Assembly: GCA_023374045.1 (NCBI GenBank)
Contig: CM041776.1
Span: 122,159,000 to 122,222,999, forward strand
Source of the DNA: Limonium bicolor
Lineage: Eukaryota; Streptophyta; Magnoliopsida; Caryophyllales; Plumbaginaceae
Direction: 5' to 3'
DNA: 64,000 nucleotides
The translations under genes were made by a program, and so were the position numbers. Under the pieces are notes generated by a model, which made no database searches, was not told the DNA's origin, and saw only the letters and a list, made by a program, of their open reading frames with translations. Below are positions 1 to 64,000 of this stretch, piece by piece; position 1 is the stretch's first letter, and each line of letters begins with the position of its first letter.

Positions 1-1803
1 GAATTTGGGAAGTTTCTTGTCTGAATCCTTCTCTACAATCTGATTAGGAATCCGATTGTGTTCCGTTGCCCCGTCAATTTCTTCTACTGTTGACGTGCTC
101 TGCAATCTGTAGACCGATTCAGGTGAGAGGGTTCAATCCTGTTCTTCGTTTCAGTTTCAGCATTGGTGTTGTTATCAGTTTCTGATTGAGGGTTGTTCTT
201 CTGCGTTGTTATGAGAATTCAGTGGCTGTTGGGTTTGCATTTCGGGTCTGCGTTACTGCTGTGTCGGGGTTGGATCGTCTGCTATTCGGATTCAGAAACT
301 TCTCTGCTGAATTGAGGTAGGTGGCTTATGGATTCGACTTGTGTGTTCGACCTTGGGGAGTTTCATTCGGGTCTGAGTTTAAATGTGTTTTGTCTTGCAA
401 TTGTGGTTGCGATTTGTCTGTTTGATGGTGTTTTAATGCTTACAAACCCCAAGGTTGTTTTCTGAAAACCTATATTGTTTTGACAGTGTTTTGATGCTTC
501 TGTTCTGTGTGAAATCGCCTCTGTTCTCTGTATTTTTCGGCATGTCCGAACTTCTGTCCGACCGTTGAAGTTCGGACATGCCCTTCTGCGCTTAAACTTT
601 CTGAAGTTTTCGCTGTGTCCGAACTTCTGTCCGAGCTTTGAAGTTCGGACACAGCCTTCTGCATTCTCTGATTTTGGCTTCGACTTGTGTCCGAACATTG
701 ATGTCCGGACACAAGTTCGGACTCTCCACGTTCTGTTTTCCGAAGAATGTCCGAACATCCGTCCGAACTTGGATGTTCGGACACCTCTGACTCTCCATCT
801 GTTTTAAGGTTCGACTTGTGTCCGAACTTTGAAGTCCGGACACAAGTTCGGACATCCGTCTGGTTTTGCCTTCTGAGTCTCGACTTGTGTCCGAACATTG
901 ATGTCCGGACACAAGTTCGGACAGGCTACTGTTTTGACCATAACTTGCTCGTTTGAGCTCCGTTTTGACTTCTGTTTGCGGGGTTGGATTCCCCTTCTGA
1001 TTTCCAAGCTATCTATGGGCTTTCTGGTGCCTTTGGTGCACATACGCTTATCTGTATTTAAGCTTCTGTTTTGGGACCTAGTTATCTCTGTGTCTGAGCC
1101 TTTGGATGGCTGGTTACGCTGTCTCGTAGCGCGCTATGTAGGATCCTTCTGTTCACGGGTGATGTTCCCCGTTCTGTTCACGGGTGTTTACACCTGTTCT
1201 GTTTACGAGTGAGGTTTCCTCGTTCTGTTCACGAGCTGGTTGCTCGTTCTGTCTGTATGCTGTGATCACTAGTGTCCCACTCTGTTTTCTGCTTCTGTCT
1301 ACTTCTGCTCTGTTTAGTCCCTTAATGATTGGACTTCTGTTTCTGATTTCTGATATATTTGTGGATTCTCTTGACTCCTTCTGATTTGTCAATTTTCTGT
1401 AAATGTTTTGAGCATGCTGGTTGATGAAGTTGGTCATCTACTGGGCATAGTTGTGTGCTCATTCCCCTACTTCTAACGCTTTTGCAGATTGATTAGCGAG
1501 GATCGTCTCCCCTCAGCTTCTGGAGTTTTGTTGCTTTGTTTTGAGTTTCTCTTGAGACTTTGTATTTAGATTTGAGCCTTTGGGCCTCTTTGTTAGTTTC
1601 CGCTTCTGATATTAGTTTGGTGGGTTCTGTAATGACTTTTGGGGATGTTTTAACATCTCTTGTTTTATACTTTATTTAAGTATTCCGTTTGGGCCTTATT
1701 TGACTATCTGTTTAAGTTCGTTTATTAGAGCCTTGCGTTATTATGTAATAATACGCGGCGTGTAATACCCCTAACTCCTAGGCCAGTGTTTGGGGGTGTT
1801 ACA
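1..1803 (+). repeat. Element A 5' LTR, truncated by the window edge
   Basis: Position 1 corresponds to about 6850 in the 3' LTR, so roughly 410 bases of the 5' LTR lie outside the window. It ends in GGGGGTGTTACA at 1803, directly before the PBS. The LTR contains a hairpin array (541-915) and a pyrimidine-rich tail. The short ORFs in several frames across 363-1043 are products of the repeated array, not genes. Confidence 0.93.
541..915. repeat. Array of six inverted repeats in A 5' LTR
   Basis: Six stem-loops are built on the core GTCCGAAC/GTTCGGAC. Stem arms are 541-554 with 567-580, 612-627 with 640-655 (16 bp, perfect), 684-693 with 706-715, 748-760 with 771-783, 815-824 with 837-846, and 884-893 with 906-915. 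Outer stem bases differ between units yet stay paired: CATGTCCG with CGGACATG in the first, TGTGTCCG with CGGACACA in the second, CTTGTGTCCG with CGGACACAAG in later ones. Confidence 0.9.
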
Positions 1804-1808
1804 TTTAG

Positions 1809-1820
1809 TGGTATCAGAGC
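1809..1820 (+). promoter_or_regulatory. Primer-binding site of A (tRNA-iMet)
   Basis: TGGTATCAGAGC is complementary to the 3' end of initiator-Met tRNA and begins five bases after the LTR end. The palindrome CAGAGCTCTG (1815-1824) overlaps its second half. Confidence 0.95.
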
Positions 1821-1916
1821 TCTGGGTTCTAATCTGCTGGGATTTTAAGTTAGCCAGTCAGTCAGAAATGTCAGTGTTAGTGTCGGAGTCTAACTGTCTG
1901 CTGTTGGACTTTCAGA

Positions 1917-2930
1917 ATGCCGCCAAGGAGAGCGAATAACCCTCCAGGGAATGTTGCTGATGCTGTTCAGCAATTCATGACGCAGCTCATGCAGACCATG
2001 GCTGCAGGGGGCGGTCCAGCTGGAGGAGGACCAGCTGGCGGAGCAGGCCCGGCTGGGGCAGATGCTGGAGGGAGGAATGTGAAGGCGCTTCAGGAGTTCA
2101 TGAAGCTGAAGCCGCCATCGTTCGATGGGGCAGGAGATCCCCAGGAGGCCAGCCACTGGTTGTCAGAGGTGGAGGATTTACTTCGGGTGATGGGCTCTGA
2201 GGAGGAGCAGAAGGTCGACTTCGCCACCTTTCTGTTCAAGGCCGAAGCCAAGGAGTGGTGGAGGTCAGTGATGGGGAAGTTCCCACAGCCTTGGACGTGG
2301 GAGCAGTTCACTGGGGAGTTCAACAAACAGTTCTACCCCGACGTCTACAAGGATCAGCGCATCCTGGAGTATAACCGGCTACGCCAGGGCCGGGACATGA
2401 GCGTTGAGGAGTACGTCCGCAAGTTTATCAGCCTGTCTAAGTTTGCACCTGAGCCTGACGAGCATAGGAAGGCCAGGAAGTTTGAGAGTGGCCTGAGGCC
2501 GGACATCCGATCTGCTGTGACGCCGCTGCGTCACAAGACCTTCAGGGACGTTGCTGATGTCGCCCTGCTGGTAGAGGCCGACTTGAGAGGTCGCCAGTCT
2601 GGAGGGAAGGACCAGAAGAGGAAGCAGAGGTCCGATGACAGTGATAGGAGGGATCAGTCTGCTTCTCAGAAGAAGCAGTCTACTGGAGACCGCTCTGGGG
2701 ACCGTTCGCGAGACAGAGGTGGTTCGTCTTCATCAGCTCCCGCTCCGAAGTGCCGGTCTGCGGCAAGTTTCATAGAGGCCAGGACTGCTACAGGAAGTCT
2801 GGAGCCTGCTTCAAGTGTGGGTCCTTGGAGCATAGGATTGCTGATTGCCCTCAGGCTGAGAGGAGCAGAGGTAGCTCTGGAGGTGGAGCTGGAGGATCTA
2901 CATCTGGGTCTAGGATCGAGACCGGGTTGA
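1917..2930 (+). pseudogene. gag: A gag (capsid and nucleocapsid), frameshifted
   Basis: The first ATG after the PBS opens a protein with a Gly/Ala/Pro-rich N-terminus, then a retrotransposon capsid domain (FLFKAEAKEWWRSV near residues 106-119; FNKQFYPDVYKDQR near 138). From about 2750 the original frame is lost. The nucleocapsid continues in another frame, with a CCHC zinc knuckle (CFKCGSLEHRIADC) at about 2807-2851. The break fits loss of one C in the codons for Lys-Cys-Pro-Val-Cys. A second one-base loss between the knuckle and about 2932 moves to the protease frame. Gag packages the element RNA into cytoplasmic virus-like particles. The frame breaks may be assembly errors (see findings). 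Confidence 0.9.
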
Positions 2931-2931
2931 G

Positions 2932-4113
2932 CAGAAGAAGCCCCAGGGCCAGGCCAGAGTGTACGCGATGGCTGGAGAGAGAGACCGATCGACTGACAGA
3001 GTTGTCACAGGTATTCTCCAGCTGTCATCTCGTTCTGTTTTCTGTTTGTTTGACTCTGGAGCCACCCACTCTTTTATTTCTGCTGAGTTAGTGGGTGAGC
3101 TCGGTTTGCCTGTTGTGCCTCTGGGTGTTGAGTTATGTGTGCATAGTCCATTAGTTAGGGACTCTTCTATGCTGTTGAATTCTGTTTGCAAAGATAGTCC
3201 TGTGTTAGTCAGAGATAGGACTCTGTGTGCTAACCTCATCCCGATGGAGATGACTTCTTTTGATGTGATTCTGGGCATGGATTGGCTTGCTGCGCACCAT
3301 GCCCATATTGATTGTGCTGCTTCGAGAGTCACTTTTGAGGAGCCGGGTCAGCCCCGTCTAGTTGTAGCAGGGAATGGACTCCCGTGCTCGCCGCCAGTCA
3401 TATCTGCGATGCAGGCGTTCCGTTTTCTGAGGAAGGGATGCCAGGGATATCTGTGCTACATCCCTGAGGTTCGCAAGGATGCGAAGTTGGAGGAGATTCC
3501 AGTGGTCAGAGACTTCCCCGATGTGTTCCAGGATGATGTACCTGGGCTTCCCCCTGTCAGAGAGGTGGAGTTCTCGATCGAGCTCGCACCTGAGACTCAG
3601 CCGATTTCGAAGGCCCCATACCGGATGGCGCCTGCTGAGCTCAAGGAGTTGAAGGTCCAGTTGCAGGAGCTGCTGGATAAGGGCTTCATTCGCCCGAGTG
3701 TGTCGCCTTGGGGAGCGCCAGTGCTATTTGTAAAGAAGAAGGACGGTAGTATGCGGTTGTGCATTGACTACAGGGAGCTCAACAAGGTTACCATTAAGAA
3801 TAGGTATCCTCTCCCGCGCATAGACGACTTGTTCGACCAGTTAGCAGGAGCTAAGGTGTTTTCGAAGATCGATCTGAGGTCGGGATATCATCAGCTGAGG
3901 ATTAAGGCAGATGACGTGCCTAAGTCCGCTTTCAGGACTCGTTATGGACACTACGAGTTCCTAGTGATGCCATTCGGGTTGACGAATGCGCCGTCAGTAT
4001 TTATGGATATGATGAACAGAGTCTTCAAGCCGTTTTTGGACCAGTTCGTTGTAGTTTTCATCGATGACATCTTGGTGTATTCCAAGAGTGCGAGGAGCAC
4101 GAGGAGCATTTGA
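2932..4113 (+). pseudogene. pol: A pol part 1: aspartic protease and reverse transcriptase palm
   Basis: The frame joins gag at about 2932, with no real start codon of its own, as expected for a polyprotein. The protease active site is [10 protein letters not shown] (DSG at about 3052-3060), followed by the flap and IGMDWL-like region ([12 protein letters not shown]). RT follows from about 3500 with [48 protein letters not shown], the [11 protein letters not shown] motif, [10 protein letters not shown], and the catalytic FIDDILVYS at about 4057-4083. The frame then closes at 4111-4113 because one G is missing near 4091 (GCGGAGGAG reads GCGAGGAG). This polyprotein converts the element RNA to DNA after proteolytic release. 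Confidence 0.93.
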
Positions 4114-4649
4114 GGACCGTTCTCCAGACTCTGAGGGAGAACGAGTTGTATGCGAAGCTGAAGAAGTGCGAGTTCTGGCTAGATCAGGTGGTATTCTTGG
4201 GACATGTGGTCTCCAAGGATGGTATCTCCGTGGACCCGGAGAAGATTCGAGCTATTACTGAGTGGGCCAGGCCTACTAATGTCGGAGATATTCGTAGCTT
4301 CCTTGGACTAGCGGGCTACTATCGTAAGTTTGTGGAGGGCTTCTCCAAGTTGGTGATTCCGTTGACTCGTCTGCTGCAGAAGGAGGTGAAGTTCGAGTGG
4401 AGCGATGCCTGTGAGCAGTGTTTTCTGGAGCTGAAGAAGAGGTTGACTACTGCGCCGATCTTGACTCTTCCGGAGGGGACCGAGGGTCTTGAGGTTTTCT
4501 GTGATGCGTCCCATAGGGGACTTGGATGTGTTCTGATGCAGCAGGGGAAGGTAGTTGCATATGGCTCTCGTCAGCTTAAGCCATATGAGAAGAACTATCC
4601 GACCCACGATCTGGAGCTGGCTGCGGTGGTCTTTGCGTTGAAGATTTGA
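4110..4649 (+). pseudogene. pol: A pol part 2: RT thumb and start of RNase H
   Basis: This continues RT in the next frame: the connection with [17 protein letters not shown], then [18 protein letters not shown], and RNase H beginning at [17 protein letters not shown] with the first catalytic Asp, and the catalytic Glu in [11 protein letters not shown]. It ends at an artificial TGA (4647-4649), where a lost G turns a Trp codon (lysine-isoleucine-Trp-Arg-His-Tyr context) into stop. The ATG at 4110 is internal and not a start. Confidence 0.9.
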
Positions 4650-5665
4650 GGCACTACTTGTATGGGGCAGCGTGCAAGGTGTATACGGACCATAAGAGCC
4701 TCAAGTATCTGTTCACTCAGAAGGAGTTGAACTTGAGGCAGAGGAGATGGCTGGAGTTGTTGCACGATTATGATTTAGAGATCCTCTACCATCCGGGTAG
4801 GGCGAATGTGGTTGCTGATGCGCTCAGTAGGAGGGGTCCGTCTGGGACTGTTTGTGCCTTGTCCGGTGTGGAGAGGTCTGCTCAGGAGTTGCAGCGCATG
4901 GGTATCTGGGTTGTCCGTCCAGAGAGGTCTGGGATGTTAGCAGCACTGCAGGTTCAGCCTACCTTGATCGACCGGATCAAGGCCAGTCAGGAGCTTGATG
5001 TCAGTCTGTGTAAGATCAGAGAGAGTTGGTCTGCTGGTCAGGAGTCCGAGTTCCGGGTTGCAGAGGATGGCTGCCTGAGGTTCAGAGGCCGTGTTTGTGT
5101 GCCGGCAGACGATGCGTTGAGGCGTGAGATCATGCAGGAGGCCCATGGAGCTCCTTACTCGGTACACCCAGGAGGGGTGAAGATGTACCGGGATCTGCGG
5201 GAGACTTTCTGGTGGAGCAATATGAAGAGGGACATCTCCGACTTTGTATCCAGATGTAGGACCTGTCAGCAGGTCAAGGCCGAGCATCAGAGACCAGCTG
5301 GTTTGCTTCAGCCTCTTCCCGTTCCGGAGTGGAAGTGGGAGAGCGTCGGTATGGACTTTGTTATGGGACTGCCTAAGACTCCGAGGGGTTTCGATGCAGT
5401 TTGGGTCATTGTGGACCGGCTCACGAAGAGCGCTCACTTCTTGCCTGTCAGGAAGACTTTCAGTTTGCACCGTTTAGCCCAGTTGTACATTGATGAGATA
5501 GTACGTCTGCATGGGGTTCCGGCTTCGATTGTGTCTGACAGAGATCCGAGGTTTGTGTCCAGGTTCTGGCAGAGTTTGCATCAGGCTTTGGGGACGAAGT
5601 TGTCTTTCAGTTCAGCTTACCATCCTCAGTCAGACGGGCAGACAGAGAGGACGAATCAGTCCTAG
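4646..5665 (+). pseudogene. pol: A pol part 3: RNase H end, integrase zinc domain and core
   Basis: RNase H finishes with [12 protein letters not shown] (catalytic Asp) and [15 protein letters not shown]. The integrase HHCC zinc domain follows (His in [13 protein letters not shown], Cys pair in CRTCQQVK). The D,D-35-E core then appears: first Asp in [10 protein letters not shown], second in IVSDRDPRF, Glu in [12 protein letters not shown] at 5663-5665 arises from one missing G near 5660 (CAGGTCCTAGAG reads CAGTCCTAGAG), so this is a frameshift and not a native stop. Confidence 0.92.
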
Positions 5666-5670
5666 AGGAC

Positions 5671-6393
5671 ATGCTCAGGGCATGTGTGCTCGACTTTGGG
5701 GGCAGCTGGGATCATCACGTGGCACTGATAGAGTTCGCGTACAATAACAGCTTTCAGACCAGTATCGGGATGGCTCCCTTTGAGGCCTTGTATGGCAGGA
5801 GGTGCAGATCACCCATCTGTTGGGATGATCTGAAGGAGAGAGCTGTGATTGGTCCAGACTTGGTTCAGGATGCTGTGGGCAAGATTCAGTCTATCAGAGA
5901 GCGTCTGCTTGTGGCTCAGAGTCGTCAGAAGAGTTACGCCGATCAGAGGAGACGACCTCTAGAGTTTGAGGTGGGCGACCATGTGTATCTGAAGGTTTCT
6001 CCTGTGCGAGGAGTCGTTCGTTTTGGGAAGAGAGGCAAGCTTAGCCCTCGTTTTGTGGGTCCTTTTGAGATCCTAGAGAGGATCGGACCGGTTGCCTATC
6101 GCTTGGCTCTGCCTCCGTCTTTAGCAGCAGTGCACAGTGTTTTCCATGTTTCGATGCTGAGGAAGTACATTCCGGACCCATCTCATGTGATCGACTTCAG
6201 TCCGCTTCAGTTGAGGGAGGACTTCACGTTTGAGGCAGTTCCTTCGAGGATTCTAGCCCGAGATGTTCGTAAGCTCAGGAGTAAGACCATGCCCTTGGTG
6301 AAGGTGCAGTGGTCGGGTCAGTCAGAGGAAGAGGCGACCTGGGAGGTCGAAAGTGATGTGCGTTCTAAGTTTCCCGCCCTTTTCGAGCAGTAG
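5671..6393 (+). pseudogene. pol: A pol part 4: integrase C-terminus with chromodomain
   Basis: The sequence resumes in-family after the frameshift with EDMLRACVLDFGGSW, then IALYGRRCRSP-type core end, the GKLSPRFVGPFEI box and HSVFHVSMLRKY. The last roughly 50 residues form a chromodomain (VKVQWSGQSEEEATWEVE, ending PALFEQ). In chromoviruses this domain targets integration to chromatin with particular histone marks. The stop at 6391-6393 is followed 30 bases later by the polypurine tract. Confidence 0.93.
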
Positions 6394-6423
6394 GTATGTT
6401 TTAATTTCGAGGACGAAATTCTT

Positions 6424-6437
6424 TTAAGGGGGAGGTG
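6424..6437 (+). promoter_or_regulatory. Polypurine tract of A
   Basis: TTAAGGGGGAGGTG sits directly before the 3' LTR, after the TTCGAGGACGAA box usual in this lineage. It primes plus-strand DNA. Only one copy is present in A, unlike elements B, C and D. Confidence 0.9.
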
Positions 6438-6438
6438 A

Positions 6439-8654
6439 TGTTATAACCCAAGATTTGGTTATAATTTTATTTCGTTACTATGGTTCATTAAGATGGTCTA
6501 TTCTGAATTTAGGACACAGAAGTCTTTATTAGAGAAGCCGGGGACGAGGAGGTCTTTTCCCATCCGTTCTATTTTATGGTGAGTTAACCTCATATTAAAT
6601 TCCTTAACCTATTTTATTCCATATTCTTAATTCACCTATTTTCTAAACACGTTCTCACGATCGTTTACGCTCCTCTTCTCTCAGTTGGAAACCCTCAACC
6701 CTTCTCTTTTCTCTCTCTCAAAACCTCGTTCTGTTCAATCCCTTATAGTTTGGCTGTTTGTGGTTCTTCTTCGATTCTCGCTGAAGATTGTGTGCTGTGG
6801 CGGAATCAGGTTCTGAGTAAGGTAATCCCCGTTGTTCACCTTCGATTCTGAATTTGGGAAGTTCTTCTTGTCTGAATCCTTCTCTACAATCTGATTAGGA
6901 ATCCGATTGTGTTCCGTTGCCCCGTCAATTTCTTCTACTGTTGACGTGCTCTGCAATCTGTAGACCGATTCAGGTGAGGGGTTCAATCCTGTTCTTCGTT
7001 TCAGTTTCAGCATTGGTGTTGTTATCAGTTTCTGATTGAGGGTTGTTCTTCTGCGTTGTTATGAGAATTCAGTGGCTGTTGGGTTTGCATTTCGGGTCTG
7101 CGTTACTGCTGTGTCGGGGTTGGATCGTCTGCTATTCGGATTCAGAAACTTCTCTGCTGTAATTGAGGTAGGTGGCTTATGGATTCGACTTGTGTGTTCG
7201 ACCTTGGGGAGTTTCATTCCGGTTCTGAGTTTAAATGTGTTTTGTCTTGCAATTGTGGTTGCGATTTGTCTGTTTGATGGTGTTTTAATGCTTACAAACC
7301 CCCAAGGTTGTTTTCTGAAAACCTATATTGTTTTGACAGTGTTTTGATGCTTCTGTTCTGTGTGAAAATCGCCTCTGTTCTCTGTATTTTTCGGCATGTC
7401 CGAACTTCTGTCCGACCGTTGAAGTTCGGACATGCCCTTCTGCGCTTAAACTTTCTGAAGTTTTCGCTGTGTCCGAACTTCTGTCCGAGCTTTGAAGTTC
7501 GGACACAGCCTTCTGCATTCTCTGATTTTGGCTTCGACTTGTGTCCGAACATTGATGTCCGGACACAAGTTCGGACTCTCCACGTTCTGTTTTCCGAAGA
7601 ATGTCCGAACATCCGTCCGAACTTGGATGTTCGGACACCTCTGACTCTCCATCTGTTTTAAGGTTCGACTTGTGTCCGAACTTTGAAGTCCGGACACAAG
7701 TTCGGACATCGTCTGGTTTTGCCTTCTGAGTCTCGACTTGTGTCCGAACATTGATGTCCGGACACAAGTTCGGACAGGCTACTGTTTTGACCATAACTTG
7801 CTCGTTTGAGCTCCGTTTTGACTTCTGTTTGCGGGGTTGGATTCCCCTTCTGATTTCCAAGCTATCTATGGGCTTTCTGGTGCCTTTGGTGCACATACGC
7901 TTATCTGTATTTAAGCTTCTGTTTTGGGACCTAGTTATCTCTGTGTCTGAGCCTTTGGATGGCTGGTTACGCTGTCTCGTAGCGCGCTATGTAGGATCCT
8001 TCTGTTCACGGGTGATGTTCCCCGTTCTGTTCACGGGTGTTTACCTGTTCTGTTTACGAGTGAGGTTTCCTCGTTCTGTTCACGAGCTGGTTGCTCGTTC
8101 TGTCTGTATGCTGTGATCACTAGTGTCCCACTCTGTTTTCTGCTTCTGTCTACTTCTGCTCTGTTTAGTCCCTTAATGATTGGACTTCTGTTTCTGATTT
8201 CTGATATATTTGTGGATTCTCTTGACTCCTTCTGATTTGTCAATTTTCTGTAAATGTTTTGAGCATGCTGGTTGATGAAGTTGGTCATCTACTGGGCATA
8301 GTTGTGTGCTCATTCCCCTACTTCTAACGCTTTTGCAGATTGATTAGCGAGGATCGTCTCCCCTCAGCTTCTGGAGTTTTGTTGCTTTGTTTTGAGTTTC
8401 TCTTGAGACTTTGTATTTAGATTTGAGCCTTTGGGCCTCTTTGTTAGTTTCCGCTTCTGATATTAGTTTGGTGGGTTCTGTAATGACTTTTGGGGATGTT
8501 TTAACATCTCTTGTTTTATACTTTATTTAAGTATTCCGTTTGGGCCTTATTTGACTATCTGTTTAAGTTCGTTTATTAGAGCCTTGCGTTATTATGTAAT
8601 AATACGCGGCGTGTAATACCCCTAACTCCTAGGCCAGTGTTTGGGGGTGTTACA
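6439..8654 (+). repeat. Element A 3' LTR (2216 bp)
   Basis: It starts TGTTATAACCC and ends GGGGTGTTACA (TG...CA). It matches 1-1803 over the shared part. By eye I find about eight length differences (for example at 125/6976, 317/7160, 449/7308, 512/7366, 856/7708, 1191/8043) and at most one substitution. That indicates a very recent insertion, or sequence polishing that left indel errors. Confidence 0.94.
7395..7775. repeat. Hairpin array in A 3' LTR
   Basis: This is the copy of the six-hairpin array at 541-915, unchanged except for one missing C in a spacer (near 7708). All paired arms are preserved. Confidence 0.9.
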
Positions 8655-8914
8655 AGGTGTATTGAGAGATCATAAGCAATGATTATTATCCGCTTTATAA
8701 ATACTTTTCTTTTGAAACTATAAAAAACATTATATAGAATCAAAGTGTCTGAGCTACAACCTACTGGCTACATGTGACTTGATACATCGAAGGTACATGT
8801 TGATTTGGCAAGTAAAAAGGAAAAATATATTTATTTATTTTTTTTAAAAAAGAAAAAAAAGTAAAACTGACGTTGCTAAGGGTTAATAGTGCACAAAACG
8901 TAAAATAAAACTTG
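8655..8914. other. AT-rich flank, no gene seen
   Basis: This is sequence directly right of element A. It has homopolymer A/T runs around 8827-8865 and no coding sequence I can support. Confidence 0.6.
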
Positions 8915-9235
8915 TATAGATGGTCATACAAACCTGTACAAATGTTCAATAAAACATGTACATGCTCACATAAAAACATGTACATCCTCGCATTAAAAAC
9001 ATACATATGGTCACATAAACGTATACGAATCATTAAATATGTACATCCTTAGATTAAAACCTGTACATATAAGGGAGAAAACTTGAACAGATGGTCATAC
9101 AAACATGTACAGATGTTCATTAAAACATGTACATTCTGGTAATTGAACATGTACATTCTCACATTTGAACATGTACATCGTCACATTAAAACATGTACAT
9201 TCTCACATTAAAATATGTACATCATCACATTAAAG
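8915..9235. repeat. Tandem array of ~25-28 bp units with ATGTACAT core
   Basis: About a dozen degenerate units of the type AACATGTACATTCTCACATTA run head to tail. Each contains the self-complementary ACATGTACAT or a variant. The 90-residue ORF on the - strand here only reflects the repeat. Confidence 0.8.
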
Positions 9236-9700
9236 TATAGAACGGGTTCCAAATATATTACCCTAACCCCACACACCCTAAAACCCACCCTAGGAAAGCT
9301 AAAAACGTTGAAGGCATTATTAGGATTTGTAATGGCATGTTTAGCGACCCTAAACCCGCTACCACAAACCCTGAAAATCTATCGAGTTAGGTGCTACAAT
9401 GTAAAGTATAGAACGACTTCCATATAGATTACCCTACCCCCCCCCCCCAAAACACCCCAAAACCCACCCTAGTAAAGCTAAAAAAACATCAAATGAATTT
9501 TTAGGGTTTAGTGGTGGGTTTAGGAAACCCTGAACCCGCTACCACAAACCCTAAAAACTTGTCGAGTTAGTTAATACAATATAAAGTATAGAACAAATTC
9601 CAAATAGATTACCCTACCCCCAAAACACCCCAAAATCCACCATATAAAAGTTATAAACGTCGAAGGTATTTTTAGGGTCTGAGTGGCGTTTAGGTTTAAA
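9231..9700. repeat. Tandem repeat, ~171-180 bp unit, 2.7 copies
   Basis: Units begin with TAAAGTATAGAAC at 9231, 9402 and 9582. Each carries a C-rich stretch (CCCTAACCCC...CCCACCCTA), a TTTAGGGTTTAGTGG-like stretch and ACCACAAACCCTNAAAA. Telomere-like CCCTAAA words recur, but not as a true telomere array. The third copy decays after about 9700. No gene is seen. Confidence 0.82.
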
Positions 9701-10255
9701 ATACTCCATATAACAATAATAATACACTATAAAACAATAATGATGTTTTATCGGTTCTGAAGTTTGTAATGGAATTCACCACTTATTACTTAATGAATTA
9801 TAATATCAATTTTAATTAATCATAATACAAAATTAATGAATCATATTATCATTTTAGTGTATCATCCTATACATGTAAAAAAATAAAAAAATGTTGTCAA
9901 AACATATCCATGACTGGTCTTGTTTTGAATACCTTGAATTTAGGTGAAATATGATATATTTTCTTTCATTTTGGACTTATATATTAAAATTACAGCCATT
10001 TAAAGTTATTATTGCTGTGATAAAGATAAAGAAAAAGACAAAATTCTTTACACAAAAAAAAGAAAAAAAGAAAAAATGCAAAAAAAGTGTCAGTGAGTGA
10101 ATGTTGCTCCCTCCCATCATGACTACAACCGTAGGCAAGAATTTGTAAGAACATAAATGTGCCTAGTACATAGTATTATGGGAATGTAACGTCAATATCC
10201 CGCGTGAGTCAAAGGCCCTATTAATAAGGATGAGTTTGGCTCGATATTGATAGAA
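9701..10255. other. AT-rich intergenic stretch, no gene seen
   Basis: AT-rich sequence with A-runs near 10055-10085. I see no coding or structural feature. Confidence 0.55.
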
Positions 10256-10259
10256 ACAG

Positions 10260-10540
10260 AAAAATAAAGGTGTCGCTCGATAGATGGGAAATCTTTGGCG
10301 CACTATTTGCAATTCGTTCTCTAACAAAAGATAATAGTCGACTGAGACATGCTTAATTCGACCATGGAGAGATTTGAGGTCAGGAAGGTTGCAGCAAGAT
10401 TGTCATAGTAGATATGGGGAGGTTTATGTACAAATATGTCAGATTCCTGCAAGAGGTGTAGATGCTAGATAACCTCCACAATGGCACATGCTTCAGCTTT
10501 TGAGAGAGCCAAGACATTTGAGTGATATTGGTTGAGAGAA
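10260..10540 (-). pseudogene. Decayed Ty1/copia RNase H fragment
   Basis: Read on the - strand in shifting frames, this gives the end of a copia polyprotein. First comes ALSKAEACAIVEVI, then HLHLLQESDIF, then KPPHIYYDNLAATFLTSN (the catalytic Asp-Asn block of copia RNase H). Further on are RIKHVSVDYY and FVRERIANSA in two other frames. At least two frameshifts and one stop break it. No LTRs are recognisable nearby, so this is an old fragment. Confidence 0.82.
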
Positions 10541-11296
10541 TAAACCTGAAAGGATGAAATTTTTGTTTGAAGTCATTAGAGTGAACACTATTTGGCTCAA
10601 GGGTAACTTAATGATGAGATTTCTAGTTAATATTAATGGATTTAAATTGTTTCGGGTATGCTAATACAATACTGTTCTATGTCACTTCTCAGCTGCAAAT
10701 CAACGATCAGTGCTTTGAGGATGCAGAAGTGATGGAGCGTAATCACCCAAATGATACTCGCAAATGCCCCCTTTTCCTTAAAACCTGGAATGCGAAATAT
10801 GGGACATGTACGTCTCCTGTATGAAAAGTGTACTTGGTTTCAAGCTCGACTTCTCTTTCTATATCTGTAATTTCTAATATAGGCGTTGCTGCAATCTTTT
10901 TGTGGGAGTTACTAGTTTGATGTGAGTAGCTATCTAGCCAATGACAGATCAACATTTTTAGGTAGTTGGCTTGAAAATTGACCTCTAACTTTGCAGGAAC
11001 CGATCTTTGCATGCAGTGATTATAAACTACAATTTCGTCTTATTTCTGCTTAACTAATCAGACAAATTTTAGAATTTGCTGGAAAAAAGAAATATATTTA
11101 AGTGATAATTTACTCTCAAATCAAAGAACGCTAATGCCTTGTTAATCGTATTAAGTTAGAGTTAAGAGGTGCACAAATCCTAATTCAAAAATATCCAATT
11201 TTGACAATTGAAAACCTGAGCAGGTTAGGGAAGACTTTGGGTCATATGGTGCAGTTTGGAAAATAGAACTAGTTTTTGTTTTGTACCGAGACATTC
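10541..11296. other. Intergenic, no supported gene
   Basis: A 62-codon ORF at 10636-10824 (+) has no recognisable motif, and nothing supports it as a gene. The rest is AT-rich and closed in all frames. Confidence 0.5.
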
Positions 11297-11299
11297 CTA

Positions 11300-11486
11300 G
11301 GTTCCGTTCGGTTACTTTTTTGAAGTGTGGTTAACTAATTAGTAAACTGACAAGTGTACTCAAGTTAATTTTCAGTGAGTCTGGCTAATATTCTGAACCA
11401 ATAGTATTAAGACACATAGAGTACCTTTATCATAAATCTACTCTTTTAAAATAAAGGCAGCATAAAGGTGTCTGCCGAACGGAACC
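11300..11486. mobile_element. MITE, 187 bp, PIF/Harbinger-like
   Basis: Perfect 12-bp terminal inverted repeats GGTTCCGTTCGG (11300-11311) and CCGAACGGAACC (11475-11486) are flanked by a 3-bp duplication CTA (11297-11299 and 11487-11489). It is non-coding. The 3-bp duplication suggests the PIF/Harbinger superfamily, but the superfamily call is an inference. Confidence 0.82.
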
Positions 11487-11942
11487 CTAGTAAAAGATGT
11501 GGTCAGACACCATCTTCTACAGCAATATCTGTATTTCGTAGGTTCTGGCGTTGTGTGAAGAACTTAATGACTTGTTCAACGGACTGTAATGAAAACTAAT
11601 TTACATAAGCTGTTAGTTATAATAAAGGAATTCCCCAAAATACTAAACTACAAATAATAACTTATCTGTTCTATTGATTCCCACAAAGTCTACGAAGAGC
11701 AATGACTTATTAAAAATCTTCGAGAACAAAGAAAAATATATGATTCGGAAGTAACTGTATAAACAATAAAGCTTAAAATGCATGTTACATACATTTCAAT
11801 TAGCAAGATAGTAAAATAACCAAATTTAACAAATAAGGTATGTAACAAATTTAGAGTAAGAGAATACACATATAACCAAAATATACTTCAACTAGAATAA
11901 CAATTCTCATAGTACGTTCCATAAATAAAGTAAAAGATATTA

Positions 11943-12332
11943 GAGCAACCACAATAACACATAATTCCTTAACACGTCCCTATGTGCTATGTCACTCAAA
12001 TACTATATATTTTTTTGGTAAGGAACTTCTTTCATCACGGTAGCAAAATTTCTTAGCTTCTCTTTCCCTTCCCACTTTTACATTTTGTACTAGTTCTATA
12101 TTACTTTATTGTACAGCAAAGAGAAATAGGTACACAAAACGTTACTTTGCACACAGGAGGGAGGAGATTGGTGCAGTGTGTGCAGGCCAACAACCAATAA
12201 AAACAAAGCAAAGTACAATTCTTATCTAAGCAACAAGGAGAGAGAAAATGAGTTGATTCAACTCTGCTGTAGAGGTTTTTTCTATTTGTCTTACTAACAT
12301 GTAGAGTTGAATCAACTCTAGTGTAGTTGCTC
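11943..12332. mobile_element. MITE, 390 bp, TTA duplication
   Basis: The termini GAGCAACCACA (left) and the complement of GAGCAACTACA (right) have one mismatch in 11. They are flanked by TTA (11940-11942 and 12333-12335), as for PIF/Harbinger MITEs. Inside, GAGTTGATTCAACTC (near 12251) and GAGTTGAATCAACTC (near 12304) are near-palindromes facing each other. The 101-codon ORF on the - strand is not a gene. Confidence 0.72.
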
Positions 12333-12629
12333 TTAGAAGATACATCATATTTTCCATTGAGTTCTTCCCGTAATATACTTACAATATTATTTTGATGAAT
12401 AAACATACATATGCATATGGCTCATGAATTGAGCTATATTTGTGATATCTTTTTATGTTATCGATAAAATAACCAAAACAAGAAAATGGTCAAATATTTG
12501 CAAGTCATTCTTCTTCATCTTTCCTTGACTTTGGATATTTTAAACCAAACAAGATAATAACTAATAATATAAACTATATTCTACAAACTATACTTTTAAC
12601 CAAACTAGTTGTTACGTTTAGAATTGAGG

Positions 12630-12634
12630 GAGCT
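12630..12634. repeat. Target-site duplication of B, left (GAGCT)
   Basis: GAGCT precedes the 5' LTR and recurs at 57831-57835 after the 3' LTR. This proves that the two outer LTRs, 45 kb apart, belong to one insertion. Confidence 0.95.
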
Positions 12635-14229
12635 TGAAATACCCCAAACTAATAAAACATGGATTAAACATCTAATCACATTAATTAAGGCCTAAACATG
12701 CCTTAAAAGTCAACTGAGAACAACAGTGGTCAACACAAAGCAAAATATTGCACCCTTTGACTGTTTAGGGTAAATAAATACCCAAATGAACTTCTTAGGA
12801 CCTAAAACTTTGTCCTAAGCTTATTAACACATTACTAAACATATTACAATTGTTGGACAACACTCCAACACAAAGAACAAGCATTTACATGCTTCAAGGT
12901 CAAGTAGGGCAAAAATGTGCTCTAAGAAAAACTTAAAGGTCTATGACCTCTAAATGATATAAAGTTGGATTCTATGATCAAATATCATGTAAGGAACACA
13001 ACAAAACTGTTCTCAAAGAAAACTGAGCTCAGAAACACCTTGCGACTCAAAATGTGCACTAAAATTCCTTAAAGCACTTTTTTTGTGTATGAGCTCTAAG
13101 ATAATGACTTTTTGTCACTGTAAAGACTATATTAAGTTCTTTATAACATTAATGTGACATGATAGACTATATTATAAAGTCTAAATCAAAGTTTGAAAAT
13201 AAAATCAAAATGGGCAATTTAGTATGAATAGTACCCAAAAATAACATTTTAATTACTAAGTATTAACCTTGGTCAATTGTCACCCATTGACCACACCCCC
13301 CATTGCCGACCTCCTTTGGCTATAATGCCCACTCATTAAGCTACCTATAAACAAATAACTAGCTAATTTGGTGAGTCACCTAATTACTATTTGAAAAGTA
13401 ATATATTAATGACTTAAAAGCAAATCTAGCTTAATCTTCTCATTTCCTTCATTCCCAGCCGACACAGCAGCTCCATCCTCTCTATTTGCTTCTCCAAAAC
13501 CGTGGCTAACTCACCATATACAGAGAAGAACACCTTGCTACCCAGGTAAGCTTAATTAGTCATTTTATGTTCATTTTCTTCACAATTCTTTCCTCTTTCC
13601 ATGGAGCAAAGCATCAACCATTTCCATCAATGTTCTTAGGTTTTTTTGGAGGTTAAATGGAGGGTGTATCTTGGCATTAACAAGGGAAGGAGGTGGAGAA
13701 ACCTAATCTTGTTCTTAAGGTATAAAAATGTGCTTTAAGCACTTATCCTTTGATTCTCATCAATTCCGGTTGTAAAGCTTTGTTTTATAAGCTTATAATA
13801 TTCATCTTAACATACTTATTCAGTTGATATATCAAGAGCTTCAAGGTATAGCCAAATCCAAGCCAAAAACACCATTTTTGGCATTTTAAACAAGGTAAAA
13901 ATTAGCCATCTTCTAATCTGAGTTATACCAGTTTAAAGCTTGGTTTTAGTAGCTCTTTTGATGCTCTTTAACTTGTGTAAATTTAGGCCGAAGTCAGCCT
14001 TGGTAACCTTGGTGTTCTAAGGTAATTTTTACCTTGAAAATTGACATTAAACACTTCTTATGGTTAGATCTTGCTTGGAGACTAATCATGCCTTAATTGT
14101 TGTTTGAAAACATGTAAATGATGCTGTGGAAATGTTATCCTAAGCAGGCCGTGGCCAAACAAGGCCTTAACTAGGCAAAAACAAGGTATAAATCACTTAA
14201 ACCTACACTTGGTATATTATTATGTATTT

Positions 14230-14281
<52 letters not shown>

Positions 14282-17200
14282 CCGTGAGTGAATGGTTATA
14301 TTAATTTTTTATTTTGACCTTAGGTGATTAAGAAATGGTTTAATAAATTTTATAACTAATTAATAAGCATAAATGTCAAATTTAAGACATTATGTGGAAA
14401 ATTGGTAAATAAGGAAAATATATGTGTAAGGCCGAGAGTTTAAAGTACTTTTGGGCATTTATGTGTAATTTATTTTATAAGCTAATGTTTGTAATAAGGC
14501 CATGTACTTTAGGCCATTTTATTTATGCATTTATAAGCTTTTAATTAAGTTTAGGTGCTAAATATAAATTACCGCAAGGAATTGGGGTTATAGTGTAAAT
14601 AAATTAAATTTGGGGGCTATATATTAATTAAGTCGAAAATTAGAGATTTAAATGAGTTTATATAAAAATTATAAGATTATATAAAGTTTTGGGGTTAAAT
14701 GGTAATTTCTGAAAAATAAGGGTACAAACCGTAATATATGGTTATTGATGGTCAAGGAAATATTAAGGTGGTCAACCTTGACCATATGGTAGGTTTTGAC
14801 CAAATTAAATAAGTTAGATAACTTATTTAAGGTTTTGTTATAACATAAGTATTTAATTGTAACAATTTTATAACATATGTGGTATATATGTTATTACCAA
14901 AAATAAAGGGTGTATAATGGTATTATAAACACCCATGGGCTATTAGGAGTTTTTAGGAATTTATTGGGTTGTTTTTGGAATTAAAATAAACTATATATGT
15001 ATAATATATAGTTATTATGTCATTATGACACTTTGGAATATAAGAGGGGGTGGAAATGTAATATACCGAAAGTATATGGTTAGAAAGGGTAATTATAACC
15101 CTTTGGTGAAATTTGGATATTTTTGGAATTATATAAGAGAATTTAATAAGATATGTGTATAATATATAGTTTTAATGATATTATAAAACTATATGTTATA
15201 AATGGGCCAAATGGCAATTATAGAATATATTGAGGTCTGTTCAGAATTTTACAAAAATATAACCATAGGTTATACCATTTTATAAGTTAAAAATGTTATA
15301 TTATATGATATATATAACATGTTATAAATAATGGGGTGATTTTGTAAATAAAGGAAACTATGGAGTATGAAAAAGAATAAGGTTTTTGATAAGGTGCCCA
15401 TGCGGCAATATATATATAGTTTTGTATGAAAACTATAGGTTATAAATTAAAGGGAATAAAAATATCATATAATATGATATTAGTTTATGGTATAACATTA
15501 CATAATGTTATGTGGTCAAAATGAAATTAAAATAAAGATAAGGGTTGTACCGAATTATTAAGAAATGGGATATGAATTTTAGACTATGGTCTACTATGTT
15601 ATAAATGTTATAACAATTATATGGTGTTAATGGTTTTAATGGAATTAATATAAGTAAGGATATTCACATTAAATAATGTGACAAACTATAAATAAATAAG
15701 ATTTATAAACTAAGGTATTTATTGATTAAACCTTAGGAGTTGTAATAATACAACATAAAATGTTACATAATGTTAGGATAATAATCTTAATATAAGTTGT
15801 ATAATATAATACAACTAATGGGAATAATCATCTAATATAAGATGATAAAATGTAACATATGATGTAAGAGTTTAATAACTCATGAGACTTACCTACATGG
15901 TAAATATATACATATACAAGAATAATGTATATAAGGATGGACATATATTATGGTTGGAAACCATATAGTATATGGTGGTGGTTATTACAAAAAAAATAGT
16001 TACAAACTATAAGTTATGAGTTTTTGAATGCAAATATAATTTGCTAAGATAATGGATTATATAATACAATGTATTATAATGGATGGTGGGAAAATGATAC
16101 AGTATGAAAAATAATACAATATAATATAATAATGCATGCATACATGCAACTATAGGTTATATACCTAGATTTAATGGTGGATAAGATTAAGGAAATATAA
16201 TGAATTAAACTTAACAGTCGAAATGTTTTGACATACGAGTTTTAGTAACAAAGCCGACCGGTTTAGAGAAACCCGTAACAAATAACTGTAGAAATCTGGG
16301 GATGAACTGTCGGGGTTACTTGCTATTCGGAAATACCGGATGTAGTTAGTCATGGAGACTGACTTATAGTTTTAATACCGTTTAGATTATACTTCAGACG
16401 AGGACGCTTGACGAGCTAGTGGACTACACTGCGCATCCTAGGTCTTGGTGAACGGTATGTAAAGGGGTTTGATCCGAGTTGTCCTAAGGAAACTCCTTGG
16501 GCTCGGATTTGGTTGATATAACTTGTGTGTTATGTGTGTGGATACATGTATGTGATTAAGTGTTACTGCATTATTTATTTATGCACGAGCGTCCTACGGG
16601 GCTAACACTACGTCGACTATAGATCGACTTATATAAATATACATATACGTTAATGTGATAACATGACGGTTACTTGATATAATACCATTGTATTAATATT
16701 AAGTATATGGTAACCTAAGTAAAATACTTAGGGACGAGTCACGACATTGTCGGTCTCTAGAGCATGGATCTCGAACATGAATATGACCTAGATTACTTAT
16801 AGGTATATGTGAGACCCATTGGGCAGCTAACTAATAATTATTCTCCATAAGACTAAGAGCATATCTTAAACATTATGAGAGAGAGATGGTATGAGTTGAG
16901 GTGAGGAATCCCGGTAGTTTACGAACTACTAGGTTGCGCATTTGTGATCACTGAGGGGTTCCCGATCGGGTTCCGCTCCAGGTTTATACCCAATGAGCCC
17001 TATTTGGATCGTGGGTCAGGTGGCTACGACCTTTTATATGGACGTCTTACGAGACAAAAGAGAATAGTCAGGGGCCTCCGGACCTCTGGCGAAATGAGCA
17101 CCTTTGTATGTACGAGAGGACTACTGTCCATGGTGAGGTTATCGGGTTGTCTTAACATGACGCCCAACTGGTATTAATTAAACATGGTTGGATGGGGCCT

Positions 17201-17917
17201 TAAAGGCCAAGGTAAATTAACTACAGAAACTGTACACTACGGCGATTGTACATTGTACATTATACTGTAATTATTCGATACGTTCGATATACAATTGTTG
17301 TTTGAGATGTTAAATGAATGTTTGGATTGGATGGATGGTTAAGTGTTATGATTGTTTGGATGGATGATTATGTATATTTATATATGTATATTACAGTATT
17401 GTTTATAAACTGTAAATGGAAAGGCATGAAACCAATCTAATAATAAGATGATTAAAATGACTAAGTGACCATTAGGGTTCAGGCCCGGCATACTCAGCGT
17501 CTATCGCTGATACTACACCATATGCAGGTTGTTGATTATCGCCGAAGCCGAAGTGCGGGAACAGGGGTAATTAGAGTTTACTTTAATTACCGCACAGGGA
17601 GTTTATTTGTATAACAATGAAGATGGTGAATTGTAATATGGTAAGGTTATGTATATTCGGGATTGGGTAGACGCTCACTTGTCGAAATTTATGGTTTATG
17701 GACTTAGTATGATGTATAGGAGTTTTCTCATTATCACGGCGGTTAGCAGTTTGTTTATGTTGGAAGTTGGATAGTTTGGCTTCGTTACTTGCATGGGCGA
17801 GTAATGGTCGGTGACACCCGGGTGAGTATTGTTGTTGTTATTATTTCTTCCGCTGTAAGACGTTTTATTTATTGCTACGTGAGAGATTATTACGTGATTA
17901 TGGAGAGGGGTGTTACA
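12635..17917 (+). repeat. Element B 5' LTR (5283 bp)
   Basis: It begins TGAAATACCCCAAAC and ends GAGAGGGGTGTTACA. It pairs with 52571-57830. The middle (about 14300-16200) is extremely AT-rich with many TATA-like words, and the last 1.7 kb is less AT-rich and full of short inverted repeats. No gene is contained; the short ORFs at 16171-16353 and 16944-17177 are in both LTR copies without recognisable domains. Confidence 0.94.
14229..14278. repeat. (TA)n microsatellite in B 5' LTR
   Basis: About 22 TA units. The matching tract in the 3' LTR (about 54163-54184) is much shorter, so it has changed length since insertion. Confidence 0.9.
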
Positions 17918-17921
17918 AAAG

Positions 17922-17949
17922 TGGTATCAGAGCGGAGTACCGCTCTGAT
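17922..17949 (+). promoter_or_regulatory. B primer-binding site (tRNA-iMet) inside an inverted repeat
   Basis: TGGTATCAGAGC (17922-17933) starts four bases after the LTR. Its second half is the left arm of a perfect 10-bp hairpin: ATCAGAGCGG (17926-17935), loop AGTA, CCGCTCTGAT (17940-17949). The right arm repeats the last bases of the tRNA itself (GCTCTGAT). The same arrangement is found in C and D. Confidence 0.93.
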
Positions 17950-18151
17950 GACGAGGAAAATAGGTTAAGACAGTGAGCTTAGGTCTTGGGAAATTATGGG
18001 AAACGTTTGTGAGGTATGAGACGACTCGTCTTAAGAGATATTGTGACTAGTAACGCAAATTGCGTGATATATTGGCCTTTAAAGGCAATTCAATATCTAC
18101 TGGTTGTGTACGGTAAATTACCGAGTATTTATGTGACATTCTGTACTACAG

Positions 18152-19551
18152 ATGTCTGGGGGAACTAGAGGGCGTGGTACAGGTAGAGGTGGAGGCGGTG
18201 ACCCCGTGGTTCCAGGATTTGCTGAGACGATTGCTGCCGCTCTCGCACAGCTGGGTACTCAAATTGGAGGAGCACCAGCCCACCCGCCACAGCCCAAGGA
18301 AACGAACTGGCTCAAGTCAGTTACTGAGACCCGACCACCTACATATTCAGGGGAGCCAGACCCCGTAGCCTTGGAGTGTTTCATTGTTGAACATGAGAAG
18401 GCCTACGAAGCTTTGCAAGTACCTGCCGGCCAGAAGGTCGTCATTGCTGCTTTCCATCTGAAGGATGCAGCCAGCACTTGGTGGAGGTTGGTCAAGGACC
18501 ATCACCTGGCTATACCCGACTTTTCGTGGGCTGCCTTTGTCGAGTTGCTGAGGGGGAAGTACTACCCGGCGCATCTCAAGCAGAAGAAGCGCCATGAGTT
18601 CGAGACATTATCCCAGGGAGGTCTGACCGTGGATGAGTACTACGCTCGATTCATTGGTCTACTGGACTTTATCCCCGGAGTTGATTACTCAGAGACCGTG
18701 AAGGTCGAGAAGTTTCAGGGGGGATTGTTGTTTCGCATCCAGATGACGATGGGTGCTACCCTCTATACTACCATCCAGGTATTAACATGAAAGCCGTAAA
18801 TTATTTACTTACTACATCACCAATTAACTTTGTGAGAACTTACCAATGAGATTCCAGGAGTGTTATGATGCTGCCTCGAGGACGGAGCTAATGCTCCATA
18901 CTCGGGAAGAGACTCTCGGGGCCAAGAAGAGAAAGAACCCTGAGGGAGAGTCTGAGGGTGGAGGAGCATCTCCAGGCGATAGCTAGAAGAAAGGGAAGTA
19001 AGGACTAATCCCATTCTAAATTGTTCGCCATATTAAATATCTTATGAATGCGGACCCGAAACCTTGAACAGGAAATTCTTTCAAAAGAAAGAGCAGCAGG
19101 GTCACCAGAGAGCGAAGGGGAAAGAGCCCGTACTTCGGTTGACCGGCCCAGTCATAGATGCTCAGCCTCTGAGATCTGCGCCTCCTAAGGGTGAGAATAC
19201 CTACCTCTTAAATTCAATTATGACCTTAACCTTATATCATCAGATTTTAACTTAAACTAAATAATACCATCAGGCACCGAACAACCCCAGCGCTATTTCT
19301 ATTGCAAGCGTTGTGGGAAGGACTATCCTGGGGTCGAATGCAATGGCCGTAAAGTTGAGTGTCGGTGTTGCAAGAAAGAGGGCCACCGGGAGTTCGAGTG
19401 CTGGATGAACCCAGAGAGCCGTAACTATAGGCCACCAAGGAATACTCAGAAGACCTCAGTTGGAGGATCTGGAGTACCACGAGGCGGTCAGGATGGCCAG
19501 ACATCTACTGATGCTGGAGCCCAGAAAGGGAAAGGAGTCGTTAGGGCATGA
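18152..19551 (+). CDS. gag: B gag, four exons and three introns; one in-frame TAG
   Basis: Exon 1 (18152-18778) starts MSGGTRGRGTGRGGGG and holds the capsid domain (FHLKDAASTWWRLVKDH, LLRGKYYPAHLKQKKRHEF, TVDEYYARFIGLLD). Exon 2 is 18858-18997, exon 3 is 19072-19190 and exon 4 is 19274-19551. Introns of 79, 74 and 83 nt are GT-AG, and joining them keeps one frame of 388 codons with phases 0, 2 and 1. Exon 4 carries YCKRCGKDYPG and a CCHC knuckle CRCCKKEGHREFEC, then ends GKGVVRA and TGA. A TAG at 18984-18986 sits in a low-complexity stretch and is probably a mutated CAG. The exon layout matches D gag, except that D lacks the second intron. No protease follows. The product would form particles for B or related RNAs if functional. 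Confidence 0.85.
18998..19071 (+). other. B-specific gag intron (absent from D)
   Basis: GTAAGG...TTGAACAG, 74 nt. It interrupts a Lys-Lys-Gly-Lys-Phe-Phe block that is continuous in D (around 47350 on the - strand). The intron was therefore gained in B's lineage or lost in D's. Confidence 0.75.
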
Positions 19552-21774
19552 GTACCCTGAACTCCGTGAGACCGCTGGTGGAAGACTTTTGCTTAATATG
19601 TTATGTACTTACCTTGGATGTTAGACAGAGTTATGTTATAAGTATGTGGGAGTGTGTCATTGACCAGTCGCCTTTGGTGTATGACTTTTGATACTAGTTA
19701 TGTGGACTCGATGCGAGTAACTTTAGAACCTTGACGGATTATATATATGAACAGGATGTTAAAGCTTACATTATCATGTAGTCTATACTCGACGACGCAG
19801 AGTCAATGAGACCGGTAATTACTGAACCAGAATTTCCACCTGCATGGCGCACTTGCTATTGCAAGCGCTATAACAAGTAAACCACTGAAATTTCCATCTG
19901 CTTTGCGCACTTGACAGAGCAAGTGCTGCAACTGCAACTACTACTTTTTAGTCTTTTATTATATATATACCAAAAAAAATGTTTTTCCCAACTTTTTCAT
20001 ACAAACCTCAAGATTAGAAACCTATGCAACCTTGGGAAGACCGTTAGTCCGACCACTGCAACTGGAAGAATTATACAGCCACTGTGATTGTAAACCACAC
20101 CAGTTTAATTGTCCGGGAATTTTTCAGACAGGGCTTATTAGCCAAATACCATCAGTGTATACCCGCATTTAATGCTAATCACTACCAGTGATGAATGTTT
20201 AGTCCTTATGGACAAGCATACCCTTTGTAGATGCACCACCGTCAGTGAGGATGGTTGGGAAGTGAAGAGCCAAGTTGCTCAAGCTATTATGCAATCTGCA
20301 ATGCATCCAATTAAACTAATGAGGGATTGAATATGAACTATGGATGAGATATGATCATGATAAGCAGAGAGAAAAGGAATAGGTGTGTACTCAATGAGAT
20401 CGAATTAGGAGAACCAAGCTTGCTAAATATAGCACAGATTCTACTTACACCAAGTTGAATAACACCGGCTAATGGCACGAATTACCACCGATGCCACTAG
20501 GGCAATAGCACTTATAACAAGATAACCAGTAACACGAACTAATAAACAACTACAAGGATATCCATCAAAGGGAGATTGACAACATAATACTTCACAATAC
20601 CCGTGTGACAGACATTACGAGTTTACTAAACAAGACATGGGACGACCGCACTCCGATAGGAGCATGTGGGCCTGACAGACTTATTTATGAGTTAGTCGGG
20701 TAAGTAGTAATGTATCAGTACGGTACCTCATGCAAGTAGACAAGTAGTGTTAGGAACACGAGAAGTAGTCAACTCCATACTACAGACAGTGATACAGATT
20801 ACCTCGAAGATGGACTAGAAGAGCCACAGTTAAGCCAACGGGCTAGAGAAATCAAGAACCTTCAACAGAGAGCAGTAGACAGTATACAGTGAAGTCAAGG
20901 AAACCGTTCAAGGACGTGAAACCGAAGGGAAGAAACATGGAAACCCATTATGGACGAATATTATGTAGAATCCTCATACCGATCGAGCTAATTCTTGCAA
21001 TCCAGAGGAAATCTACCAGTTGATGTGGATAGAAACGCGTGACTACGAAACGATGAGAAACAAGCTAATATACTAGCAGATACCTTAAGCAAGGAACAAT
21101 GGACTTGGAATGTACCACTCACATGATAATTCGCTCATCTTATCTGTTTGACTCATTAGATATTAGCTGCTGAGAGTTTACGCCTCTGCACTCTGTAAGA
21201 CTGAGTGTTTTGGTATTGCACTTGTGCAGTTATTAATCTAGTGGGAATACAGAAAGATAAAGTGGATATCAACACGAGTGTGTATCATAGAACTACAACA
21301 GTGTGTTACTCCGGAACAAAACCACCAGGAGACACGGATGACAAGCTTTATCTCCGTGGACATGTAGGCTGGTACGTCTTAATATTACAAAGACAAGTGC
21401 AAAGAGCACTAAGTACTAACAATAGCCAATGTCATATTACACCTCAAGCTGCATATCAGTGAGAGAAGACACACGCATGGATGCTAGTGATCCAAATGAG
21501 AGGATACACAACAATAGAAAGAGGCAAACTGAGCCTATGTTCATGGGTCTACACCTCAATACGGAGCGAGTGGGCCCATTAGAACGAATTGGGGAGAGAG
21601 CACAAATAAATCAATGCCTCACCCTTTATATATTGTGGAGCCCAAAAGGGCTAGAGTCATACCCGTCTCTCTGATATGAGGATAATCCACGAGTTGGATA
21701 ACTCTGGGAGAGCCAAGTATCCAGCGCTCCTTGTTGAGCGGCTGTTGTATACTTGTGGGGTACGGGGGCGTAAC
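19552..21774 (+). other. B post-gag non-coding region
   Basis: Where D carries AlkB and pol, B has 2.2 kb closed in all frames apart from short ORFs with no motif (for example 21205-21462 and 21429-21674). Pieces match the internal part of C: 19846-19930 with 27880-27960 (paired hairpins), and about 20635-20780 with 29245-29370 (GACCGCACTCC...GTGGGCCTGACA, then GTAATGTATCAGTA). I see no pol remnant, so the region appears to be a long-standing non-coding part of this subfamily. Confidence 0.75.
19847..19926 (+). repeat. Pair of GCACTTGC hairpins (B)
   Basis: Hairpin 1 is GCGCACTTGC-TATT-GCAAGCGC (19847-19868, one bulge). Hairpin 2 is GCACTTG-ACAGAG-CAAGTGC (19907-19926). They lie about 300 bases after gag. 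C has the same pair with different loops at 27882-27958. Confidence 0.85.
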
Positions 21775-21781
21775 CCTTTTT

Positions 21782-21789
21782 AAGGGGGG
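21782..21789 (+). promoter_or_regulatory. Internal polypurine tract of B
   Basis: CTTTTTAAGGGGGGTAGA is the same as the terminal tract at 37893-37900 but is followed, after removal of C, by GCCTCTTGG and not by an LTR. C inserted exactly here, duplicating GTAGA (21789-21793 and 37267-37271). C and D have the same internal copy. Confidence 0.85.
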
Positions 21790-21793
21790 TAGA
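21789..21793. repeat. Target-site duplication of C, left (GTAGA)
   Basis: GTAGA recurs at 37267-37271 right after C. Joining the two sides gives AAGGGGGGTAGAGCC, identical to the internal polypurine tract context of D, which confirms the insertion model. Confidence 0.93.
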
Positions 21794-24700
21794 TGAAATA
21801 CCCCTAACCTTTAAAATATAATTAAATGATCTATTAATGATCTAAGATGATTATTAAACATCTAAATATTATTGGGGAACAATCTAAAAGATCTCAACAA
21901 GGCAAAACACGCCTTAAGATCGGTAAAGCCAAAAATGTGCTTTAAGACACCATAAAGATTGTATGACCTCAAATAAGATCCAAAGTGGATTCCTAAGTAT
22001 TATAATGAATCAAGTAACACAATAAAACCATTCTCAAGGAGAACTAAGCTCAGGAACACCCTGTGACACAAAAATGTGCGCTAAAACTCCTTAAAGCACG
22101 TTTTTGTGAGATTGCCTTTTAAATTGATTTTTAATGGGCTTAAAAATTATAATTATCCTTAAATATATATAATCACATTATATCATATTAGGAATTTAAT
22201 TCCAGAAATTTACGAATTTTTACAAATTTATTATTAAAATATTAATAAAACCCTAAGTGGGGCCCGCATGAGTCAATATTGACCAAGCATGGTCAATGGT
22301 CAACTAATTGACCCACTTGGACCATGGCAGCCGGCTGGCAATAAGAGAGGAGGCAAAATAATTCCTTGATTGACAATAATGCTACCTAATACATTACTTT
22401 TTGAAAATTAAGCTTACTTTTACATTATTTCAAATTCTTTCAATCATTCCTTCCTTCCTCCTTCCTTCCTTGTCCGATCTTCTCCATCCCAGCCGAGCTC
22501 TCCCTTCCTCTCACGCTCTCAAAGCTTGCTCTTGAACATGGAAGGCAAACCTAGCTCTTAAGTCCTTAAGGTAAGTGTTTTAATGTCATTTTTAGCCCTT
22601 TTTCTTCATCTCTTCACTACCAACACCTAAATTTCGTGGCTCATCAATTCCTATGGCTTATTCTCAGTGTTCTAAGGTTAGAACAAGAGCTAAACTCGGT
22701 TGAGACCAGTAGAGGGACCAAGGTTGTTCAAATCTACATTTTAAGGTAAAAATGTGCTTTAAGCTCATAACTTTTGATTCCCTTCGAGTTTGGCTGTGAA
22801 ACTTTGGTCATAGCCTCATCTTCTTCTCTTTTTCATGTGGAATCTGTTGGTTAGCCATTTGGAGCAAGGGTGGCCGAGATCCAAGAGAAATACTCTCTTT
22901 TAAGGCATTTTCCAAGGTAAAACCTAATAACAAGGTAGTATTTCGAGATCTAACTATTTCCTATGTCAATATGGTGGATCTAACACCTTGTGGTGTGTTT
23001 GGTTCAGGTCGAAAATACCTAGAACTTCCCTTGCATTTTTAAGGTGATTTTTGCCTTAAATCTTACATTAATTATCCCTTATGGTTAAGCTCAAGCTTGG
23101 AGGGTAACCATATCTTGTTTTTGTGTATTAAACATGTCTAAATCAAGTGGTGATTTTTCCTACAAGTGGCCGAGAGCATACAAGGCTTAATCAAGGTATA
23201 AACACCTTAAACTTATGGTTTTTGTAATTTTTAAGCATATACAATATATGGCCGAGAGTGAATATATATATATAGGTCATATTGACCTAAAATGGAAAAA
23301 AAATGGCTAAGATAAATTAAGCTAGTCATTTAAGGGATTTAATTAACATGATGGTCAAATTATGACATTATGTGGAAAAATAATTAAACCTAAGTGAGGC
23401 CGAATATATATGCTATATTTTGAGACATTCATTGTGTAATTTATTTTGCAAGTTCAAGGTTGTAATAAGGCCATGTCATTAGGCCATTTTATTTTAAGTT
23501 TATAAGCTTATTTAGTTTTATTTATGCTTATAACTAAAATTGGGGCCAATTTGTAATTACTAGGAATTTAGGAAGCCGTGGGCTTAATTTAGAGCAATTT
23601 AGGCTTTTTAAATAAATTTAATAAAAATTATAACATTTTATAAGTTTTGGGTCAAAACTGTAAAAATAGAAAAGTATGGGGTATTGTTGGTAATTACCGA
23701 AAGTTTGAGTCCCAATTGGTATTAGAAGTCAAAGTTGACTATATAGGAGACTTTGACCAACTTTGGAGAATTTTAGAAATTAAAATACTACCTTATAATA
23801 AGATACTTATTAAATTGTAAAAGATTTATAAGACATGGGGTGGTATTGTGATTTCCGAAAACTTGGGGGTACTAAAAGGAGTTTAGTACAAACCTTAGGT
23901 TATTAGGAATTTTTAGGAATTGATTTGGTTAAATTTGGAGTTAATATGAATTAAATAAGTATAATATAAGGTATTTCATAATATTGTTACAAATGGGTAA
24001 CATATGTGGTAAAATCGAGATTTAGAGAAAGTATAAGGTTAGGAATAAGGTTTATAACCTTTTGGTATAGTTTGGTGATTTTTGGAATTATATACAAGGT
24101 TTTATAAGGACATATGTATAATATATGATTTTAATGGAATTAGAAAACTATATGTTATAAAGAGGGGAAATTGGTGAATATAGAAAGTTAAGTGGTGGAA
24201 AAATAATTTAAATAGACCATGGGGTATGTTCGGTTATTTTGAGGAAATATAACCATGGGTTATAATATTAAGGAATAAGGATTATAATATAAGGTATATA
24301 CTATAAGTGTAACAAGGAAACATAATTTGGGGTTGAGTTGTAAATTATGGAAGTTTTGGTGGGAATTAATTAATACCGAGAGTTTTAAGGGCTGTTTGGT
24401 ATTTATTAACAATATATAACTATAAGTTATAATTGTTTAATGACATAGTTGTCAAAATATATGTTATATAACTATAATATAACATGGTATAAATTATGTG
24501 GAGGATTTTGTAAATAATTAAGGAACATAGGTGCTGTTCGGAAATATTAATATTTTTGAATGAACTTTTAATATGGTTTTGATGTTATAAGAATTATAAC
24601 ATTTGTAATATAAGAGGTATTCATTAAAAAGAATGAATATATATTATAAGAATTGCCATATAAGAAATAGTTCCATGAATACATACACATAAATAAATAT

Positions 24701-26834
24701 GTGTTGTGGAGGAAAAATATAATATGGTTTAATGACCATATATTTTCATAATTAAAATGACGTATGATAAAGGGAAAAGAATTACAAACATTGGATATGG
24801 AATGTTAGGACTGTACATGTGATAATAAGGATTGATAATGCAAAGTATTGTTTACCACATTGAATTTGGGAAAAAGAAAAAAAAAGAGAGAAACAAACCT
24901 TAGAAAAATAAATACTAAGGTGAAATGTATGGTGTATGACAAGAATCATACATGCAATATAGAAACAAACTATGATGTACAAACATACATTAGGTTACAT
25001 GCGATAACAAAAGCTCAACTATTAAGTATATTAATATACGAGACAAGACTACGCTTGTAATATAACACTTTTCCAATCTCGAGTTAAACCTAAAACCCGA
25101 CAACATTGACAGTTAATAACGGGGCTTAACCGGGAGGTATTAGTGACGGTACGGGATACCGTAGAATTTTGTGTGTTGTTATACAGTATGCTAATCAGTA
25201 GCATTATGTATTGTATAGACTGTTAGAGACGACGCACGGAGCATAGGATCTTGCTGATTCATACTCCACCGTAATACTTTCAGGGTGAACGGTATGTTAT
25301 TTATTGGCTTGATTTCTCTGAGGATTTCCTCAGTTCAGACATGGTGAAAATCTGTGATAAGATTGAATGTCTGCTTGTGTGAATAATATGCTTGAGTTGT
25401 GTATTAATGCTGCTTATTATTACTGTTGTGCGATAACAGTACCGTTCGTATATATGAACATATTATAAAACGAACTAGCGGCAATGATGCTATCTTATAT
25501 GTGTAATATAAGGAACGTAAGTAAAACGTTGTAGCATTAGGATAATAAGATATATAAAATATCTGAGACTTATATACGGAGCATTGGCCTCTTTAACGCC
25601 GCTCTCGTATCTAGCACTGGATCCCGAGTCGACATACTCAGGATTGGACTACGACCTTGGTCTGCTGTGTTAGAAAAAAAAAGAATAGTAAAGCGATGCG
25701 ATGGTATAGATAAGTTTATCAAGGATGTGGCTCTTGCTGTGCTTGTGATCCATTAACGATACTAGGACACCGTGTGGTAGCCGTAAGTATCTGGATAAAT
25801 TTCCAACGAACTACAGATTGTTCGTAGGACGGAGACTCTACCGCTGGAGTGGCTATTGCCGTGGGTGACCCGCCATAAGAGATGGGTAACTTAGAGACAC
25901 GTCGTTCTAACGAGACGTTGTCATTAGACATGACTGAACAATTACGAACGACTATATTAACTCGTACATAGGCGAACATTATTTGGGCTTGCATGCCAAA
26001 GACGAGAGTTCATACTCGTTTATAATTCTCGTTACTTCGCCTTGTTGTTCATTGGTTGTGCTTTGTGGTTATGTGTGGTATGTTGGTGGATTTGTTTGAA
26101 CGAGCCATTGTGCTCATATTGTGTGTTGTGAACTGGTTGTGTCGAGTCACGTACTCATGTGTGGATTGTGGTTGGGTGTCTGGTCGAGTGAGTCGCTGAA
26201 CTCAATTATGAATATTAAGTGTTTGTTGGAATGGAGTCTCTGTACTCATATAAGCGCTGCAAACGCTTTCAGTGGTTTATTACGATGCGATGTGTGAAGC
26301 CGGGGGCTTGTTTGTTATTTGAGATTACTGCAATATATATTGTTGTTTTACAGTTTCAACATTGAACTATTTGTATGGAAACGAATTGCATACTCTCGAC
26401 CAAAACTGAATGGTCCGAGGGTGCACGACAGTCAGGTAATAACATACTCAGCAGGGGCTGATTCCATACCACAAACTACCATTTTTGCAGGTATGCAACT
26501 TCCGGTGTCGGCAAAGAGAGTGACGCGCTGGGTAGTTTGATTACAGTTATTTAAACATGCACTGTTGCATTTTAATACGAACCTAGAAACATGTATAGGT
26601 TTTGGATACGTAGAAAGCTCACTGTGAATGTATTTTATATTGGTTTTGGGAGTTTAGATCTATCTCTTGTTGTCACTGCGAGAAAATGTTTCGTATTTAA
26701 GAGCTTATCAGGAAGCACGTTATTACTCGTATGGGCGAGCAAGAACGGTGACCAGTAGTCAATTGTTGAGATTACCGCTGCGATTATATTGTTAAGTAAG
26801 ATGATTAGGAGCCGAATAGAGTAGGGGTGTTACA
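21794..26834 (+). repeat. Element C 5' LTR (5041 bp)
   Basis: It pairs with 32241-37266. Differences are mostly short indels with a few substitutions (for example CAAGCATGG versus CAAGTATGG). Parts align with B's LTR (the AAAATGTGCTTTAAGC segment near 22747 and 13725), showing a common origin. The 3' third is rich in short inverted repeats such as CTGAGGA-TT-TCCTCAG (near 25318) and ATGCTA-ATCAG-TAGCAT (near 25188). Confidence 0.94.
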
Positions 26835-26838
26835 AAAG

Positions 26839-26866
26839 TGGTATCAGAGCGGAGTACCGCTCTGAT
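26839..26866 (+). promoter_or_regulatory. C primer-binding site (tRNA-iMet) inside an inverted repeat
   Basis: TGGTATCAGAGC is at 26839-26850. The hairpin ATCAGAGCGG-AGTA-CCGCTCTGAT is at 26843-26866, the same as in B. The leader after it (GTGAGCATAGGTTTTGGGAA) is homologous to B's leader. Confidence 0.93.
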
Positions 26867-27058
26867 GACAAGAGATAGTAGGATTTATACAGTGAGCATA
26901 GGTTTTGGGAATACGGGAAACGTTGTGAGGATACGTGACCTTGCGGGGTTGATGCAATGCTTAAAACTTGCACACCATAACCGTGGAGGCACTTCAATAA
27001 TAAATGACCGAAACTATGGTATTAGACCAAGTAAAGGTCTAACCCGTCCTCTTGACTT

Positions 27059-27256
27059 ATGTCAGAGAGAGGTCAGGGTAACAGTACTAAGGAAGAACAC
27101 GGAGCAGCGGAAGTGGTGAAGGTCCAGCAACCCCAAGTAACGCGAAGATGGTATGAACCACTCGCACTTGATGGGAGAGCATCCCGGAAAATTTGCAATG
27201 GTACCCCACCCCCGCAACCCGTATCCCGAGTACTATCTAGTGAGGCAATTAAATGA
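27059..27256 (+). pseudogene. Possible gag N-terminal remnant of C
   Basis: An ATG at roughly the distance from the PBS where B and D start gag (about 210-220 bases) opens 65 codons starting MSERGQGN, resembling the MSGRGPG start of D gag. After that, no capsid motif is recognisable. I read this as the decayed start of gag; it could instead be chance. Confidence 0.4.
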
Positions 27257-30200
27257 GAAACACCACGGAGATACTCTCCTGATCGGAAAGACCCGATGTG
27301 GATGCTAAGAAGATTAGTTAAATGTAGAAAATAAGACTTGGTGTTTTGATGTAATGCTTAGGACCGGGGGTCCTGGTAATGACATAATGTCTACCATACG
27401 AGGATGTGATAAATAATGGACCGAGTTGAGGAGAAAATTTCCTGTAGGACTAATGGGGCTAACTTGCTATGAGCAAAGCAACCCTGTCCTATATCCAAGA
27501 AAACACTGGTCAGTGCGCTTGGGGGAAAAGGAGTGGAAACGACGAGTAATGATTAGTTTAAAGATATGTAATAGATGGAAGGAATTACCTTTTTGAAGTC
27601 TCACCCGAAGCGAGTAACTCTAAACCATGCAACACTGAAGGTTCAAGATGGCCCGACGTGCATGAGGGAAATCTTGAGAACTGTAGGAACAAGAACTCGT
27701 CAAGTTGCTATCATGCAACGCCTCGTGAGGAAGTAAGACTTTATTACCATGACAAGCTTGTGGGAACGAGTGCGGGAGTGAGACTATATAAATTTGAATA
27801 AGAACTTTTGACTTGAACAGGAACCCGACTAGGGAATAGCACTGCACTGACACACCGTACCGGTGGCGCAGGCTGCATGGCGCACTTGCCACTGCAAGTG
27901 CCACACTAACCAAAGTACTAAATTTCAACCTACCTTGCGCACTTGCTACAGCAAGTGCAGCGACAGTAAACTAACCCTAAAGGACGTGGTGGTCCAGGCG
28001 GTTACCAATAAACACTAAATCTTATGTAAGTCCGTAATGCAATAAAGCAGGACACAACCTTCTTAAGGGCAGGGGTACGAAACCCTTGGGTTTGAGGTCG
28101 ATAGAACCTCGAGAAGACCTAGCCGGTCTGACCATTAAACCAAAAAAAAAACAATACACCATTTAGTAGAATATTAAAAGGGGAGTGAATGAGAACAATA
28201 GTTAGTGCCTGCAAGTCTAACCCCAGTGCCGGTATGGACATTAAACGTCAACCATTACCGGTGGGGAGTGACGGGTCTTCAGGACCAGCATAACCATATT
28301 TAGAGAGTGCGTGACACTCGTGGTTAAACCACTACGATTGAACATTGCCAGAGGGCAAGAAGTGAGCTATATGAGGCAGGACCTTTTAAAAAAAATATAG
28401 TAGGCAGATGTGAACGTGCAAAAAAAGGGGCCGATGTAATGCCCGCACCACACACGCCGGAGGTGTCGTGATCCATTATGCTGCTAGACTCCCGTATGGA
28501 GGGCAGTGGATATAAACTAAAAAGTGAAAATTGCTGATGACGGAAGATACCGTTACCTCAAAGAGGATGGAGAGATATGAGTTGAATAAGAGTAAGGACC
28601 ACACAATGAAGAGGAATGATTAGCGGAAACCACTAAGTTGTGGACACCCAATTGTAACCTCGGAGAAAGTATTAAAACCAACTAGGAATAAATTAAATAA
28701 CAAGACTAACAATCATTTAACTATCAGAATCAGTATTGAGGCTGAATATCGTATGGCATAGGCCTACGGAGGGATACCTTAGTACCACCAAAGTGACCCA
28801 AAACTAGGGGAAAAAGGGTGATGAATCACAAGTACTGATTAATGTCAGACTAACGGGACTACCATAAGACAGGGGAAACCCGAGGTATCAACTTTATCAT
28901 GGAGTCCGGAAACACCATAGGGTAACCCAATAGATTGAGTGGAGTTCGAATACTGAAAACTCATATCTGAAGGCGTTAATAGCCTAGGAGTGAACGGGAG
29001 AGGTAATAAGTAGTCACTGAACCCCACTCACAGATACCAGATGGCGAGCATGTGGAAACCAGAATTAGGGCGATAAGTCGCAAACACATATCTTAGGGAA
29101 GGTAAAGGAAACACACATTAATAAACGAAACCATACTGACATCAAAGGTTAAGAATTGGCAGCATAGTCACTTAAATTAAATTACCGGGACTAAGAGTAC
29201 GATGATCACCGGGTACGAACGCTACGAGTGCACTAAACGAGACATGGGACGACCGCACTCCTAGGAGCTTGTGGGCCTGACAAACTATATTAGGTTGGTT
29301 GGGTAAGTAGTAATGTATCAGTATGGTACCCCATGCATGTAAACGAGTGTGTAGGACCCAGGAGGTAATCAACTCTACGTCTAAGTCAGCGAATGGAACT
29401 CTGACTAGGTAAACCATGTAACGACGAGAGAGATCTCAGTCAACCTAGCAAGGTTAGGAAAATCAAGGATAGCTTGATAATAAAGTGACATAAGGTCGCA
29501 ACTCCACAGTGGAGGAGTTAAACATAAGTTTTGGGGATTTTAGTAAACGAGGGAAACTAAGGCCAATTTAATGGTAATGGCAAGTTGAACCCATGAATGA
29601 GAAAAGGAATTGTGGTATTTAAGGAAGTTATCTTAGAGAAACCCTTGTGATTATAGATGCTACCCAAAAAGGGGGCACAAAGAGAGTTATACCACGCGCT
29701 GAGGGCGCTGCGATGATGTCGCATTAAAGAATAATAACCACATGCTCAAGCCATAAACGTTAGTATGTAGTACCAATTAGGTTTGAACAGAGAATGAACA
29801 CCAAGCTAAAACCCACAGTCGTGCAAACCGCAACGGCGGATAACCGTCCAATCGACTGTACATGGTGCGCAACAAGCAACCATTAGAATAACTGTTAACC
29901 GAATTATGCTGGTAAGAATCAGAAGGTGGAACATCAGATAAACAAATGGATTCCCCTAATCGAGAAGAGAAATGAACCATGTAGATGGACACTAAAGTGC
30001 CAACACACGAGGGATACGAGTTCACACTAGCAAAAGCAGACCTACAAGGTACCCAAAGAACGAACTCATTCCAGAGGGAGATAACTTAGAGTCATGAGGC
30101 GCCAGTTAGATGCGCATATCAGACTACTACTGCAAGCACTAGATGTTAGAGCATAGCTCGACAACCCTTTTACCGAAGGATAGTTCGGTAGGGTGGCATG

Positions 30201-30712
30201 AACTCATGGGAATATACCATGAGCATGTATAGAATTCAGGAGAGCTGAATAAAATGGCTAAATTGAAAGAATAAGCGTGTGTGACTAATGATACCACGCA
30301 GCCGAATAAATTACACCATTCCCATAATTATGGAAGACTGTGTAGAAAACACCGTCACATGGACTTGGAACGGACATGAAACTACTACCAAAAAGGGGTA
30401 AACTAACCATATAGTAGTTGGGCAGACTGCTTGCGGAGCGAGTGGGCCCATATTGCTTAGGTTTGACATACCTAGCAGACTTGAGGAACACAAATGATGT
30501 GTTTACATCTTCCGATCAAACCGTATATGAATATACATACACCTAAGCGAGGTAGGCGGTATAACCTGAGGGGCTAAAGCCCGACCCTATGGAAAAAGGG
30601 GTAATGAAATATGTAACACATTAGTGCACGAATAATCCCACTGGAATGAAACATCTTGAACTTATTACTTCACGATGATATATTCGTAGATTACGTGGGC
30701 GTAATCACTTTT
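27257..30712 (+). other. C internal non-coding region
   Basis: About 3.5 kb closed in all frames apart from short unrecognised ORFs. It includes the hairpin pair (27882-27958) and the segment shared with B (about 29245-29370). I see no protease, RT or integrase motif. Confidence 0.75.
27882..27958 (+). repeat. Pair of GCACTTGC hairpins (C)
   Basis: GCACTTGC-CACT-GCAAGTGC (27882-27901) and GCACTTGC-TACA-GCAAGTGC (27939-27958) have perfect 8-bp stems and unlike loops. They are homologous to the pair in B. Confidence 0.9.
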
Positions 30713-30720
30713 AAGGGGGG
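30713..30720 (+). promoter_or_regulatory. Internal polypurine tract of C
   Basis: TTTTAAGGGGGGTAGAGC lies 1.5 kb before the terminal tract (32228-32235). It is preceded by GTGGGCGTAATC, like GGGGGCGTAACCC before the internal tract of B. Confidence 0.85.
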
Positions 30721-31504
30721 TAGAGCGATTAAAATATACCGTACGTAGGAGTACGTAGCGCATGGCACACATGCAGCAAACACTATTATTGTACGTAGAG
30801 TACAAGTGTTACGATTGTGTTATGTTACTTGAGGTAATATTGTGATGTATTATGTGTATGAACATAAATATATTTTAGTTCGCATTAGTTATGGCGAATA
30901 GGAAAGGGAGAACAGATAGAGTGTTCTTATCCTAATTCCGATATTTATGCAAACGTTGCGAACACTAAACAATAAACGCCTAACTTGTTATCTCCGGTTG
31001 AGAGTTCAAGTAGGTCTATCTGGTAGCTTCGATGGGAGATGGCAAATAAAAGGAGTAGAAAGCTCCATATCATATGATTTGTGACTCGGTATGAAACCGA
31101 GTATTGGAATGCGATGAGTGAGTCGGCATGAGACCGATGTATAGCCTAGTGGAGGTAAAACCTCTAGGAATTGTATGAATAATTATAAGTCGAGTGAACT
31201 TGGTACGTGGTTAGGATACATGACCCTATATGCCGGTGATTAGGTTAATTACACTAGTTGACTTGTGTATCTATGGGATACGAGGTGGTAAATATCAAGA
31301 GGAAACGAGATTAGAAGTGAATAAACAATTGATTGATTGAATTTGACGTGGGAAGTTGAACTTGATCCTGGTCCGATCAAGGGAAACCGAACACAAATTG
31401 AGGTGAGAGATAGTTCAACACTGACGCTGACCACGTCGGGGTTGAACGATTCTCGAAACTTCCTACAAGTGGACACAGATATGAATGGAAATTGGAATTT
31501 AGGC

Positions 31505-31715
31505 GTCACTCGAAGAGCCGTGGACCGTGGAGTCCTTCGCCATTAGACCGGTGTGTCTGCGAGTGACATCACCCAGAGAGTGGACCGCAGAGCCCTTTGT
31601 CATTAGACCGGCGTGTCTGTGGGTGACTAAGGAAATAAGGTGACTGCCCGAGGAGCCGTGGACCGCAGTGTCCTTCGTTATGATCAAACCGGTGTGTCCG
31701 CGGGTAGTAGACGTT
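31505..31715 (+). repeat. Three imperfect ~70-90 bp repeats in C spacer
   Basis: Each unit has a GTGGACCG(T/C)(G/A)G core, then TTCG or TTTG with an ATTAGACCGG-like stretch, then TGTGTCTGCGAGTGA or a variant. The units start near 31515, 31580 and 31655. Confidence 0.8.
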
Positions 31716-31885
31716 GGTTGGGTTGGGGATCGTCAGGTCCTGGTCTTTAAGACTGCTTCCCTGTGAGTTGTCAACGTTAACTATATGTGCACACATACAT
31801 GTGGAATGATGTGTGAGTATCCTCGCGAGATACTAACATGTAGATAGGGATGCGTGGAGTATCCCTTGCAAACACCTTTGAGTAC

Positions 31886-31990
31886 TTTATGAGTTTTGCA
31901 CCTTGTCTAGTGCTGTGTATATGAGTTTGCACCTTGTCTAGTGCTGTGTATATGAGTTTGCACCTTGTCTAGTGCTGTGTACTATGAGTT
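31886..31990 (+). repeat. ~32 bp tandem repeat, three copies, in C spacer
   Basis: TATGAGTTTGCACCTTGTC plus TAGTGCTGTG is repeated three times head to tail, with a fourth partial copy near 32038. No coding role is visible. Confidence 0.9.
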
Positions 31991-32227
31991 TTACACTGTT
32001 GATATATATACCGCTGAGTACTTTTGTGATAATTGGATGTGCACCTTGTTAGTGATGTGATATGATGAGTTTATCCATGAGTTGGCTATTTGATATATGC
32101 TGTATGTATAGACTAGGTCTGAACCTAGTGGGAGTTACTCCCTAGCAATGGACTGTTGGTTACTTAGTGGAACTTGATTCCTTAGGTGAACTGTAGAGGA
32201 TTAAGGACTTCGGGACGAAGCCTTTTT

Positions 32228-32235
32228 AAGGGGGG
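32228..32235 (+). promoter_or_regulatory. Terminal polypurine tract of C
   Basis: CTTTTTAAGGGGGGTAGAC is directly before the 3' LTR and preceded by the small hairpin ACTTCG-GGA-CGAAG. It primes plus-strand synthesis. Confidence 0.93.
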
Positions 32236-32240
32236 TAGAC

Positions 32241-35200
32241 TGAAATACCCCTAACCTTTAAAATATAATTAAATGATCTATTAATGATCTAAGATGATTA
32301 TTAAACATCTAAATATTATTGGGGAACAATCTAAAATCTCAACAAGGCAAAACACGCCTTAAGATCGGTAAAGCCAAAAATGTGCTTTAAGACACCATAA
32401 AGATTGTATGACCTCAAATAGATCCAAAGTGGATTCCTAAGTATAATGAATCAAGGAACACAATAAAACCATTCTCAAGGAGAACTAAGCTCAGGAACAC
32501 CCTGTGACACAAAAATGTGCGCTAAAACTCCTTAAAGCACGTTTTTGTGAGATTGCCTTTTAAATTGATTTTTAATGGGCTTAAAAATTATAATTATCCT
32601 TAAATATGATATATAATCATATTATATCATATTAGGAATTTAATTCCAGAAATTTACGAATTTTTACAAATTTAATATTAAAATATTAATAAAACCCTAA
32701 AGTGGGGCCCGCATGAGTCAATATTGACCAAGTATGGTCAATGGTCAATTAATTGACCCACTTGGACCATGGAGCGGCTGGCAATAAGAAGGAGAGCATA
32801 CATTCCTTGATTGACAATAATGCTACCTAATACATTACTTTTTGAAAATTAAGCTTACTTTTACATTATTTCAAACTTTCAATCATTCCTTCCTTCCTTC
32901 CTTCCTGTCCGATCTCCTTCATTCCAGCCGAGCTCTCCCTTCCTTCAAGCTCTCAAAGCTTGCTCTTGAACATGGAAGGCAAACCTAGCTCTTAAGTCCT
33001 TAAGGTAAGTGTTTTAATGTCATTTTTAGCCCTTTTTCTTCATCTCTTCACTACCAACACCTAAATTTCGTGGCTCATCAATTCCTATGGCTTATTCTCA
33101 GTGTTCTAAGGTTAGAACAAGAGCTAAACTCGGTTGAGACCAGTAGAGGGACCAAGGTTGTTCAAATCTACATTTTAAGGTAAAAATGTGCTTTAAGCTC
33201 ATAACTTTTGATTCCCTTCGAGTTTGGCTGTGAAACTTTGGTCATAGCCTCTTCTTCTCCTTTTCATGTGGAATCTGTTGGTTAGCCATTTGGAGCAAGG
33301 GTGACCGAGATCCAAGAGAAATACTCTCTTTTAAGGCATTTTTCCAAGGTAAAACCTAATAACAAGGTAGTATTTCGAGATCTAACTATTTCCTATGTCA
33401 ATATGGTGGATCTAACACCTTGTGGTGTGTTTGGTTCAGGTCGAAAATACCTAGAACTTCCCTTGCATTTTTAAGGTGATTTTTGCCTTAAATCTTACAT
33501 TAATTATCCCTTATGGTTAAGCTCAAGCTTGGAGGGTAACCATATCTTGTTTTTGTGTATTAAACATGTCTAAATCAAGTGGTGATTTTTCCTACAAGTG
33601 GCCGAGAGCATACAAGGCTTAATCAAGGTATAAACACCTTAAACTTATGGTTTTTGTAATTTTTAAGCATATACATATATATGGCCGAGAGTGAATATAT
33701 ATATATAGGTCATATTGACCTAAAAATGGAAAAAAATGGCTAAGATAAATTAAGCTAGTCATTTAAGGGATTTAATTAACATGATGGTCAAATTATGACA
33801 TTATGTGGAAAAATAATTAAACCTAAGTGAGGCCGAATATATATGCTATTTTGAGACATTTATTGTGTAATTTATTTTGCAAGTTCAAGGTTGTAATAAG
33901 GCCATGTCATTAGGCCATTTTATTTAAGTTTATAAGCTTATTTAGTTTTATTTATGCTTATAATTAAAATTGGGGCCAATTCGTAATTACTAGGAATTTA
34001 GAAAGCCGTGGGCTTAATTTAGAGCAATTTAGGCTTTTTAAATAAATTTAATAAAAATTATAACATTTTATAAAGTTTTGGGTCAAAACTGTAAAAATAG
34101 AAAAGTATGGGGTATTGTTGGTAATTACCGAAAGTTTGAGTCCCAATTGGTATTAGAAGTCAAAGTTGACTATATAGGAGACTTTGACCAACTTTGGAGA
34201 ATTTTAGAAATTAAAATACTACCTTATAATAAGATACTTATTAAATTGTAAAAGATTTATAAGACTTGGGGTGGTATTGTGATTTCCGAAAACTTGGGGG
34301 TACTAAAGGAGTTTAGTACAAACCTTAGGTTATTAGGAATTTTTAGGAATTGATTTGGTTAAATTTGGAGTTAATATGAATTAAATAAGTATAATATAAG
34401 GTATTTCATAATATTGTTACAAATGGGTAACATATGTGGTAAAATCGAGATTTAGAGAAAGTATAAGGTTAGGAATAAGTTTATAACCTTTTGGTATAGT
34501 TTGGTGATTTTTGGAATTATATACAAGGTTTTATAAGGACATATGTATAATATATGATTTTAATGGAATTAGAAAACTATATGTTATAAAGAGGGGAAAT
34601 TGGTGAATATAGAAAGTTAAGTGGTGGAAAAATAATTTAAATAGACCATGGGGTCTGTTCGGTTATTTTGAGAAAATATAACCATGGGTTATAATATATT
34701 AAGGAATAAGGATTATAATATAAGGTATATACTATAAGTGTAACAAGGAAATAATTTGGGGTTGAGTTGTAAATTATGGAAGTTTGGTGGGAATTAATTA
34801 ATACCGAGAGTTTTAAGGGCTGTTTGGTATTTATTAACAATATATAACTATAAGTTATAATTGTTTAATGACATAGTTGTCAAAATATATGTTATATAAC
34901 TATAATATAACATGGTATAAATTATGTGGAGGATTTTGTAAATAATTAAGGAACATAGGTGCTGTTCGGAAATATTAATATTTTTGAATGAACTTTATAA
35001 TATGGTTTTGATGTTATAAGAATTATAACATTTGTAATATAAGAGGTATTCATTAAAAAGAATGAATATATATTATAAGAATTGCCATATAAGAAATAGT
35101 TCCATGAATACATACACATAAATAAATATGTGTTGTGGAGGAAAATATAATATGGTTTAATGACCATATATTTTCATAATTAAAATGACGTATGATAAAG

Positions 35201-37266
35201 GGAAAAGAATTACAAACATTGGATATGGAATGTTAGGACTGTACATGTGATAATAAGGATTGATAATGCAAAGTATTGTTTACCACATTGAATTTGGAAA
35301 AAGAAAAAAAAAGAGAGAAACAAACCTTAGAAAATAAATACTAAGGTGAAATGTATGGTGTATGACAAGAATCATACATGCAATATAGAAACAAACTATA
35401 TGATGTACAAACATACATTAGGTTACATGCGATAACAAAAGCTCAACTATAAGTATATTAATATACGAGACAAGACTACGCTTGTAATATAACACTTTTC
35501 CAATCTCGAGTTAAACCTAAAACCCGACAAACATTGACAGTTAATAACGGGGGTTAACCGGGAGGTATTAGTGACGGTACGGGGTACCGTAGAATTTTGT
35601 GTTGTTATACAGTATGCTAATCAGTAGCATTATGTATTGTATAGACTGTTAGAGACGACGCACGGAGCATAGGATCTTGCTGATTCATACTCCACCGTAA
35701 TACTTTCAGGGTGAACGGTATGTTATTTATGTGGCTTGATTGTCTCTGAGGATTTCCTCAGTTCAGACATTGTGTGAAAATCTGTGATAAGATTGAATGT
35801 CTGCTTGTGTGAATAATATGCTTGAGTTGTGTATTAATGCTGCTTATTATTACTGTTGTGCGATAACAGTACCGTTCGTATATATGAACATATTATAAAA
35901 CGAACTAGCGGCAATGATGCTATCTTATATGTGTAATATAAGGAACGTAAGTAAAACGTTGTAGCATTAGGATAATAAGATATATAAAATATCTGAGACT
36001 TATATACGGAGCATTGGCCTCTTTAACGCCGCTCTCGTATCTAGCACTGGATCCCGAGTCGACATACTCAGGATTGGACTACGACCTTGGTCTGCTGTGT
36101 TAGAAAAAAAAGAATAGTAAAGCGATGCGATGGTATAGATAAGTTTATCAAGGATGTGGCTCTTGCTGTGAATGTGATCCATTAACGATACTAGGACACC
36201 GTGTGGTAGCCGTAAGTATCTGGATAAATTTCCAACGAACTACAGATTGTTCGTAGGACGGAGACTCTACCGCTGGAGTGGCTATTGCCGTGGGTGACCC
36301 GCCATAAGAGATGGGTAACTTAGAGACACGTCGTTCTAACGAGACGTTGTCATTAGACATGACTGAACAATTACGAACGACTATATTAACTCGTACATTA
36401 GGCGAACATTATTTGGGCTTGCATGCCAAAGACGAGAGTTCATACTCGTTTATAATTCTCGTTACTTCGCCTTGTTGTTCATTGGTTGTGCTTTGTGGTT
36501 ATGTGTGGTATGTTGGTGGATTTGTTTGAACGAGCCATTGTGCTCATATTGTGTGTTGTGAACTGGTTGTGTCGAGTCACCGTACTCATGTGTGGATTGT
36601 GGTTGGGTGTCTGGTCGAGTGAGTCGCTGAACTCAATTATGAAATATTAAGTGTTTGTTGGAATGGAGTCTCTGTACTCATATAAGCGCTGCAAACGCTT
36701 TCAGTGGTTTATTACGATGCGATGTGTGAAGCCGGGGGCTTGTTTGTTATTTGAGATTACTGCAATATATATTGTTGTTTTACAGTTTCAACATTGAACT
36801 ATTTGTATGGAAACGAATTGCATACTCTCGACCAAATAACTGAATGGTCCGAGGGTGCACGACAGTCAGGTAATAACATACTCAGCAGGGGCTGATTCCA
36901 TACCACAAACTACCATTTTTGCAGGTATGCAACTTCCGGTGTCGGCAAAGAGAGTGACGCGCTGGGTAGTTTGATTACAGTTATTTAAACATGCACTGTT
37001 GCATTTTAACGAACCTAGAAACATGTATAGGTTTTGGATACGTAGAAAGCTCACTGTGAATGTATTTTATATTGGTTTTGGGAGTTTAGATCTATCTCTT
37101 GTTGTCACTGCGAGAAAATGTTTCGTATTTAAGAGCTTATCAGGAAGCACGTTATTACTCGTATGGGCGAGCAAGAACGGTGACCAGTAGTCAATTGTTG
37201 AGATTACCGCTGCGATTATATTGTTAAGTAAGATGATTAGGAGCCGAATAGAGTAGGGGTGTTACA
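32241..37266 (+). repeat. Element C 3' LTR (5026 bp)
   Basis: It starts TGAAATACCCCTAACC directly after the polypurine tract and ends GGGGTGTTACA, followed by the duplication GTAGA. It is the pair of 21794-26834. Confidence 0.94.
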
Positions 37267-37271
37267 GTAGA

Positions 37272-37892
37272 GCCTCTTGGATGTGCACATGTGTGCACTA
37301 AATTTTGTCGTTTCGTATGCGGGGCATACAGTACGAGGTTTGTCTTTTTGTTTGTTTCGTATGCATTGCATACAGTGAATTGGTGGTGTGCGGGGCACAC
37401 GAGGTTTTGTTGGTTATGTTTGGTACGCGGGGCGTACGTTGTTGGTTTGTTTGTGTGTGATGTGCACTTGTATGTATGTATCTTATGAGATACCTGTTTG
37501 AATGTTGTATTTACACCCATGTGTGTAATACTTTTCTTATGCTACTTGTGATATATATATATATATATATATACCTTGTAGAATGATTACATATGGTATC
37601 GCCTAGATACGAAATGAATCATTAGAGATGGAATGTGGAACGATGGTATGTTATGGACACCTTGGGGAGGTTGTCAGGGTTGGTAGAATTGATAGGAAAT
37701 AATGGTGCTGATGGATCACCTATATCCATATATGATTGAACTAACGCCACAAAGTGATTGCTATGTGATGTATAAGCACAACATGATGTATTAAATGATA
37801 TATCACATAGATATACATTATGGGAATAATGGGTAGTCATATATTTTTATACTTACCTATTTGATTAAGCGACTTCGGGACGAAGTCTTTTT
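37272..37892 (+). other. B spacer between its two polypurine tracts
   Basis: This is the remaining internal part of B after C. It contains a hairpin array (37283-37493), a (TA)n tract at about 37551-37573 and no gene. The 98-codon and 65-codon ORFs here come from the periodic hairpin array. Confidence 0.8.
37283..37493 (+). repeat. Six-hairpin array with covarying stems (B spacer)
   Basis: Stems are GTGCAC/GTGCAC (37283-37298), GTATGC-GGG-GCATAC (37315-37329), GTATGC-ATT-GCATAC (37359-37373), GTGTGC-GGG-GCACAC (37386-37400), GTACGC-GGG-GCGTAC (37423-37437) and GTATCT-TATG-AGATAC (37478-37493). Each has a 6-bp stem, and substitutions in one arm are matched in the other. Confidence 0.88.
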
Positions 37893-37900
37893 AAGGGGGG
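37893..37900 (+). promoter_or_regulatory. Terminal polypurine tract of B
   Basis: TTTTTAAGGGGGGTAGAT adjoins B's 3' LTR (TGAAATACTCC), from which it is now separated by the insertion of D into TTGAA. It is preceded by GACTTCG-GGA-CGAAGTC, a perfect 7-bp hairpin. Confidence 0.92.
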
Positions 37901-37904
37901 TAGA

Positions 37905-37909
37905 TTGAA
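37905..37909. repeat. Target-site duplication of D, left (TTGAA)
   Basis: TTGAA recurs at 52570-52574. D landed across the exact junction of B's polypurine region and 3' LTR. Confidence 0.95.
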
Positions 37910-40900
37910 TGTAACACCCCAACCGTTAATCCTATGCTTACCGTCCAATCATCCCTTAATTCCATCAATACACAGCGGAAGACTACTACTTACTACGGCG
38001 GGTGGTACAACACCGCTAACCGCCCATACGGCTAGCTAGGCTATTCTACTTACGGTGACGGTCTGATGAACATAATATACCGAGCTACTATATTACTTGC
38101 CAAAATACCACATACCGAATACTTACATCAATGGATCACCGAGTATTTAAGTGTATTCAATTACATCCCAATTCAACTTCCCAAAAGAATGAGTTTCTAC
38201 AAGCTACTCGTCTATACCCCAATCCAATACTTCCACTATCCAAAAAGGTGTACCCCATGGTACACCGGCTAACAAAACTTACAGCCGTGTACTACTTAGT
38301 ACACCAATCATAATTCATTGTTTACAATCCAGAAAGGAATCAAAAGAAACTAGCACATCTCTTCACGGCCTTCATCCTTCTCTTGTACCTGCGTGTAGTA
38401 AAAACATTGCCCCTAGGGGCTCAGCAAAAGCTGCGCATGAACTCCGCATATACCGCGTGCTAGCTAGGGCACGCCGACTATTTGACGTCCACTAAGCATG
38501 CGATTCATTAATTTCATACATACATGCTTTGCATACAACATACGTACATATACAATACATTAACATTCCAAGGCAACAATACAATAGCATACACACAATA
38601 CTTACCTTCACCGGGTTAGCCAAGTTACGCATCCGGGTTAATCGGAATGCTATTTACTCTTTTACTCATTTCACTTTACTTTCTCTTACTTGAACTTACT
38701 TACTTTCATTTACTTTACTTACTCATTCTTACTTACTTACTTATACTCTAGTTAAGTCGGTATGACCTCCGGCCCTGGGGACTACTCCGTCCCACCTCCG
38801 GGATTTACTTGACTCACCAATCCGGGATGCTACCCATTTAAGGGATTTGGGCCGCGAACTAGTTTAAGAGTCAGGAATTGGAACCAACCTCTCGTGACTC
38901 CGCATCCTCACGCGTGGCCGAAACTATATCGGACTTCTACTCATTCCAATTTAATTACCAATTTAAGTTAGAATGGTTAGCGTGTTAGGAACAAGTTAGA
39001 AGTCCAAGCACAATCACAATCGGTCACAGTACGTTACAACATCCATACAAGCATTCATATTCATCCATACATTTCATGAATTATACAAACTAAGATTTAA
39101 GAAGAATATTCACAACATACAGCACTACATATTCACAAGTATGCATAGTAACTCCGATTTGTGCATTTATCTTATTTGGTGATCAATTAGCACACAACAC
39201 ACAAATCAGAGTAACCAAGATAGCATACGGGGCATGAGGAATTCATACCGTTCACCGTTGTACTTGTATCCCAACGTTCCTCCGGTGTTCACAAATCAAA
39301 TCCTATGATGTACATACAATTGAATGATTAAATCTAACTATCATTAGCTTAACTACATTACTCTTATGTCTTTCTAGTTCATACTTACTATGTCCTTATA
39401 CTTCTTACACTTACACATTACTTACTTATCTTTCTTTACCTTAAGTTTTATTTTCTACTTAATAGTGGCATACTTACATACATGTACATATATTATATAT
39501 GTGGGTATACATATATATATATATAATTATTATTTAATTCAAATTAATTTTTTTTGTATGACCGGACCGACCTTGCAAGTCCGGTCGCAAGTCCGGTCCG
39601 TTCCAGTAGCTTTCATTACCGAATTTTTCTGGCCCGACCGAACTTGCAAGTCCGGTCCAAGTTCGGTCCATTCCAGAAGGTTTCATCGGGGAATTTTTCT
39701 GGCTCGACCGAACTTGCAAGTCCGGTCGCAAGTTCGGTCCATTACAGAAGGTTTCATCGGGGAATTTTTCTGGCTCGACCGAACTTGCAAGTCCGGTCGC
39801 AAGTTCGGTCCATTCCAGTAGGTTACAGACGGGAGAATTTTCTGGTCTGACCGAACTTGCAACTCCGGTCGCAAGTTCGGTCCATTCCAGTAGGTTACAG
39901 ATGGGAGAATTTTCTGGTCCGATCGAACTTGCAAGTCCGGTCGCAAGTTCGGTCCATTCCAGAAGCTTTCCCGTCTTTGTAAATCTGGGCTCGACCAAAC
40001 TTGCAAGTCCGGTCGCAAGTCCGGTCCGGCCCAGTACTTCAGTTTTAAATTCTGTTTTCAGTCCCTCTTCTTACCCATTACTTCCCCATTGTTCCTACAC
40101 TTAATCCCACATGTTTTACCACTAAATAAACCTCCTAATGCACCCTAGTTCATTCATTAACTCTTCACACATCTTTATACTAATTCACACACCTAATCTT
40201 CCAAGTTTCATTTCAACACTTACACTAGTTCTTCCTAATTACATTATGCTATAGATTTTGCCACTTACACTCCCCTTCTATAACTCCCTCTTCTAATGTC
40301 GTTTCTAATACCTCTAATGCATTACAACTACATTAACTATCTCTCCCAACTCACCCACCAATTACCTCAATCAAAATCTATTACACACACTCATTAGTCA
40401 CCTAGTTTCTAGTTCACTAAGTGTTCTAATCCTAGGCAAATTTTGCCATAGTCTCCCCTATATTTTATAACCCCATTGTTTATACACATCTTATTACCCA
40501 ATCCACCTGTTTCAATAGCATTCATATACAAGGCTCCCATACACAATTACCAATACTAACACACTCTTAAAAATTCCTGCACTCCACACCACAATCCCAA
40601 AATAGTTTGTGACAGTTTTTTTAATTGTTTTCAAAGCTTCAATACAATTTAATTCCTCCTCTATATTACACTATGGTTCATTACCATTCTAAAATACCAA
40701 TTTTACTCTTTTAAAATCTGCTACACATATATATACAAGACTACACAAAGACAAGCATATTTTACCTTGTTATTTCATAAGCTTGTCCTTTCTTCCTCCT
40801 TCCTCTTCCCTTCTTCTTTCTTCTCCCTTTCCACCGGTTCTTAGTAACCAAATCCTCTAGCACTACAACCCATTCACATATGCATTTAAATACCCCATTT

Positions 40901-41928
40901 TAACACACAATTTAACCCTAACCATTATGTAAGTTCTAATGTAGGTTTTAGGGTTTAGAATTTATATTACCTTCCAAGGGTATGAGTAATGCTTGGAGTG
41001 GCTCAAGAACAAGTTTCCAACTCCACCAATGAGGCCAAAATCGGCTAGAGTACAAGGGAACCAAACAAGGTTTTAGCTAGATTTTTGTTTTGCCCATAAG
41101 GCTATAAAAATAATGGAGTTTCAAGAAGATTTTTACCTCAATAGAACAAGGAGAAGGAGGTGGTGCTAATGGTAGTCTTGAAGCTCCAAATGGGGCATAC
41201 CCATAAAAACGAAAGTTCTCCTTTTTGATTTTTGAAAATAGGGAAATGTTCCTTTTGGTGAAAGGAATCCAATGGTGTAGTTTTTATAATTTTTGGAAGA
41301 GATTTGAGGGGGTTACAAGAGGAGAGAAGTGAGGTTTTTAGTGGGGGTTGCTAATCCTCCATTGTTGTCGCTGGGAATAAGAAGGGAGAAAAGAAAGAGA
41401 GTGAGGGAGGGTGTGCATACGTGAGTGAAGAGAATGAAATGGAGGAGAGAGAGTGTGAGGGTGTAAAGTAAGGTGAGTTTGTTTTTTACTTTTTAATTTC
41501 TTTGTCTTTTATAAATAAAAGAAAGTTAAGAGGGTGTGTGTGTGGGGGATAGAAATCGGCTAGCACCACAGCCCACATGGGTTGGACACACTAGTTTGGT
41601 CTATTTATGTTTCTACCCCACAACTTCCCGTTTTTGACAGTTTTTACTAATTTCTTGTTTTATTGATTTTATTGGTTCTAAAGCTTCACTAATATTTATT
41701 AATGATTATTTAGCTGACCAAAATTGTTACGAGTCTATTTGACCCGCTTAAAGTCACGTTTTCCCGATTTCCTCGAAAAACGTGCTTTAAGGTTCGTTAG
41801 TGATTTTAATCCGTTTTAAGGATCTGTTTTCTTCGGGATTTGTTCCCTCATGATTATTTATACTTAATTAAGCTTCTAAATTATTCATTAGCCTATTTAA
41901 TCACTATTTTTAATTACAGGGTATTTCA
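37910..41928 (-). repeat. Element D 3' LTR (4019 bp)
   Basis: On the + strand it runs from TGTAACACCCC to GGGTATTTCA. In element orientation it starts TGAAATACCC and ends GGGGTGTTACA, as in B and C. It differs from 48485-52569 by scattered changes, many of them C/T or G/A (for example ATACACAG versus GTACGCAG near 37970 and 48543) and by a 26-base stretch missing near 41585. Confidence 0.94.
39560..40030. repeat. ~71 bp tandem array of hairpins in D 3' LTR
   Basis: Seven units are present. The core is GACCGAACTTGC (arm), a loop AAGTCCGGTC, and GCAAGTTCGGTC (arm), a perfect 12-bp stem, spaced by TTCCAGAAGGTTTCATCGGG or a TTACAGACGGG variant. First and last units have GACCGGACC-type arms. Long ORFs in several frames on both strands arise from the periodicity and are not genes. 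Confidence 0.92.
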
Positions 41929-41933
41929 ATCTA

Positions 41934-41943
41934 CCCCCCTTAA
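41934..41943 (-). promoter_or_regulatory. Terminal polypurine tract of D
   Basis: On the - strand, TTCTTAAGGGGGGTAGAT directly precedes the LTR start TGAAATACCC. Confidence 0.92.
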
Positions 41944-42297
41944 GAAACTTTGCCCTCAAAATTGCTCAAGGTTAATAGTTTATTAATTCTTCTCATTAGG
42001 CAAACCAATTGCCCTAATGTGTCTTACTACACCTATGAGGTGTTTACCTCCTTTCACACTGCAAGCATACACAATCCAAGCACAATACGAATTCCCACAC
42101 ACAATTCATCATTTCCATACATGCCATCACATTCACATTACACAATACACATTACACGTACATACACATTGTACATACACATCCATACACACAGATTACA
42201 CATACGCTTCGCACTACATGTGCCATACAAAACCTATTACAATACCTACACACCATGCAACGCTTACCCCGAAGCAATGCAAAAGTAAAAGGCTCTA
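41944..42297 (-). other. D spacer between the two polypurine tracts
   Basis: About 350 bases of low-complexity sequence, rich on the + strand in ACACAT/TACACA words (about 42060-42240). The two overlapping 96- and 112-codon ORFs reflect this composition. No gene is seen. Confidence 0.75.
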
Positions 42298-42309
42298 CCC
42301 CCCTTAAAA
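42298..42309 (-). promoter_or_regulatory. Internal polypurine tract of D
   Basis: On the - strand, CCCCTTTTAAGGGGGGTAGA is followed by GCC, about 40 bases after the pol stop. It matches the internal tracts of B and C. Confidence 0.88.
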
Positions 42310-42349
42310 GGGGTAAGACTCGTACCCGTATTACTAAATGCTAGACTCC

Positions 42350-43879
42350 CTAGTCTATGAACAACTGTGGGTACTTAGCCTTCATGGCATCTTCCAATTC
42401 CCATGTCGCTTCTTCGACATCATGGTTTGACCATAGGACCTTCACCATTCGTATAGACTTATGGCGAGTGTCTCTGGTATTCCTATCCAGGATTCTCACC
42501 GGGGTTTCAACATATCGCATAGTCGGCTCGATGGAGAGTCTCTCGGGCTCTAAGACATGAGAAGGATCAGCAATATACTTCTTGAGTTGTGACACATGAA
42601 ATACATCATGGACACGCCCCAAGTCCTCAGGCAGTGCTAACCTGTAGGCTACGGATCCAACTCTTTCGGTAATAGTGTACGGCCCTACAAACTTTGGGCT
42701 CAGTTTGCCCTTCTGGCCAAATCGGAAGACACCCTTCATAGGTAAAACGCGCAAGAACACTTGGTCGCCCACGGCGAACTCAAGGTCGCGTCGTCTCACA
42801 TCCGCATAGGATTTCTGTCTGTCTTGGGCTGCCTTCATATTGGCTCGGATTTGTTGCACTTCCGCTTGGACTTGTTCTAGATACTCCGGTCCTATGATGA
42901 CCGCTTCGCTTGACTCATCCCAACACAAGGGTGTACGGCAGGGTCTACCGTATAGAGCTTGGAAAGGCAACATCTTAATCGAGGCATGATAACTATTATT
43001 GTATGAAAATTCGATAAGATGAAGCTTGTCTAACCAACTCCCCTGAAAGTCCAAGGCACATGCCCGAAGCATGTCCTCTAGTGTCTGGATGGTCCTTTCT
43101 GTCTGACCGTCGGTCTGAGGATGGAAGGCGGTACTCAACTTCAATTCTGTACCCAACGCTTCCCTTGTAGCTCTCCAGTATCTCGAAAGAAATCTGGTGT
43201 CGCGGTCAGATACTATTGTTTTCGGGACTCCGTGATGTCTGATAATCTCCCTGTCGAATAGCTCAGCTAGCTTCACTACCTTCCAGGTGTCCTTCATCGG
43301 TATGAATCTGGCAACCTTGGTAAGGCGATCGACTACAACCCAGATCATGTTGAGTCCTCCCCTGGTAGGTGGGAGTCCTACAACAAAATCCATTGAGATA
43401 TCATGAAACTTCCACTCCGGAACTGGCATAGATTGTACCATTCCGCCCGGTCTACGGTGTTCAAATTTTACCTTTTCGCATGTTAAGCATCTCAATACAA
43501 ATTCTGTCACATCCGACTTCATTCCAGACCACCAGAAGTACCTCTTCATGTCTTTGTACATCTTGGAGGCTCCCGGATGGACTGATAATGTGGAACTGTG
43601 TGACTCTCACAGGATGCGATCCCTTAGCTCAGCATTGCTTCGGGGGACGCATAGTCTGCCATTCAATCGAATCAAACCATCTTCATGTAGCTTGAAGTCA
43701 TACTTTTTATTCTCAAATGTACCATTCTCGATCTTGTGTCTGATTTCGGTTAGGTAAGGGTCGCTCAACTGAGCGTCTCACACCTCGTCAACCAAGCTAG
43801 AAGAAGCGAGTAGCGAATGGAGCGAGTGTGCTCGATGGCTCAGGGCGTCGGCTACAATGTTTGCCTTCCCTTCCTTATA
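42350..43879 (-). pseudogene. pol: D pol part 2: RNase H end, integrase and chromodomain, two TGA codons
   Basis: This continues in the same frame as the RT part after a TAG at 43880-43882. It begins with EGKANIVADALS, the end of RNase H. In-frame TGA codons lie at 43778-43780 and 43607-43609. The integrase zinc domain has His in LSVHPGASKMYKD and CLTCEKVK. The D,D-35-E core shows SMDFVVGLPP, IVSDRDTRF and GQTERTIQ, then GKLSPKFVGPYTI and VFHVSQLKKY. The chromodomain is at the end (MVKVLWSNHDVEEATWELE, ending PQLFID). There is no frameshift in 1.5 kb. Both TGA codons fit CGA changed to TGA. The product would insert the DNA copy into chromatin. Confidence 0.92.
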
Positions 43880-45732
43880 CTACAAGTTGATGTCGTAATC
43901 TGAAAGAAACTCCATCCATCTTCTCTGTCTCAAATTCAGTTCTTTCTGTGTGAATACATACTGTAAGCTCTTATGGTCAGAGTAGATGGTGATGCTTACC
44001 CCATAGAGATAGTGTCGCCATATCTTCAAGGCGAAGACAATGGCTCCTAACTCTAAGTCGTGTGTCGGGTAATTCTCCTCATGCTTTTTCAGCTGGCGGG
44101 AGGCATAAGCTACAACCTTGCCATGCTGCATGAGTACGCATCCCATTCCTTTGCCTGATGCATCACAATATACCTCAAATCCCTCTGTGCCCTCTGGAAG
44201 AGTAAGGATGGGCGCTGAGGTCAATGAGTCTTTAAGTTTCTGAAATAATAACTCGCACTCGTCTGTCCATACAAACGGTGCATCTTTCTTCATCAATGTC
44301 GTCATGGGCTTAGCGACTTTCGAGAAGTCCTTTACGAATCTCCGGTAGTAACCGGCTAGACCAAGAAAGCTCCTAATGTCGGTAACAGTCTTAGGTCTAG
44401 GCCATGATCGTACAGCTTCTATCTTAGAAGGGTCAACTGAGATACCTGCGCTCGAGATGACATGACCAATGAATGATACCTGATCTAGCCAGAACTCGCA
44501 CTTGGAGAACTTCACATACAGCTGGTTCTCGCGCAGTGTCTCAAGTACTTTCCTCAAATGAAATTCATGCTCTTCTGCTGATTTGGAGTACACAAGGATG
44601 TCGTCGATGAAGACAACAACTGAAGTGTCCAACTGTTCACTGAATAGACGATTCATGAGGTCCATGAATTTAGCTGGTGCATTTGACAAACCGAATGGCA
44701 TCACCGTGACTTCATAGTGGCCATATCTGGTACGGAATGTCGTTTTCTCGATATCTTGCTCTTTGATAGCAATCTGATGATACCCAGAACGGAGGTCAAT
44801 CTTGGAGAAGACTGATGCTCCTTTCAGCTGATCAAATAGGTCGTCGATGCGTGGCAATGGGTATTTATTTTTGACTGTGACCGCATTCAGCTCGCGGTAG
44901 TCAATACAAAGTCGGAGGCTACCGTCTTTCTTCTTCTTCACAAAGAGGATCGGTGCTCCCCAGGGTGATACGCTCGGGCATATGAACCCTTTGTCAAGTA
45001 ACTCACGCAACTGCTCTTTCAGTTCTGTCATTTCAGCAGGTGCCATGCGGTACGGTGCCCTAGCAATGGGACCGGTACCTGGCAGAAGATCAATTTCAAA
45101 TTCCACTGCTCTCGGTGGTGGCATGCCGGGTAGCTCCTTAGGGAATACATCGGGAAATTCGGATACAATCGGTACATCGTCATTGAACTCTGGATCTCGC
45201 TCCAGGTCTTGTACATAACATATATACACTTCATGGCCCTTTCTGAGCTCCCGGTACATAGCCATAGCAGATATAAGTGTGGTCGAAGGCTCTCTCGGTC
45301 TCTGGCGGTAAGATACAGTAACCCTAGAAGGACTCTTGAGCAGCAGTCGATGCTCGGCGCAGAGGATCCTACCCTTGTGCCTCTCCAACCAATTCATTCC
45401 GATGATTAAGTCGAATCCCAATCCATTGAATTCGATGAAGGAAATGGGAAACACTTCATTTTTTATTTCTATGGTGGCTGATTGGTAGTATTTGGTGCAC
45501 TTTACTCGCTCCTTCGATGGGAGAGTAACCATAAAATTCGGTAACTCATCCGCATCTAGCTTCAACCTCTTCACAAAAGATGGTGATACGAAAGTGTGAG
45601 AGGCGCCGGAGTCGAATAACACATTGGCATCAATGCCGTTCACTGGGAATGTTCCCGTTAAGATGGTGCCGCTTCTGCCGGCTTGTGCTTCGGTGAGGAT
45701 GCTCAGGTTACCTTCGGTACCGAGCCCACAAC
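43880..45732 (-). pseudogene. pol: D pol part 1: aspartic protease, RT and RNase H, ends at TAG
   Basis: The exon begins at 45732, after the acceptor TTCAATAG. The first codon is completed by the last G of gag exon 3, giving a continuous Gag-Pol frame. The protease active site is [10 protein letters not shown] (DSG near 45605-45613), and [13 protein letters not shown] follows. RT shows [46 protein letters not shown] and FIDDILVYS (44586-44612). RNase H shows [28 protein letters not shown] and [10 protein letters not shown]. The frame is open for over 600 codons until TAG (43880-43882), where the family has Gln before Tyr. The frame extends upstream to 45877 without an ATG; that part is intron or AlkB trailer. 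Confidence 0.93.
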
Positions 45733-45797
45733 CTATTGAAGTCACAATTGTATAAGTATTGATGGTGGACACAAGTGGAATTAAATCAACACTGCTC

Positions 45798-45803
45798 TTT
45801 ATT
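45798..45803 (-). promoter_or_regulatory. AATAAA between AlkB and pol
   Basis: AATAAA on the - strand lies 70 bases after the AlkB stop and 65 bases before the pol acceptor. It could polyadenylate a Gag-AlkB transcript. A single hexamer in AT-rich DNA is weak evidence. Confidence 0.4.
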
Positions 45804-45873
45804 GATAAACCAACCGTCATACAAACCGTGTCTCTAGTACACGTTACTAATACATTACATGGTACTATGAATT

Positions 45874-46613
45874 TCAATACTTCCTAAAGGTAAGGTTCAG
45901 GCGTCCTAGTTTCATGTGTGTGGCATTGATTATTGTCGGCGGTGCCGTATTCAACTTGATCTTGTTGATCCCGTGATACAGCATCCTAGAGTTTCCACCC
46001 ATGATTAGGACATCTCCTGATCTCAATACCAGTTTCTGTGTGAGGTCCACACGCTTCTGCTCGCTATACAGGAATACGGCGTCATCACCAATGGACCAAG
46101 ACACTACGGGCACTCCTTGTTCAAGAGATTCCGCTGTCTCGTCCTTGTCTTGGTGTAACCCAAGTCGTCCTTCTTTCTCATAGAACTTGACGATACAGAG
46201 GTCCGCTTCCAGTGCGGGAATCGGTTCATGTTCGCATTGTTGCGCCAGTTCTACTGCTTGTGTGACAAGTGTCTGAAATTCTGGAGGTATTGTTGGTGGC
46301 GTTGCTCCATCTTGTGTTCGTGTCTCCTGGTATGTCTTGGTATAAGGATTCCAGTCCTTTCCCAAGCACATCATTTTCAGTTTCATCTTCGCTCCACCGG
46401 GGAATTCGGGTGTGTAAAATCGACCTTGACCCGTTCCTAGCTCACTGCATCGTCGGATGATTGAGATTTGTGCTTCGGGTGTCAGGTATCCCCATAATAA
46501 GATCATACCTGGTCGGATGACCTGACACTGTTCGTTGGTGTAGTAGTGGTTGGTGATGTCGATCTCTTCTTGATTCAGGTTTACCGGTATCGGATAACAG
46601 ATACTAAAGCTTC
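45874..46613 (-). CDS. AlkB-type Fe(II)/2-oxoglutarate dioxygenase exon carried by element D
   Basis: A 740-nt exon (acceptor ACCATAG before 46613) continues the gag frame in phase 1 for 245 codons and ends at TGA. Counting from the Met at 46506, it has [20 protein letters not shown] (30-49), the iron ligands His118 and Asp120 in [24 protein letters not shown] (134-148), [12 protein letters not shown], His178 in MLYHGINKI, and the 2OG-binding R-x-N-x-T-F-R signature (RLNLTFR, 202-208). This is the ALKBH1-like branch of plant AlkB homologues, enzymes that remove methyl groups from RNA or DNA. No catalytic residue is missing and there is no stop or frameshift. Where the family normally ends, so does this exon. 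It lies between the gag zinc knuckle and the protease. Substrate and activity are inference. Confidence 0.93.
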
Positions 46614-46767
46614 CTATGGTTACACATTTTATCTACGGTGAGTACTAGTTTCAACTACTTCATTTCATGCTCAATACACGCTTCAATTCATTTACTCATG
46701 CATTCACTCATACAATTACTGCAATACTTAGTCATGCTTCTCAAGGATTAAAGGTTCGGATAATTAC
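46614..46767 (-). other. Intron between gag and AlkB exon (D)
   Basis: GTAATT...ACCATAG, 154 nt. The same donor can also be joined to the pol acceptor at 45733/45732, making a 1035-nt intron that removes AlkB. Both joins preserve phase 1. Confidence 0.75.
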
Positions 46768-48256
46768 CTGGGCCGGACTTAGAACCGGACCCATCACGGT
46801 CGATAACATGAAGGACAGGCTGCCTCTGAGGTGCACCCCGCTGAGGTCCCCGGGATCCCTGTCCCTGTGGTGCCTGCTGGGCCGGTGCATCGCCAGATGC
46901 AACCTCCTTGCCTTCCCTTTGCTTGTAGCTTTGGGAGTTCCCTTTCGACTTAGCATTTTCTGGGCATCTATTGGCCGTATGTCCCGGTTTCTGGCAGCTG
47001 TAGCATTTGATTTCTCTCCCATAGTAGTCTTTGCCGGGATGGTCCTGGTTGCACTTTCTGCACACATAGGTGCGGCCATCTGAGAAGGTTTTGGTGAAAC
47101 CTGAGCCAGAACCTGAGGTTTAGAGGGTTAGCACATGTGTGCGTGGATATACTAATTATGGTACTTGTAAGAATGCGATTTAGGAATAGAAGTTTACCCT
47201 TAGATGGGTGTGATCTCAGTGGCTTTGCGGCCACCGGTGCAGAAGAACCTAGTTGAAGCAGCTCAACTGGTTTGCCCTGCTCAGCATGGGCACTGCTCTC
47301 ACTTGGGAAGTTCTTTTGAGTTTGATGAAAGAACTTCCCTTTCTTCTTTTTCCAGCTTTTACCCTGGTTCTGCTCCTCGACACTTATGTTCTTGCTATTG
47401 GCCTTGCGCTTCAGCGGGTTTCTTCATCCCTTAGCTGGCAAGTGATTTCGACGCGAGATGTCGCGTGATAACACTCCTGAAGTTTTAGGTATTAGCCGGG
47501 ATTCTCATTTAAGAAAGGATAAGGAAGAGATTCCATGAATTCAAGGAATTTACGGAATTGAAATGATACTAAGGGTTAACCGATATTTACCTGAAGGGAG
47601 GTAAATCGAGTGTAGCCCATACCGTACCGAAGGCGATGGCTCAGACCGCCATAGAAGCGATCGACCAACACCTGGCCGGTGTATCCTAGATCGGGAAGGA
47701 GACAGAGAATGGAGGTAAAGGTGCGGTAGTACTCATCCACAGACATCTTGTCTGTCATCTTCAAGGCATCCAGCTCTAGCCTTTTCTTGGTTTTCACATG
47801 CTCCGGATAGTACTTGGATCGGAGGAGTGATGCAAAGGACTCCCAATCGAATGTGGGGTCGTTGACGTGCTCATGCTTGACTAGCTTCCACCAATCCATG
47901 GCTGCGTCTTTCAGGTAGTAAGCAGCAACTCTGACTCGAACTCCAGCAGGAGCTTCGAGAGTTTCGAACGCCATCTCCATCTCGGAGATATAGGCTTCTA
48001 GCTTAGCCGGATCACTCTCGCCCCTAAAGCAAGGAGGGCGGAGTTCCGCTACAGCTTTTACCCAGTTAGCTTCTCTGGGTGGAGGGGGAGGGATTGGCCC
48101 CGCTTGAGTTTGCTGGTTTTGTTGGTTCTGTTGCATAGCTTGGATTACTTGTGGTAGCATCTGTGCTACTGTGGCAGCGACGATTTCAGCTATCGTCTGC
48201 GTGTCGGGTCCGTCATTGCCCCCTCCTCTAGGGCGACCTGGACCTCTTCCTGACAT
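46768..48256 (-). CDS. gag: D gag, three exons, one frameshift in exon 2
   Basis: Exon 1 (48256-47591, 222 codons) starts MSGRGPGRPRGGG, has a Gln-rich stretch and Pro-rich linker, then the capsid domain (YYLKDAAMDWWKLVKHEH, LLRSKYYPEHVKTKKRLEL, SVDEYYRTFTSILCLLPD). Intron 47590-47477 is GT-AG (114 nt). Exon 2 (47476-47198) holds a basic Lys-rich linker (GKFFHQTQKNF). Intron 47197-47113 is 85 nt. Exon 3 (47112-46768) holds YVCRKCNQDHPGKDYYG and the CCHC knuckle CYSCQKPGHTANRC. Exon 2 is one base short of the length needed to stay in frame. Loss of a C near 47409-47416 explains the TGA there. Positions and phases of both introns match B gag. Confidence 0.86.
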
Positions 48257-48451
48257 CTGAACATTTAGCAGTTACATTAGGCTCCGCAAGATATGACTCA
48301 AAGGTCTTGGAATTTAAACAAAGTATTGTTCCTAAGAACGTCAAGGGTATCCGTGGTTAACAACGGTAGTTCCTAGTTAGGTTTCAAAGTATCCGTCCTA
48401 AGACGGTTGAAATCCTAACGCGGTAATCCCCTATGCTCGGTACTTATGGAC

Positions 48452-48479
48452 ATCAGAGCGTAACTACGCTCTGATACCA
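48452..48479 (-). promoter_or_regulatory. D primer-binding site (tRNA-iMet) inside an inverted repeat
   Basis: On the - strand TGGTATCAGAGC covers 48479-48468. The inverted repeat ATCAGAGCGTA-GT-TACGCTCTGAT covers 48475-48452, an 11-bp stem. Compared with B and C (GCGG/CCGC), the inner stem differs on both arms and stays paired. Confidence 0.93.
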
Positions 48480-48484
48480 CTTTT

Positions 48485-50109
48485 TGTAACACCCCAACCG
48501 TTAATCCTATGCTTACCGTCCAATCATCCCTTAATTCCATCAGTACGCAGCGGAAGACTACTACTTACTACGGCGGGTGGTACAACGCCACTAACCGCCC
48601 ATACGGCTAGCTAGGCTATTCTACTTACGGTGACGGTCTGATGAACATAATATACCGAGCTACTATATTACTTGCCAAAATACCACATACCGAATACTTA
48701 CATCAATGGATCACCGAGTATTTAAGTGTATTCAATTACATCCCAATTCAACTTCCCAAAAGAATGAGTTTCTACAAGCTACTCGTCTATACCCCAATCC
48801 AATACTTCCACTATCCAAAAAGGTGTACCCCATGGTACACCGGCTAACAAAAACTTACAGCCGTGTACTACTTAGTACACCAATCATAATTCATTGTTTA
48901 CAATCCAGAAAGGAATCAAAAGAAACTAGCTACATCTCTTCACGGCCTTCATCCTTCTCTTGTACCTGCGTGTAGTAAAAACATCGCCCCTAGGGGCTCA
49001 GCAAAAGCTGCGCATGAACTCCGCATATACCGCGTGCTAGCTAGGGCACGCCGACTATTTAACGTCCACTAAGCATGCGATTCATTAATTTCATACATAC
49101 ATGCTTTGCATACAACATACGTACATATACAATACATTATACATTCCAAGGCAACAATACAATAGCATACACACAATACTTACCTTCACCGGGTTAGCCA
49201 AGTTACGCATCCGGGTTAATCGGAATGCTATTTACTCTTTTACTCATTTTACTTTATTTTCTCTTACTTGAACTTACTTACTTTCATTTACTTTACTTAC
49301 TCATTCTTACTTACTTACTTATACTCTAGTTAAGTCGGTATGACCTCCGGCCCTGGGGACTACTCCGTCCCACCTCCGGGATTTACTTGACTCACCAATC
49401 CGGGATGCTACCCATTTAAGGGATTTGGGCCGCGAACTAGTTTAAGAGTCAGGAATTGGAACCAACCTCTCGTGACTCCGCATCCTCACGCGTGGCCGAA
49501 ACTATATCGGACTTCTACTCATTCCAATTTAATTACCAATTTAAGTTAGAATGGTTAGCGTGTTAGGAACAAGTTAGAAGTCCAAGCACAATCACAATCG
49601 GTCACAGTACGTTACAACATCCATACAAGCATTCATATTCATCCATACATTTCATGAATTATACAAACTAAGATTTAAGAAGAATATTCACAACATACAG
49701 CACTACATATTCACAAGTATGCATAGTAACTCCGATTTGTGCATTTATCTTATTTGGTGATCAATTAGCACACAACACATAAATCAGAGTAACCAAGATA
49801 GCATACGGGGCATGAGGAATTCATACCGTTCACCGTTGTACTTGTATCCCAACGTTCCTCCGGTGTTCACAAATCAAATCCTATGATGTACATACAATTG
49901 AATGATTAAATCTAACTATCATTAACTTAACTACATTACTCTTATGTCTTTCTAGTTCATACTTACTATGTCCTTATACTTCTTACACTTACACATTACT
50001 TACTTATCTTTCTTTACCTTAAGTTTTATTTTCTTACTTAATAGTGGCATACTTACATACATGTACATATATATATAGTACATATATATATATATATATA
50101 TATGTGGGT

Positions 50110-50140
<31 letters not shown>

Positions 50141-52569
50141 TTATTAATTCAAATTAATTTTTTTTTGTATGACCGGACCGACCTTGCAAGTCCGGTCGCA
50201 AGTCCGGTCCGTTCCAGTAGCTTTCATTACCGAATTTTTCTGGCCCGACCGAACTTGCAAGTCCAGTCGCAAGTTCGGTCCATTCCAGAAGGTTTCATCG
50301 GGGAATTTTTCTGGCTCGACCGAACTTGCAAGTCCGGTCGCAAGTTCGGTCCATTCCAGAAGGTTTCATCGGGGAATTTTTCTGGCTCGACCGAACTTGC
50401 AAGTCCGGTCGCAAGTTCGGTCCATTCCAGTAGGTTACAGACGGGAGAATTTTCTGGTCCGACCGAACTTGCAACTCCGGTCGCAAGTTCGGTCCATTCC
50501 AGTAGGTTACAGACGGGAAATTTTCTGGTCCGACGAACTTGCAAGTCCGGTCGCAAGTTCGGTCCATTCTAGAAGCTTTCCCGTCTTTGTAAATCTGGGC
50601 TCGACCGAACTTGCAAGTCCGGTCGCAAGTCCGGTCCGGCCCAGTACTTCAGTTTTAAATTCTGTTTTCAGTCCCTCTTCTTACCCATTACTTCCCCATT
50701 GTTCCTACACTTAATCCCACATGTTTTACCACTAAATAAACCTCCTAATGCACCCTAGTTCATTCATTAACTCTTCACACATCTTTATACTAATTCACAC
50801 ACCTAATCTTCCAAGTTTCATTTCAACACTTACACTAGTTCTTCCTAATTACATTATGCTACAGATTTTGCCACTTACACTCCCCTTCTATAACTCCCTC
50901 TTCTAATGTTGTTTCTAATACCTCTAATGCATTACAACTACATTAACTATCTCTCCCAACTCACCCACCAATTACCTCAATCAAAATCTGTTACACACAC
51001 ACTCATTAGTCACCTAGTTTCTAGTTCACTAAGTTTTCTAATCCTAGGCAAATTTTGCCATAGTCTCCCCTATATTTTATACTCTCACCCCATTGTTTAT
51101 ACACATCTTATTACCCAATCCACCTGTTTCAATAGCATTCATATACAAGGCTCCCATACACAATTACCAATACTAACACACTCTTAAAAATTCCTGCACT
51201 CCACACCACAATCCCAAAATAGTTTGTGACAGTTTTTTTAATTGTTTTCAAAGCTTCAATACAATTTAATTCCTCCTCTATATTACACTATGGTTTATTA
51301 CCATTCTACAATACCAATTTTACTCTTTTAAAAATCTGCTACACATATATATACAAGACTACACAAAGACAAGCATATTTTACCTTGTTATTTCTCAAGC
51401 TTGTCCTTTCTTCCTCCTTCCTCTTCCCTTCTTCTTTCTTCTCCCTTTCCACCGGTTCTTAGTAACCAAATCCTCTAGCACTACAACCCATTCACATATG
51501 CATTTCAATACCCCATTTTAACACACAATTTAACCCTAACCATTATGTAAGTTCTAATGTAGGTTTTAGGGTTTAGAATTTATATTACCTTCCAAGGGTA
51601 TGAGTAATGCTTGGAGTGGCTCAAGAACAAGTTTCCAACTCCACCAATGAGGCCAAAATCGGCTAGAGTACAAGGGAACCAAACAAGGTTTTAGCTAGAT
51701 TTTTGTTTTGCCCATAAAGCTAGAAAAATAATGGAGTTTCAAGAAGATTTTTACCTCAATAGAACAAGGAGAAGGAGGTGGTGCAAATGGTAGTCTTGAA
51801 GCTCCAAATGGGGCATACCCATAAAAACGAAAGTTCTCCTTTTTGATTTTTGAAAAGAGGGAAATGTTCCTTTTGGTGAGAGGAATCCAATGGTGTAGTT
51901 TTTATAATTTTTGGAAGAGATTTGAGGGGGTTACAAGAGGAGAGAAGTGAGGTTTTTAGTGGGGGTTGCTAATTCTCCATTGTTGTCGCTGGGAAGAAGA
52001 AGGGAGAAAAGAAAGAGAGTGAGGGAGGGTGTGCATACGTGAGTGAAGAGAATGAAATGGAGGAGAGAGAGTGTGAGGGTGTAAAGTAAGGTGAGTTTGT
52101 GTTTTACTTTTTAATTTCTTTGTCTTTTATAAATAAAAGAAAGTCAAGAGGGTGTGTGTGGGGGGGATAGAAATCGGCTAGCACCACAGCCCACATGGGT
52201 TGTTAAAATCTTATTTACAATATTGGACACACTAGTTTGGTCTATTTATGTTTCTACCCCACAACTTCCCGTTTTTGACAGTTTTTACTAATTTCTTGTT
52301 TTATTGATTTTATTGGTTCTAAAGCTTCATTAATATTTATTAATGATTATTTAGCTGACCAAAATTGTTACGAGTCTATTTGACCCGCTTAAAGTCATGT
52401 TTTCCCGGTTTCCTCGAAAAACGTGCTTTAAGGTTCGTTAGTGATTTTAATCCGTTTTAAGGATCCGTTTTCTTCGGGATTTGTTCCCTCATGATTATTT
52501 ATACTTAATTAAGCTTCTAAATTATTCATTAGCCTATTTAATCACTATTTTTAATTACGGGGTATTTCA
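48485..52569 (-). repeat. Element D 5' LTR (4085 bp)
   Basis: Pair of 37910-41928. In element orientation this is the upstream LTR, next to the PBS, and would carry the promoter. Four T residues and one C separate it from the PBS on the + strand. (TA)n tracts near 50070-50140 are longer than in the other copy. Confidence 0.94.
50171..50640. repeat. ~71 bp tandem hairpin array in D 5' LTR
   Basis: Seven units matching 39560-40030, with the same 12-bp stems. Single changes, such as a C missing near 50534, break individual arms. Confidence 0.92.
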
Positions 52570-52574
52570 TTGAA
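52570..52574. repeat. Target-site duplication of D, right (TTGAA)
   Basis: Second copy of 37905-37909. Its last four bases are also the first bases of B's 3' LTR. Confidence 0.95.
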
Positions 52575-55500
52575 ATACTCCAAACTAATAAAACATGGAT
52601 TAAACATCTAATCACATTAATTAACCTAAACATTCCTTAAAAGTCAACTGAGAACAACAGTAGTCAACACAAAGCAAGTTATTTCACCCTTTGACTATTT
52701 ACGGTAAATAAATACCCAAATGAACTTCTTAGGACCTAAAACTTTGTCCTAAGCTTATTAACACATTACTAAACATATTACAATTGTTGGAAAACACTCC
52801 AACACAAAGAACAAGCATTTACATGCTTCAAGGTCAAGTATGGCAAAAATGTGCTCTAAGAAAACCTTAAAGGTCTAATGACCTCAAAATGATATAAAGT
52901 TGGATTCCATGATCAAATATCATGTAAGGAACACAAAAAAACTGTTATCAAAGAAAACTGAGCTCAGAAACACCTTGCGACTCAAAATGTGCACTAAAAT
53001 TCCTTAAAGCACGTTTTTGTGTATGAGCTCTAAGATAATGACTTTTTGTCACTGTAAAGACTATATTAAGTTCTTTATAACATTAATGTGACATGATAGA
53101 CTATATTATAAAGTCTAAATCAAAGTTTGAAAATAAAATCAAATGGGCAATTTAGTATGAATAGTACCCAAAAATAACATTTTAATTACTAAGTATTAAC
53201 CTTGGTCAATTGTCACCCATTGACCACACCCCCCATTGCTGACCTCCTTTGGCTATAATGCCCACTCATTAAGCTACCTATAAACAAATAACTAGCTAAT
53301 TTGGTGAGTCGCCTAATTACTATTTGAAAAGTAATATATTAATGACTTAAAAGCAAATCCAGCTTAATCTTCTCATTTCCTTCATTCCCAGCCGACACAG
53401 CAGCTCCATCCTATCTATTTGCTTCTCCAAAACCGTGGCTAACTCACCATATACAGAGAAGAACACCTTGCTACCTAGGTAAGCTTAATTAGTCATTTTA
53501 TGTTCATTTTCTTCACAATTCGTTCCTCTTTCCATGGAGCCAAGCATCAACCATTTCCATCAATGTTCTTAGGTTGTTTTGGAGGTTAAATGGAGGGTGT
53601 ATCTCGGCATTAACAAGGGAAGGAGGTGGAGAAACCTAATCTTGTTCTTAAGGTATAAAAATGTGCTTTAAGCACTTATCCTTTGATTCTCATCAATTCC
53701 GGTTGTAAAGCTTTGTTTTATAAGCTTATAATCTTCATATTAACATACTTATTCAGTTGATATATCAAGAGCTTCAAGGTATAGCCAAATCCAAGCCAAA
53801 AACACCATTTTTGGCATTTTAAACAAGGTAAAAATTAGCCATCTTCTAATCTGAGTTATACCAGTTTAAAGCTTGGTTTTAGTAGCTCTTTTGATGCTCT
53901 TTAACTTGTGTAAATTTAGGCCAAAGTCAGCCTTGGTAACCTTGGTGTTCTAAGGTAAATTTTACCTTGAATATTGACATTAAACACTTCTTATGGTTAG
54001 ATCTTGCTTGGAGACTAATCATGCCTTAATTTTTGTTTGAAAACATGTAAATGATGCTGTGGAAATTTTATCCTAAGCAGGCCGTGGCCAAACAAGGCCT
54101 TAACTAGGCAAAAACAAGGTATAAATCACTTAAACCTACACTTGGTATATTATTATGTGTTTATATATATATATATATATATAATAAATGTTCCGTGAGT
54201 GAATGGTTATATTAAGGTCTTATTTTGACCTTAGGTGATTAAGGAATGGTTTAATAAATTTTATAACTAATTAATAAGCATAATTGTCAAATTTAAGACA
54301 TTATGTGGAAAATTGGTAAATAAGGAAAATATATATGTAAGGCCAAGAGTTTAAAGTACTTTTGGGCATTTATGTGTAATTTATTTTATAAGCTAATGTT
54401 TGTAATAAGGCCATGTACTTTAGGCCATTTTATTTATGCATTTATAAGCTTTTAATTAAGTTTAGGTGCTAAATATAAATTACCGCAAGGAATTGGGGTT
54501 ATAGTGTAAATAAATTAAATTTGGGGGCTATAGATTAATTAAGCCGAAAATTAGAGATTTAAATGAGTTTATATAAAAATTATAAGATTATATAAAGTTT
54601 TGGGGTTAAATGGTAATTTCTGAAAAATAAGGGTACAAATCGTAATATATGGTTATTGATGGTCAAGGAAATATTAAGGTGGTCAACCTTGACCATATGG
54701 TAGGTTTTGACCAAATTAAATAAGTTAGATAACTTATTTAAGGTTTTGTTATAAGATAAGTATTTAATTGTAACAATTTAATAACATATGTGGTATATAT
54801 GTTATTACCGAAAATAAAGGGTGTATAATGGTATTATAAACACCCATGGGCTATTAGGAATTTTTAGGAATTTATTGGGTTGTTTTTGGAATTAAAATAA
54901 ACTATATATGTATAATATATAGTTATTATGTCATTATGACACTTTGGAATATAAGAGGGGGTGGAAATGTAATATACCGAAAGTATATGGTTAGTAAGGG
55001 TAATTATAACCCTTTAGTGAAATTTGGTGATTTTTGGAATTATATAAGAGAATTTAATAAGATATGTGTATAATATATAGTTTTAATGATATTATAAAAC
55101 TGTATGTTATAAATGGGCCAAATGGCAATTATAGAATATATTGAGGTCTGTTCGGAATTTTACAAAAATATAACCATAGGTTATACCATTTTAAGTTAAA
55201 AATGTTATATTATATGATATATATATATAACATGTTATAAATAATGGGGTGATTTTGTAAATAAAGGAAACTATGGAGTATGAAAAAGAATAAGGTTTTT
55301 GATAAGGTGCCCATGCGGCAATATATATAATTTTGTATGAAAACTATAGGTTATAAATTAAAGGGAATAAAAATATCATATTATATGATATCAGTTTATG
55401 GTATAACATTACATAATGTTATGTGGTCAAAATGAAATTAAAATAAAGATAAGGGCTTTACCGAAATTATTAAGAAATGGGATATGAATTTTAGACTATG

Positions 55501-57830
55501 GTCTACTATGTTATAAATGTTATAACAATTATATGGTGTTAATGGTTTTAATGGAATTAATATAAGTAAGGATATTCACATTAAATAATGTGACAAACTA
55601 TAAATAAATAAGATTTATAAACTAAGGTATTTATTGATTAAACCTTAGGAGTTGTAATAATATAACATAAAATGTTACATAATATTAGGATAATAATCTT
55701 AATATAAGTTGTATAATATAATACAACTAATGGGAATAATCATCTAATATAAGATGATAAAATGTAACATATGATGTAAGAGTTTAATAACTTATGAGAC
55801 TTACCTACATGGTAAATATATACATATACAAGAATAATGTATATAAGGATGGACATATATTATGGTTGGAAACCATATAGTATAATGGTGGTGGTTATTA
55901 CAAAAAAAATAGTTACAAACTATAAGTTATGAGTTTTTGAATGCAAATATAATTTGCTAATATAATGGATTATATAATACAATGTATTATAATGGATGGT
56001 GGGAAAATGATACAGTATGAAAAATAATACAATATAATATAATAATGCATGCATACATGCAACTATAGGTTATATACCTAGATTTAATGGTGGATAAGAT
56101 TAAGGAAATATAATGAATTAAACTTAACAGTCGAAATGTTTTGACATACGAGTTTTAGTAACAAAGCCGACCGGTTTAGAGAAACCCGTAACAAATAACT
56201 GTAGAAATTTGGGGATGAACTGTCGGGGTTACTTGTTATTCGGAAATACCGGATGTAGTTAGTCATGGAGACTGACTTATAGTTTTAATACCGTTTAGAT
56301 CATACTTCAGACGAGGACGCTTGACGAGCTAGTGGACTACACTGCGCATCCTAGGTCTTGGTGAACGGTATGTAAAGGGGTTTGATCTGAGTTGTCCTAA
56401 GGAAACTCCTTGGGCTCGGATTTGGTTGATATAACTTGTGTGTTATGTGTGTGGATACATGTATGTGATTAAGTGTTACTGCATTATTTATTTAAGCACG
56501 AGCGTCCTACGGGGCTAACACTATGTCGACTATAGATCGACTTATATAAACATACATATACGTTAATGTGATAACATGACGGTTACTTGATATAATACCA
56601 TTGTATTAATATTAAGTATATGGTAACCTAAGTAAAATACTTAGGGACGAGTCACGACATTGTCGGTCTCTAAAGCATGGATCTCGAACATGAATATGAC
56701 CTAGATTACTTCTAGGTATGCGTGAGACCCATTGGGCAGCTAACTAATAATTATTCTCCATAAGACTAAGAGCATATCTTAAACATTATGAGAGAGAGAT
56801 GGTATGAGTTGAGGTGAGGAATCCCGGTAGTTTACGAACTACTTGGTTGCGCATTTGTGATCACTGAGGGGTTCCCGATCGGGTTCCGCTCCAGGTTTAT
56901 ACCCAACGAGCCCTATTTGGATCATGGGTCAGGTGGCTACGGCCTTTTATATGGACGTCTTACGAGACAAAAGAGAATAGTCAGGGGCCTCCGGACCTCT
57001 GGCGAAATGAGCACCTTTGTGTGTACGGGAGGACTACTGTCCATGGTGAGGTTATCGGGTTGTCTTAACATGACGCCCAACTGGTATTAATTAAACATGG
57101 TTGGATGGGGCCTTAAAGGCCAAGGTAAATTAACTACGGAAACTGTACGCTACGGCGATTGTACATTGTACATTATACTGTAATTATTCGATACGTTCGA
57201 TATACAATTGTTGTTTGAGATGTTAAATGAATGTTTGGATTGGATGGATGGTTAAGTGTTATGATTGTTTGGATGGATGATTATGTATATTTATACATGT
57301 ATATTACAGTATTGTTTATAAACTGTAAATGGAAAGGCATGAAACCAATCTAATAATAAGATGGTTAAAATGACTAAGTGACCATTAGGGTCCAGGCCCG
57401 GCATACTCAGCGTCTATCGCTGATACTACACCATATGCAGGTTGTTGATTATCGCTGAAGCCGAAGTGCGGGAACAGGGTAATTAGAGTTTACTTTAATT
57501 ACCGCACAGGAGTTTATTTGTATAACAATGAAGATGGTGAATTGTAATATTGTAAGGTTATGTATATTCGGGATTGGGTAGACGCTCACTTGTCGAAATT
57601 TATGGTTTATGGACTTAGTATGATGTATAGGAGTTTTCTCGTTATCACGGCGGTTAGCAGTTTGTTTATGTTGGAAGTTGGATGTAGTTTGGCTTCGTTA
57701 CTTGCATGGGCGAGTAATGGCCGGTGACACCCGAGTGAGTATTGTTGTTATTATTATTTCTTCCGCTGTAAGACGTTTTATTTATTGCTACGTGAGAGAT
57801 TATTACGTGATTATGGAGAGGGGTGTTACA
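52571..57830 (+). repeat. Element B 3' LTR (5260 bp)
   Basis: It starts TGAAATACTCCAAAC and ends GAGAGGGGTGTTACA. It matches 12635-17917 along its length with many single-base differences in the first few hundred bases (for example CCCC/CTCC, CATGCC/CATTCC, ACAGTGG/ACAGTAG), indicating an older insertion than A. It is followed by the duplication GAGCT (57831-57835). Confidence 0.94.
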
Positions 57831-57835
57831 GAGCT

Positions 57836-58500
57836 AGTTACTAATAGGAATTGAATATTCATTTAAGATTAAGGCCTATGATAGAAAATTTTATGATCCT
57901 AAGATTGTAAGGTGAAATATGCATAGATTATGCATTTTCCTACAAAAGATATCTTCCTAGTTTAAACTATCCACTATATTCTCCTTCAAAACATTACACC
58001 ATGCATGATGTGAAGTTTAATTAGTTATTCGTTGCAAAGCATCAGGGTAATTCTTCTGTAGCAAAAAATGCATATACTTTTATTAACAAATTAGAAATTA
58101 TGAGTTTTAAGTTTTAACCCAGATACTAAATAGCAATATTTTTAAAACGTACAAGTCATTCCTATTTGAAATAAAGGAAGTGCATTTTCTCAAATTTAAG
58201 AGACAACAAATGTTACTTTACTTAAGCTTTTGTAACAACATTTTTGCATAAGATTTTTAACAATATTTTTGCATAACATTCATACAGCATTTTGCATAAT
58301 TTTTTTATGTTTACATAAGCCTTTACATCAAAAGAATAAATAGAACAAAACGGCCATTGCATTTGTCACTAGGGGAAATGGTTCAGTAGGCCTCAAGATA
58401 TTTCTTAAAAGTAAGTCGAAGAGTTAATATATGTACATAACGAACGGACCCAACAGAGTACGAGACTTGGCCCATACCATGGAAAATCCTAAACAAGTAG
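57836..58500. other. Flank right of B, no gene seen
   Basis: AT-rich sequence. ATTTTTGCATAA-like words recur near 58235-58300. No coding region is supported. Confidence 0.55.
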
Positions 58501-58504
58501 GGAT

Positions 58505-58665
58505 GGTAATACCCAGTGGGTATCCGATAATCTGATCCACCGTGGGTGATAAATGGGTGAACCCGAAATAAATGGATGAAAAATGGGTGATAGGTAAACC
58601 GGGTGATGGGTCGGGTCGGGTGACAGATGAGAATTTTTCATCCATCACCCGACCCACCACCCTTT
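58505..58665. repeat. GGGTGA/GGGTCGGGT-rich inverted repeat, possibly a DNA-transposon end
   Basis: TAGGGATGGTAATACCCAG is followed by repeated TGGGTGA and GGGTCGGGT words. Arms GGATGAAAAAT (near 58574) and ATTTTTCATCC (near 58633) pair, as do GGGTGATGGGTCGGGT and ACCCGACCCACCACCC. Such GGGT-rich ends occur in plant hAT elements, but I find no matching far end or duplication. Confidence 0.4.
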
Positions 58666-58671
58666 TAATAT

Positions 58672-59052
58672 ATGTATATTTACTTTACCAAACAAGGCAT
58701 ACATCCTTACAAAAACCTAAGTAACTTAAGCCCATACTCCTCCAAGCCCACGATTTGTCTCTGTCCAATGTGTCCATCGAATTTCTTTGTCGATCGATCC
58801 CAATTCCTAGGCCCCGTAGATTTGCCATCCCATTCTCAACTATCTCTCAATAAACCTTCTTTTCTCTATTCTCTAACCCTAATTGACGCAAGCAAGAAAC
58901 AACATCACTCTGCTGCTCCACCTACCTCAACAAGACTCTGTCGTGCATCATCGTTTCTCATCTCAGGGGAGTTTTGTGTATCAACAGAGACAAATCAAGG
59001 AAAAGGTATCAGGGGCGTAGTGACCAACCGCTATGTGAAAGAGGAGTACTAA
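58672..59052 (+). CDS. Unrecognised 126-codon ORF
   Basis: An open frame of ordinary base composition from a doubtful ATG in an AT-rich stretch to TAA at 59050-59052. No domain is recognised. Part is Ser/Pro-rich (58740-58930). It ends near a possible donor (AAGGTAATT at 59051), so it could be the transcribed leader or first exon of something on the + strand, or chance. I cannot choose. Confidence 0.25.
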   Translation: MYIYFTKQGIHPYKNLSNLSPYSSKPTICLCPMCPSNFFVDRSQFLGPVDLPSHSQLSLNKPSFLYSLTLIDASKKQHHSAAPPTSTRLCRASSFLISGEFCVSTETNQGKGIRGVVTNRYVKEEY

Positions 59053-60430
59053 GGTAATTACAACCCTCAGTTCGTTGTTTTTGCTCAACCATAGTTTACA
59101 TTTTTGTGCATTCTTAGAAAATTAGTGCATTTGCTGTGAATCTGTTGAGTGCTAACTACTGCGTTGTGGTAATCGGTAGTCAAACATCTTTTCCTTGGTA
59201 GCTTGAGTGAGGAAGGCCATATAAACTTGGGGTTCTTAATTTCTATGCCAGTCTACGCTGAAGTTGTAATTAGCATTTGATTTTCTCAAATTAGCGGCTG
59301 GTAGTACCATATCACATGAACTGTGATGTCGATAATGAAAGCTAGTCGTACTGATACTCATTCTGGTATTTTGAGGTCATTGTGCCTAAATTATGTGATA
59401 ATAGACACATTTAGGATTTAGCTCGTCATATAAGAGTGCATCATTATATGTTTGATGGCGAATTTTTTGGTCCTAGGGCTTCTACGCCGTTCGTAACTTT
59501 TTTTTTTCTTTTTCCAAATTCAATTCCGATCGAGAAAATAATGGATTTGTTGACTAATAAAACCGAATAATTTTTCTAATAATTTTATCATTCTTCTCTT
59601 TATTAGTATTTGGGTGCTGCTAGAACAGATGTAAACTTAATATAGCCAATTCATATGTACATGTACATGGACATGTACATGTTATATTTCAAAAACTCAT
59701 CATCCCTGTACTCTCCTTTAGACTTCTTTCTTCGGCTGTCTTACCCCACTCTCAGCATGAAAGCGAGTTGGTAATAAAGGAAGTCTATGTCAGTGTGGTC
59801 GAACATTTTTTTCATTCAATATCATTGACCTTGGTGGTAGTTTGAAAGCCTTGCGAGGAGTTGTTAAGTTGTGATATTCTGTATAGTTAAGTCAGCGATG
59901 ATTTCAAGCTTCTGTTTGCTTCAGATGGGCAGTTTGTATTATATACTTTGTATAGTTAACAACCATTTTTATAGTTAATAAGCTTTTGTTGAGTTGTGAT
60001 ACTCTATAGTTAACAAGCTCTTGCATTTTATTTTTTAAATATTTACTGGTAAGTCACTTTGATATTGACTGATGTTGCTGCTGCTGATGATTTAATGGTG
60101 CCAATTTGATTGTTGAAGATTATAGTGTTGTGTTTGTGTTGTTGTTGCTGGTTTGGTACTCATTTTAGTCTCAATTGTTGTTTTATTTGAAGGAGACAAT
60201 GTCCATCTTTGACTATGATGAGCTGGTTTTTTTGTAAGGGTAATAAGGAACGATATTTGTTTAAATCTATAGTTTATGACTGCTGAAATATTCATATGTT
60301 ATTGACCATCTTTGACTATGATAGTGTTACATATGTTATTGTCTTGTAAAAATTTTGGTTTCTATATATTAAAAAAATAAGTGTAAGTATTAATGTTACT
60401 CAGAATCCTTTCTCTTTTCTTACCTCTGAT
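59053..60430. other. T-rich non-coding stretch upstream of the RPS20 locus
   Basis: Intron- or promoter-like T-rich sequence. Short duplications are visible (TTGTGATACTCTATAGTTAA near 59991 resembling 59870; CCATCTTTGACTATGAT at about 60202 and 60306), as is the palindromic ACATGTACATGGACATGTACAT near 59659. No gene is seen. Confidence 0.5.
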
Positions 60431-60432
60431 AT

Positions 60433-60440
60433 TAGGGTTT
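60433..60440 (+). promoter_or_regulatory. Telo-box in the RPS20-like promoter/leader
   Basis: TAGGGTTT (AAACCCTA on the other strand) lies about 165 bases before the RPS20-like ATG. Telo-boxes are typical of promoters of plant ribosomal protein genes. A possible 5'-UTR intron (GTATTTGTC near 60487) follows it. Confidence 0.6.
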
Positions 60441-60602
60441 GGCGTGCTTGCTCTCTGTGCTGCACTGCTACAAGCTCGTTTCACTGGTATTTGTCTCTTT
60501 TGTGTTGCTTTCGTATTGATAATAATTTGCACTCAATTCCTTAATCCCCCATTGTTTTCTCAAGTAGAAAGTACTGCTTCGCACGAACTCTAACAAGTGA
60601 CA

Positions 60603-61678
60603 ATGGCATACGCTGTGATAAAACCGACGAAGCCAGGCTTGGAAGAGCCTCAGGAACCGACACATAAAATCTGGATTACCCTTTCTTCAAAAAATATGAA
60701 GAACCTTGAGAAAGGTACCCGCTTTCCGTTCTTTCCCATAGTTTTCATGTTTATCCTCTAGATTGCTGTCGTCCTCTGTAGTTTGATTTCATATGGTAAG
60801 GTGTCGCTGGTTATCAGGATTACCCTTTGTTTGAATTACAAATCATTGGTCTGTACTTCAAGTTTTTCCTCAAGTCCAACATTGCACAATTAGCTGCTTG
60901 ATACCCACATTGTAGTTTGATTTCATATGGTAAGGTTTCTCTGGTAATCTGGATTACTCTTAATTGGAATTACGAATCATTATTTGGTCTATACACAAGT
61001 TTTTCCTTAAATCGAACATTGCACAATATGCCGCTTGACACTCACCCAAGCTGAATGCCTTATTTGTTTAATTTTCTGTTGGGTCATCAGTCTGTTCAGA
61101 TTTGGTTTGTGGGGCCAAGGACAAGCGTCTGAGAGTAAAAGGACCCGTTAGAATGCCAACCAAGGTTCTTAACATAACCACCATAAAGTCTCCATGTGGT
61201 CAAGGTATGATTATATCTTGTTCCAACCTTGCGCATATAGCTTTTGGATATAAATGGTAAATCTAGGTGTTTTGAAGATCAAGGAGTGTTTGTGTGGTAA
61301 CTATCATTGTCAATATTCATAGTTGACTAGATCGCTCCATCAAGGTCCCAAAAAGAGCATACCAGTTCAGCTATGTTCTGTCTCTAATACTTTGTTTTTT
61401 TCTCATTTAATATTTCTTCAGCTATTTACTCAAATATTCTTGTAATTTGATGCACAATAGTTGTCATGTAGTTTGTACTATTTATGTGGACAAGCGTTCC
61501 ATTAGTAAATGCATGTAGCAATTTGCAAAACTAGAGTTTGATTAATAGTCGACTTTTTCTGATGTAATACAGGAACCAATACATGGGATAGGTTTGAACT
61601 CCGTGTTCACGAGCGAGTGATTGACCTATTTTCATCTCAGTAGGTGTTGAGGTTGAGGTCACCATTGCAGACTCCTAG
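60603..61678 (+). pseudogene. RPS20: Cytosolic ribosomal protein uS10 (RPS20) pseudogene, three exons
   Basis: Exon 1 (60603-60714) gives [18 protein letters not shown] and [13 protein letters not shown]. Exon 2 (61091-61204) gives [20 protein letters not shown] and [11 protein letters not shown]. Exon 3 (61573 on) gives TNTWDRFELRVHERVIDLFS. All junctions are GT-AG in phase 1. After LFSS a deletion of about 16 codons shifts the frame into TAG (61641-61643). The true C-terminus (VEVEVTIADS) survives out of frame up to 61678. Several residues conserved in uS10 are changed (Trp in ITL context, Cys in DLV-GAKDK, Ile in TT-KSPCG). Kept introns mean a decayed gene duplicate and not a processed copy. 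The protein family sits in the head of the small ribosomal subunit. Confidence 0.88.
60777..61050 (+). repeat. Tandem duplication inside RPS20 intron 1
   Basis: Two diverged units of about 135-139 bp, each beginning TGTAGTTTGATTTCATATGG (60777 and 60912) and ending in a variant of CATTGCACAATTAGCTGCTTGA. Confidence 0.82.
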
Positions 61679-62088
61679 ACAACACTGGCGACTCTTAGAC
61701 CCACTAGCTGGCCTTGCTTTTAGTGTTATAGGATTTTGGCTTGAGGATGCTCTCCCTACTTTTTTGCTGAATCGGTTTTATGAAGAAACCTGGATATGAT
61801 TTTGATGGACAAATTATCTTTTTGAATTATTTACCCGAGTTTGAAGTTATTTTTTCATATAATGACTAGAAATTTGGTCACTAATGACTCTCCAGCGAGA
61901 GTTTGCGTATTGTAAATTTGGCTAGGATTCTATGAGCGAAAGATCTTGACTCTCCGTGGTGCTCAAGGATACTTGAGCACTAAAACAAGAATTAGAGCTA
62001 GAGAGAAAAACTGACTTGGGAGGCGTTTGATCCATACTGATTTACCAACTGCTATTTTCCTTTAGGCACTGCTCCGGAATCAAATATG
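61679..62088. other. Region after RPS20 pseudogene, no gene seen
   Basis: It probably includes the former 3' untranslated region. No coding sequence is supported. Confidence 0.5.
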
Positions 62089-62457
62089 CTATAGCCGTAT
62101 GACGTTTGAGGCCCATAGATATATTTGTTTCAACCCACCGAATATGATCGAAACGTCCATGTCATCACTATCGGAATGGAATGAGAGGGGATAAGAAGAG
62201 CCATTAGCCAAAGATACTGCTAGTTCACTCGAGCTGATGGCAATGTCAATGTCCTCCGCCATAGCCTCGAGCTCCTCGAGCTTCGGTCCTATACCACCAT
62301 CTCGTATACCGTATTTTCCAAATTCTCCGTGATTTGGTTGAGCCCGGTCTGAGTAATAGCTCACATAATCAAACAAACTCGTGTGACAAATTAAAGCAAA
62401 AAATGTGGGAGAGAACACATGAGTGTCACACAACAAAATATTGAGTTTTGAAAACAT
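62089..62457 (-). CDS. Unrecognised 122-codon ORF
   Basis: Read on the - strand, the middle is acidic (KLEELEAMAEDIDIAISSSE; later FHSDSDDMDVS) and looks more protein-like than its surroundings. I do not recognise a family. It could be a remnant exon of a lost gene. There is no clear promoter or splice context. Confidence 0.3.
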   Translation of the reverse strand: MFSKLNILLCDTHVFSPTFFALICHTSLFDYVSYYSDRAQPNHGEFGKYGIRDGGIGPKLEELEAMAEDIDIAISSSELAVSLANGSSYPLSFHSDSDDMDVSIIFGGLKQIYLWASNVIRL

Positions 62458-63180
62458 AATTTATATCAATCTGTCTATTAATTTGTATTAATTATATTCG
62501 TTTTTAAATTATCTTTTTTCCACCAATTTGAATTATTTATTCAAAGTAAATTAAATTATATCTTTGTCTAATATTGAGAAAAATATTTTAAAAATTTATA
62601 TTCTATTTTCTTGTAACTTTATGACATAATACTTTTGTTATCTACAAAATATTATGTCACAAAGTTAAATACAATATAGAATATAATTTTTTTAAAAAAT
62701 ATAAATATCTTAAAATATAATTTTTTTTTGAATTGATCAAAAAATAAATTAAAAAATGTATTGTACTTAATTGGTATAAATTAGTAAAAAGATTGATATA
62801 AATTATGTGTTCAAAATTCTATATTTTTATGGTACTAAATAATTTTAAAAAATCTAAAAATATTCATTTTTTTCAATATTTTATGATATTTTCATCTTTT
62901 TATTTTTTTCCATATTTATAAATTTTTATAAATTTTTTATATTTTATAGTATTTTGATTTTTTGTGAATTTTGATGAATTTTTTAACACTTAGGGGTATA
63001 TTGTAAACTTTAAAATTACTTTGTTAATTAGTAAGGTACTTTTGTCATTTTTCCTTCTGGTCAATGGTTATAGTAGCATTTCATGGACTTTTGAAAAGAT
63101 TTAGTGACATTTGATGACTTTCTTTTTTTTAGTGGCATTTCATGAATTAGCCAAAAATATTGTGGTATTTCATGAAATTT
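62458..63180. other. Very AT-rich stretch, no gene seen
   Basis: Long A/T runs dominate, with short inverted words such as ATTATGTCACAAAG (62652) facing CTTTATGACATAAT (62618). No gene is supported. Confidence 0.55.
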
Positions 63181-64000
63181 CCCTTTATTATATAATTTCT
63201 CTTGAACGTAAAACTAGTACTGTATTTGAACAACAAAAAATGTGAGAACAATATGTAATAAATATAGAAAAAATTGGTTCAAAAAGCCGAACAACTAGTA
63301 TTGCTTATTTGAACACAACTTGATGATTAAAGAACGACAAATCAATCAAAAGGTGGAAAGTTGTATAAATATTGATTTATTATATAATTTTACTTGAATA
63401 GTTAGTCTCAATTTTGAATATTAAAAAACTTAGGAGTAGTATGAACTAAATTTTGAACAAAGGGTTCAAAAAAATTGAACAACTAGTATCGTTGTCTAAA
63501 GACAAACTTGATGATTAAAAAACGATTAAACATTCAAAAAGGTAAGTTGTATTATTATTGCGTTATTATATAATTTATGTTGAACAATTAGTCTCAAATG
63601 TGTGAACAACCTTAAAAAATATTGAACAGTAACACTTATCTGAACATGAACTTGAAGTGAACAAAAACCAATAAAAAATGGTAAGTTGTATTGACATTGT
63701 TTTATTATATAATTTCTCTTGACCAATAAGGCTCAAATTCGAGAATAATTTAACTTTTTGAACAACTAGTATCACTTATATGAACACGAATTTGACAATT
63801 AAGAACAACAAACCAATAAAAAATGGTTACTGAGATTATTAGCACTCTTTTATTATAATTTTCCTTGAATATCTAATCTCGAATTTGATCCGTAAGTTTT
63901 TTAAGAGCATAAGAAAATGTTAAATAAGGTGAATATTAACATGAAACTATAAGTAACTGCAAAAAAAATTAACAAAAATCCTAAACTTTAAGATATTTTG
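63181..64000. repeat. Degenerate ~130-190 bp AT-rich tandem repeats, running off the window
   Basis: Recurrent pairs of landmarks are TTATTATATAATTTCTCTTG (63185, 63375, 63561, 63700, 63849 with variants) and GAACAACTAGTATCGCTTAT-like words (63288, 63476, 63759; a variant near 63625). This gives four to five decayed units. Short ORFs here follow the repeat. The right end is outside the window. Confidence 0.75.

Follow-up and report, generated by a model that had tools for sequence, protein, structure and literature searches.

The window analyzed here is a stretch of 64,000 nucleotides of Limonium bicolor (assembly GCA_023374045.1, contig CM041776.1, positions 122,159,000 to 122,222,999 of the forward strand), and it is made up of several nested LTR pairs. 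One pair encloses an element on the minus strand, element D, whose LTRs, target-site duplication, gag, and protease-reverse transcriptase-RNase H-integrase order are those of a Ty3/Gypsy LTR retrotransposon. Between the zinc knuckle of its gag and its protease lies an open frame for an AlkB dioxygenase. The features of element D, in window coordinates, are as follows.

37905..37909, no strand: left target-site duplication TTGAA, flanking the LTR
37910..41928, minus strand: 3' LTR, paired with 48485..52569
42353..43606, minus strand: pol in another frame, with integrase (Integrase_H2C2, E = 1.9e-14) and a weak chromodomain (Chromo, 19.7 bits)
43883..45732, minus strand: pol, with protease (RVP_2, E = 5.2e-27), reverse transcriptase (RVT_1), and RNase H (RT_RNaseH)
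45733..46767, minus strand: predicted alternative intron (1,035 bp), whose removal would take out AlkB and link gag with the protease; acceptor AG in 29/30 D copies, AlkB-protease part without codon rhythm
45874..46613, minus strand: ALKBH1-type AlkB exon, bounded by a predicted acceptor and the stop codon; PF13532 E = 1.8e-43, OsALKBH1 best in PDB, dN/dS 0.14; frame open on to 46632
46614..46767, minus strand: predicted gag-AlkB intron of 154 bp; donor GT in 28/30 and acceptor AG in 30/30 D copies, donor phase 1 in 11/12
46768..47112, minus strand: gag exon 3 with the CCHC zinc knuckle (zf-CCHC, E = 1.1e-5); splice borders predicted
47198..47408, minus strand: predicted gag exon 2; acceptor in 28/29 and donor in 25/29 D copies
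47591..48256, minus strand: gag exon 1 (capsid; Retrotrans_gag, E = 3e-16), from ATG to predicted donor; donor in 27/29 D copies
48468..48479, minus strand: primer-binding-site-like TGGTATCAGAGC, just past the 5' LTR
48485..52569, minus strand: 5' LTR in element orientation; 97.3% identical to the other LTR, K2P 0.0105
52570..52574, no strand: right target-site duplication TTGAA, flanking the LTR

The LTR identity of 97.3% counts gaps; over 4,017 aligned pairs there are 29 transitions and 13 transversions, and because the resulting K2P distance is so small, the insertion of element D is, by this measure, recent. Both LTRs contain arrays of an approximately 71-bp tandem repeat (39552-40027 and 50163-50637). 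The Chromo match at the integrase C terminus (E = 8.1e-4) is under its cut-off of 25.1 bits, and the integrase core match is under its Pfam cut-off as well. We take the primer-binding-site-like sequence to be of the tRNA-Met type and element D to resemble the Tekay/Del clade of chromoviruses; this site, its tRNA type being our assumption, and the weak chromodomain point away from the Tat/Ogre type. Rfam gave no match in 37800-52700.

The neighbors of element D in the window are related to it to different degrees. Element A (1-8654) is a Gypsy element without AlkB, with LTRs 99.4% alike and a pol 53 to 69% identical to that of D. The outer element B (LTRs 12634-17917 and 52570-57830) has a gag on the plus strand at 18137-18787, 44% identical to that of D, and a zinc knuckle at 19291-19422 on the same strand, about 500 bp beyond its gag; tblastn with the D proteins found neither AlkB nor pol in it, and it may be a non-autonomous relative of D. 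Element C (21765-37266) has long LTRs at 21765-26834 and 32212-37266. No gag or pol was found in it with the D proteins, and it is perhaps non-autonomous.

The AlkB frame runs on the minus strand from 46632 to 45877, 252 codons from stop to stop, and the last base of its stop codon is 45874. Read on the plus strand, 45874-46613 is interrupted by many stops. Position 46613 is the first base past a predicted 3' splice site (CCATAG/GAAGC, minus strand). The frame matches Pfam PF13532 (2OG-FeII_Oxy_2) as a full-length domain, residues 42-250 aligning to profile positions 1-194 of 194 with 149.4 bits against a gathering cut-off of 31.2. With the zf-CCHC and RVP_2 matches on its two sides, this bears out the first-pass annotation, which had placed a stop-free AlkB exon between the gag CCHC knuckle and the protease.

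The same annotation had called the enzyme intact, with all its catalytic residues, and here the result is divided. H160-x-D162, H220, and R244-x-N246-x-x-x-R250 are present in the window copy. In the other gap-free D copies, the iron ligands H160, D162, and H220 are kept in 49/49, and R244 and R250 of the RxNxxxR motif are kept in 48/49 and 47/49, respectively. Residue 149, however, is Lys in the window copy only and Asn in 49/49 others. According to PMC9289625, 2-oxoglutarate is stabilized by one Asn and one Tyr in this AlkB region, and from the N-x-Y motif we read N149/Y151 as the probable equivalent of that pair. On this alignment, the D family has the 2-oxoglutarate-binding Asn of the NxY motif and the window copy does not; because of N149K, the word "intact" fits the AlkB of the D family and not that of the window copy.

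We searched the genome from which the window comes (2.92 Gb in 2,686 contigs, eight of 136 to 540 Mb) for further copies. The AlkB search returned 150 scored matches, all near-copies of 93 to 100% identity, 129 of them without an internal stop by hand count in a list that favors good copies; the 52,462 and 52,096 "first look" candidates of the genome AlkB searches are not copy counts. Among the fetched AlkB copies, the gag knuckle lies upstream in 29/30, the exception, L011, being cut on the gag side, and pol lies downstream in 30/30. To avoid choosing copies by their AlkB, we also sampled with a query of 430 pol residues, which gave 98 scored matches, one being the window itself. The first 46 non-window matches, minus six already listed with AlkB alongside, gave 40 pol-chosen copies, and when the upstream stretch was fetched, AlkB was present in 38 of them. 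The remaining two of the 40, L072 and L102, have other DNA upstream of pol, some of it similar to an interruption of L008 close to its protease, and no AlkB was found in 4 kb more; the pieces shared by these three are perhaps a nested insertion common to a subfamily. These counts answer the doubt raised in the first-pass annotation, that AlkB might sit in a single copy or be lacking from other D-like copies. To judge from the copies compared, AlkB is not a chance insertion in element D.

Genome searches with a host protein and with another protein, P0002, uncovered further families. The AlkB of family M (L036, L038, and L039) is 62 to 73% identical to the window copy, that of families K1 and K2 52 to 60%, and that of L040 60%. 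Over the 34 loci L036-L069, gag lies upstream in 32 (not L058 and L068) and pol downstream in 32 (not L049 and L068), and the order gag-AlkB-protease is kept in four diverged families (D, M, K1, and K2) of one genome. A reverse transcriptase tree sets (D, M), with SH-aLRT support of 94, apart from (K1, K2), with 80, two M rows being under half filled, and the AlkB sequences divide in the same way in their own tree, which does not place L040 firmly. The agreement of the two trees therefore indicates a long shared history of AlkB and polymerase in these elements.

Selection on AlkB was measured by the Nei-Gojobori method. Of the pol-chosen copies, 21 read without gaps (the other 19/40 were gapped, partial, or without AlkB) and gave a mean dN of 0.0271 and a mean dS of 0.1936, a ratio of 0.140. 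As a null, the differences of each pair were re-placed randomly on like bases, with CpG kept apart; its dN/dS is 0.599, and 210/210 pairs fall below their own null. A ratio of 0.14 between element copies, against 0.60, is thus not near 1. The 30 top-scored AlkB copies, window included, gave 0.084 with a null of 0.565 (248/250 sampled pairs below), and the gag capsid stretch gave 0.069 (19/30 copies). Within K1, the AlkB ratio is 0.114 (24 copies, L040 included; 246/250 pairs below null), and within K2 it is 0.062 (6 copies; 11/15 pairs below null). Between families, it is 0.171 for D-M and 0.065 for K1-K2; from D/M to K, synonymous sites are saturated, with a dN of 0.27 to 0.33. Element AlkB is, on these ratios, under strong purifying selection.

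Not every copy is open. Of the gap-free pol-chosen copies, 14/21 have no stop and 7/21 have one, and 13/21 are both stop-free and in possession of the seven catalytic residues. AlkB variants shared by copies fall on codon positions 1:2:3 as 23:14:64 and singletons as 40:28:52, as expected if selection acts on the transposing lineage while dead copies decay. One could read the N149K of the window copy and the stops in 7/21 pol-chosen copies as what dead insertions should look like, AlkB being functionless passive cargo from one chance insertion. The dN/dS range of 0.06 to 0.17 against a null of about 0.6, the HxD and distal His kept in 49/49 other D copies, and the same AlkB place in four families make that explanation extremely improbable.

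The nearest solved protein by sequence is rice OsALKBH1 (232 bits), followed by Escherichia coli AlkB (74 bits) and human ALKBH1 (43 bits); ALKBH5 is not among the 21 PDB sequences matched at an E value of ≤1. An AlphaFold model of the AlkB domain (pLDDT 89.3, pTM 0.88) has its best fold match, among the best 50 matches listed, in OsALKBH1 as well (TMq 0.82, 48% identity), and no ALKBH5 is among those 50. Relatives of the element AlkB go under the names ALKBH1C and ALKBH1D. By sequence and modeled fold, then, the enzyme is ALKBH1-type. It shares with rice OsALKBH1 (PDB 5xeg and 5xoi) and plant ALKBH1 genes this top match by sequence and fold, but differs from them in being intronless, inside a retrotransposon, and in a transposable element (TE) clade of its own.

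This clade appeared in the AlkB tree built with host ALKBH1 homologs: the TE sequences (15 rows) group together with SH-aLRT support of 99 and fall outside all named host genes sampled, on a long stem. Their basal place may be a long-branch effect. Because of this position and stem, no host donor can be named for the element AlkB. A host ALKBH1-like gene (L034) has introns, read from its frames, after ...ISVPEQ and ...LGLHQ, within the region carried by the elements, and the TE AlkB frames run unbroken through both places. Since the two host introns are absent in the elements, capture from a spliced host mRNA is the simplest reading and a likely one. The rankings of OsALKBH1 and the AlkB tree thus uphold the earlier view of a captured ALKBH1-like gene. 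As to the host genes themselves, L034 and L035, two ALKBH1-like loci 133 Mb apart on contig C3, are 99.4% identical over 3.3 kb, through either a recent duplication or an assembly artefact; among the proteins compared, host ALKBH1 is closest to P0147 of Dionaea (70%).

Proteins P0001, P0002, P0003, and P0005 fall inside the TE AlkB clade. A genome search with P0002 gave 141 scored places, 68 to 74% identical to it. Since its best match in the window's genome is 74%, P0002 is, on this evidence, from another species, and it is likely encoded within an element. A profile search with eight TE-clade sequences scored 7,995 candidates and matched 1,097 proteins, and among the best 120 of the 1,097, only P0001, P0002, P0003, P0005, and P0165 stand clearly above the bulk. 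P0165, from Artemisia annua, is 42% identical to TE-clade AlkB. In 44 longer annotated proteins with an AlkB inside, the Pfam lists hold no recognized gag, reverse transcriptase, or integrase family. Viral contigs gave two remote AlkB matches, 42% over about 52 residues.

How the enzyme would be expressed is a matter of frames and splice sites. The AlkB frame ends at its own stop. Relative to it, pol is in frame +1 in three D copies and -1 in the window copy; in M it is in frame but behind stops, and in K the frame varies and pol is again behind stops. GT at the end of gag exon 3 is found in 28/30 copies of D, 23/23 of K1, 6/6 of K2, and 3/3 of M; AG before AlkB in 30/30, 23/23, 6/6, and 3/3; and AG before the protease in 29/30, 22/23, 6/6, and 3/3, respectively. 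The gag exon 3 donor is in phase 1 in 11/12 copies of several families, L039 being out of phase, and by reading, the AlkB and protease acceptors are both in phase 1. Two points weaken the splice-site counts. Coding sequence overlaps or adjoins the acceptors of AlkB and protease, and their AG may be conserved on that account or another; and in K1 and M, where copies differ little, the introns are conserved throughout (majority share 0.94). The AlkB-protease interval of D is likewise well conserved (0.96), which counts against the splice reading.

Variants were counted by codon position in 29 D copies, L027 being left out as a near-duplicate of L026. They are distributed 16:20:16 in the AlkB-protease interval and 48:35:43 in the gag-AlkB intron, neither with a codon rhythm, whereas AlkB (29:8:36) and the sequence that directly follows the protease acceptor (29:27:48) do have one. 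The interval has changed length in 9/29 copies and has a pol-frame stop in 7/29. Because of the missing rhythm, the length changes, and the stops, this pattern suggests that the AlkB-protease interval behaves as an intron. Gag itself seems to be split by two more introns, whose border dinucleotides are found in 25 to 28 of 29 D copies (L011 was left out of the gag-exon border counts). In K1 (L041, L043, L067, and L069) and K2 (L042, L045, and L062), there is likely an extra intron downstream of AlkB, ITG/GT...AG/GTACC, which splits a short exon before the protease and is absent in D, M, and L040.

A common frameshift or readthrough from AlkB into pol was set back as a candidate, there being no shared frame between families and no codon rhythm in the interval. 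More broadly, the AlkB could be functional without Gag-AlkB splicing, if an ATG of its own allowed translation as a free protein or if pol were reached by frameshift or readthrough. The frame starts with ATG (ATGAAATTT) in 15/30 D copies, so a free AlkB protein is possible, but this codon is ACG or ATA in 13/30 and absent in 2/30. The pol frame is open across the AlkB-protease interval in the few D copies compared for frame; against frameshift or readthrough stand the variants without rhythm, the altered lengths, and the pol-frame stops of that interval, together with the stops and differing frames in M and K copies. We consider expression without Gag-AlkB splicing unlikely.

The reading we prefer, at a probability of roughly 60%, is that element D, itself young, belongs to an old plant Ty3/Gypsy lineage of several families whose ALKBH1-type AlkB, kept by purifying selection, is likely an alternative last exon spliced to Gag and is predicted to demethylate adenines in the nucleic acids of the element. 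An element would have captured the spliced mRNA of a host ALKBH1-type gene. Splicing from the phase 1 donor of gag exon 3 to the AlkB acceptor would give Gag-AlkB, ending at the AlkB stop, and splicing from the same donor to the protease acceptor would skip AlkB and give Gag-Pol, restoring the usual gag-protease order; unspliced RNA would serve as the genome. The Gag fusion would carry the enzyme into the particle, and there, ahead of reverse transcription or in its course, genomic RNA or cDNA would be cleared of N1- or N6-methyl marks. Carried with Gag, the enzyme would likely strip methyl groups from adenines of element RNA or cDNA, and single-stranded DNA or DNA-RNA hybrids would be as likely a substrate for an ALKBH1-type enzyme. 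According to PMC10469495, ALKBH1 demethylates 6mA with a preference for single-stranded or unpaired DNA, and according to PMC12786077, m6A leads the RNA of plant LTR elements into stress granules and ALKBH9B frees ONSEN RNA. Against this model stand N149K in the window copy and the stop in 7/21 pol-chosen copies, and its substrate is taken from the enzyme family only.

The targets of the protein might instead be host chromatin or host transcripts, to the benefit of the element, as reported for rice ALKBH1, which PMC10469495 describes as impairing PRC2 binding at some genes and which is the nearest solved relative of the element enzyme. Purifying selection on the copies, however, speaks for a benefit that acts in cis or within the particle, and we consider an action on the host unlikely. 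A wider form of the preferred reading would have an old intron-bearing lineage in which a captured ALKBH1 cDNA became the last exon of Gag, used by alternative splicing, with particles carrying their own adenine demethylase, in more than one plant species; defenses against adenine methylation would then have arisen in plant retrotransposons two or more times, from different ALKBH classes. We put this forward tentatively, at slightly under even odds.

The first-pass annotation knew of no described retrotransposon with this arrangement. As far as AlkB in a retrotransposon goes, that does not stand: Alvarado-Marchena et al. (2022; PMC9289625) reported AlkB in large Gypsy elements of Phalaenopsis, the Gypsy_Pa_2799 lineage, as a paALKBH5-like ORF2 with m6A demethylase activity in vitro; when they screened 121 angiosperm genomes, the domain turned up in no plant but Phalaenopsis. 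That lineage is also Gypsy, with long LTRs, many copies, and a PF13532 AlkB with its metal and cofactor residues. What stands is that the Limonium lineage differs in AlkB class (ALKBH1-type as opposed to ALKBH5-like), in position, and probably in Gypsy clade. In the orchid elements, gag and pol share one ORF and AlkB has an ORF2 of its own, whereas in the Limonium elements AlkB is a predicted alternative exon placed after gag and before the protease. The orchid reverse transcriptase is sister to Ogre (Tat), with a primer-binding site antisense to tRNA-Arg, whereas D has what is probably another primer-binding site, a chromodomain-like tail, and several families. Among the titles and abstracts listed in searches of the open-licence PMC literature, there were no AlkB-bearing retrotransposons besides those of Phalaenopsis.

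Two other systems are comparable in part. The plant LTR retrotransposons Ogre, EVADE, and BARE1 also have introns and use spliced RNA for different Gag and Pol products; the excerpts of PMC12786077 describe no splice choice among them that adds a captured enzyme, and splicing in Limonium is predicted only. Among plant RNA viruses, members of the Alphaflexiviridae, Betaflexiviridae, and Closteroviridae (as cited in PMC9289625) have AlkB domains that are likewise captured and thought to act on the virus's own RNA, but their carriers are viruses and not LTR retrotransposons, and we liken them by description only.

The Limonium case looks like a second, independent capture of AlkB by plant Gypsy elements, and what is new relative to Phalaenopsis is the enzyme class, the place in the element, and the predicted splice switch. 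With another class in another place, self-demethylation looks like a recurrent strategy, and the second capture suggests that plant retrotransposons are in fact held back by adenine methylation. The families offer many natural copies for testing whether methylation of element RNA or cDNA has an effect. If the predicted choice between Gag-AlkB and Gag-Pol is true, LTR elements would have a further, previously undescribed means of adding a protein, and a demethylase spliced onto the coat protein would aid escape from host methylation.
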